Source: Nymphaea colorata (Eukaryota > Streptophyta > Magnoliopsida > Nymphaeales > Nymphaeaceae). Taken from it: a stretch of 64,000 bases of DNA. The stretch lies in the NCBI RefSeq assembly GCF_008831285.2, contig NC_045138.2:2832143-2896142 (forward strand), read 5' to 3'. The position numbers and the translations under genes are program-made. Positions within the stretch are counted from its first letter, which is position 1, and every line of letters starts with the position of its first letter. The notes beneath the pieces were generated by a model. The model was not told the origin of the DNA. It saw nothing but the letters and a program-made list of their open reading frames with translations, and searched no databases. Of this stretch, positions 1 through 64,000 are shown one piece after another.

Positions 1-119
1 GACAGCAAAAACAAAAGGATTTTGACTCAAAACCCTTCAGAGTATGGAGGTTTGGCATTAAAAACAAAAAATCAAACAAAAAAAAGCGCTAAGTTTTTGT
101 TAGTGTCTAATTTTCTTTT

Positions 120-330
120 TTAAAAAAAAAGGTGTGACTGATGTGCATGCATAAGGCATGCCTTGCGCATCACCCAGAGGTGTACGCCTCACTAGGATGA
201 GGCGCACGATTTAGGAAGCAGCACATCACCCAAACACTTTGATGCATTTGGGTGGGTGATGCACAGTGAGGCGCACACCACATGCATTAGGCGTGTGCCT
301 TTCACGACACTGATCCAAACATTCCAATAA
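120..330. repeat. Low-complexity GTGATGCGC-type repeat patch in the MTR3 intron
   Basis: Words such as CATCACCC, GAGGCGCAC and GCATGCATAAGGCATGCC recur here on both strands. The stretch sits in the intron after MTR3 exon 4. It looks like a degraded dispersed repeat. I see no coding potential. Confidence 0.35.
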
Positions 331-466
331 ATTCCTGAGAAAGGCTGAAGATTAACAATTGTTTGTTCTTGCCTCATGCCAAACAGAGGTAAGCAAAGAA
401 ATGTAAACAGACACATTAACAATAAAAATTAAAAACTCGCAATAGCAAAAGCGTTCCTGATATTAC

Positions 467-628
467 CGCCACCAGACTCCATGACCAAAGCAAAAACATC
501 TACAGTTGTCTTGGGAAAAGTCTCCAACATTATAGCACCCTCCAAAGCTTTATGAAGCATCGAGGACATCTCTTTGTCATCTGAGCCCTACATGTAAAAG
601 GATGCTATCAGCTAACCTAATGATGTAA

Positions 629-671
<43 letters not shown>

Positions 672-2169
672 TGAAAGCACAAGATGACAGCAAGATGAAT
701 GATTCCATATGCCTTTCCACACCTGTCCACGAATCTGTGTGGAGAATGTCATGAAGCTTACACTACAATTCAGCCGCCCTACATCACTATATGCCATTGC
801 TTTTTTACTTTCTCTAGGACCAAATCTGCAATATAGAAATGCTGAAACACATAACTCCATGTAAAACTGCAAGTGCATAAGATGCTGCTATATTGTTATA
901 TCAAGAAATTAAAAATGGTGCAGTTCCATTATCCCCTAAGGACAAATTGAAGGAGACGGAACAATACAATACCTTTGTGCTTGCAATGATATACAGGAAA
1001 TGCAAAAAAGGGAAAAACATTTGCTTAAAACAACAAAGCAGAGGACATGAATTAATGAAATATATAGCTAACTTAAGCACCCAAAATCCATCAAATAAAA
1101 AACTAGGCATAACTTATGGTGTTCCACAAGTTGCATGCTGAATACAAAGACTGTTGAAAGGGCATCACACACGTGTCAAGATGGCTGGACACAGGTGCAA
1201 GTATGGGCCATGGCTTAGACATGGCTGACTCTTTTTTTGTATTTAGTATACCTTTTGGTATTTTTTGTATACTAATCTATGTGTGTGTAAGTCCATGTCC
1301 CCACACCCAAGCTTTTCGAGAATGTTTCACACTGGTGTCTACATCTGCACTCATGCCCACATCCATGTGACATAAGCTCTTACATATTTCTTAAAAAAAC
1401 TAGTTATATGTACTACTTCATATGAAATAAGGTATTAAAGAATAATCTTTTAGCACTTCATCAACACAGTTGTCTGAGTGCCCGATATATACTAACCTTA
1501 TGTGTTGGGGGATAGAAGCAACAGAAATATTCACCAAAATATAAGCAACAGAAGACACTGAGTGGACACATATGTGTCACCTTGAAGACCAATTTCAAGC
1601 CCAAAGGAACAAGGTGGATATTACCGCTTATCCAAAGACCGTGTGCTCGATTAAAGGACAAAAATTGAATATGATCGGGTCACAAGGAGTCGGGGAGCAT
1701 CCAAATCATATTATTCTTTGGCTGCACAAATTACTTGACCACAAGAATATGGAAGCCTGTCATTCATTCTTTGACCATGAAGAAATAACCATTCATAGTT
1801 CATAGCATCTGGAAAAGCTAAAAACAAATAGGAAAATAAAAAAACCAGCCAAAGGGGACAACTGCCTGCTTACACTGAAACAATGACCTTTGTGCTGCCA
1901 AATTCAGCATAAGCAGAACCAACTGCCGCATTCACTGCACCCGTTCTCATAACTGCAATACTCAGAACATTACTTAGTGAGAGAGAGAGAGAGAGAGAGA
2001 AGTAAGTTGGGGAAGAGGGGAAGGGGGGCCTACATGCTGGTCTACATTGATGGGTGTTACGGCCATCGACCCGCAATCCATCTTTTGAGTCTCGGGATGC
2101 TCTACTCTTTCTCGCACTCACTGTTGGAGAGTACGTGGGAACACTGACTCCTTGACCTTTGCTCGCCAT
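467..2169 (-). CDS. MTR3: Exosome complex subunit MTR3 (RRP41-like, RNase PH fold), 5' part
   Basis: Four exons on the minus strand: 2169-~2033, 1952-1874, 825-723 and 587-467. They join in phase with GT-AG introns. The start is ATG at 2169-2167, followed by MASKGQG. Recognisable family segments in order are KDGLRVDGRNTHQCRPA, RTGAVNAAVGSAYAEFGS, FGPRESKKAMAYSDVGRLNC, and LHKALEGAIMLETFPKTTVD. These match the plant MTR3 family, a catalytically inert RNase PH-like subunit of the six-membered exosome ring that processes and degrades RNA in nucleus and cytoplasm. The visible part covers roughly the first 150 residues of about 250. Exon 4 ends at GESGG-type sequence with donor GTAATATC, so the remaining exons lie beyond base 1. 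No frameshift or stop is seen in the visible exons. Intron 2 (1873-826) carries a 480-bp repeat also found at 54.1 kb. The 3' half is inferred, not seen. Confidence 0.88.
631..670. repeat. (TAA)n microsatellite
   Basis: About 13 uninterrupted TAA units lie in the MTR3 intron between exons 3 and 4. Confidence 0.95.
1294..1773 (+). repeat. 480-bp dispersed repeat, copy 1 (in MTR3 intron 2)
   Basis: This block matches 54121-54600 base for base in length, with about seven substitutions by my count and no indel. It begins CATGTCCCCACACCC and ends CATTCATTCTTTG. No LTR, TIR or coding domain was recognised. Flanks differ, so the unit ends sharply. It is probably a mobile or recently duplicated repeat of unknown class. 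Confidence 0.85.
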
Positions 2170-2777
2170 TGTCACTCACTGCTTTTCCTTCCGCTCCCTC
2201 CCTTTGATTCCCTTCCTTTTCCCAAGCCCCTAGGTTTTAACAACTACTTGGAAACAATGTAGTTCAATGCAATGAGGTGATCCAAGGCATAAGCCTCAAG
2301 ATGTTCAAAAGTAAGCTTCATGATCAAAATGATAAATTACATCATAACTATTAAAATAATAAAAAAATTAAACAAACAATTAAAATAACAAATATTCAAG
2401 TAAACACAATATAAGAAGCACATTTAACTTGTATTAGTCAACCATCATACATGCATGCATATGAAAACAACAATCAAGTTGTATCCCCAGTACAAGATAA
2501 AATAAGTTACATCCAGAATCACGAAATCATATTGAAAACAGCTCAAACAGATGCACGAGTTGTCCCCAAATCAACCTATCCCACTAATACCTTCTATATG
2601 CAACAACTCTTGTCAAATCGACCCCTCCTGACAATACTTTCTATGTCTATTTCAATTACACAATCAATCCATGACCATGCATAAAAGCTTAGGCAACTAT
2701 GTCACATAGGTATGGATACAGGTGCTCGTACCGGTACGGGTTCAGACTATTTAAAAAAACTTGACTACAGGGTACAG

Positions 2778-2778
<1 letters not shown>

Positions 2779-2866
<88 letters not shown>
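2779..2866. repeat. Compound (TA)n(GA)n microsatellite
   Basis: A TA tract of about 58 bp runs directly into about 30 bp of GA. Five other tracts in the window share this compound structure or its reverse complement. Confidence 0.95.
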
Positions 2867-2868
<2 letters not shown>

Positions 2869-2999
2869 AGATTAACACATTCATGATTCAAAATTTATAG
2901 ATTTTAAAGAAGAAACTATTGAACAAAATATGAAAATGCAGCTCTATATGTTTCCTGAGTGTAAATGGTGTAAAGAACAAAACTGAAATCCTAAATTTT

Positions 3000-3180
3000 G
3001 GATAGGAAAGGACTCGGTGAACTTTGACTGAGTCCTAAATCCGACGAATATGGTCCCGAGTACGTTGACCGTATCTGGTATTGTTTGACCAGTACCCAAG
3101 AAGTACTCGAAACAGTACCAGTACTGATGTCGTACCTAACCAGTACAGGTACGGTGCCTTTACAATGGTACCCATGTGAC
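3000..3180. repeat. GGTAC-rich dispersed repeat remnant
   Basis: The words GTACC, CAGTAC and GGTACGG recur many times. The same vocabulary appears at 2715-2745 (CGTACCGGTACGGG), left of the TA/GA tract, so the tract probably sits inside one element. No coding function is seen. Confidence 0.4.
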
Positions 3181-4961
3181 AAAGTTGGGCAACTATATCA
3201 GAGCTAAACACTAAAAACTTAAAATCAATCTAGGTAAGCAAGTAAAAATACCTGCCTAATGGGTTCAAAACACAGATATTTAACACTTTTTAATAATTCT
3301 CGAGGCTGCTTCTAGTGAAATTCCAATGCCCAACGCCATAAACTGGCTTTAAATAAGCTGCAGTTGCACGTGCCGCTTGTAAATGCAGTTCATGCATAAT
3401 TAGGTTGTAATGCACGTCTTGTCGAAAAGCTAAGTAGTGGTACTGATACATAAATATGCAACTATGCATGGCAACAGTCAGTAACAGTAAGGTATCGGAA
3501 AATAAATCTGGGATTTAAATCCCAGGATTGTTTTACTAGAATAAGGTGGAGGAGGATATTTTTCCTCTTTCCAAATTCAGCATGTGTTTGATTAATTGTC
3601 ACAAATATCGTTTTTGAGTATTAAACGACAAGTTTTTTCTTGGATATAATACGACAAAGTTGTTTTTCTCAAAAAAATCTCAGCAAATTAAAAAAGAATT
3701 AAGAACAAAAGGTCCATGTGAAAAATGCGAAAATAAAAATCTGATAAGTAAAAATTGTAAAAAAAGGCGAAAAAATGAAAAAAAAAACTTTTCATTTTGG
3801 CATTTTTTCCCCTTTTTTACCGATATGATTGTTTGGAACAATAATGCCATGGAGTTTCTTCTGGTGCTTGATGGCAGAAATAGTGGAATGCTGGGGAAAA
3901 AAAAAAAGAAAACTGACTTGCAGTTAATACACAATATAAACAAAGCAACTAGCCACCTGATAACATGAAATGAAACATGGAAAGAATACACCTGCATAAG
4001 CAACTGAACTAGTAACTGAAAAATCACGATGAAAAAGTTCTTTGAACAGACCAGGTATTGACTGGTCCAGTTTGTTTTGCTTGGAGGCAAAACGTACCCA
4101 ATTGTGGCTCCAAGAGTCTGATCTATATCTGTCATGCATATAAGCTTATGCTCCAAAATGAAAGAAGAAAAAGAGCAAGGCCTTCAACTTCCATTGCATC
4201 AAGAAACGGAAGACTGAATATGTGGGGGATGATGATCAAGATATATTTGTACAAAAACTCAGCTAACATGATGGAAGACAGCATAGTTTAACAATCTTTT
4301 CTCCGACTTGCACATGTCCTTTTTCAACAGGCAAGTAGCATTCTAAACTGAATGATTCACTAACAAGAAGGTATACATTCATCTTTAAATTGCTCAAAAC
4401 AAACATTCCCAAATCGAGTGTTCAATCAAGGTTGTTCCTCTACCTTCATTGACTAGTCTTTCATTGACCACTAACAGCCATAGGTTCATTAATATGACAA
4501 AATGTCTGTGTTCTGTAATTTCCGACCAGCAAGCCTTGGGCACTTTTTTATGTAGAGTTCATCCCAACAATAATACAAATACTCAATCATATTAAGGCAT
4601 GTAATAACCAAACAACGCACTATTTTTTTTTATAATTGACTAGAATAGAAGTCGTTTCATCACATGGTGGGCATCTATAATTCCCCCAGAAAACTGACCA
4701 CTGACCACTTATGACATTGCGTATATAGAATCAGGAACTCTAGATTGGTTCTCTCTCCCTTCCAACACAAAAAATGTAGACAAAATCATATCCCGTAGTT
4801 ATTCTTTTTTTTTTTTCACTCCACTTGCCACACTTGTACTCTAAAGTTATAAACGATAATAACTGCATACAAAATGGAATAAGTAGGCTGCGACAGTGAG
4901 ACATAGAGAAAACTGGGCAAATTCCGTTGCCGGGCTTTCAAGGGTGCGAAATGGGGGCATT

Positions 4962-5030
4962 CAGGGGCGGAGCCAGGATTTTTTTTAGGGGCGGGCCAAA
5001 CGGTCCAACGAACTATTATATATATATATA
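4962..5030 (+). mobile_element. CAGGGGCGGAG-type MITE (hAT-like), left end
   Basis: It starts with CAGGGGCGGAGCCAGGATTT and continues GGGGCGGGCCAAAC, the left half of a family with complete copies at 57050 and 59406. The right terminus is not recognised. The rest of 2.2-6.8 kb shows no gene that I can support. Confidence 0.6.
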
Positions 5031-6868
5031 CTCACACACTTTAGATAATATTTACAAATCACAGTATAGTAGAAGTGAACATATGTCGTATATAATTGCC
5101 CACGTCATGAACGTGAAGCGCGACCTGTCTTACAGCACATTTAATAATTGCTTGTGTCATTAGCACAAAGCGCGATCTATCCTAAACAGATAAGGTGCTC
5201 TATTTCTATTCAGTGGCGTAAGTGTGAGCAGTGAGCATAAGGTGGACATACAAATATCACAACTCAAAATACAACAACAACTCAAAGTATAACAAACAAA
5301 TACATATATAAACTTCAAAACCCAAAAAGTAAATGTTACTTACCTAAAACAAGCAGTTTTGTATTCTTTCTATGTAACACAATCAGTTTTTGCGTCTGCT
5401 TTTATTCCCCTTGGTTTTGTCCCTCCTGATCAATAACTTTTTTTTTAAATAACTTTCAATATTTTTCATCATCTTCTCAATAAGCTAACACGAAAAACCT
5501 AAAATTTAAAATAGACAATAAGATTTAAACATATCGAAGTAATCGAACTCGAAACATATCAAAAACTAAAGGGACCAGAGTCCTATATGTTCAGCAGATC
5601 AGATCTAGAAAATGTAAGATTGCATTCTACAGTAATAGAGAAGGATATGAATTTATCAGTAATTTTCTTTATTACAAACAGGCTATCAACTATGTTAGTA
5701 TTTCACCCTTATCTAGTAAAAAAATACAATCCAGTATATCTCTTTAATTGTTCTTCATTCCTAGAACATAAAAGTTTTCTTGCATAGTCATAAGATGTCC
5801 TAAAGATCGTAACAAGCATTTGTATGTCTGAAAATACTGCTGCTGAAAACATAAATTTGGCTGAAGCTCATGTGGCAAGCAAAGCTCAAACAACAGATCT
5901 GAAGGGAACCTCAATATGTTTAACCAAACTGAGAGGTTCAACCATGTATTATTCAATTGGTTGGTTTATGGGGCATCAAATGCAACATTAAGCTATTTTC
6001 TTGTGATGTTTGTAGAGAATATGATTTAACGGTTTGCTCGCAATTCAGTTTTCACTAAGATTCAAGTGGAATTTGAGGTTGCCTTTATCGACATACAGAT
6101 AGCAAATGCATGAAAGTTTCAAACAAGCTCCAATTCATCTTACGTAGGCAGTGTTACATACCTTGACGTTTAGAAAAACAGAAGTCTAACAAAAACAACT
6201 GATCTTGATTCAAGTACTATAAGAACCCATCTGTCCTGCTATGATGATCGCATACAGTTCTATGACACAAGCCAACTTGACAAGACAATAAGCTTTAAAA
6301 TCTATTCCTCTTAAATCTTAACAATTACTCCAAAAGTTTGAGCAATATAACAAAAGGGGTCTGGAAACAAAACTGAAAGGCAAAGTGAACCCAACATGAA
6401 TATCTTAATTGTATATACTGCAAATTTCCAACAGTTACTCAACCATTCTGCCCCAGATATGAAGCAGCAAGCTAAGATACCTAAAAACTAATCTAACTTC
6501 TGTGAAGTTAACCAACCGACTAGCAGGAGAAGTGCATTCAGAATGAACCAATTAAGCCTACCGACTAGCAGGAGAAGGTTCATGGCACTGCAGAATGATC
6601 CAATCTGCAGTGGAGGTGATGGCTCACTGTGGAGCTCTTGATCATGTAATACCACTAAAAAAAAAACTTTTTTATTATTTCTAAGCATACTAAGTCCTCC
6701 CGACTCCTGAGCAGCAACTCGTGTCTTACATCTTTAAGAGAAGATGTATTACAGTATGCATCAGGAAAAAAAAAAACGCTGCTTCAGAGAGGAAGAAAAT
6801 AAAAAACAAAAGCTAGCAATACTACAGCGTATGGAAAAAACAAGGCATTACCCAGATCTGCTTACTCC

Positions 6869-7310
6869 CTGCGCTGTGGGCCAGGGAGGGAGGTAGCGAG
6901 CGAGAGAGAGGCCGCAAGAGAGAGGGAGGGCGGGCGCCGGGGCTGGCTCTGGCCTGCGCTGTGGGCCAGAGAGGGAGGGAACGAGCGAGAGATTGGGCGC
7001 AAGAGAGAGGCCGAAGCCAAAGAGAGGGCGCGAGAGGGAGGGCGGGGCCGGCGAGGGTAGAGAGAGAGAGGGCGCGAGAGAGAAACGGCGCGAGAGAGAG
7101 GGTAGGGCCAGAGAGAGAGGGCGCGAGAGAGAGCCAGAGGGTAGGGCGCGCGAGAGAGAGGGCGCGAGAGAGAGGGTAGGGCCAGCGAGAAAGGGCGGTC
7201 TGGCCAAATTCAAATTTTTTAACTTTTTAAATGCAATTTTTTTTTTTTTCATGTGCTGGGTGGGCCCATGGTCCATGCGGGCCCCCCTCCTCCGCGGGCC
7301 CCCCTTGTTC
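6869..7310. repeat. GA/GC-rich minisatellite next to a CAGGGGCGGAG-type MITE right half
   Basis: From 6869 to about 7190 the sequence is a GC-rich array of (C/G)GAGAGAG units. The phrase CTGCGCTGTGGGCCAG occurs twice, near 6870 and 6955. From about 7200 to 7310 it becomes the AT-rich core and CCATG/GGCCCCCCTCCTCC end typical of the MITE family. I infer internal expansion of a MITE. Open frames on both strands here are products of the short repeat and are not genes. Confidence 0.55.
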
Positions 7311-8363
7311 TGATTCACCATGCATAATTCCTCCTTAAGATGTTGCTACTATAAAGTCTATAGTCACAAATAAGGTTAGAATTTTAAATCACAAGGTTTT
7401 TCTATAGTATAATCCAAAGAAATACGGTAATTTTTTTAAAAAAAATAAAAAATGAAAGAAAAATAAAATAAGAGTGGAACTAATAACACAAACATAAAAA
7501 TATATTAAAAATAAAAATAAAAAAACACGTTAAAAATGCATTTTTTTAACATTTTTTCAAAAAAGTGTGTTTTCTAAAGTTTTAAACCACAATTTAATTT
7601 ATCGCATTTTTTTGGGTTTTTTTATTTTTTTTTGTGACTATGGAACTTAGAAGTAAAGCGGAGATCATGAACATTTACGAAGTCGAACATTAGGGTCTTT
7701 GGATTGCCCCTAATCTGAAATCCTCATCATTTGAGAACCATTAATTTGAGATTAGATGCTCTCATTTGATATTAAATCCGACTTTTTGCCCATTTTAAAA
7801 GGTAAAATAAGGATTTCAAGTAAGGATTTTAGGTCAGGTAAAAAACCGTTAACTTGATGAACCATAGACTTTATGATAGATCTTGTACATCAGATCCACA
7901 ACAGGTCCAAGAATTTTAAATATGAAGTAATCCAACGGAGCATGAGTCTCAACTTAGTACAAGGCTACAAGCCCACTTTGATGACTTTAATTTGAGTTAG
8001 CTGGTCCAGAAATTTTTTAATTTTTAAATATTTATTTAATTTTCATAAGAATGTAGAATGGCACATTAGATAAGCACGTAAATATGTGAAAGAATATGTT
8101 AGGCAACTATTTGTTAACTTTTCAAAGGTGGGTGGGAACTTATTATTTGTTCAAATATAAGTCACCTTTTTTTTGCATTTTTTTTCTAATTTTCGTTTAC
8201 TTTCACTTTTCTTCTACACCCCATTCCGCTCGTACAAATTTTCTAAATCACAAAGCACTAGAAACTTAAATTAATTTATTAGGTTCTTTGTGGACTTACA
8301 TTAAGTCCAATTTCTTATATGATTAACCAAAATTTGTATGGATGATCGGCAATTGGTCTAGAG

Positions 8364-8665
8364 TAGACCTGGGCATCAGGCTGGCCCAGCCTGGCTTGGC
8401 CCGATGCTGGAAACCTGAGCCTGGGTCCGGGTCAGATATCCGATACTCGAGCCTAGCTTGGCCCTATTAAAATAAAAAATATTTTTAAATATAAAATAAA
8501 AGTTTTTGAATGTACATTATATTTTAAATAATAAAATATAATAATAATAATTTAAAAAATAAAAAACAAAATAATCGAGCCTACTCGCACCAGCTTTTTC
8601 GGGCCCAAGCCCAATCTGTAGGATATCGGTACCCGTCGAGTACCCAGTTCCGTTTCGCAGGCTTA
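8364..8665. mobile_element. GGGCATCGGGC-family MITE with perfect 8-bp TSD
   Basis: The element begins TAGACCTGGGCATC and ends GCAGGCTTA. It is flanked on both sides by GTCTAGAG (8356-8363 and 8666-8673). The ends are rich in GGCCC words and the core is AT-rich. Eight-base target duplications fit the hAT superfamily. There is no transposase. Confidence 0.75.
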
Positions 8666-9439
8666 GTCTAGAGCATTGTCATTCTCACAAAATGTGACTC
8701 AAACACAGAAAAAACCTTTATCCAATGTTCTTGTAAATGCAAAATACAAAGTACACACGGCCAGGAATGTCATAATATGTCTTCCATCCTTTAGTCTATT
8801 ACCAATTTATATTCCATTGGATCTAAGCAAATGAGATTTCTTACTTGCACTACACTGGTGTGTGTTGAATTTCTTTGAGTATTGTCTTTCCTCAGGCACT
8901 GAAAGCAGCCCTGGATCATGGGGTGATGGGGGGAAGGATTTCGGCCTTCACTTGGGATAACATCCGATTGAAAAATTGGATTGGATTCGGACTAGGAGAT
9001 GACATTCCATTGTAATCAGATTCATGTTTGGTTTTAAATAAATGTCTGATTGGATTCATATTGATATCTGGATTCAATTTAAAATAAATATCTTATATCC
9101 AATGCCCATATATTTTTCAAAAAGTTGATCCTTATGCGGTGCAGAGTCTGTCGTATATTAAAAAGTTGAATTTCGAGTCGGATCTGAAAATAAAGGTCCC
9201 AATTGATAGGGATTAAGATTGCGAATTTAGATATCCGATTAGAATATGGTATAAACTTTATCTTCATCTTTATTGATATCTGAATTTAAGTCTGAATGTA
9301 TGAATATCTAATTATCACTGAAAGTGACGCGTTATTAATGAATTGTTAAAGTTCTAGGTGAGCAAGAATATATGAATATCTAATTATCACAGAAAATGAC
9401 GTGTTATTAATGAATTGTTAAATTTCTAGGTGAGCAGGA

Positions 9440-9660
9440 GGCTACCAACTGCCCAGAGTGAGGTTCGAAAGCTACACCCATGCCCTTACATTCTGGGTTA
9501 TGGTTTGCATAGGAACCTAAGTAGATATCCTACATCATTTAGGTAGAGTGTTTCGATCTCACCTTTTGCGGTTTATGAGAGTAACGCCCATGAAGATCGA
9601 ACTCGTGATGCACTATTAACATGTCGGTTGTCCGACCATGCTAAACCCCTTTTGAGGCAA
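9440..9660 (-). mobile_element. tRNA-derived SINE-like sequence (copy A)
   Basis: On the minus strand TAGCATGGTCGG (9643-9632) resembles a pol III box A. GAGTTCGATC (9604-9595) resembles box B, at tRNA-like spacing. A second copy sits at about 57880-58110 inside segmental copy B. Only these two copies are seen, so the SINE call is an inference. Confidence 0.4.
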
Positions 9661-10784
9661 TTAATTGTTAGATTTTTTTTTTATAAAAATAATTAAGATA
9701 GCCACGAACTTTTATAAAATAGTTTCACGGTACTGAATAGACTTTATACACACAAACTTTGAAGTGGTTGGGTCATTGCCACTACTTTGTAACTCTTGGC
9801 TCTCATCAAACACAGGCTTTACATCCACTAACTCTGAAGTGGTCGGATCGTTGCTAACACTTTAGAGCCACAACTCAAGTATAGTAGGCGTTTGTTATAT
9901 ATCCTGTCAGTTTGCGTAGATCACTCTTAGGTAAATCATGGACAAGTTCTTGGAGTAGAATGAGTGATATTTGCACCAACAATAATGGTCGTGTGAACAA
10001 GATCACTTTTGTGATGGCATTGGTGTTGCTCAACACCTTATGTCCTGCATATGGAAAAAAACTCCGAATTATTATCAGCTGCGCTAAGAAGAAGCTTGGC
10101 ACTACGAGTCCAAATATCGAAACTATGTATAAGCTGCAAGCATTCAATCGCATCTCTTTTTTCCTGAAAAGAAATATTCTCAACTTCAATACAGTTATAT
10201 TGGTACTCAAGATTTCGCTCGTTCTCTACCAAATGCAGCGTATTAGGAGAGCATCACGAAGCGTAGATGGACCGTTGAAGTACGTAAAATGATGCAAAAA
10301 TTGATCTAATTGGTCGTTCTTCTTAGCCTGACCTGCAGATCTTTAGCCTGTAAAAAAAAAATAGTGACTTTTGTTTACCATTGCGCTTTTCCAAAAGTGT
10401 TTTGTCCAACTTTAATATAACAGTTTTTAATTGAAAAGTAGTTAAGTTTAGAACGGGGGCATTGTGTCCTGTGCCAATTTTTTGCCTCACACATTATTCA
10501 GCCATTAATTTCCACTCTTTTATTTAAATTGGTGTTCAACATCCGTCCGCTTATATAGCTGGTTTGATGGGAATCAGTGGGCCATGTGTCATTTGTTAAA
10601 ATTTTTTATTTAATTATTTCTATCCAATTTTCAGCTGAATGATATGCCAATCTATTGAGTCGGCAGCTCTCCGGGTTCATTTTCAAAGACTTTGGGTGGG
10701 CATCAGGCTAGAGTTCTAGGTCAACTCGGCGCCTGTTTGTTAGCATTAGGGTTCTTTCAAGTTTAATTGGGCTCTAGAGAGGGG

Positions 10785-10975
10785 TGAAATCAGAAATTTT
10801 TTATGACGAGAATTGAATTAAAATTTTTAAATTTTGAATAGGGTCAAAGTATCATTTTTTAAAATTTTTATAAAAAACAAGTGAAATTTTCTAACATTTA
10901 CATATAATTTTTTTTGAAAAAATTGAGAAGAAGCGAGAGCTCATGCTGGCTCTACCTTAGCTCTGCCTCTAATTC
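10785..10975 (+). mobile_element. GGGGCAGAGGCAG-family MITE, diverged
   Basis: The stretch from GAGGGGTGAAATCAGAAATTT to TAGCTCTGCCTCTAATTCA has the AT-rich core shared with 38205-38395 and 59798-59965. Short imperfect terminal inverted repeats are visible. It is non-coding. Confidence 0.5.
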
Positions 10976-11023
10976 AAGCCATTTTCAGTTGTATTTATAT
11001 CAAAAAGTAAAAATATATAATAA

Positions 11024-11062
<39 letters not shown>

Positions 11063-11451
11063 GCCCAACCAGGTTGAGTTCACTTCAGCCCAAACCCAGG
11101 GTCCGAAAGCTTGGCCAGTGACCTTATCTAAGACAGGAACCAGATAGGTTTCTACCTTAGGAATGGGGCCGTATCAGTTTTCTCAAAAATGTACATATGA
11201 GTTGGAAGTTTGGATTATATAAAAAGAGCCAACAAAAAGCCTACAGCTTCCAATGATTTGCTAATACAATAAAAGGAAAGAACAATTGTAATAGGATGAC
11301 GCTCGGGAGAATTTTCCCTACTTGTGAAAGTAATGTGATCTGACCCCGATATAAAACCTGGGCCATCTTCAAGAGCCATTTGCAAGTACATGACCACTTT
11401 AACAGCCATTTTCATGAACATGCGAAGAAGAAGAAGGAGATCCTCACCTCA

Positions 11452-11489
<38 letters not shown>

Positions 11490-11721
11490 ACGTGTGTGTG
11501 TTTCTAAAGCAAGCCACCAATCTCACCATTCCCCCATATATATATATATATATATATAGCTATTGTCCTCCTCCCAAGGGCATGTTCTTACCCTTTATTC
11601 ACACCCGTCCGCCACTGGAAACACCAGTTCCTGTCTGATTTGCATGTGTTAAGCATGCCGCCAGCGTTCATCCTGAGTTAGGATCAAACTATCCAATAAG
11701 ATTCATAGTTGCATTACTTAT

Positions 11722-11960
11722 AGCAGCCTAAACAGTGAAAACAGGGTTGTGGGAGAGCAATACAAGCGTCGTGTTGCTAGGCGAAGCGGTGAAGTACTGC
11801 ACCCTAGATGGCGAGAGTCCAGTAGCCGAAAGCATCACTGGCTTACGCTTTGACCCGAGTAACATGAGACCTGAGCAAGCACCACCTTGCAAGGCTAAAT
11901 ACTCATCGGTGACCGATAGCGAAGTAGTACCATGTGGGGAATGTGAAAAGAACCCTGGTT
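11722..11960 (+). pseudogene. Nuclear plastid-DNA insertion: 23S rRNA fragment (NUPT)
   Basis: The sequence follows plastid 23S rRNA: GCAGCCTAAAC.GTGAAAAC, then GTTGTGGGAGAGCAATACAA, CCCTAGATGGCGAGAGTCCA, GTAGCCGAAAGCATCACT, CTTGCAAGGCTAAATACTC and GACCGATAGCGAAGTAGTAC. It covers about 240 bp near the 5' third of the gene. Relative to plastid rRNA it has many substitutions and an internal deletion after the ACCCGAGTAACATG part, so it is an old non-functional nuclear copy. It lies between long AT tracts inside the insertion that is specific to segmental copy A. Confidence 0.88.
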
Positions 11961-11966
11961 GGGAAC

Positions 11967-12038
<72 letters not shown>
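11967..12038. repeat. (AT)n microsatellite
   Basis: An almost pure TA tract of about 70 bp directly follows the plastid rRNA fragment. Confidence 0.95.
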
Positions 12039-12043
<5 letters not shown>

Positions 12044-12161
12044 GCTAAAAATTAAATATATATTGGTTAAAGCTTCATAAAGACATAAACTGTCGTTAAA
12101 AACATGTATGACTGCTATGTATACCAGATCTTTCAATATATAATCATCTAATAAGATCTGT

Positions 12162-12162
<1 letters not shown>

Positions 12163-12257
<95 letters not shown>
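12163..12257. repeat. Compound (CT)n(AT)n microsatellite
   Basis: About 26 bp of CT are followed by about 68 bp of AT, the reverse-complement arrangement of the tracts at 2779 and 36896. Confidence 0.95.
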
Positions 12258-12260
<3 letters not shown>

Positions 12261-12920
12261 AATACCATATCACTTGGTTAAGGGAAAAAGTAGACCTTTT
12301 AAATTTAAGTTAAAGAAGTGTTTTTAACAAAATGTGAACCTTCTAATGTGCTTGTAAACCTAATTTAATATGAATCATTTAATTCAAATTAGTTTTATCA
12401 AAAAATACTATCAAAATTTGATGTCAGAAGAGCCCTTCATTTTTCAATTAATAAAAATCATTAACATCATAAAAAAATGATTACCTTAATAAATGTTCCT
12501 CGGTAAATCACTCTTAAAGACCATATATATAAGGTTAGGTTGTAAAAGTGATTAATTTTGATGGATCTGGTTTTTATCCCCTATCCAAATGGTTAAGTGA
12601 AACTGGTGGATCCTAGACTCTGAGGTCACGGATAAAACCAGACCCATTGAAGTATTATTTTAAATAAATTAAAAACATCTTAATGTATTTATAAAAACTA
12701 CTTTGATATAAAGCACGCCTTAGTTTGAGTTGTCTTTACAAAAGTGGCGAACTTCACATGATCAAATTTTTGATGCTATGTGAGCCTTCAAGTTCTTTTT
12801 ACGAAAAACACAACTAAACTAAAAAAATGATTGAGTTAATATATATTTTCCATCATATCATACCAGTAATGTTATATAAAAAAAATTATTTGTTGTATTT
12901 TTAAGCAGTCTGTTTTTATT

Positions 12921-12932
12921 CTCTCTCTCTCT

Positions 12933-13007
<75 letters not shown>
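12921..13007. repeat. Compound (CT)n(AT)n microsatellite
   Basis: CT units are followed by about 70 bp of AT. This tract marks the right junction of the insertion specific to copy A. In copy B the matching position (60441) has only about 20 bp of AT. Confidence 0.95.
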
Positions 13008-13009
<2 letters not shown>

Positions 13010-13824
13010 ACAAAAGACTCAATAAAAACATTAAAAGCAACGAAAATAAAAGAAAAAAAGTCTTGATGTTTTTATATTTCAAAACAAATTGTTCACTTTC
13101 TCATTTTTTACATTATTTTTTGCTTTAAAGTTTAAAACTTCAGTTAAGTTATTTATCCTTAGTTCTGTCATTACTAAAATATCATTTTTTATCATTTTAG
13201 CAAATTCCTGTTTATATTTTTTCTCGATAGTTCCTCATTTATTTTGTTTGGGGTCGTATTAAGCTCCTTCGTACTCATGCCGATCAGCAAGAAAATCAAG
13301 AACTTTAAGCCATGCTTTTGAGATTATAGCAAACATCGTAAGCCCATGAGAACTTTTTTTTTTTTTTTTAAAACGAACATAGACTGCAAAGTGAATTGGA
13401 TGTTTCCTTCATAAGCGCATTTTAGCGCTTGGGCCGAAAGCAAATGTCAATTCTCAAATGACTATCATAAAAGTTTATAAAACTCAAGAAAAAAGCTAAA
13501 AGAAAACCTTTTCCAAACCCGTCGCCTCATGTAAAAAGTCATGAATGACTTCAGCGTTCAGACCCAAAACATTGACAGCGCATTCAAGAGTATATTCATG
13601 TCAGACAACCCATAGCAATAAAAATGATAACATATTATGTCATACATAAATCCAAAAAATGAGGTACGTTCTCCTTAGGCAGGTTCATGGACGGGATACA
13701 TTTCATGAATCTTCTCGAGGACATGTAATAAAACAGTTTGTTACTATTCTTATTGTCAAAAATGACTCCTAAGTTCTTAGAAAATAGATTAAGAACTCGC
13801 TAATTCTCTTTGCTTATTGTAAAG

Positions 13825-23500
<9,676 letters not shown>

Positions 23501-23849
23501 CAGTCCATTGTGATTGGACTTGGAATAAGTTCTTGCAAAAATTAGTACATTTAAGAGTTCTCCAGTCAAAGAGCTTCCTCCACATTCTTTATGACCATAC
23601 TTGCATAAGATGGTGGACTTAACAACCCATTGTGATTGGACTTAGAATAAGTTCTTGCAAGAATTATTACATTTTAAGAGTTCTCCAGTGGCATATCCCT
23701 ATGAAAGGACATACTATCTCTTTTGTGCAAAATTTAAGTATTTTGAATAAATGGTTCATGGTTTTATTCATGAGAAAGGTCTCATCATGCGGAAATCCTT
23801 AGTTGAAAGTTGAAACTCATATTCTAAGGTTCTAGTTCCTCAAACCAAT

Positions 23850-24110
23850 GTTGTAAAAAGCATATCGTAAGCCGTATCGGTCTGACTTTAAGATATGTTG
23901 TATCGTAAAATATCGTATGTATCGTAACCATATCGTTTTTTTTTAATAAATCAGAAAAAATAAGAAAAACATTTGAAAAAATCATAAGAAATCAGTAAAA
24001 ATCAAGAATAAGCTCTCCTACATCCATGATTTTATCTCAAAAGTTTTTTTTTTATCTCAAAAAGATCAATAATCCAAGAAAAACAACTGCCCCCTCTTAA
24101 ACATGAGGAT
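23850..24110. mobile_element. TATCGTAT-rich repeat, second copy (inverse)
   Basis: It begins AACCAATGTTGTAAAAAGC, then ATATCGTAAGCCGTATCGG, followed by an AT-rich core like that of the GBA2 intron copy. Orientation is opposite to the first copy. Confidence 0.45.
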
Positions 24111-24189
24111 TAACGTAAAATTGTTAAAAATAGAAAAATAAATAAATACCCCTACAAAATTTTCACCTTGAGGGCTCCCACCATTCAAA

Positions 24190-27100
24190 ATTTTGAGGCT
24201 ATATATGGTAATTCAAATATTTTCTTTAAGAATTCTTCACACACAAAGTGATAGTCCATTTTGATATGCTTTATTCACTCATGAAAGGTGTGGCCTCGAA
24301 CAATGTAGATAAAATTTTTATCATCATGACACAACTTGGCTGGTGTCTCCATCTCATTTTCCATGTCACATGATAACTCAAAAAAACCAAACTATTTCTA
24401 TAGTTGTTGATGTCATTGCTCTATACTCTGCTTTGATAAAGGATAATAAAACTTTTTGTTGTTTTCTACACTTATATGAGATAAGGGATTCACTTAGAAA
24501 ACCACTAAAAGCTGTTGTTGAGTATTTGTCGTTGAGATCTTCTGCCTAATCAACATCAACATAAGCTATTAAATTCAATGGAAATGAAAAGGAAAGAAGA
24601 ACTCCCCGATTCATTGATCTTTTGATGTATCTTATTATCTTACAATCATATGTAAATGTTGTTGGAGAATGGTGAAATTGACTTACCACAACGTATCAAC
24701 ATATAATACAAGGATAATAAAACCTATAAAAGTGTTCTTAACAATAAGGGATGTATCTATCAAACAAGATTGAAAGCTGCATTAGTCATTAAAGTGGTCA
24801 AGCCATGCCTTTGGTGCTTCTTTAAGGCCATATAAAGTTTTTTGTAATATTAAGACTATCTTTTGGAATAATAATATGATGAAGATTATCTATGTAGACA
24901 TTTTCTAATTCACTATTCAAAAAGACATTCTTTACTTATATGTTCGGTTTTTAATAGCTGCAAAAGTTAGAGGAGTTCCAACAATGATCATTCTTGCTAT
25001 AAGGACAAATGTTTCTTCATAATCAATTTCATATTCTTGAATATTTCCCACAACAACAAACCTAACTTTATACCTTTCTAAGGTTCCATTACCCTTAATT
25101 TTAGTCTTGTAAACCCTTTTACACCCAATAGTTTTTTTTTATAGCAAAATCAATATTTGTCATGTATTAGCATCTTTCATTTCCCATGTATTGGCTTCCA
25201 TATTAGTAGATGGTTCAAACTAGGAATAGATGGCAGTCAAGCAAGTTCAATATCTATAAGTAAATGGCTCATAAGAAACAAATCTATTTGGAGGTCAACA
25301 TTTTTTGTAAATCTTTTAAAGGTTCATTCATTAGAAGAAGTAAAATCCTCTTTTTATTGGCAAGTTGCTTGTTTCAGTATAGGCTTCTTCTTGGGTTCTA
25401 TGGTAAATTATACGCCTATTAGATATCTTATCTTCATTGTCAGTGTCATTATTCTTTTCTTCATTTTCATCTCCACTCTCATATGAATCATCACAATGTT
25501 CTGAAAGATATTTAAATAAAAAGGAATAGGTGTTGACCTCTTGAAAATCTTTTTTTCTTTTGAATCCATGTTCTTTTTTAATGAAACTTACATTTTTTCA
25601 AATTGATAGTTTATCATTTTTAGAATCATTACATCTAGTTCCCTCAAGTGTCTTAGAATACTCCATAAAAGCACATTTAAAAACTTTTGAACTTAGTTTG
25701 CCAGCTTTATCATTTCCAGACAAAGGCTGCGTTGGTTAGGTCCTTTTTTTTTTTGTTAAAAACAAAATTGTGGTGTATTTATAGCAAAAATGGGTCCATG
25801 CATAACCTTATCTTACATTTACAGATTCATTAAAAAAAATCTCAATCTATTATTTAAATCATAACATTTACATCCACAATCTCTAAGTATCTCATTAATA
25901 TTTAGACAATTTTTCAAGGGGAGAAGCATTTGATAAAGTTTTTTATATTATTTTCTTTATGAGATAAGCGGACATCTAGCTGCCTCAACTCAAAATTTTT
26001 TATACACTTTTAAAAATAAGAAGAATGCTAGTTGTTTCTATAACGTGTCTATGCTTTCTCCTGGATAAACCTTTTTGTTGATGCTTCTTATAAAAAGGAC
26101 TTTGGTAAATTATTCCAAATAGTTTTAGATATTCTTCAAACTCATTTGAATTAAATTCACTTCTGGAATTTGTTCTAAATATTTTAATTTTGGTATCAAA
26201 TTGATTTTTCATTAGATTGTGAAATGTGTTAAATACCTTTAACTTGAATATCAAAATATAAATCCAATTGTACCTAGTAAAATCATCTATAAAAATTATA
26301 TAATATGATAATCATCATTTTGACATGATCGGTGGGATTCCTAAACATCCGAATGAAACAAGTTCAAAGGGTTTTAGCCATTAAAAATTTCTTAAACCAA
26401 AAGGTATAATTTTCATTTTCCCATTTAAAAGATCATTATACCAAAAGGTATTGATACATAGTTTCTTTGTAGAGTCAATAAGAGAAATTTTTTTTATGCT
26501 TAGATGTCATTCTCTTTGATGCCTTATTTTAGCACCTATGTTTTCGGCAACATCACAAAAGACTTTGTTGTGTATACATAATTTGTTCATGTAATACAAA
26601 TATCTTTTTCCAAAATTTTCTCCATTCAATTTCATGGATTGGTGTCCCTGCACATAACGTTTGTTCGATGAGAAAAGAATTTCATATCCATAGTCAGACA
26701 TTTGACAAACAAAAGTAATTTAAGACAATATTTCTACATAAAAATTTAGAATATAAACTTTTCATTTTTCAACTTCATTTTTGTGATCTCTAATTCTTAA
26801 AATGTTTAAAGAGGTTCAATTAGCAGTGAGAACATTTGAAATCCCTTAAACATATGCATACTTTGTCAAAGAGAAATATATGGAGTCATATGAATGAGAC
26901 TTTGTAAGTTAAGAACCAATAGTGCATACTTTTGTATTGGAATTGGAGGCAGATGATGCCATTGCACTTGATGGTGACTTGTTAAAAAGTGGTTGAAAGC
27001 CAGTTACAAGCTGATTTAAAGTGGAAGAAGTAGAAGTAACGTTGTGTCCTCCATTGAATCTCTTATTGTTCCCTTGATCAAGTTGACCTCCAATGTGATA

Positions 27101-28345
27101 GGTTGCTCCTTGATTAGAGTTGTGTGATCTTCTAGGTGTAGATTCTCAATTGCTTTGGTATGGCCCTCCATTTGAGTTCCTTTTAAACTTATGATGTTGA
27201 AGCTTTATGTGCCCCATTTCATGACCATACTGATAAATAACCTGATAGTATCCTTTGTGTTGATTCTGACTATTAAAACGAGGGGGCTTATAGGGTTTAA
27301 TATTGCTTCCCAATCTAGAAGCTGCCAAGACCTTATCTTCTTCTTGTTTGATGGAAAGAGAACTCTTCTTATTCTTGTTCATATTCATCCTTGTTTCCTC
27401 CACACTTAACATGGTAAGTGTCTTATGAATGACTGAAGGATATGTAAAAGGTAATGACACAACTTTAATTTGTTCAAATTCTGGCCTAAGGACTTGTGGG
27501 AGCTGATAGAATCTCAAATTTTCAATGATCTCCTTGCTTCTAATCTCATGGCGCTTACATTCAATGCCAAAGCTTGGGATTCAATTGGTCAATTTTCATT
27601 CTATATAGTAGATGATTCTATGTAATAATCTCTTACATTCTTTGCTCCTTGCATAACATGTTGAGCCTTTGTAATTAGGAGATATGTTTGAGTTGTATCT
27701 CCTCGTGTATACATACCCATGAGATATTCTCATGTGTCACTAATTTTTTATAATATATGAGATTTTGAGCAATACAAGGATCAATACTATTGTAAATCGA
27801 TTCCTTGATTCTTGCATTTTTTACTACCGAATCGTCCAAATTTCTTGTAGTATTCAATCATGGCATTATCTCTCCCAATCCCTTGGGACTCTTCTCGACA
27901 CTGTTTTCAACTTTAGTTAATTTAAGAGAAGGTTGAGCTTTAGTACATTAAATGAAGCCCCAAACTTTGTTTTAGTTTGATGTGCATTTTTAGGCATTTC
28001 ACCTACAGAGAATACCTTGTTTCATCAAGCAAAATGGGGCCACTTAATTTTCATGATCAAAGGAGTTTTTAAATCTTCCATATTCTTGATGAGACGACAC
28101 CTGAATCATCTACTGAAGAACGAATTATAATCCATAGCAATAAGAGATTGGTTTAGAGGAACAAGCAACACTGGTGCAAGCCTTTAGAGAAATTCATTAG
28201 TAGCCACTTGATACCAACAGTAGATTCACCAATTGTAAAGCAAATTTTATTGGGAGTACCAAGAAAGAAAATGAAATCAATGCAGAAGGTTCAACAGCTG
28301 TTGTCAGCTTGAAACAACAAGAATTCATGCTCTAACACCATGTAA
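24190..28345 (-). mobile_element. Degenerate Ty1-copia retrotransposon
   Basis: Read on the minus strand from the right, the elements of a copia polyprotein appear in order. A PBS-like TGGTGTTAGAGC (28343-28332) follows an LTR-like CA end. Gag sequence with a damaged zinc knuckle, YGHEMGHIKLQHHKFK, lies at 27857-27146. Pre-integrase sequence is at 26701-26507. Integrase core, with FNSNEFEEYLKLFGI and GLSRRKHRHVIETT, is at 26254-26000. Reverse transcriptase, with GTLERYKVRFVVVG and EYEIDYEETFVLIARM, is at 25130-24950. RNase H (AYVDVD, STTAFSGFL) is near 24610-24450. The typical HIKMDYHFVCEEF follows near 24290-24210. Every domain has stops or shifts, so it is inactive. The copia order (integrase before RT) fixes the superfamily. 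Neither LTR could be delimited. Confidence 0.87.
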
Positions 28346-29100
28346 GTTTAGTTGTAAATCAGCTAAATAAGATTACAGAAAATGGTGCTAAGACCCAAAG
28401 TGAATAGCAATATAAAATAATTCTAAAGAATCTTTGTTAGTCGCTCAAATAGCTCCATCTTGGTGAAATACGCATTTGACCAGTAGAGCTTGCACAAAAT
28501 AAAATACAAAAATACACATAAGAGAATAAAAGTAAACAAAAAATAAAAAGACCTATATACAAGTCTATATGGCAATTGTAAGCATGTATATACCTAAATA
28601 CTACAATCATACATGCAGTAGTGGAGCTAGAAAATCTTGGCTGAGGGGCAGTAACCGGGTTTGTGGGGCACTTACTTAGATATGGTGTGAACGATTTATG
28701 TGCTGAACCCAGGACCAGCTCAGTCACAATAAAAGATTTCAAGTGATGACATAGGCAATGACCCACTTCAGTCACATAGTAGCTCAGCTACTGCAAACAT
28801 GCATTTAAGCATATATATAATTATAGATTATATAGACATATATAGGCTGAACATATACAAGTATTTACAATAATTCTAATACTAGTGTCTATTGGCTTTA
28901 AAATATGAGCATTGGGTATACATTGGCATGAGTCGTTTTATTATAATAAGGTGACTCACAGACGAATATGATTAAAGTTCTTTTTAGTGATTTAAAATGC
29001 GTTAAAACCAGATAAGCAAGTATATTTAAAAAAAAATGGTAAGGTAGACCTTTATTTAACAGTTGTTTGAGCCTTTGAGGACCGTCATCTGAAAAAAATC
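28345..29100. other. No gene seen; probable LTR remnant and repeat-derived DNA
   Basis: Just right of the copia PBS the plus strand begins TGTAAGTTTAG, as expected for an LTR terminus, but I find no matching 3' LTR. The stretch GTGGAGCTAGAAAATCTTGG to GGGGCACTT (28619-28670) resembles a MITE end. No coding domain is seen. Confidence 0.4.
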
Positions 29101-29189
29101 GGAACATGAGGCTCGTTTTTGAGATTATAGCTAAAAGACGGTCTCCGAAGCATATACTTCCAAAATGACAAGGTTTGGATCTTCACTGA

Positions 29190-29757
29190 TATTTGGATTC
29201 AAAAGATCGGAATCGAAACCGACCCGCTGGCGACCCACTTGAAAAGGAAGGAAGGCCTCGGGACTCGCACGGAAGACTTTCAAGCGTCCCCGTAGGCCGT
29301 CTCCAGGACCACGGCTCGTCACTCCGTCCCATCACTCCCGCGGAGAAAACCCAGCCGTCAGATCCGGGCTCGTCGACCGAGAAACTCCTCCGATCGCCTC
29401 CACTTCCTGGTTCTCTTGTTGGTAATTTCTTCTCTCCTCTTTCTGGTGATCTCTTTCCGTCTTTCTCTTTCTTTTTTCCGGCGATGCTCAATTGGATCGA
29501 AATGAACCGGAATCTACACAAATCGCGCCGGAATACTGAAATAAACTTGTCTTAACTTCTCGTGGCGGTAGTCCGAAACGGAAATAAAACATCCCGACGT
29601 ATGATGACGATCTCGCGTGTAGCGTCTAAATTTCGGTAGGTTGGTGAGATTTCTACTGTTTAGCTTTTTAGGGCATCTCCATGACTTCTTGTACATTCCT
29701 CTCTTTCTTCCTGATTCTCATGGCGCTTCCATATCAGGGATACATCCGTCATTTTTG

Positions 29758-29803
<46 letters not shown>

Positions 29804-30640
29804 ATGTCTGATTGGGTGGTAAGCCGGGTAAGTGATGGTTCTTAATGGAGCATGAAATTACAGGTCTACTCTGCAGAAATCGGTGTTTGGCTCTTTAATT
29901 TTCCCAGGAATACAGGCATCAAAGGATAGATGAATTGAAGAGGGTGCATGTGATACCCGATCGGTTGATGTGGTCAAGTGATCATCGGAGGAGGAGGAGG
30001 AGGGAAGATTGCAGGATGAGAAGGCAGACCAACGGAGGGTTATCTCTCGTCGACATTGTTGTTTATTTGGGGAGAGAGAGAGAGAGAGACGCTGCTGCTC
30101 TAATGGCTTCTTCTGCACTGCAACTCCACGGAAAACACACAGAGAGAGTAGCAAGTACAGCTGCACCACTGAACTCTACGGCAAATAGAGCAAAGAAGGA
30201 GACTTGTTTTGCTTCGGTTGTCCTGCTTTCTACATTGTCATTCAACGGCACAAGAGAGAGAGAAAGAGAGAGACTCACGCTCAGCTTATCTGTGCAAGTC
30301 ATTTCGAGGGAGATAGGTGAGAGAATTAACCCCAAGTATGGGATCCTACAATCAATCCCTCGCCTCTGAATCTTCCAGTTTTATAGACCCTCAGAGAGTG
30401 TGTGTGTGGAGAGAAGGGGAGAGGACATTCACCGCCACTGTCTAATTTTTATAGCACAGACAACGGGGGAGGAGAGAGAGAGAGAGAACAGCAAGTATGG
30501 GGATTGGCCCACTGTGCTCTATGACTCTTAAAGCATCTGGGAAGAAGAGGACAGTATTGCTGCATTTGTTTCTGCTCCGCTTTTAATGCAACAGAGAAAA
30601 AGACTCGACTGCAGGTAAAGAGTTATGATTTTTTCACTTG
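29190..30640 (+). other. GC- and CT/GA-rich transcribed-looking stretch of unknown function
   Basis: The base composition changes sharply at about 29190 to a GC-rich segment, then a CT-rich segment with a pure (CT)n run at 29763-29801, then GA-rich blocks at 30073-30090, 30250-30275 and 30475-30490. This looks like a plant promoter and 5' UTR. Frames of 100-144 codons exist on both strands but consist of RERERE or SLSLSL runs and match no family I know. I assign no product. Confidence 0.3.
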
Positions 30641-31159
30641 CTTTTAAAGTCTGTCATTGGTCATGGTCAAGAAAGGTCAGTCAACTTTCCGGTACACGCT
30701 CAACACAGAGTTAGTTTGACTGTGGCATCATCCTGCCATGGCCCTGCAGATGGGCACCTTCCAGTTGCTTTGCAAAATATCACAGACAGGAGAAACGGAT
30801 CATTAAATATGTAAACGGAAAGTGGTGAATCGTGGTTCAATCAATGTCTACTCTCGGACTTTCTCTCTCTAGACCAAAAGAAAAGCTTCATCGCGGTTGT
30901 ACGTAATCATGTACCCTCGTCTTTCTCTCTCCCCCATTCTACCACCATACTCTGATGTTGTTTCACTGCGGTGAGAGAGAGAGACAGAGAGAGATATATG
31001 ATATAACTGACTAGAATGAAACTGTGATACTCTGTCATTGGATAACCAACTACCAGCAGAAGCAAATTTAATTCACTGGTCAGTCAATGCTTTGATTTTA
31101 CTGTTTGGCTGGTTCACTTTTCCACGTAAGAGGAAAAACTTTTCATGTACACGGGAACT

Positions 31160-32475
31160 TAAGGGTTCGTTTGATGGCAAGGAAGAATTTAACGTGGTAA
31201 ATTTATTATGGTATACGAGATGAAATTTAACCCTCTTCAGATTTGAGGTTCTGTTTGATTGCAGGAAAGTTTTTTACAGGTAAAATTAACTGTGTTTGAT
31301 GCACATGGTAAAATATATGAGAGACTTTTTTCCTGACCATTAGAAATAGTTAGAAAATAGTTAAAATTAGTTGTTACGTAAAACCCATGATAACTCAAAC
31401 ATTCCTTTGAACATACATCCCTTTCTTTAAAAGGGAAATGAAAAAGAGTGAGCATCTTCTACCAATAGTATGAAGATACTAGCAACCAACTAAAAGCTTA
31501 GTTGCATCTTCTTCCACTTCAAGGTGAAGCAAGACAGATGCCACAGACCCCTATCGCTGTAAGTCCAGCATTATTGATACAAGATCATGGTCAGATGCCC
31601 CAAACTAAGCAAGATCTGGATATATGCAAACCAAGGAAAGGAGCTTCCTAAATCAACACAAATGTTCAAACTGTGATATCATGTTTCTGAAACAGTTTTC
31701 TTGGAAATGAATTTCAAAATAGTAATCACGACGCAAAACATATATAAGTTGAGGTAATTGGCAAGAGAAAACCCTCTTGTTTTGCTCGTGAGAGTAATTA
31801 ATTGAATTTCTTCCCCTAATTATTAAAGTACTGGTTCGATAAGCCAAGTTCATTGAGAGAACAAGAATCTTTTTCATCATCCGTCTTCAATTGAACAGAA
31901 AATTTATTTCCTTCCCAACACGATCTCATCTCAACCTTGGTCAGTCTAATTAACCATAGCGGCAGAAGAAGGGACAGCCATTGGAGGCGGCGGCTATGGG
32001 TGCTGGAGACAATAAAAAAATTGGCAAATTAAGCGGCGAACTGGCCGGAATCGCAACAACATGTTTCCAAACTGTCCGAAAAGGCATTTTAGAAGAAGAA
32101 ATGGGTCCGCCAATGGCGCCGTAGCCGGCTGTTCCCATCTTTGGGGATCCTCTCTCAAGATCCCCCAACCTTTGGGGCACCGAGAGGATTAAAATCCAAT
32201 CAGAATGCTCCTTGCAGCGAAGAAGGAGGCAATCAAGGGCTAGGTCACCATTTGTGTGGAGCTCCAACAAGCGAGGGGGGCGGTGGGTGGAGAGGAGCTT
32301 CCGTCGAGTGCGAGGAGGAGAGGCAGCGAGAGAGCGACCAGCGTAGAGGATGAAAGTTTTTCGGGTGAAAGTTTTCGACGTTTGATTCACAAACGGTTCA
32401 CCGGGGTAAATTTCCCTCAGCCGTATGAATTTCACCCGTTGCACAGCATTTTTCTTGTGCATCAAACGGGTCCTA
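31160..32475. mobile_element. Possible TIR element enclosing a GC-rich segment
   Basis: Near 31163 the sequence reads GGTTCGTTTGATGGCAAGG. Near 32473, on the minus strand, it reads GGACCCGTTTGATGCACAAG. Both are followed by similar AATT-rich words, so they may be diverged terminal inverted repeats. The enclosed 31950-32350 block is GC-rich, unlike its surroundings, and has an open minus-strand frame of 171 codons with no recognisable domain. It could be a Pack-type element with captured DNA. This is a weak call. Confidence 0.3.
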
Positions 32476-33518
32476 ACTAAGCTTTGATAGCCTGCCAGGG
32501 TCTGTTCGTGCAGATCTGGTTTGAGAATGACACCTTATTTTGAACTATTTAACATAATTTTCTTGGAGAGATTTGTCCTAAATTTTAGGTTCAAATCGAA
32601 TTCATGGCAACCAGAGATTGTTGGTTCCCTCCTAAAACAGTACTTTGAGAGATGGCGTCGACTCTTAATGGGCCGGGTTGGGCTGACTCGATGCCCAGGT
32701 TTATCGAATAATTTACAATAATTCACAAATACCGCATGTCACTTTTTATTAATTTTAAAAAGACGTCTCATTTTTAATGAATTTTATTTACTGGTATAAC
32801 TTTAAAATATATATTTCTAAATATATGTCGCCGCTGAATTATTGAAGCAGCCGATTCACCGAACCGGTAGCTTCGTGATTTCCGTCCGGACGGATTTTTA
32901 TGAGAGAGAGGGAGAAGGAGAGGGAGAATTGTAAGGCTTGAAAACGACAACCAACTGGCTGATTAATGACAACCATAATTTTCAAATGGTTTCACATCTA
33001 ATTAAGAAGATGGAACTGACTTTGGATCTGGATCCATATGCGTGTTTGATTTTGGACTAGATGACCATACGTCGAACTGGAACAGGAATCTAACACATGA
33101 TGTATTGGATCCAATAACGACATTATCTCAAGGGAAACAGGCCAACCATCAAAATCTTCCAGAGCAAGGAAGATTGTGATCTCATGCTTTTTGCTACTTG
33201 ATACATCTTTTTTATAGCAATGGCCCTACAAGAAACTGTGTATACTTTATTGGAAGACCTTTATTTTGGATCCTAGCTTTATAAGTCTTGTGTCATGGCC
33301 AAAAGCACAGCTAAAAAGCTCTAATTTGCTTTGACAAAACCATGGCTTTAGATTTTCAAGTTTCCGGATTACTTGGTGTTAGGACGAATGAAAAGATTAT
33401 TTCATCTTACTACCAAATAAAAGGGTTGAGGCCTCTACCCTTTCCTCAATCTCTCTAGGGTACCAGGTCTGCTTTCAACGTTTCAGGATAACAACTCTAA
33501 TATATTTCAACATACATA

Positions 33519-33948
33519 TAGGGATGTCAACGGATCAGATTCAAATTGGATATATCCTTAATCATATATAATTTTTCGAATATTCATATGTTCTAATTCT
33601 AATTCAAATAAGGAAAACTCATATCTGAATCTAAAATCTGTACAATCGGAAGCCAATTTTTATATTTATATCTGAATCCAAATCCAAATTTCGAACCAAA
33701 TTTTTCTAATTTTCAATATTTAATAGCACTAGATATTGGATATTTGTCTAAAACTGAATCTGATCCGAATCCATATATGAATCCGATCGGATATTTATGT
33801 ATATCTGAATCCATATCCGATTGGGTGCCATTTACTAAATCCAAATCTGATCCGATTTTTCAATCAAATATTATTATTTTTTATATCCAATTTTTTCGGA
33901 TCGGATTGGTTTGATATCCGATTCAAATCGGATATATTGACATCCCTA
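33519..33948. mobile_element. TAGGGATGTCAA MITE with terminal inverted repeats
   Basis: The left end TAGGGATGTCAACGGATC and right end GATATATTGACATCCCTA are inverted repeats. Flanks CATACATA (33511-33518) and CATATATA (33949-33956) agree at seven of eight bases, as a hAT-type target duplication. The interior is repeated GAATCCAAATC/GGATAT words with no ORF. Confidence 0.75.
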
Positions 33949-35278
33949 CATATATATTGGTGCCCTCTACCCTCCCACCCCACTTCCCTCATCTTTGTTT
34001 GCAGAACATGCGGTTGACGCTCTGATTATTCAAAATGGATGCTGGCAACCTATCCTTAAATATAATTAATCAACATTACTCTATAAACAATCTCACTACA
34101 TTAAAGATTAATCACTCAAACCGAGTTGGTTTGAGCTTGACTTGTTTTGCCAACATGGCCGCGGTGAGCTCTCTTAGAGGCAGACAAACAAATTTCTGGA
34201 TAAGAGACACTAATAGTTTAAATTTTGTGCTCTTATGTAGAAAAATAAAAATAAAAAATGAAGTACTAACACATAAGCAAAGCAAATTTGTGGGCTGGTG
34301 TGACAATTGCCCACGAAATCCACAATGCGGTTTCACTACTAGGCGAACTGCACGTGTCCTGCGAAATATTATGTTGTTTGGGTTAGAGGTGGCACTATGA
34401 AATTTTCACTATGAAGGCCTTTTTAGGCTGCATGAAATTTTTTAAATTACTTTTGTGGTGTCAACCGACACAAATATGCAACTACAAGCACAACAGAAAC
34501 ATGACTCTAAGGTACCAAAAGTAGCCATAAATTTTGAGAGGATGAGAGAAAAAGAGGAGGCTGTCAGCTTCACTCAGACATTGCGATTAGCCTCCCGCTC
34601 ACCCGAAAAGGAATTAATACATATAGTGGAATGGACTTAGCTGTCACACAATCAACAAAGTTTTAGACGGATCCAGTAACAAAATGCATTAGCGTGCACA
34701 TCAAATATCTACAAGATATGAATCACAATTTATATCGATTAAACAAATGGCCGGAATACCCAGCACCTTTGAAGGGTTGTATATTCTTCGCGCTCTAATC
34801 AATGATTATTACATTGTTATTTCCCAGAATACATGTTTTTATATACAAACATGCTTTCATAGTGCACATCTTTCAATAGTACCATGTTCTTGTTATAAGA
34901 AATATGGTGCAATTATGGTCAACATTTAATTTTTGGATCTAATGTTTATAGACTCCAAAAAAAAAAAAAGAGATAATCCAGTGTGGATTTTACGAGTTTT
35001 CTTTAGCTATTTTCTCAGCCTTGGCAAGACAACATCCTACTCAGGCCAGATCCGAACCACTTGCAATCCGATTTGGCATATTTTATGAGAGTCTTGTGAT
35101 AAACTATCACAAGTTTCAAGGGATAAGTATTCCCATGTCGTATGAGGAACCTAATCATAAACTTTTAATTGGCAGGTAGCTTTGGAAAGTTAGGAACGAA
35201 GCAGAACAGCTTAACATCTGATTTCAAACCTTGAGTATGAATACATCATATGAACTGACAGAAAATTCTAATTCCTAA

Positions 35279-35938
35279 GAGGTCGTTTGACAAAAGGAAC
35301 TCTCTTGTGGCTGTTCTTGAACTATTATATAGATTAGAGCATATCTAGGAAACAATAGTTCAAGTGTTCCATGAATTACCTTACTATTTGTAGTAGTTTG
35401 ATGGGGACACTCATGAAATGTTCCTTGAATTGCTCGATCATGAATTTACCTTAATATTTGGAGTGGGTTCATGGTGACACACATGAAGTGTTCCTTGAAC
35501 TGCTTTATGGATTAGAGTATATTCAAAGAACAATAGTTCAAGTGTTTTATGAATTTATCTTAATATTTGGAGTAGGTTCATGAAAACACTCACGAAGTGT
35601 TTCTTGAACTGCTTCAAAAATCAGTGCACATTCAGGGAACAATAGTTCAAGTAGGTTCATGGAAACACTCACAAAGTGTTTCTTGAACTGCTTCAAAAAT
35701 CAGTGCACATTGAGGGAACAATAGTTCAAGTAGGTTCATGGAAACACTCACGAAGTGTTTCTTGAATTGCTTCAAAAATCAGTGCACATTTAAGGAACAA
35801 TAGTTCAAGTAGGTTCATGGAAACACGCACGAAGTGTTTTTTGAACTGCTTCAAAAATCAGTGCACATTCAGGGAACAATAGTTCAAGTAGGTTCATGAA
35901 AAATACTCACTAAGTGTTCATGCTGCCAAACGACCTTT
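35279..35938. mobile_element. TIR element with an internal 79-bp tandem array
   Basis: The left end GAGGTCGTTTGACA and right end TGCCAAACGACCTTTA are inverted repeats. Inside, units start at 35572, 35651, 35730, 35809 and 35888, exactly 79 bp apart. There are four full units and a partial one, each holding CTTGAACTGCTTCAAAAATC and GGAACAATAGTTCAAG. Related but irregular units fill 35300-35571. The target duplication is not clear. There is no coding capacity. Confidence 0.8.
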
Positions 35939-36893
35939 AATGTAACCCTTTTTTTTTTATGAGAGATGGAGCAAACAAGAACCCGATAAACAGGACAGTA
36001 CGTTTAGTGATATCGACGGTAACGCAAAAATATACTTCTCTTTTTGCATCTCCAATAAATGATACATAGAAAAATACAAGCATTTTTTTTACATATATCT
36101 ATAGGTGGATTTCCCTCAAGACAACAATTAAGCTACGGAATTATCTATTTTTCACAAATATACTCACTTTTCTTGCACAGCTTTCTAGCACTAATAAAAA
36201 TTCAGAGTAGCATTTCCAATTTTGGTATTAACAAAACTAAGCTAATTCAAACAAAATCAAGCTGCCCTAACAACTTTGACTTAAAGAGGTCTAGAGTTCG
36301 ACTCCCGACATGCAAAATTTAGTCAATTTAATTAATGAGTGTCTACCTAAACCTCAATAGAAGACTTAAAAAAATAGGGAAAACAGTAAAAAGACAGGAT
36401 TATGAACCTCTCATATGCTTCATCATGGGAAATATAAAAGAAATGAATTGGTGCCCAGAATCGGCCATGAATCTCTCTCGAGAACACACGGAACGCCATT
36501 TGGGTAGCGTTCAGAGGAATGACGATCGATATTCCCGTTTATGAGTATCATGAAAGGGCAGTGCAATGTCGATCATCGTGTTTGAAGCACAAAATTCTAC
36601 ATGTTTTCTTCTTTGACTGCCAAAAGGATGATCTTAAATCCAGCGGGCTGTATTTTTAATTATTGTTATAATATTGTTAATTATTATTGTTTTCTTGGCG
36701 ACAGGTTTTTGGTCAGCTCAGCTGTTGCTAGATGAGTGAGGAAACGAGCTCACATGAATTTATGATTTTTCGTTTTTTTTTTCCTGGAATTTCCGTGGTT
36801 TCATTGAATTTTTTGTCCTTGACCGACCTTATCCTATTTGTTTGTCAAAAGATAGCGACAGTAAAACATATAATTGTCAAAAGATAGCAACAG

Positions 36894-36895
<2 letters not shown>

Positions 36896-36972
<77 letters not shown>
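36896..36972. repeat. Compound (AT)n(GA)n microsatellite
   Basis: About 44 bp of AT run into about 33 bp of GA. Confidence 0.95.
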
Positions 36973-36977
<5 letters not shown>

Positions 36978-38204
36978 TGGCTATTCAAAGTCATTCAACC
37001 GATTTGAAACATATAGATATTAAAAGAAAAAGAAAAAGTCTAAAATAATACCAGAGGACAAAAATATCCATAATTTTTTTCTTTGATTTACTACTATGAC
37101 TATTGTTTATATCGATGACCCTAATTAGATGGTTGAATGAATCTAAAAAACCAGAGTTACATATATATGTGTCTGTGAGAGAGAGAGAAATTGATAGGTA
37201 CTTAACACTTAGTTGCATAACCCATAAAGCATCATATTGGTTATTTATTTTTTCAAGATGGAAGACTCACAGAAAATCAAAGAGAAAAATTGTTAGTTAA
37301 TGTTATATGACTAAAATAAATATTCTATCTTTTTTTTTCTCATTAATTTTTTTTTTAAAACCTTTCACCCTGAAAAGATCGACTGTTAAGATAATTCGTT
37401 ATATACCAATTTTTTTTATATATATGTGTGTGTGAAGTCTGTCACCAAAAACATTATAAACTTGCTAATGTTGCTCCTATAACAATGGTATTTAATCTAC
37501 TGATATTTAATTTTTACTCATTTGTTAGCATCTGGCATCTAGCATATTTAATATATATAATATTTTATATGTGCATCATAACGTTTAAGTTGTTTTTCAC
37601 AAACATAATTATATAAATAAGTAAAAGACATTAAATATATTATTAAAAAGTTAAAATTCTGATGTATGAATCGAATTATACGAGTTGGGAAGCTTAAATC
37701 AATCTTTTTTTTAATTTTATAAAATCTAATTTATATATTGATCGGAGGATTTTCTTGGATTAATATTTTTTTTGAAAGGTGCTATTGTGATGGTACTAAG
37801 GGGTATTGAGTTAGGTTGAGCCTTTGAGAGTTACTAGTTGGTAGCTAATGTGGTAAAGTTTTTACCTTTTTTTTTCTTTCTCTTTGTTTCTTAACTAATA
37901 GTCTTGGTTTGTTTGTCCGTGACAGGTTTGGGAAGATCGCAACAACCAAATGTTCAAAAACTCGACAACGAGTGTTGCTTCTATCAGATGCATTGTGAAG
38001 GCAGAAATCCACCTCATGCTTTGCATTGACCACATGATGACTTCTTCTTTTGATTATTTCTTTCTCTCCCCTCCTCCTCTTGCTTTTGTTCTTGTTATGG
38101 TTATGTTCTTTAGAATTTTTTTGTGCTGCTTTGTTTGCTAATTTTTTCTTTACGTCCCTTTTATTGTCTTTTATGCTTTTGTTGATTGGTAATGTGTGAA
38201 AGGG

Positions 38205-38395
38205 GCAGAGGCAGAAATTTTTCATGAAAAATGCCAAATTAAAATTTTAAAATTTTAACATGGTTCAAAATCGTTTTTCAAAATTTTTATATAAAACAAG
38301 TGAAATTTTCTAAAATTTATATGTAAATTAAAAAAAATCTAAGGTGGGGTCACGGCCCATGCAAGCCCTCTTGGCTTGGCCCTTGATGCCTAGTC
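38205..38395 (+). mobile_element. GGGGCAGAGGCAG-family MITE
   Basis: It starts AGGGGCAGAGGCAGAAATTT and ends GGCTTGGCCCTTG, with the AT-rich core of this family. No gene was found between 32.7 and 41.8 kb apart from such elements and simple repeats. Confidence 0.5.
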
Positions 38396-39394
38396 TCCAA
38401 AGTTTTGTCGTCATAAATTTCTTTGTCAGTTCTTTCTTTCTCTCTCTAGCTATTATGAGCACCATAATGGAGGTTAAGCATTATAATTGAGATCGTTGTC
38501 GTAAATTAAATGCACCGCATTGTTATCAATTTGAAGATAACATAAAAAAAAAAGATGATTAAAACTGTAGAGCACCTAAGAGATTGTGATTAATTTATTT
38601 GATCTTCTTTGTTCTATGTGTTATGAATTATCAACGCGATTTTGTCATGAGCTAATTAATTATGTATTATTTCGTTAGTTGATCCGCATTTATAATAAAA
38701 AAAATTTGGATTTTTTTCGGGAATATCATGAAAGTTGAAAAAACTGTCATTCAAACACATCTTTAATTTCTGTGCCTAGAATCTGCCGATGGCGCCAATG
38801 GTAAAAAAAAACCAACATAAATTAATGTGATGTGTAGGATTTACTGAAAAAAAATAAGTTTTAAAATAATATAAAAAATCAAGTCCAAGGCTCACAACTC
38901 TTAAAATAATATAAAAGAACTTAAGTGTTCAAAGAAGCAATTGGATTTGAATAGGATCCGTGTAGAAATAATACAAAAGTTCAATTTCTCTTTGGGTTTG
39001 GGTGGTTGAGTTTCACAACGAAAACACTAGGAATGTCGATGGTGCAAACATAATCTAATGTTTGATTCATTTTCAGATTCGACTACTAAGCTTTTGTAAG
39101 AAAATTTTAGATTGGTTTAGTAAATTGGATATGGATTTGTTGTATGATTTTTTTTTTCAATTTGGACTGGATATCCAATTTCAATGAAGAGCTCCAGGTC
39201 TTTTTTTTCGAATGATAAATTGTAAGTTGATTCGATAAAAAGTTGGACTCGGGCCAGCTCGACACAAAAAAAATTAGCTGGAGGAAAACTTGTTTAAACA
39301 AACTCAAATCTGGTGGGGGCACTTTTATATATATATATATATATAAATAAATATTTAAGATTTTAATTTAAATGTAATTATGCCATTTTGGCCT

Positions 39395-39690
39395 GCCACC
39401 TGAAACCTAGGCTTGAGCCTGGCTTGACACCCGAAATCTGGGCCCGTCGAGCCCAATCAATTTAAATTATAAAATATATATTTTAAAATAAAATAATATA
39501 TAAAATATTAAAAATTTAATAAAATACAATAATTATATATTAAAAATAATAAAATATACATTAAAAATTATTATCGGGTGAGCTTATTGGCCCATCTGAC
39601 CAGCTCGATAACATTTTGAGCCGGTTTGGTGCCTGGGCTCAAACGAACCCGAGTTAGGAGAGTATCAGTACCCACCACCCACGAGGTTTC
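39395..39690. mobile_element. GGGCATCGGGC-family MITE, diverged
   Basis: GGCTTGAGCCTGGC and GGGCCCGTCGAGCCC at the left, a TATAAAATAT core, and GAGCCGG...GTGCCTGGGCTC at the right match the family architecture. Target duplications could not be set. Confidence 0.45.
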
Positions 39691-40004
39691 AATCTTAATA
39701 AATTGTCAACCTCCTACCCAATAAAAAATAAAAAACATATGTTGTCAAATTATAGAATCCAAATTTCTAGTGCATGCTCTGTTCCAGCCAACCGTTTTGG
39801 GGCAGCTGCCGATGGCTGGGTAAGCGTGGGCTGCAAATAGGTCACATCTGGTTTGGACATCTTGTCATTTTCAATCACTAAGCATTTAGCTGTCGCCGAT
39901 TCAACCCATTTAAAACTTTGTCTGATTTTATGTTCATGCACATTCACACAGACAAGTGCATCTGCCCATTCAGGTGTTGTTTTATTGGGATCAAATTTGT
40001 GTTG

Positions 40005-40008
<4 letters not shown>

Positions 40009-40070
<62 letters not shown>
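40009..40070. repeat. Compound (AT)n(GA)n microsatellite
   Basis: About 46 bp of AT are followed by about 16 bp of GA. A further pure AT tract lies at 40402-40440. Confidence 0.95.
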
Positions 40071-40071
<1 letters not shown>

Positions 40072-40400
40072 TTGGTAAAAACTAGGCAGAAAAACAACAG
40101 ACCCCTTAAAATCAACTATTCTTATTATTATTATTTTTTTGCAATCTAACCTTATGGTTATGGATATGATTTAAGAGTAATTTGGTGAGAAACAGACCTT
40201 AAGTTAGTAGTTTTTTTTTCTTAAATAACATTTTTTAATAATAAAAAAATGAACTGTTCATACAACATCAAAATTTGGACAGTAAAAAGATTTTTTTTAC
40301 AAAAATACTTAAACTAAAGCATGATTTATATTAAAGCATGATTTATATTAAATTAGCATTTATATGGTTTTTATCCCTTACTCAATGGTCTGGTATCTAT

Positions 40401-40442
<42 letters not shown>

Positions 40443-40954
40443 TGATTTATATTAAATTAGTGTTTATATGGTTTCTATTTCTTACCCAAGTGGTTCGGTA
40501 TTCGGTATGTACCAAACACAATATATATATATCCCTGCAGTCTGGTATCTACGCAGTTGGCAACAATAATGTATTCTCATGTTTTAGATAACAGAGAAAG
40601 AGATTAATATTCAAACTGTGACACATTTAAGAGATTGCAGTCGTCTTATTTTATTTAATTTTTCCTTTGGTGGTATGAATTATCAAATCCATTTTGTCTT
40701 AAAGCCAATTAATTCCACATTATAATTTAGTTAGTTGGTTAAGGTTCATAATAAAAAAATTTGGGTCTTTTCTTATTAAAGAATCATGGAAGATGCATCT
40801 AGAACTAAATCTAAGAAACAGTCTTTCAAGATGTTTAAATTCAGAAAACAAGGGTTCAGTTGAAGTCAATGGCATCAAAGTAATAACTAGATGGTGGTAT
40901 GCATAATCATTTGTACGACAGCAGACCGCTCGTCATGTGTGTGCCGATATCAAG

Positions 40955-41265
40955 TGGAGCTAAGCCTCGGCATTGAGTCGTGTACCTAATACTTGGCTCG
41001 ACTTAGGCTCGGAAAAAAGGCATCGGATTGACCCGATAACTTAGTGGACCGGCCCGGGTAGGCCAGACTAAGCCCGGTTCAACCCGATAAGATTTTTTTA
41101 ATATTAATTTTATTGTTTTTTATATATTATAATATTTTATTATGATTAATTATTTTTATATATTATTTTATATTAATATACATATTTTTTAGTTTTAATC
41201 GGACTAAGATTGGGCTCGGGTTTTAAGTGTCGGATCGGCCTGAAAAGCAGGCTTAGGTGGAGCCA
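40955..41265. mobile_element. GGGCATCGGGC-family MITE, diverged
   Basis: It runs from GCTAAGCCTCGGCATTGAG to CGGCCTGAAAAGCAGGCTTA around an AT-rich core. A GGGGCAGAGGCAG-like fragment (GGTGGAGCCAGTAATTTTT) directly follows at 41257. Confidence 0.45.
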
Positions 41266-41789
41266 GTAATTTTTTCGTTGCACAGATCAAACTATAGTTT
41301 CACAATTTTAAAAGGAGCTGTAATAAAAACTTTGAGAATATTTTTAAAATTTACATATAAATTTTTTAGTGTGCAAAGTGGTGGTTGTCGTTAGTATTCA
41401 GTTGAGGTCTGTCACTTAGGTAAAGACTGAAGAGGTTAATTGCAACAAGACTCTGTGATCACATGCACTGTTTACACATTGGTTATATTGCTTGGATATA
41501 CAATGAATCCAACCAATTTGAACTTGACTTGAACTTGTTTGTGTATGCTCAACTTGAGCTTAACTTGAACTTGCTTGAGTTATGAGTTATACAAGAGTCG
41601 AGTTTGAGTTCAAACTCGACTTGACTCGTGTCTTTCCTGTTTGTTAATCTTTGTTTGCCGATAATTTTTTTTTATATAAATTTTTAACACTCTTTCCATG
41701 GTTTCATTTTTATTAAAAAAAAGAATCAAGTAACACATGCTTAAATGAATTGAGCCAAACAATACAAAACCCAGCCAAACTCGAGTTGA

Positions 41790-42640
41790 ACTTAAGGCTG
41801 GGTGTAATACCCCAGAAGTTTAGTCCTGTATCGAAGATTGTGAGGGATTTTCAAGGGCTCATAAAGGGAAGCTTTAATGAGAAGATTGTCCTGATTACTA
41901 GCTTTTTTTTAGGATTGAAACCGAAATTGCTAGGGGGCGGGTTGGGATCCGCCGAAGTAGGAGCCCGAGCCCAGAAGTGGGTTGGGTTGTTATAGTGGTA
42001 TCAGAGCAGTTTCAACACTCGGACCTGGGGTCTCACACGCGCGGACGCGTGTACCTTAAGGGGGGTAGATTGTAATACCCCAAAAGTTTAGTCCTGTATT
42101 GAAGATTGGATTGTGAGGGATCTTCAAGGGCTCATAAAGGGAAGCTTTAATGAGAAGATTGTCCTGATTCCTAGCCTTTTTTTAGGATTGAAAACGAAAC
42201 TGTTAGGGGGCGGGTTGGGATCCGCCGAACCAGGGGCCCGAGCCCAGAAGTGAGTAAGGTTGTTATACTGGGTGTCAGATCAGGTACCTAGCCTGACTCG
42301 CGCCCGAAAAAAGGCATCGGGGCCGGCTCAGGTGGGCCTGACTAAGCCTTGTTTGACTCGATAATTTTTTTTAATATTAATTTCATTTATATATTTACAT
42401 ATATATATAATTATAATATTTTATTACAATTATTTATATTTATATAATATTTTACATAAAAAACACACTTTTAATTTTATCAAGCAAAGCTGAATTGGGT
42501 TCGAGCTTGGGGTTTGGGTGTCGAGCCAAGCCCGGGCCCGGATTTCGGGTGTTAGGCCAGGTCCAGGCCTGGGTTTTGGGTATTGGATGGACCCCAGCCC
42601 GACTCCTTATCGTGCTGCGCCGGACCGATTCCCAGGTCTA
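41790..42640. mobile_element. GGGCATCGGGC-family MITE interrupted by a TRIM
   Basis: Removing 41803-42267 and one target copy joins CTTAAGGCTGGG to TGTCAGATCAGG, giving a family-like left end. The right part has GGCCGGCTCAGGTGGGCC, an AT-rich core and GACCGATTCCCAGGTCTA. The TRIM is therefore younger than the MITE. Confidence 0.5.
41803..42267 (+). mobile_element. Complete TRIM retrotransposon (LTR 192/197 bp, 76-bp interior)
   Basis: The left LTR is 41803-41994 and the right LTR 42071-42267. Both start TGTAATACCCC and end TGTTATA. One base after the left LTR is TGGTATCAGAGC (41996-42007), the usual plant initiator tRNA-Met primer-binding site. The interior ends with a purine tract CTTAAGGGGGGTAGAT just before the right LTR. 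Five-base target duplications CTGGG flank it (41798-41802 and 42268-42272). It encodes nothing and must use enzymes from another element. The LTRs differ by several bases and a short indel, so the insertion is not very recent. Confidence 0.95.
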
Positions 42641-43398
42641 ACTGAACTCCAGCCGAGATCCGCTCACTCGTAACTTCCTGCATAATCTGCCCTTCACTTG
42701 ACTCGTATAAAAGAAAACAAATAAGTGTAGCTCGTAGCCGAAATATTTATGCCCTAAATTTCCCACTAGTTAACAGTTAAAGACGATTACTCAGAGTGTA
42801 GTTAAGATATGGACATGATCCACAAGCATCCAGTAAAATTTGAGTGCAGGAGGAGTATGGTGCGAGGGCGTCAAATGGTTTGGATTTTTCTTCCAACGAG
42901 TGACCCGAATCTTTATATTGGGGTATCACTAGGGATGTCCACCCTAAGATACAATCTAATGTTCTGATTCATATGCAGATTTAACTGGTTGGATTTCATA
43001 AGAAAATCAAAGGAAAACTATATGGAGGTTTGTTATCGTATTTCATACCCAATTGCGGTGGACACCTGAATCAGATTACATGGAAAATTTTGGATGATTA
43101 GTATTTGTATACCTAAATCTGAATAAGACTTCGTTACTAATAAACAATACCAAGTTACTCAATTATGCTCATGTTATCTGCGATCCAAATTTAATTAGTT
43201 AATGTCCCTAAGCAGTGATTCTATTTCTTTCTATCAGAAATTTTCTGACTTTTATTGTCAAAATAAAAAAGTTGTTAAATACAGCAAAGTCAGCCATGGT
43301 CCACTGTCGTGGCGAACAAGCGAGTGGCCCCCACCATTTGAGAGATAAAAGGGCACGAAGTTTTTCAGTAGATATTCACTCAGGCGCATGTTTGAGCC

Positions 43399-43401
<3 letters not shown>

Positions 43402-43442
<41 letters not shown>
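43402..43442. repeat. (GA)n microsatellite
   Basis: About 41 bp of GA precede a CT-rich stretch (43520-43600) that looks like a plant 5' UTR. No frame with a known domain follows. Confidence 0.95.
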
Positions 43443-43444
<2 letters not shown>

Positions 43445-45081
43445 CAATTCATCGTTGATCAAGAGAAAGAGAGGGAGAGAAGGAGGGCTCTGCTGGGCCT
43501 GGGGAGTTTGTGGACTTCATTTTTACGCTTCTTCTCTTCTCTTCTATTCTGCTGTTCGCAGCACTCAATTGCAGCTTTCTTCTTCTTGAGTTCTCCTTTC
43601 TTTTTCGATCACAAAGGGAACTCCACGGGCGAGGGATGAAGATATATTGGTTCCATCCAACGAGCTAGAGGTTGAGCATAAGGTCTATGATGGAGTTGAT
43701 ATCTGAATACAAGTGAAACTTTTGGGGATAATACAGATAAGATTGTCCATGACGTCATGTTAACAAGGTAAGGTGAAACTTGAATATAGTGTACATGAGG
43801 CTTTGGTACAATGTCTAAAGAGTAGTTATCGCAAATTATATAATGTATTCATTTGCTGATCTTTAGTTACTCCTTTTGGTTATTTATATGTTAGCTAGGT
43901 TTTCACTAGAATGTAAGAAACTACTTTTTTAATAGTCTAGTCACTAATCTAGGGTTACGACTACCACTGCAACAGACAGGCTTAAATTATTTAAGAGGAT
44001 GCCTTGTTCTTGTTCACCAGTATCCGTCTAATTATTTACATTTTTATGTGCATGGTAATGCCTAATGCTAATTCCTCACTCATTGTAAATTATCACATAT
44101 CTTAAAAGTTTCCTTTGATCGTGTGTTTCTAAGTATATTATTATTCAAAATGAACTGTCACATCCATAATATCCTAAAATATCATCAAACGGCATCTTTT
44201 GTGGATACAATTGTCTTTCAAAATCTCACATTTTCTCATAAATAATACATCATTTGAGGCAATATTTTCTTTTTGGCTTAATATAATTTTATTGAAAAAT
44301 ACAACCTAAAAAAGAAAGACATCTTCACCCCTAGGTGTAGTGAAAGAGATCGCAAGGATATATAGAGGCTCGAGTAATAGCTTTGACCAATCAAGAGAAT
44401 AGAGAGAGAGAGAGAGATACCTCATACTATTTTCTATAGTTTCTCTTCTTCTTCTTTTATATAAATGCTTCTTCTGTTGTTCTTTCATGTCTCTCTTCTT
44501 CAAAACTAATTCATTATCAACTCTCTTTCATCATGTTTTTTGTTCCTTTAGGTTGTGTTTGATCGGAGGATATTAAAAGACATGTTTTTAGAGATCTTCA
44601 GTTTAAAACTGAGGATCTTAATAGCATGAATTTCAAATTCATGCTACATGTTAAAAACCATGAATTTAAGATCGAATTTGTGGGAAGATGTCCGATCTTA
44701 AATCCATGAATTTGAGATATTTGAGTTTTCATATCACCATGGATCTTAGATCTACGTTGAACCAAACACGACCTAAAAGGAAAAAAAACAAGATCCATGC
44801 TACATGTTTTAGTCTTACGCGTTCAATTTTGCACTTATGGTCTCAAGAATGCACTCTCCCTTTAGTCTTGTTTTTTTTTTCTTGATCGATTTCAGGTTTG
44901 CACTTATTGGTATTCTTCATCTTCTTTTCTTCCTCCTTTATGAACTTCAATAACAAGTGTTGAAATCAGCAACACGATCAAGCAACCAAAACAAGAAACC
45001 TTTCATTCTTCGTCAATTTCGCAGCTTTTTTTTCAATCGTGTTCATGTCCTCGTAATTGCTGTTGTTTGTAGCTAAGAGCT

Positions 45082-45115
45082 GTAGGTTCAGGTGGTTCAC
45101 TCACCTTGAACCTAC
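45082..45115. other. Short inverted repeat
   Basis: GTAGGTTCAGGTG and CACCTTGAACCTAC form a 13-14 bp stem with one bulge and a short loop. It lies about 140 bp left of the long foldback. Confidence 0.55.
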
Positions 45116-45253
45116 GCTTAACAGGAGGCCCTTTTCAGAGGAGGGGGAAGAAAGCGTTCTTAACGCCGGCCTCCGCAAGGAGATCAAAGACGGGTTTCCT
45201 GTGTTGCCGCAGCAGATGGCGGCAGCTTCTTCGGCATTTCCGGCATCGGAGAT

Positions 45254-45389
45254 CACTGGAAAATCCATGGGCAAAATCCCTCGTAACTTTCTTAGTTTGA
45301 GTGTTGAGGAATGCAGTTATGGAGTGACAACATTCCTCAACACTCAAACTAAGAAAGTTACGAGGGATTTTGCCATGGATTTTCCGGTG
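45254..45389. ncRNA. Long near-perfect foldback; candidate hairpin small-RNA locus
   Basis: The left arm (45254-45313) and right arm (45331-45389) are about 59-60 bp and pair with one bulged G and one mismatch or G-U. The loop is 17 bp. Inner arm sequence is GTTTGAGTGTTGAGGAATG. Arm length and loop fit a plant miRNA or hairpin-siRNA precursor, and near-identity of the arms fits a young inverted duplication. I do not recognise a known miRNA in it, and the transcribed strand is unknown. It could equally be a foldback transposon remnant. Confidence 0.45.
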
Positions 45390-45630
45390 AGTAGCTATGG
45401 GGAGTCTGCAGAAGTTCGGGGTTATCAACAGCCAAAGCGAGGAAACAGAGACAGAGGAGTCCTGCACCATGCACAAGAATGTTGGGTTCATAGACTTTCT
45501 TGGACCAAGTAAAAACATGTAATTCGCAATTGTCCTCTATGCTAAGGAACTTTGTGGGACTCGATAAAATTCTCACTCCACAATAATTGGAATAACCCGA
45601 GAAATAAAATTATGTGAGTGAACAGACAGT

Positions 45631-45631
45631 A

Positions 45632-45681
<50 letters not shown>
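45631..45681. repeat. Compound (CT)n(AT)n microsatellite
   Basis: About 26 bp of CT are followed by about 25 bp of AT. This tract lies immediately beyond the AP2/ERF fragment and marks where it is cut off. Confidence 0.95.
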
Positions 45682-45698
45682 GTTCATGATAACATTCA

Positions 45699-45866
45699 AG
45701 GTCTTCTGGCAGGGTCGTGGGCCGCCGCGGCCATTTCCGGCGTCTCGAAGCTTCCGAGCCAGATTCGCGACTTCTTTCCCGGCTCCCGGATCTCTGACAT
45801 CCACTTCCCCCGCCGGACGCCCCGGTTGTTCGCCCCTGACGAGCAGTCTCCCTCTCCGTCGTCGCC
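45699..45866 (-). pseudogene. AP2/ERF domain fragment fused to the NCRK tail
   Basis: On the minus strand the frame reads [16 protein letters not shown], then [22 protein letters not shown] (core 45824-45714). This is the DNA-contacting beta-sheet and the start of the helix of a plant AP2/ERF (DREB/TINY-like) domain, a class of transcription factors. Two or three residues are missing between RGVRR and GKW, and the rest of the helix is lost; the frame stops soon after HDPARRP. The segment is much more GC-rich than the kinase next to it. It runs in frame from the kinase tail ([15 protein letters not shown]), so a chimeric polypeptide is conceivable but improbable given the upstream lesions. Confidence 0.75.
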
Positions 45867-45869
45867 CCG

Positions 45870-48800
45870 ATGCAAATTGCTTTCCCAAAACTTCTCGAGC
45901 CGAGGCTCCATCAGGTCCACTGATGAGGCTTCTTCCTCATCAACTCCGGGATTTGGAGGTTAGGAGTGCCAATTGGCTAACGTGCCCCAAAGATGGGACC
46001 TCAGACCTGCTCCCCTGTTTCGTTGTAAATTGACGCATGTCAAGCTCCAACGGTGGACAGCGCAACCCTGTCCATTGGTGTGAAGCCCCATGAACCTCTG
46101 CATTAACTCCGGAGACGGAGGAGTCAAGAATGACTTGTGATTCCTGTTTCTCTCTTCTTCCGGAATCAGAACCATATCCACGAAATTCCTTGTCAGTCCA
46201 AGAACCCTACAATGTAAACAACAAAATGAAAAAGCATGATCATCAAGATGGAAACTGCTACAAAATGACCAAACTCATTTAGCCAGAAAAGATGCTCCAC
46301 AATGGGCATTTCTCAAAAGATTGTCGGCAAAAGAAATGGTGGAGCTAAGACTGTTGACAAAAGCTAGAGAGGCTGAACAAGATGCTAAACTTTGCATTTT
46401 CGTAACAAATCAGCATCTTGATCAGAATATAACAGGCAATTTCAGTAAACCAAGCATCAGCAAATAGACCATCATCAAACTGCCGATTAAGTAAAACCGT
46501 ATAAGAAAATGTTTCTAGTTTTAGTAGATAGCGCCCTGTCCTGCAGCTTATGTTCTAGAAGAAGCATTTAAAGTATGTAGTACATGCGTTTAAAGAATGC
46601 AAATAAAATGAAATATTTTGGAAATCTATGCAATTTGCAGAAGGATCAAGGGCGCTTAGTTTGTATATAAAGGATAAGGAGGCTTAGTCTGTTCAGAAAA
46701 CAGACCAAGCAAGCCTAATTTTTAGGAAAATGGAATGAGAGGCTTAATTTGTAGAAAAAATAAACCAAGGAGGCTTTATTGGTAGAGAAAAGGTATAAAG
46801 AGGCATAATCTGTAGGAAAATGACTAAAGATGCTGAAGTGGCTAAATCTTGGACAAGAAGAATGCTTCCTAATGAACAATACTGAAAGTTACCTGCATGA
46901 ACTGTAGTGAAAATTTTCTCGTTCTCTTATCAGGAGTAATGGTAGAGAGGATCTGGACAACTTCAGCCATTGTAGGTCTTAGATCTGGATCAAAGTTGAG
47001 ACATTCTCGTGCCAACTGAGACATCACAAGTACTTCCACTTCTGGAAATTGTCCTTTAAGCAGAGGGTCAGTTAGCGCCTTTACCACATGTTTGCTGTCC
47101 TTCAGTAAAGATAACGCCTGTAACACAAGGCCAAGAAATTTTTCAACTTAATCATTGTAAACTGTTTGAATAAACACTACGAAAACTCATAATTGAGGCA
47201 ATCATGCCATGGAAAATGGGAGAACTAAGGCTGGACCCCCTGGCCAGCACCTGGATCTCTTCAAGCTTGTTAAAAGCCAAAGCAATGCAATATTAGAATA
47301 AGTTTCCATAGTATCAATCGCATCATTTTATGTAGGAGTCCTAGCCTATCAGCTGAAGTGCCAAACAATCATACTGGAGTGGAGTTGAGCTGGAATGGGA
47401 ATGCATGTCAACAGCATCTTCTCCAGTATTTAGTTGAAATTGGCACATCTTCACTCCCATCATCACTCTTATCAACCAACTCTGCTGCATCCAAACAACC
47501 AAGGATACAGGTTGTTTGGACAATAGCCACCAAATATCATTAATTCTTCGTTTTAACTTTTCTTTTGAATACCCAGAGAGAACTTAGAATCGGTGATAAA
47601 ACAAAAAACAACCTAAACAGACCAGGCTTACAAGAGTAGCATCCCTGGTCCCTTTTATTGAAGAAGTTGCGCAGGTATAAATGGCACAGAAGCATGTAGA
47701 GGTTGCGATTTAAGCTCAATGACCCACAAATGTTCAGAGCTCCCAAAATAAGGAATGTTTGTTATGTAGAAAACACTTGGACCAAATCATGCTCAAAGTA
47801 AACAGAGATACATGAAATATAGGTGTTGTTGAAACCATCAGAATATTATGAGGTATCCAACGAAGCATCAGGTTGCTGCAGGAACTTAGTGAAAAAATAA
47901 GACCATTTTGTAGCTTACCCACATCACGTGTAACAAGCCGACCCACTCCCGGGCTCAGGCCCTTGGTTCGACGGATCCCAACCCGCCCTCTAGAAGTTTT
48001 GGCTCCAACTTGAAAAAGGCTAGTAACCAAGACAATCTTCTCATCAATGACCATATTTATAAACCCTTGAAGATTCCTCACAATACGGGACTAAACTTCT
48101 GGGGTGTTACAATCTACCCCCCTTAAGGCACACGCGTCCGCACTTGTGGGACCCTAGGTCTGAGTGTTGAACCGGCTCTGATACCACTGTAACAAGCCGA
48201 CCCACTCCCGAGCTCGGGCTGCTGGTTCGGCGGATCCCAACCTGCCCCCTAGTAGTTTTGGCTTCAACCTGAAAAAGGCTAGGAACCAGGACAATCTTCT
48301 CATCAATGACTCCCTTTATAAACCCTTGAAGATTCCTCACAATCTTCGATACGGGACTAAACTTCTGGGGTGTTACAATCTACCCCCTTAAGGCACACGC
48401 GTCCGCACGTGTGGGACCCTAGGTCTGAGTGTTGAACCGGATCTGATACCACTGTAACAAGCCGACCCACTCCCGGGCTCGGGCTCCTGGTTCGGCGGAT
48501 CCCAACCGCCCCCTAGTAGTTTCGGCTCCAACCTGAAAAAGGCTAGGAACCAGGACAATCTTCTCATCAATGACCTCCAATCGAAGATTCCTCACAATCT
48601 TCGATACGGGACTAAACTTCTGGGGTGTTACATCACGAGGCTCTCTTGACCCTTCTTGGCTGACAGAGTAATTGGTGGGCGACCACTTATTAACTCAAGG
48701 AGAACAACACCAAAACTGAAAACATCTGATTTTAGTGATGCTCTACCAGTGATTGCATACTCTGGAGCAAAATATCCAAAAGTCCCAAGCATCCGAGCTG

Positions 48801-51800
48801 GAGAACTAGGACAGCTGGGTTGATCATCATTAGCAATTCGTGTAGCCATCCCAAGATCACTTATCTGACAAGACCATATCAAATAAAAATTTCCTAAGAC
48901 CAACAATGGAATATGCACCCATACATTTGAAGAGAGAAAAATGGCATTCACTTAACATTCATGTGCATACAAGGAGACAGATTGTATGAGACAGACAAAA
49001 CACACACACATACCCATCAACACATATACACATGGATAAAACACTAATTGAAGAAACCTGGAAAATACCAATCATCAGGTTCTTGCCATCACAGAAGAGA
49101 TGCCTTTATTTCTCTCATGACAAAAAAGTGAAAAACGTTAGGAATCCAGTTGTATGATAGGTCATTGCACTAAGTCATGCAGCAGCAAAGTAGTATGAAA
49201 ACTCAAGGGGAATGTCTTTCCTCTTATTGAAGAAGCCAAGGCATGTTTCATAGATTCTACATTTCTTTTTAAGATGAAACCTAAAACAGATGGAAATACT
49301 CATAATTAGAATACTAATCTCATATTCTAGCATATATCTCCGCAAGGACGTTAAAATCATTTTCTGCCTGCTAATCAAATTCAATGATTCAAATGATATT
49401 ATATACATGTTTCCATGTGAATTTTTCATGATGGTGAAATTTTTTTTATGATTAGGAAATAGTTGCAACATGCTGGATGAAAATCCTGAGTTTGTCTTGT
49501 CTCCAAAATAACATAAAGTACTTGTCAAGAGGACCATGTGCATGTGACCCCTTGTGAAACCAGAAAGCAATTACTAGCGTCTTTGAGTCACATGAGCCAA
49601 ACTGTTAATTATAAAATAATTATTCAGTTGGATCTAAGCACCCCAAATAAACCATCAGTCAGGAAATGCATGAATTTCATAGGGATCTTCCTTTTCAACT
49701 TTTCTTTTGGGTTGTTGTTTCATGAACTTGTTGACCATTTTAGCATGGGCAACACACTGAACCACAGCATATAACTTGCAGTTGAGGTTTCACAAGTTAC
49801 AACACTAGCCTTGAGTGCCTTTCTAATTTGCCATTAAATAATCATTATAGACACCCTGTTCTTTATTCTTGAATCTTTATCATGCATTTACCAGAATACC
49901 CATGAGAAATAACAAATACCTGGCAAAGCAGTTGCTAGCGTATAAAAAATCAGATCGTCTCACATAAGCACTAATCAAAATTGGCAATATCCACATGGCG
50001 CTTCAAGTCCTTAGCACGAAGTTGACCACAGTGCCACTTAGATAAACATAAGCATCAAAATTGCCACCAAAAAGAATTTGATTACCTTGGACCTCCAATT
50101 GCTGTCCAGAAGAAGAACGTTGCTGGATTTGACATCTCTATGTAGGATCGTAGGAGCAGCAGCTTCATGGGGATACTCCAATCCTTTTGCAGCCCCAATT
50201 GCAATACCAACACGTGTGGCCCAATCTAGTGGTTCCTTCTGTTTTGCATCTCAATGGCACCGAAGATTACCATTTGGCATGTACTCAAATATTTGAAGAC
50301 GTTCACAATATTTCCCTTGAGAAACAGAACAGTAACCAAGCAAAGGCACAATATTGAAGTGGTTCAGTCTTGCTATCATCTCAACCTGAGAAAATAAAGA
50401 TCAGTCACTTCACAACTTTTAGAAGAATAAGATTTAAGTAGATGTGGTACAAGGTCTGCAGACTTCTTGGAAAAATTAGTTAAAATCACAACCTTTAGAT
50501 CTACAAAATCTATAAATGTTAACTTCTTCCATCATCCAAAAACCTGATTTAGTTTCTTTAGATCAGTCAATCAAAAGGCTACAACGTAAGCCAACCAATT
50601 CTTACGAATCATGACTAGCTGCTGGCCTGTTTCTCACATTTAGCAAGTTGGAGATGTTTGTCTACTCAAAAGAAGCCATGCAGCCCACGTATGTCAAAGG
50701 CCTGTTTCTCTAAGCAATCACATTGTGACATTGCACAGGACAGGGCAGGGCTTGCCATCTGATTCTAATACCTTGGCAATATAAAGCAGCTGGTTTATTC
50801 ATATTTTCAAATATAAATTAATGAAAAAATAAAAAATCCCATTCCTACTTTTCAGGACAGTATGCCTGACTGGTCAGATATCATTCTCATCCTTGTAATG
50901 CAACATAAACACACAAATCTTTCCTTAAATTCCAGCGATACTTTTTATGTTCATTTAAAAAGCAAGAAAAGTCCAGTCATCAAAGCAAAAGCAAATGCCT
51001 CTGGTAGACCAACCTCAGTAAGAAATTCAATATCAGCATCTGAACCTTTTTGAACTTCCAATCTCTTAACAGCAATATCTCTCCCATCCTTCAGTTGTCC
51101 ATAATAGACATTGCAACTTTCACCAATGCCGACAAGGTTTGAAAACTTGTTGGTCGCACGATCCAGCTCTGCATAAGTGATTGCCAGGAATCCGGTCTTT
51201 TTTCACCGTGCGCATGTAATGTTTCATCCATAACCATCCTGTGGACCCAAAGGTAAACTGTTAAAGATCCATCAATATGTGCAAAGTTAAAAAAGAACTG
51301 CACACATCAATGATAGTCCTTCCACATTAAAGATAAAAATATACATTTATAGGTTCCTGAAAGCACGACAAATATTATGGCCACAAGAGAGAAATGGCCT
51401 GCTAAGGACAAGCTACTCAAGCATACATATACATGCACAAAGGCCTGCAAGCATACACTGTGTGAAACATCAAAACATCCAACAAACATATGACAATTGA
51501 CAGCATTGACCACCTTGATTTCAGGAAAGTAAGCACATAGACTCATTTTCATTGAAATGGCAATTAAGTGATTAATGCGTATTAGTACAAACCAAAGTGT
51601 AGACCACAATAAGATGGTGAAACAATCTCAAGAAAAGCATTTTTCTGAATCAATACTTGACTAATAACATTTATCAAGAAATTGTGGAAAAGAAAAACAT
51701 AAAATGATGGTTCCAAAGGTTTCTGCAAAATCGCTAGTCCGGTTCAAGCATTGTCACAACTATCACTTTCAGGTATTAAGGGGTGAGATTTTTCTATAAA

Positions 51801-52601
51801 ACAGCAGAGTTGTTTTTCTCGGGAACAGATAAAGAAAATCTCGGCAGGTTTTAAAAAATTTAAAAAGGAAAAATCCTAAAAATAACATGTGAAAATAAAA
51901 ATCTGGTAATTAAAAATATAAAAAATGCAAAAAAAAGGAATAAATAAATAAATGTGAAAAAAAAACGTGTTTTTCGCTTTTTTCATTTTTGCATTAAAAA
52001 ATACATTTTTTCTGCTTTTTCAGCTATAAGTTTTTAATGCTCTTTTGCATTTTTTTTGGAATAAAACACATCTTCCGTGACAATGTTCGAAAGAAACAAC
52101 GCATCTCTTCCCACAATAAATCTAATAACACTTTGGACACATATCACGATGTTGAAAGAAAAATATTGCTGCTCAAGACTGTAATAAATCTGAAAAAAGG
52201 AGGTTAAATCATGACAAATGCAAGAGTACACCACAAAATAATATGCATAACTAACAAAAAAAATACTAATATAAAATAAAAATTAAGATGGTCTACATCT
52301 TGATGTTTGTTTTTTCAGTTACCTTTTGTTAAGTTGAAATAGGACTGCTTTTTTGCCCGGGATTCTTTTAGTGAAGTTGGTCTGTGGCTTATTAGGTTGC
52401 TAGAACTGTTAACACTTGCTTCACTTCCCACTGAAAATATCAATGACTGTACAGGAAATATTTCCTTTCTAGATAAACAGCAAATGATAGACGCAAGCAA
52501 TACTATGGTTGTAAGTAGGATGCATGCTAAGAGAGTATATACAACTGCTTTGCTGGAAATTTGCTTTGACGATGATTCTGACTTGCCAGGTTCTGCAGCT
52601 C
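45870..52601 (-). pseudogene. NCRK: NCRK-like receptor serine/threonine kinase pseudogene
   Basis: Minus-strand exons: 52601-52323 (membrane segment VVYTLLACILLTTIVLLASI and juxtamembrane SSSNLISHR), 51238-51014 (GIGESCNVYYG loop, AVKRL lysine), 50385-50086 ([17 protein letters not shown]), 48864-47919 ([34 protein letters not shown]), 47117-46893 (ARECLNFDPDLRPTMAEVV) and 46206 to about 45870 (tail, [12 protein letters not shown]). DLG in place of DFG is normal for NCRK. Lesions are: a frameshift between DRIPG and ITYAEL in the second exon; an in-frame TGA just after PNGNLR; an extra Leu in the NVLLLD stretch; a TRIM insertion in the DLGMA exon giving an immediate stop; and a shift before the VDLMEPR tail. 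The cysteine-rich ectodomain and signal peptide exons were not found upstream. In intact plants NCRK is a membrane kinase of the RLCK/RLK group. Confidence 0.88.
47929..48632 (-). mobile_element. Tandem TRIM: three LTRs and two interiors, inside a kinase exon
   Basis: LTRs are at 47929-48111, 48188-48377 and 48453-48632. Each is bounded by TGTAACA and TGTTACA. Interiors of 76 and 75 bp lie between them, each with the tRNA-Met primer site (reverse complement GCTCTGATACCA on the plus strand) and the CTACCCCCCTTAAG purine tract complement. The whole array has one pair of 5-bp target duplications, TCACG (47924-47928 and 48633-48637). The family is the same as at 41803. Sense strand equals that of the kinase gene. 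LTRs differ by small deletions. Confidence 0.95.
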
Positions 52602-54120
52602 CTGACAACAAAAAAACAGGATCAATAGTAATTTATTAGAGAAACTAAAAGATTAAGCAAGCTCAAAATCAAGATCCATGCAACAGTAAGATGTATGAAC
52701 ATGTTAAGCAAAAAAGGTAGATAAGAACCTGCAATGGGAAACTGATAAAAGATAGGAAGGGAAGGCAATCAGCAAAGGCAATTTTTTTAGTGTAGCTATG
52801 CAACCATATTTACAAGCAAACAATATATTGCCCGTAGCTTATTTTCCCCTTAAGATCCTGAACAGTTGCATGTTCTTACACAATTCAGCATAGCATAGTA
52901 TTTTACATGCCAATTTGGGAAAATAATAGTGTCTAGTGTTATACATTTAGTGTCATGTATACGTGTGGTGCCTAATATCAGTGTAGAGGCACACAAGAAT
53001 AAACACTCCAAAAATCATACGCAACTGTTCATCTCAAATAAGATTAAGGTCATAAAAACTGCGAATATGAAGCATCTACATAACATATTATGGCAATGAA
53101 ATGCCAGCTAATCCCAAAATGAAAAACAAAAAAAGAGAAAGAAATTTGATGATTGAAATCAACTGCATGATATCCATATCTAACACAAGTTTCACTAAGA
53201 TGAAGTGATCACGTATCTAGTGTTGCATAACACAGCCCTGCAGAGTAACTAATAATCCTGAATTCAGAACCCGTTTGCCTATAAAGGAAAGACAAACCAA
53301 AAGATGATTTTTCAACCAGCATAAAGATAAAGAGATTGCTTACCTAAGACATTAGACCACATATATGTTCTCAACCATAAAAACATACAACACCATAACC
53401 TACTCTCCAAAATTCCACTCCCCGATTAGAAAAATCAAAGTTTCCAACTATTGCTGGTGGATTGTATAAAAGAATGCAAGCTTAAGGTTTTGATCTTAGA
53501 TGATATACCAATTTTTCACTGTAAAAAAAGTGCTTGTATTAAGGGGAACTTTCTGGCAATAATCTTAATTTTGTATCATTTGACCACAACATCAGATTAT
53601 TGGTGCAAAGAAAATGTTCATTGGGCTATAACATGCCATTTTGAGCCTCTTATACAAGCTACAGGGTCATGAATGCCTTTTTGGCTCGTGACTCATAATT
53701 AATAAACAATCAGCATGGAACAAACCAGGAAACAAATGGAAACGGAACAAATAGAATCGCGAACATCTTTGAGAAATTAAGACTACCAACACTTAGCATG
53801 ACATTAAGTTATAAAATTTTGTAAGACGACCTTTTTTTCTTTTTCTAATTCCAGAATTTCTTAATGGCATGTTAGAAGTAACAGTCTTTCAGTTTTCTTT
53901 AACTCCATAAGTTTTCTATGTCCTCCTTGACAGAACTTTTCCTTGCCAAAATGAATAGATATTTCATAAAGAAGTGACCTGAATGTATTAGGTACAGGAC
54001 ATGCAATCAAGGGTTGAAAATGACTGGACAGTGACGGAAAGTGAAGGAGACATGGACAGGTTATGTTGTGCAAGACTTCTACATAGTTTAAGAAACACAT
54101 GCTTAAGAAAGAGGAAGGTT

Positions 54121-54600
54121 CATGTCCCCACACCCAAGCTTTTCGAGAATGTTTCACACTGGTGTCTACATCTGCACTCATGCCCACATCCATGTGACAT
54201 AAGCTCTTACATATTTCTTAAAAAAACTAGTTATATGTACTACTTCATATGAAATAAGGTATTAAAGAATAATCTTTTAGCACTTCATCAACACAGTTGT
54301 CTGACTGCCCAATATATACTAACCTTATGTGTCAGGGGATAGAAGCAACAGAAATATTCACCAAAATATAAGCAACAGAAGACACTGAGTGGACACATAT
54401 GTGTCACCTTGAAGACCAATTTCAAGCCCAAAGGAACAAGGTGGATATTACCGCTTATCCAAAGACCGTGTGCTCGATTAAAGGACAAAAATTGGATATG
54501 ATCGGGTCACAAGGAGTCAGGGAGCATCCAAATCATATTATTCTTTGGCTGCTCAAATTACTTGACCACAAGAATATGGAAGCCTGTCATTCATTCTTTG
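54121..54600 (+). repeat. 480-bp dispersed repeat, copy 2
   Basis: It is colinear with 1294-1773 without indels and differs at about seven positions. It lies upstream of the NCRK-like pseudogene. Between 52.7 and 54.1 kb I see no further exon. Confidence 0.85.
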
Positions 54601-55281
54601 GTTTCTCTGTTGTCTTGTAGCTGTTCCAGAGACCTGTCGCCGTTCTGGTGAGTGGTGACCTACTGCTTTGATCAACATTGAGCTGTCTTTCAGGTACCTT
54701 CCTTCGAGCCCCTACCTGTCTCTCTGTTTCTCACATACACAGTAACACAAGTGCATATTACGCTGGTTTTTCTTTTACTATGTTTTTACTGTCATTTCCC
54801 TAATCGGTCTAACGGATGCCCTTTTGCCTCTATTATGTTCATTTAGCCCTTTTTATTTATTTATGTAATATGCGCTAGTTTCTGTAATAAGTACTGAGTT
54901 TCTGGTTATTTTTAGGTTCAATCTCGTTAAACCTGAATCTAGTTTTATTGTGTGCATCATCAGAAATCACCCTTTTAAGCCTTTGTGTTCTGTTTTTTTT
55001 TTTAATCTCTTCTCATTTTCATAATATTGTTTGATCTCAGTCTTTTCTTGTGTTTCATTAATTCATGGATTTGAACACTTCACAATCTGCACAGACCACA
55101 GTTTTCATTGATGTCCACAAAATTATTTGTTTGTTTTCTTGAATAATGTGCTTATTTAGGTTCATTTGGTTCAACTATGTAGCTTTCTTATTGAGTTCGG
55201 GATGTCTATTCGTGTGCGCTTTGTTGCTTTGGGTCTGCTATTGTCTTTTCATTGTTTCAGAACTTTTATCTTTCACAAAAG

Positions 55282-56050
55282 TTACACTTGCTTGCAACAA
55301 TAATTCTGGTAATCTTTCAACAAATTATAGTATTCTTCAAGATTGTATGACATATTCCTTCTAGTCCTAGTAGTTGCAATCGTCGAAATTTCAGTGGTAG
55401 GAGTTGGAGGTGGAGGACTATCTTCATGAAGCATTTGTGTAAAGGATTGTGAAGTTTCAGGATTCATGTACATTGGAGTGGATTGAGATGCTGGTGTATG
55501 CGGTATTGGTTCAGCGTCCTCATGTATCAAGCTGTTTAATGTGTCTGACTCCAGTGGCATGAGAATCACCAAAGACCTCGACAAACTAGTCAAAGTATCT
55601 CCATAACTTGGGACCTCTGTACTTTTTCTTATTCGGATATTTTTGAAAAATTTCATGTGTTAAATAAACATGTAGTGAAGGTAAGTCAGACATATAACCT
55701 AATAGTAACATCTCGATAACATACTTCAATGTAGTCACTCCATACTTAGGGATTGACTTCAATACATTTGTTGATTGAGTCATACCCAAACTCTTTGTAT
55801 TCATAATTTCTTTCATGATTGTTAGGTTGAGTTTTGAGTACTTCAACTTGTTTTTAATTTTGTCTTTACTGAAATCTGGACTGAATCTTTCCATCATACT
55901 TTTTTCAATCGCTGTATATGCTTTAGACTTTAAACCTCTACCAGATTTCATACCCGGAATGCGTGATTGCTCCACAAGAAGTTGCACTAAATAGTCCATT
56001 TGTGTTTCAGTCCATGTCAGATTCTCCCTTGATGGACCGCTGTCGTCCAT
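55282..56050 (-). pseudogene. Myb/SANT-like DNA-binding protein remnant (PIF/Harbinger type)
   Basis: The minus-strand frame starts MDDSGPSRENLTWTETQMDY at 56050. It continues LVEQSRIPG, SKAYTAIEKSMMERF and FSKDKIKNKLKYSK, the pattern of the plant Myb/SANT-like domain often carried by Harbinger-class transposons and derived host genes. After KYRGPKLWRYFD there is an in-frame TAG. FVEVFGDSHATG continues beyond it, and then a frameshift leads into a Pro/Thr-rich region and an NLEEYYNLLKDY end (to 55282). One stop and one shift make it non-functional. No transposase ORF or TIR was identified around it, so it may be a transposon relic or a dead domesticated gene. Confidence 0.75.
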
Positions 56051-57049
56051 GCCAATGTTTTGGATAATATTTCTTCACTACTAGATATTTGAGTTGAAAC
56101 AATCTTGCATAACAGGGATTAGGGAAAGATCAATATTACAACAAACAGAAATTAACGCGCATCCATGACGGCGACATGCCCAAGAACATGTATACATCAG
56201 CCAGCGATCACATGAACTAAAGAAGCATATGAACAAGCAATCACATCCGACAAAACAAGCCAACAACACTTAAATTCATTGCTACTAGTTACCATTTGAG
56301 TAGTGACATAGCCATTTCACAGCTTCTATACAATTGTAACCAAACACTCCAGAAGCAAGTCTGACATTTTATATGGAACATGATGTCTAGCATGATTACT
56401 TATCCCATGAAAACCAATGCAATGGATTAGAATAATTAGACTAATCAGAACTTAGAAAAAGCCAATTGAATATGATTCAAAATACAAGGGACTTGCCCAT
56501 GTAAACAGAGACAAGAATAACTGTCCATTCCTGCATCTTAAGCACCTAATATGTACTTGATGGACACAACATTCACCTCTGTGAGGATTGCTTTTCCCTC
56601 TCTGCGTCAAACTTCCTTTGATCAAGATCCTTAAAAAGTCGCAAACCATGAAGGCCCTCTCTCTCGCCCTATCAACAGACTCCCCCTTGTAGAATGCAAT
56701 CTGTTAGATTCGTGGTGTGTTATTTATGAGCAAGTATCACCAATTAGCCACCCACAAAATTTTGTTAACCAATTAGTGGGTGAATTAATTGAGGGCTAAT
56801 GCTTGGTCAACTTTATATCCACCTAAGTTGTGTATGTTCGTGTAAACATTGGTCATGGAGACGGTGGATGTTATGCTTCGTATTTACTTTTACTCTCCAT
56901 TGGTCATGGCGCTCGTGAAATATTTTAGGAAAAACCAAGGAATGATAAAGAGGAAAAGGAAAATAAAGATCACCCGCATGTGATGGAGCTTTTGTGAGAA
57001 CGACGTGCATATAGATATATATATATAGGTTGCTTATCATGCTTTCATT

Positions 57050-57227
57050 CAGGGGCGGAGTCAGGATTTTTTCTACGGTCGAGTCAATACGATTCGCGGG
57101 TCGGACCAAAAGGAGCAACAAAGAGCGACGGGTCGGGTCAAACTAAAAAAATTTGATTTTTTCAATGTAAAATTTTTTTTCTGCGCTCACCCAGGCCATG
57201 GCTCGAGCGCCCCTCCCTCCGCCCCTG
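57050..57227 (+). mobile_element. CAGGGGCGGAG-type MITE (hAT-like), complete
   Basis: The left end CAGGGGCGGAGTCAGG and right end CCTCCCTCCGCCCCTG are terminal inverted repeats. The 178-bp element has an AT-rich centre. Flanks CTTTCATT and CTCCCATC agree at five of eight bases, fitting an aged 8-bp duplication. Confidence 0.75.
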
Positions 57228-58609
57228 CTCCCATCTCTCTCCAAATAAAAAATATCAAGTGCCCTTATACCACCAAATTTTTTATACCAAAAAAAACTCT
57301 TTTCACAAGATCAACTTGAACCAAAGAGTGTTTTCATACTAAATCAATAGTCATCGACAATCTAGCGGGTTGAAACTATGTATAAAGTATCTTTTAGCAT
57401 GTTTTTTAGGCGGTTTACTTCTTGTCCATGACATAAGAGACCTAGGATTCTCGTCTCTAAGCGGTTTACTTCTAAAATATCTTTCAGTCATCAACACTCT
57501 TGCGGGGATTCGGACTAGGAGATGACATTCCTTTGTAATAGGATTCATGTTTGGTTTTAAACAAATGTCTGATTGGATTCATATTTGTATCTGGATTCAA
57601 TTTCAAATAAATATCTTATATCCAATGCCCATAAAAGTTTATCCTTAACGCATTATAATGCGGTGCAGAGTCTGTCGCATATTAAAAAGTTGAATTTGGA
57701 GTCGGATCTGAAAATAAAGGTCCCATTTCATAGGGACTAAGATTGTGAATCTAGATATCAGATTATAATATGGTATAAACTTTATATTTGTCTTTATTAA
57801 TATCTGAATTTAAGTCTGAATATATGAATATCTAATTATCACTGAAAGTGACGTGTTATTAATGAGTTGTTAAATTTCTAGGTGAGCAGGAGGCTATCCA
57901 ACTGCTCAGAGTGAGGCCCGAAAGCTACACCCATGCCCTTACCTGCCGGGTTATGGGTTGCGTAAGAACTTAAGTAGGTATTGTACATCATTTAGCTAGA
58001 GTGTTTCAATCTCACCTTTTGCAGTTCATGAGAGTAACGCCCATGAAGATCGAACACGTGATGCACTATTAACATGTCGGCTGCTCGACCAGTTATGCTA
58101 AGCCCCTTGAAGCAATTAATTGTTAGATTTTTTTTTATAAAAATAATTAAGATAGCCACCAACTTTTATAAAACAGTTTCACTGGACTCAACTAAAAGTC
58201 TTAGGATTGAGGGGGGAAATGCTCGTTGTCGTTGGTGTGCCTAACTCTACGAATGGATGATGCGGCTGGGCAAGCCATGAAAACTTAGTTCTCAGCGTTT
58301 GCATTAAAACATCAATTCACTGCAAGAGCTAGTTGTGAGTCAACCTCATCAGTTTTTCATTGGTAAGGTTTTTGTGGGGTGAGGCTCCTTTTTAAGAGTA
58401 GAGAATTTATTGGATCCTTTTGTCATTATCCCCAGTAAAAAAAGTTTGTGATGACACTTCGCCTGTTTTTTAATGCATTTATTTCGCACGCACCGAAAGG
58501 TCGTTTCTTTAAGTATACCCATATGGGTGAGTTGTCCTTGTTTCTTGACTCGGACCGTTTGTTGTGACGGTTGGTTTCTTTTCATTTAAAGTGTTTGAAA
58601 GTAGGTTGG

Positions 58610-58819
58610 AGCTATGATTTTTTAAGATTTTTTTTTAGGGGATAGGGAGGCAAAACAGTCCAACTTCTGGATTCGAGTGGGATCAAATTGAACCTGAATC
58701 CAAACTACACATGGCACCACTACGCACAACTAAAAATCTTCAATTTTTTTAATGCATTTTTTTTTATTTGCTGGAGTGGGACCATGGCCTAGGCGGCCCC
58801 CTCCCTCCCTCCACCCCTG
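58610..58819 (+). mobile_element. CAGGGGCGGAG-type MITE, diverged
   Basis: The core matches the family and the right end is CCTCCCTCCACCCCTG. The left end is degraded (GGAGCTATGATTTTT). Confidence 0.55.
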
Positions 58820-59045
58820 TTTGAAAAGTTTTCGGTGCAAAAAATGTTACTAATGGGTAAATTGAAATATAGTTGAAACTGCATTCTTGGCATCCAAATC
58901 CTGTTTTGAAGCTTAAAAGGAAAAATATGTTGGATGCCGATGGGGTCTTCATGTGACCTATACCCATTCTTTAAAACATTAATTCATAATTAAACCTTAG
59001 GTAAATCTGGTCCAAATATATGGAGTAGGCCCACATGATCCTGGT

Positions 59046-59211
59046 CAGGGGCAGGGAGTGGGGGCTGAGAGGTGATTACAGAACCTTTTTTTTTTATATT
59101 GAAAAAGTTAAATTTTTTTAGTTTGGTTTGACCCGTTGCTCCTCTTGACGCGACCTGCAGATCGTTTGGCCCGTCCTTAAACAAACCTGTCTCTTCCCTT
59201 GATCCTAGTCA
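59046..59211 (-). mobile_element. CAGGGGCGGAG-type MITE, inverted copy
   Basis: The plus strand starts CAGGGGCAGGGAGTGGGGGC and ends AACCTGTCTCTTCCCTTG, the reverse orientation of the family. Confidence 0.6.
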
Positions 59212-59405
59212 TTGTTCATAGTCAATATAAATAGGCAAACAACTGTGGGCGACTTTTGCATCACAGTTTTTAATTGGAAAGTATTTCAGTTTAGAAGGGG
59301 GACATTGTGTTGAACGTGTGCCACTTTTTTGCCTCAGACATTATGTCAATCATTAATTTTCACATTTTTATTTAAATTGGTGTTCAACATCCATTTGCTT
59401 ATATA

Positions 59406-59534
59406 CAAGGGCGAAGCTAGGATTTTTTTGAGGGCGGGGCTAACAATCGTAGGTTGGCCAAGAGGAGCGACGAGTCAGGCCAAACTAAAAAATTTTTATT
59501 TTTTCAATATAATTTTTTTTCCTGTGCTTCCCTT
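59406..59534 (+). mobile_element. CAGGGGCGGAG-type MITE with proven 8-bp TSD
   Basis: The 129-bp element, from CAAGGGCGAAGCTAGG to CTTCCCTT, is flanked by CTTATATA (59398-59405) and CTTATAAA (59535-59542). Segmental copy A has the unoccupied site, a single CTTATATA followed by GCTGG at 10550-10562. This fixes the element borders and target length. Confidence 0.85.
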
Positions 59535-59797
59535 CTTATAAAGCTGGTTTGATGGGAATCAGTGACCCATGTGTCATTTCTTAAAAAATTTTATTGATTT
59601 TTTATTTACTTATTTCTATACAATTTTCAGCTGAATGATCTGCCAATCTACTAAGTCGGCAGCTCTGCTGGTTCATTTTCAATCATTTTCAAAGACTTTC
59701 ATTTTCAAAGACTATGGGTGGCCATTGCATCGGGCTAGGTCGGTTCAGGGCCATTTTGTTAGCACTAAAATTCCTTCATATTTATCTCGGTTGAAGT

Positions 59798-59965
59798 TAG
59801 GGGTGGAATCAGTTTTTTTTTATGAGAAGGTCCGAATTAAAGTTTTTAAATTTTATGTTGAATTGAAATATCATTTTTTTAAACTTTTATATAAAATAAA
59901 TATATATTTTTTTAAATTAAGATGGGGCCAGGGCCCCATCTACCTTGGCTCTGCCCTTAATTCAA
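59798..59965 (+). mobile_element. GGGGCAGAGGCAG-family MITE
   Basis: It runs from AGGGGTGGAATCAGTTTTT to ACCTTGGCTCTGCCCTTAA, with the AT-rich core of the family. It sits in the position equivalent to 10785-10975 of copy A, so it predates the duplication. Confidence 0.55.
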
Positions 59966-61149
59966 GCCCTTTTCAGTTGTATTTTGTTCAAAAATAAAAA
60001 TATATTATATATATATATATATATATTATGGAGCCCAACCAGGTTCAGCCCAAACCAAGGGTCCGAAAGCTTGGCCCGCTGCACCTATCTGCGACAGGAA
60101 CTAGATAGGTTTCCACCTTAGGAATAGGGCCGTATCAGTTTTCTCAAAAAATGTACATATGAGTTGAAAGTTTGGATTATATAAAAGAAGCCAACAAAAA
60201 GCCTACATATTACAACGATTTGCTAATACAATAAAAGGAAAGAACAATTGCAATAGGATGACGATCGGGAGAACTTTCCTTACTTGTGAAAGTAATGTGA
60301 TCTGACCCCGATATAAAGCGTGGGTCATCCCCAAGAGCCATTTGCAGGTACATGACCACCTTTCATGAACATGAACATGAACATGAACATGCAAGTAGGA
60401 GGAAGAGATCCTGGCCTCAACGGCCGGTATGTCTACGTTTCATATATATATATATATATAAAAGACAAAATACTCAATAAAAACATTAAAAGCAATGAAA
60501 ATAAAAGAAAAAAAGTCTTTTGATGTTTTTTTATTTCAAAACAAATTGTTCTCTTTTTCATTTTTTTTCATTTTTTACATTTTTTTTTGCTTTAAGGTTT
60601 AAGTTAAGTTAAGTTATTTATCCATAGTTCTATCATTACTAAAAATATCAGTTTTTATCATTTTACCAAATTCCTGTTTATATTTCTTTTTTGATAGTTC
60701 CTCATTTATTTTGTTTGGGGTCGTATTAAGCTCCTTCGTACTCATGCCGACTAGCAAGAAAATCAAGAACTTTAAGCCATGCTTTTGAGATTATTGCAAA
60801 CATGGTAAGCCCATGAGATTTTTTTTTTTTTTTTTGAAAACGAACATAGTCTGCAAAGTAAATCGGATGTTTCCTTCATAAGCGCAATGTAGTGCTTGGG
60901 CCGAAAGCAAATGTCAATTCCTAAATGACTATCATAATTTTTTTAAAAAAATAAAATAAAATAAAAGAAAACCTTTTCCAAAACCCGTCGCATCATGTAA
61001 TTCCGACCCAAACATTGACAGCGCCTTGTTGCGCGGGGCTCACGTGAAAGTATTGTTCGCCTTAAAGATAATATTAAAAAAAAACTGAAAAAGAAATTGT
61101 TAAAGTTAAATGAAACTAGAAAAAATCCATTTCTCAATGGGCGGCGGCT

Positions 61150-61445
61150 TCTACGGGTTTCTGTGACGCTGGGCTTGACCGACTACAGAAACCTTCAACT
61201 CGGCTCCACTAAAATTAAATAAAATATTTTTAATATAAAATAATACATAATTATAATAATATATAATTATATATATAATAATTAATATTAAATTATAAAG
61301 TGTCGGTCAAATTAAGCTACGGCCAGGCTAACTCAGCCAAACTCAACGGCTTGTCGAGCTAACCGGACTCGAGACCAGCTCTAGTCAGCCCGGACACCAA
61401 GTACCTATCTGTCCGGTCCCCAGCCTGTGCTGACTTCGTATTCAT
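61150..61445. mobile_element. GGGCATCGGGC-family MITE, diverged
   Basis: GCTGGGCTTGACCGAC at the left, an ATAATATATAAT core and CCCGGACACCAAGTACC at the right fit the family. Termini are not fixed. Confidence 0.4.
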
Positions 61446-61639
61446 ACCGCCTGGAGCTGTCTCCGGATGTCTACATCAAAACTTAAAATATGGATAGAGG
61501 GAAGTTTTCGTTTGAGAAAAATAAAAAATAACAATAAAAAAATCTTTAATCGAAATCCGGCTGCGAGCAAAGTCCAATACAAAACACGTGCAGAGGGTAA
61601 TGGCAGGGGCATGGAATCAACGGCTGCCTCCCTCCTCCG

Positions 61640-61860
61640 CCTCCCGCTTATATATAAGCAGGTGCTCCTTCCACCGGCCATCCTAACAGCGCGATCGACC
61701 GACGGGTCACACTCCTGGAGACCTACCGCTCGATTCCGGCCGCCGGCCACTCCCGATCTTCCGATCATCCCCGCCCGTCGAGAAAGACCGATTTCGGCGC
61801 CCGGCTCCTAATTCCGACGTCGCTTTTCTCTTCCAGAGCGACGCCGCCTCTGTTCAGGTA
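61640..61860 (+). promoter_or_regulatory. Possible core promoter and non-coding first exon
   Basis: A TATA-like CTTATATATAAGCAGG (about 61647-61662) precedes a GC-rich, CT-rich stretch ending CCTCTGTTCAG, followed by a good donor GTAATAAC at 61858. A matching acceptor candidate TTGTTTTCAG lies at about 61999. This is the layout of a plant 5' UTR exon, but no coding exon follows inside the window. Confidence 0.3.
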
Positions 61861-62852
61861 ATAACTCCGGCCTTTTCCTCTTCTGTCGTCTTTTCTTCTT
61901 CTCTCCGATCCCGAACGTATGGAATTGAACGGCAGAAAATAGGCGGACATTCTTTCTTACTTCCATTTCCGAACCGACGACTCCTAATTTGTTTTCAGAC
62001 AATTTCTACATAAATGTTAGACAAGATTATCATATAATCTAAGCAGTGGCGTAGCTCTTTAATTCTTTTTTTATTTTTATATAAATTTAATATTTATTTT
62101 TATACATATACACCAGTTCTTTAACATTCTTTTATTTTATATTAATAATTTTAATATTTATTTTTAGTGCCCCTACACAGGTGCCCTAATTTTTCTATCA
62201 CGCGCCCAAAATTTCCATGTCCTTGTACCCATTCACCTATATATGTATATGACACGCCTAAAGTTTCGATGTCCTTTTTGCCCATTCCACGCGAGTTCCC
62301 TTACCAGGCAATGTCGGTATCGGTCCGTTGATCGTGATGGTGGGACCGCCTCACATGGTATGACTCGTGCGGATGGGGGCAACGGTGGTCACGGATGGCT
62401 ACCTTATCGCACCACGCGATCGTGTGCCGGTCGTGGTGTGTGTGGTCATCACGCGCCATAACTTCATCAGCTTTCTTTCATTATGACCAACCAGTATTGT
62501 TGTTATCTGAGCTTACATTGTTGATCATCATCATCGTCATTGCAGAGATTGTGTTGACAAAAAAAAATGGTAGCTTTTGTATACATCGATGATAATATCT
62601 TACATGCTTAGTTTGATAGACTCATTTAAAAGTTATCAAATATGTTTCCGGTTATCATCTCAATGGCTCTAGTATGAATGTTGCCTATAATCAAAATTGG
62701 TGTGCAATCTAATATGTATCGAAACTAAAGAAATTTTTTATTATCTATTGAAACTAAAGAAAATTTGTATGTGCCTATAATCTCAATTAGTGTGGGTCTA
62801 ATATGTATTGAAACTAAAGAAAATTTTATATTTGGTTTATAGTGGGTGAAAT

Positions 62853-63098
62853 TAAGCCTGGGTACCCGGCCGGGCCGTCGCCGAGTAAAATATTTTTTAT
62901 TATTTTTTAAACTTAATAATGTATATTTTATAATTAAAATATATTTTATATTATTAAAAATAATTTTTTATTATCAAACGGGTCGGGACGGGCCAGACCC
63001 GGGCTATCAGTCTGGGCCCGGGCCCGGGCCCGACGGGCCGTCCCGAGTCGGGTCTTACCGGGTTGGGTTGGCCTGGCCTGGCCCGATGCCCACCCCTA
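62853..63098. mobile_element. GGGCATCGGGC-family MITE with perfect 8-bp TSD
   Basis: The element begins TAAGCCTGGGTACCCGGCC and ends GGCCCGATGCCCACCCCTA. Both flanks are GGTGAAAT (62845-62852 and 63099-63106). The centre is AT-rich with many GGGCCC words near the ends. Confidence 0.8.
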
Positions 63099-63349
63099 GG
63101 TGAAATCTTTGTTGTTTAGACTCCTCAAGGAGCATAACATAGCTGGTCGGAGTAGGAGTTGTATAAACTGCACCTTGTTGTTTTGATTCCCATGGATTTT
63201 GATTCCCATGGATGCTACAATCCTAAACCGTTAAAAGGTGGGTTGCACTCCATAGCAGTCTGCTTCCCACCCAAGCCTCAATGCAGATTAAGTCTTCAGA
63301 AGCAGGAGGAATATGGTGAGGGCCTTGTTTGAAAGGTGGATAACTCCGA

Positions 63350-63532
63350 CAAGAGCGAAGCCATAATTTTTTTTAGGGGCGGGCCAAACAGTTCGCAGGT
63401 CGGGCCAAGAGGAGTGACATTGGGCCAAGAGGAGCGACAGGTCGAGCCAAACTAAAAAAATTTGATTTTTTCAATATAAAAAAAAAATCCTACACTCACC
63501 CGAGCCATGGCCTAGGCCCCCCTCCTCCACTG
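63350..63532 (+). mobile_element. CAGGGGCGGAG-type MITE, diverged
   Basis: It starts CAAGAGCGAAGCCATAATTT, then GGGGCGGGCCAAACAG, and ends GGCCCCCCTCCTCCACTG. The rest of the window to 64000 shows nothing that I can name. Confidence 0.6.
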
Positions 63533-64000
63533 AATCCCGGTCATATGGAAACCCTCATTTAGACTCTTAAATATTTATAATAGGATACTTAGTAGTTATT
63601 TTCTTCATTTATATGTTTACATCCCCTAAAAATCTAAAACTTGAGTACTTCTACCCTTCAGCTAGAAATTTGTGGCTTTGCTCCTAATTTGAAGGTAGAA
63701 TTTGGTGTGCTTCAATGCTAGTTGATGTCAATGAAAAAATGAATAGCTTTTGTTGTTTGGCATGCGTAATTTATTTTTTAGAATTATGCTTCAAGTTGAA
63801 CCTTAGATCTTGAATTTAAAACCAAACTCGGTCTCTCTTAGGAATCACAAGTCAGATTTTTTCTTTTGACAAGTAAATGGAAGGAGTAAAAAATGAAAGA
63901 TCTCTCTACCCCACTTAAGATATTTAATTTCATGAATCTTGGCCTTTTGAATTTTTTCGCCATATGCATAATTCGAAGATCAGAGGTAATCAATAGAAGG

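Follow-up and report, generated by a model that had tools for sequence, protein, structure and literature searches.

Three-LTR tandem TRIMs are already known and common in plants. Gao et al. 2016 (PMC4717578) reported TA-TRIM arrays in 129 subfamilies and 35 of 43 genomes, with the L3I2 arrangement making up 63 of 93 maize arrays, and found that per genome on average 2.7% of the TRIMs were recruited as exons. For Wukong of maize, 8 of 89 intact elements carried three LTRs, and the multi-LTR copies were attributed to recombination (PMC4528315), while for Cassandra arrays recombination and template switching have both been proposed (PMC7215508). Regarding tandem LTR-retrotransposons of rice, the abstract of PMC11899658 prefers a single insertion over the joining of two elements, and its discussion leaves both a complex insertion and later recombination possible.

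Here, we describe an array of this kind in a 64-kb stretch of DNA (the window), where it interrupts an exon in one copy of a receptor-kinase gene. Like the TA-TRIMs of PMC4717578, it combines three LTRs with two interiors inside a single 5-bp target duplication; it differs in belonging to another family and in having a multiply broken host with an empty site in the same genome. With Wukong, as described in PMC4528315, it shares small size, non-coding nature and multi-LTR copies, whereas the pattern of outer and middle LTRs in the window family suggests two routes of formation. The LTR-interior tandem arrangement is also that of Cassandra; however, Cassandra LTRs bear a 5S rRNA-like sequence (PMC7215508) and neither window TRIM has an Rfam match at E up to 1. 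As in the tandem copies of PMC11899658, an LTR is shared and one target duplication is present, but that study treats LTR retrotransposons generally in a rice pangenome, and ours a tiny family in one genome, compared LTR by LTR. Such a comparison of outer and middle LTRs is a simple test of how tandem arrays form, the question that the discussion of PMC11899658 does not settle.

The array and its host exon

The host exon, the array and the second family member of the window are as follows.

47919-48864, minus strand: exon D of the NCRK-like gene copy, carrying the insert; its donor GTAAGC starts at 47918
48633-48637, no strand given: target-site duplication TCACG, exon side
47929-48632, minus strand: tandem TRIM array of type L3I2 (three LTRs and two interiors), 704 bp
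48453-48632, minus strand: left (5') LTR, 180 bp, without the TATAAA stretch found in the other two LTRs
48630-48628, minus strand: TAA stop from the LTR start, immediately after the Met codon
48378-48452, minus strand: interior 1, 75 bp, with primer-binding-like TGGTATCAGATCC adjoining the LTR and a purine run before the next LTR
48188-48377, minus strand: middle LTR, 190 bp, nearest to the left LTR (K2P 0.05)
48112-48187, minus strand: interior 2, 76 bp, containing TGGTATCAGAGCC and AAGGGGGG
47929-48111, minus strand: right (3') LTR, 183 bp
47924-47928, no strand given: target-site duplication TCACG, donor-site side
41803-42267, plus strand: second family member, an ordinary two-LTR TRIM of 465 bp, with its own target duplication CTGGG and TG..TA ends

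The array has the short direct LTRs, TG..CA ends and 5-bp target duplication of a TRIM, with a primer-binding sequence TGGTATCAGA(G/T)CC beside the left LTR and a purine run AAGGGGG(G) before the right one. We take the primer-binding-like sequence to be the complement of initiator tRNA-Met; interiors of a similar kind, with primer-binding sequence and purine run, occur in other copies of the family. The array (704 bp) and the single member (465 bp) both have the small size and non-coding character of TRIMs, and in the frame listing no stop-to-stop frame that overlaps the array exceeds 118 aa, the one of that length extending past the array. Its three LTRs and two interiors run in one direction, with the minus strand, that of the host gene, as sense strand, and the TCACG flanks are identical (5/5) and form a single target duplication around the whole; the plus strand of the whole window contains 24 copies of the pentamer. 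Thus, the coordinates and flanks confirm the tandem element in gene sense proposed in the initial annotation. An Rfam search of region 41600-48900 returned four matches at E ≤ 1, none inside either window TRIM and none to 5S, so that identity with Cassandra was ruled out by the lack of a 5S rRNA-like match in the LTR at E up to 1.

Exon D reads ...QESLVM and then TAA, the immediate stop that had been described. After the second target copy only five exon bases follow (TGTGG, 47919-47923), and the insertion therefore lies five bases from the exon end, or ten with the copied target, rather than nine as first stated; the donor site is displaced by 709 bases. A paralogue on C12 (the window copy being that of C1) lacks the insert and has a single target copy, and its frame passes the site to M-W and the same donor GTAAGC, just as had been predicted for the uninterrupted exon. 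The empty site, which the initial annotation had suggested looking for, is thus present in the plant's own genome, and the case in which the exon already ends earlier in relatives does not apply, since the C12 frame runs through and 5xd6, the best solved relative, has Trp-Ala at the same place. C1 and C12 are homologous over a block of ~7.6 kb on the C12 side, broken only by the TRIM and by shorter indels of up to about 84 bases. The locus is a clear instance of an exon that holds a very small non-coding retroelement, with the control of an empty site in the same genome.

The TRIM family and the formation of the array

A search of the own genome for the TRIM family gave 1239 first-look candidates, 40 of which were scored and yielded at least 43 match rows; scans of prokaryote and viral contigs with the LTR pattern gave 0 and 0 matches. 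The window TRIM is a dispersed multi-copy element and not a local repeat, and in its two window members the LTRs measure 180-197 and the interiors 75-76. Three-LTR arrays were compared in 15 cases, that of the window among them. Of 20 stretches found elsewhere, the comparison left out L017, whose first LTR is truncated, L019, L020 and L022, each with four LTR matches, and the two-LTR stretches L027 and L028; L010 was retained despite a damaged right end and a flanking 293-base direct repeat.

In the window array, the left and middle LTRs differ at 9/180 positions and the two interiors at 2/75, in comparison with 16/173 between left and right LTRs (pooled 11/255 versus 16/173, Fisher p 0.044). 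Left and middle were the closest LTR pair in 0.99 of 500 bootstraps, and among 13 ungapped variable columns of the LTR 3' part the middle LTR equals the left at nine and the right at one. The signal separating left and middle from right is mostly private change in the right LTR, and strictly shared derived sites, few for the in-place step, number one uniting left and middle and one uniting middle and right. We infer, with moderate support, that the array most likely grew in place, where unequal crossing-over between the left and right LTRs of a two-LTR insertion would have produced the three-LTR form. The alternative, that a three-LTR transcript was reverse transcribed and the array inserted as a finished unit, would agree with the single target duplication enclosing it and with seven of the 15 family arrays (L009, L011, L012, L014, L018, L023, L026) that show the expected pattern: their outer LTRs are the closest pair (0.87 or more of bootstraps), and their middle LTR is nearer another copy (0.89 or more). 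Since reverse transcription equalises the outer LTRs, yet the outer pair of the window array stands at 0.094 versus 0.046 for left-middle and had the smallest distance in just 0.01 of bootstraps, we regard insertion as a unit as unlikely for this array.

Unit transposition as a claim for all arrays alike was rejected: left and middle are closest in L010, L013, L016, L024 and the window array, middle and right in L021, and L015 and L025 have no clear pair. Three-LTR arrays of the family thus look two-fold in origin, with a pattern suggestive of unit transposition in 7/15, and a fit to unequal crossing-over after insertion in that of the window and at least one further array. With somewhat better than even odds, we would read some arrays as replicating units that transpose whole, keep an inner LTR lineage and have their outer LTRs equalised each time, and others, including that of the window, as arising in place, the closest LTR pair telling the two routes apart.

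The host gene copy

Beyond exon D, the gene copy comprises the following features.

46893-47117, minus strand: exon E (kinase subdomains X-XI), frame open
50086-50385, minus strand: exon C (kinase), with an in-frame TGA at 50253-50251
51014-51238, minus strand: exon B (kinase domain start), with no open frame among the three and 17 bases fewer than its C12 counterpart
52323-52601, minus strand: exon A (membrane-spanning segment, judged by eye, and juxtamembrane), one open frame
54118-54123, no strand given: edge at which resemblance to the C12 gene stops, ~50 bp before the last Cys-rich exon there is reached

The gene has a kinase domain of receptor-kinase type and is presumably NCRK-like (NCRK, novel Cys-rich receptor kinase); exon E would likewise correspond to kinase subdomains X-XI. 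The name NCRK-like also draws on the domain order of NCRK in PMC9893415. At the window locus, the Cys-rich ectodomain before the membrane-spanning segment is absent, and we therefore consider it a truncated NCRK relative and not a full member. The ectodomain stretch, searched in the genome, was found once, on C12, and not for the C1 copy; a scan for ectodomain-exon motifs up to 81.9 kb (the window and 17.9 kb beyond), a poorer test than the genome-wide search, gave five weak Cys-motif matches, none convincing. The C12 sister has exons A-E open and Cys-rich open stretches upstream. From the likeness edge, a 483-bp stretch (54118-54600) matches 1291-1773 at 98%.

Given the lost 5' exons and the broken frames of exons B and C, the C1 copy is a multiply broken duplicate, a pseudogene whose several lesions include the TRIM. 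These lesions lie upstream of the TRIM, so translation would stop before reaching its stop codon, and the initial view of a TRIM breaking a working receptor kinase is not upheld. As to the proposed loss of kinase subdomains X-XI, the exon encoding them does lie beyond the TRIM stop, but the upstream lesions would halt translation earlier. The case is also a caution: the conspicuous insertion is just part of the damage to a redundant copy. That the locus is still of use, its transcripts splicing the TRIM out or taking it as an exon end, might be argued from the AG and GT borders, retained in all five exons, from donor-like sites within the LTRs and from exons A and D being nearly alike between the copies. 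With exon B having no open frame, a TGA in exon C, the ectodomain exons missing, and the best donor-like site of the TRIM scoring 1.99, below the 2.81 of the normal donor (scores that serve for ranking only), we consider it highly improbable.

Timing and order of the lesions

The explanation that best accounts for the whole, and in which we have high confidence, is a TRIM insertion into the C1 exon after the C1/C12 split, followed by growth in place to three LTRs, in a pseudogene with several lesions. A non-coding TRIM, probably mobilised by the enzymes of another element, would have entered the exon in C1, with a target duplication of 5 bp, once the two copies of this duplicated NCRK-like receptor kinase, C1 and C12, had parted. 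It brings a stop into the exon, and C1 has further lost its 5' exons and the frames of exons B and C.

Judging by the LTR divergence, the insertion is old rather than fresh. The outer LTRs differ at 16/173 positions (0.093) versus 362/6133 (0.059) for non-coding C1/C12 sequence (p 0.07, not significant), and the patch at the 5' truncation, with 8/483 differences, looks younger, which would fit a TRIM preceding the truncation. The TRIM may have been the first lesion, in a working gene, since the divergence of its outer LTRs is about that of the gene copies and the truncation stretch looks younger; LTR clocks are rough, however, and gene conversion could have lowered the 8/483, and we would put this order at somewhat below an even chance. 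Landing in an already dead copy, without effect on the plant, comes close to an even chance while falling short of it: three lesions lie upstream and the C12 sister is open in exons A-E, whereas an early insertion, as suggested by the LTR divergence, speaks against it.

Between C1 and C12, exon A has only 2/279 differences and exon D only 2/227, below what a copy dead for long would be expected to show. This near-identity brought purifying selection on the C1 exons to mind, which was not retained, dN/dS being 0.46 with a wide interval (0.21-1.24). It is also odd, for an insertion after the duplication, that the outer-LTR divergence lies nominally above that of C1/C12; faster change in the LTRs, or an insertion polymorphism predating the duplication, could be the cause.

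The host gene and the TRIM array within it

The gene carrying the insertion, a putative NCRK-like receptor kinase, is present in the window as a copy (hereafter the C1 copy) with five exons, each with AG and GT borders:

52601-52323, minus strand, exon A
51238-51014, minus strand, exon B
50385-50086, minus strand, exon C
48864-47919, minus strand, exon D, with the TRIM array inside
47117-46893, minus strand, exon E

The Pfam protein kinase match falls on exon pieces C and D, a Pfam search with pieces A, B and E singly gave no match, and the joined read from exon B onward aligns with plant receptor kinases of known structure, the top match being 5xd6 (5.4e-62). The array (47929-48632) is a head-to-tail repeat with a period of ~259-265, composed of three LTRs and two interiors, with TCACG target copies on both sides. 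On the minus strand it starts with TGTAACACCCC and ends with TTGTTACA; both interiors start with GTGGTATCAGA(G/T)CC, presumably complementary to the initiator tRNA-Met of plants, and finish in a purine run and TAGAT. As the initial annotation had claimed, a stop follows at once (TAA, 48630-48628, directly after the Met codon), and kinase subdomains X-XI, the part encoded by exon E, lie downstream of it. A second TRIM of the same family, at 41803-42267 (plus strand), has two LTRs (14/192 sites differ) and the target duplication CTGGG. Rfam matches at E up to 1, 5S-like or other, were absent from both TRIMs.

An empty site on C12 and the decay of the C1 copy

In a protein-level search of the same genome (best 103 of 1971 candidates scored), the gene has one close relative, a paralogue on contig C12 (three rows; 80, 88 and 91% amino-acid identity), the remaining receptor-kinase rows being at most 45% identical. 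DNA likeness between the two copies spans window positions 54123 to 45870 in three pieces (89.5, 93.0 and 93.4%) and is interrupted at the TRIM. The C12 site has a single target copy, then M-W and the same GTAAGC donor, which is the clean splice that had been proposed for the exon without its insert. This empty site shows directly that the TRIM was inserted in C1. Clean excision of LTR elements is not known to occur, and the TRIM therefore reached C1 once the two copies had separated, the alternative being the sorting of an old polymorphism between C1 and C12.

The proposal that the TRIM broke the gene holds for the stop in exon D, but the C1 copy is broken in other places too. Exon B is closed in all three frames and is 17 bases shorter than its C12 counterpart, and exon C has an in-frame TGA (50253-50251); on C12, exons A-E are all open. 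Upstream of these lie Cys-rich open stretches, the nearer of which meets a donor-like GTAAGG (by eye) ~50 bp before the likeness to the window starts. PMC9893415 gives the NCRK layout as signal peptide, Cys-rich domain, membrane span and kinase. A DNA search of the genome with a query holding both Cys-rich stretches (C12:15883900-15885480) matched C12 only (1 match, 1 candidate); the C1 copy is therefore without ectodomain in the assembly. At the edge where likeness to the C12 gene ends (54118-54123), the patch 54118-54600 matches 1291-1773 at 98.3% and also a place on C12 at 95%, thus a rearrangement cut the C1 gene. Window 19-4961 is collinear with C12 as well, so the C1/C12 duplication is bigger than the gene.

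Separate from that duplication, 8983-24686 and 57506-81712 (past 64000 in the neighbouring stretches L030 and L031) form a collinear tandem segmental duplication on C1, with pieces 75-95% alike. About 480 bases from the homology edge at 45870 lies a hairpin-like inverted repeat, 45253-45390 (140-base self-reverse alignment, 90%; 64/138 without gaps), within which below-threshold microRNA-type Rfam matches are likely due to chance. Elsewhere in the window, a 321-aa open frame (21091-22056, plus strand) matches the catalytic region of glycosyl-hydrolase family 116 (PF04685, 4.1e-106), and another open frame (55586-56074, minus strand), possibly of transposon origin, encodes a Myb/SANT-like DNA-binding domain (PF12776, 1.1e-07).

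Dating and selection

The outer LTRs of the array differ at 16/173 sites (95% 0.054-0.146), and the C1 and C12 copies at 362/6133 non-coding (0.053-0.065) and 10/294 synonymous sites. Within error, TRIM and duplication are thus of about the same age (the difference, which would make the TRIM the older, has p 0.07). The edge patch differs at 8/483 sites (0.007-0.032), and the 5' truncation may be younger. The dN/dS between the copies, 0.46 (0.21-1.24), is uninformative; only 2/279 bases of exon A and 2/227 of exon D are different, which argues against an early death of the C1 copy.

Formation of three-LTR arrays

With the window array as query against the whole genome, 43 match rows were obtained from the best 40 scored of 1239 first-look candidates, and 18 of these rows (the window's own counted) cover 690 or more of the 704 query bases; the family thus has three-LTR copies in some number. 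Reverse transcription leaves a new insertion with identical outer LTRs. After unequal crossing-over, the middle LTR consists of the 5' part of the right and the 3' part of the left one. We compared the LTRs (left, middle and right in the array's sense) of 15 complete arrays, namely 14 of 20 extracted stretches and the window array.

Shared-derived counts (outer pair / left-middle / middle-right)
Outer-pair arrays: L009 2/0/1, L011 2/0/0, L012 6/0/0, L014 4/2/1, L018 7/2/1, L023 9/5/0, L026 6/1/1
Other eight arrays: L016 0/4/3, L024 0/6/0, window array 0/1/1, L010 1/0/0, L013 0/1/0, L015 1/1/1, L021 3/2/1, L025 1/3/2

The sample is small and was selected for resemblance to a three-LTR query. 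By K2P, the outer LTRs form the closest pair in 9/15 arrays, the left-right distance is the largest of the three in 3/15, and 7/15 combine an outer-pair bootstrap of at least 0.87 with a middle LTR nearer another copy in at least 0.89. L009 and L011 have states common to the outer LTRs and absent from the middle one. Both L009 and L010 are 97% identical to L011 over the whole array, and comparison of the flanks of these three loci gave no match linking them, which fits transposition of the array as a unit. The opposite pattern, predicted by crossing-over, is seen in L016, where the middle LTR equals the right at nearly all variable columns through 66 (one exception) and mostly the left thereafter (exceptions at columns 94, 104 and gapped stretches). 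For the window array, left-middle is closest in 0.99 of bootstraps, though informative sites are few. Target duplications, with array ends as called here, are identical at 5/5 bases in 8/15 arrays and partial or absent in the rest.

Tandem TRIMs structured like the window array are described as common in Gao 2016. The Wukong paper names recombination as the origin of multi-LTR copies, the Cassandra paper offers recombination and template switching, and the discussion of PMC11899658 makes no choice between formation routes of tandem arrays. The type of the window array is thus already known, and the two-route pattern is the part most worth following.

Other arrangements of the family include five equal-score matches spaced exactly 958 bases apart at G000:C3:26775242-26779517, where a TRIM piece seems to have been absorbed into a longer tandem repeat; a cluster of four LTRs, one in opposite orientation (L022, G000:C7:13170030-13171095); and a 293-base direct repeat, 97% alike, on both sides of the three-LTR array L010 (L003, G000:C10:18738048-18741760).
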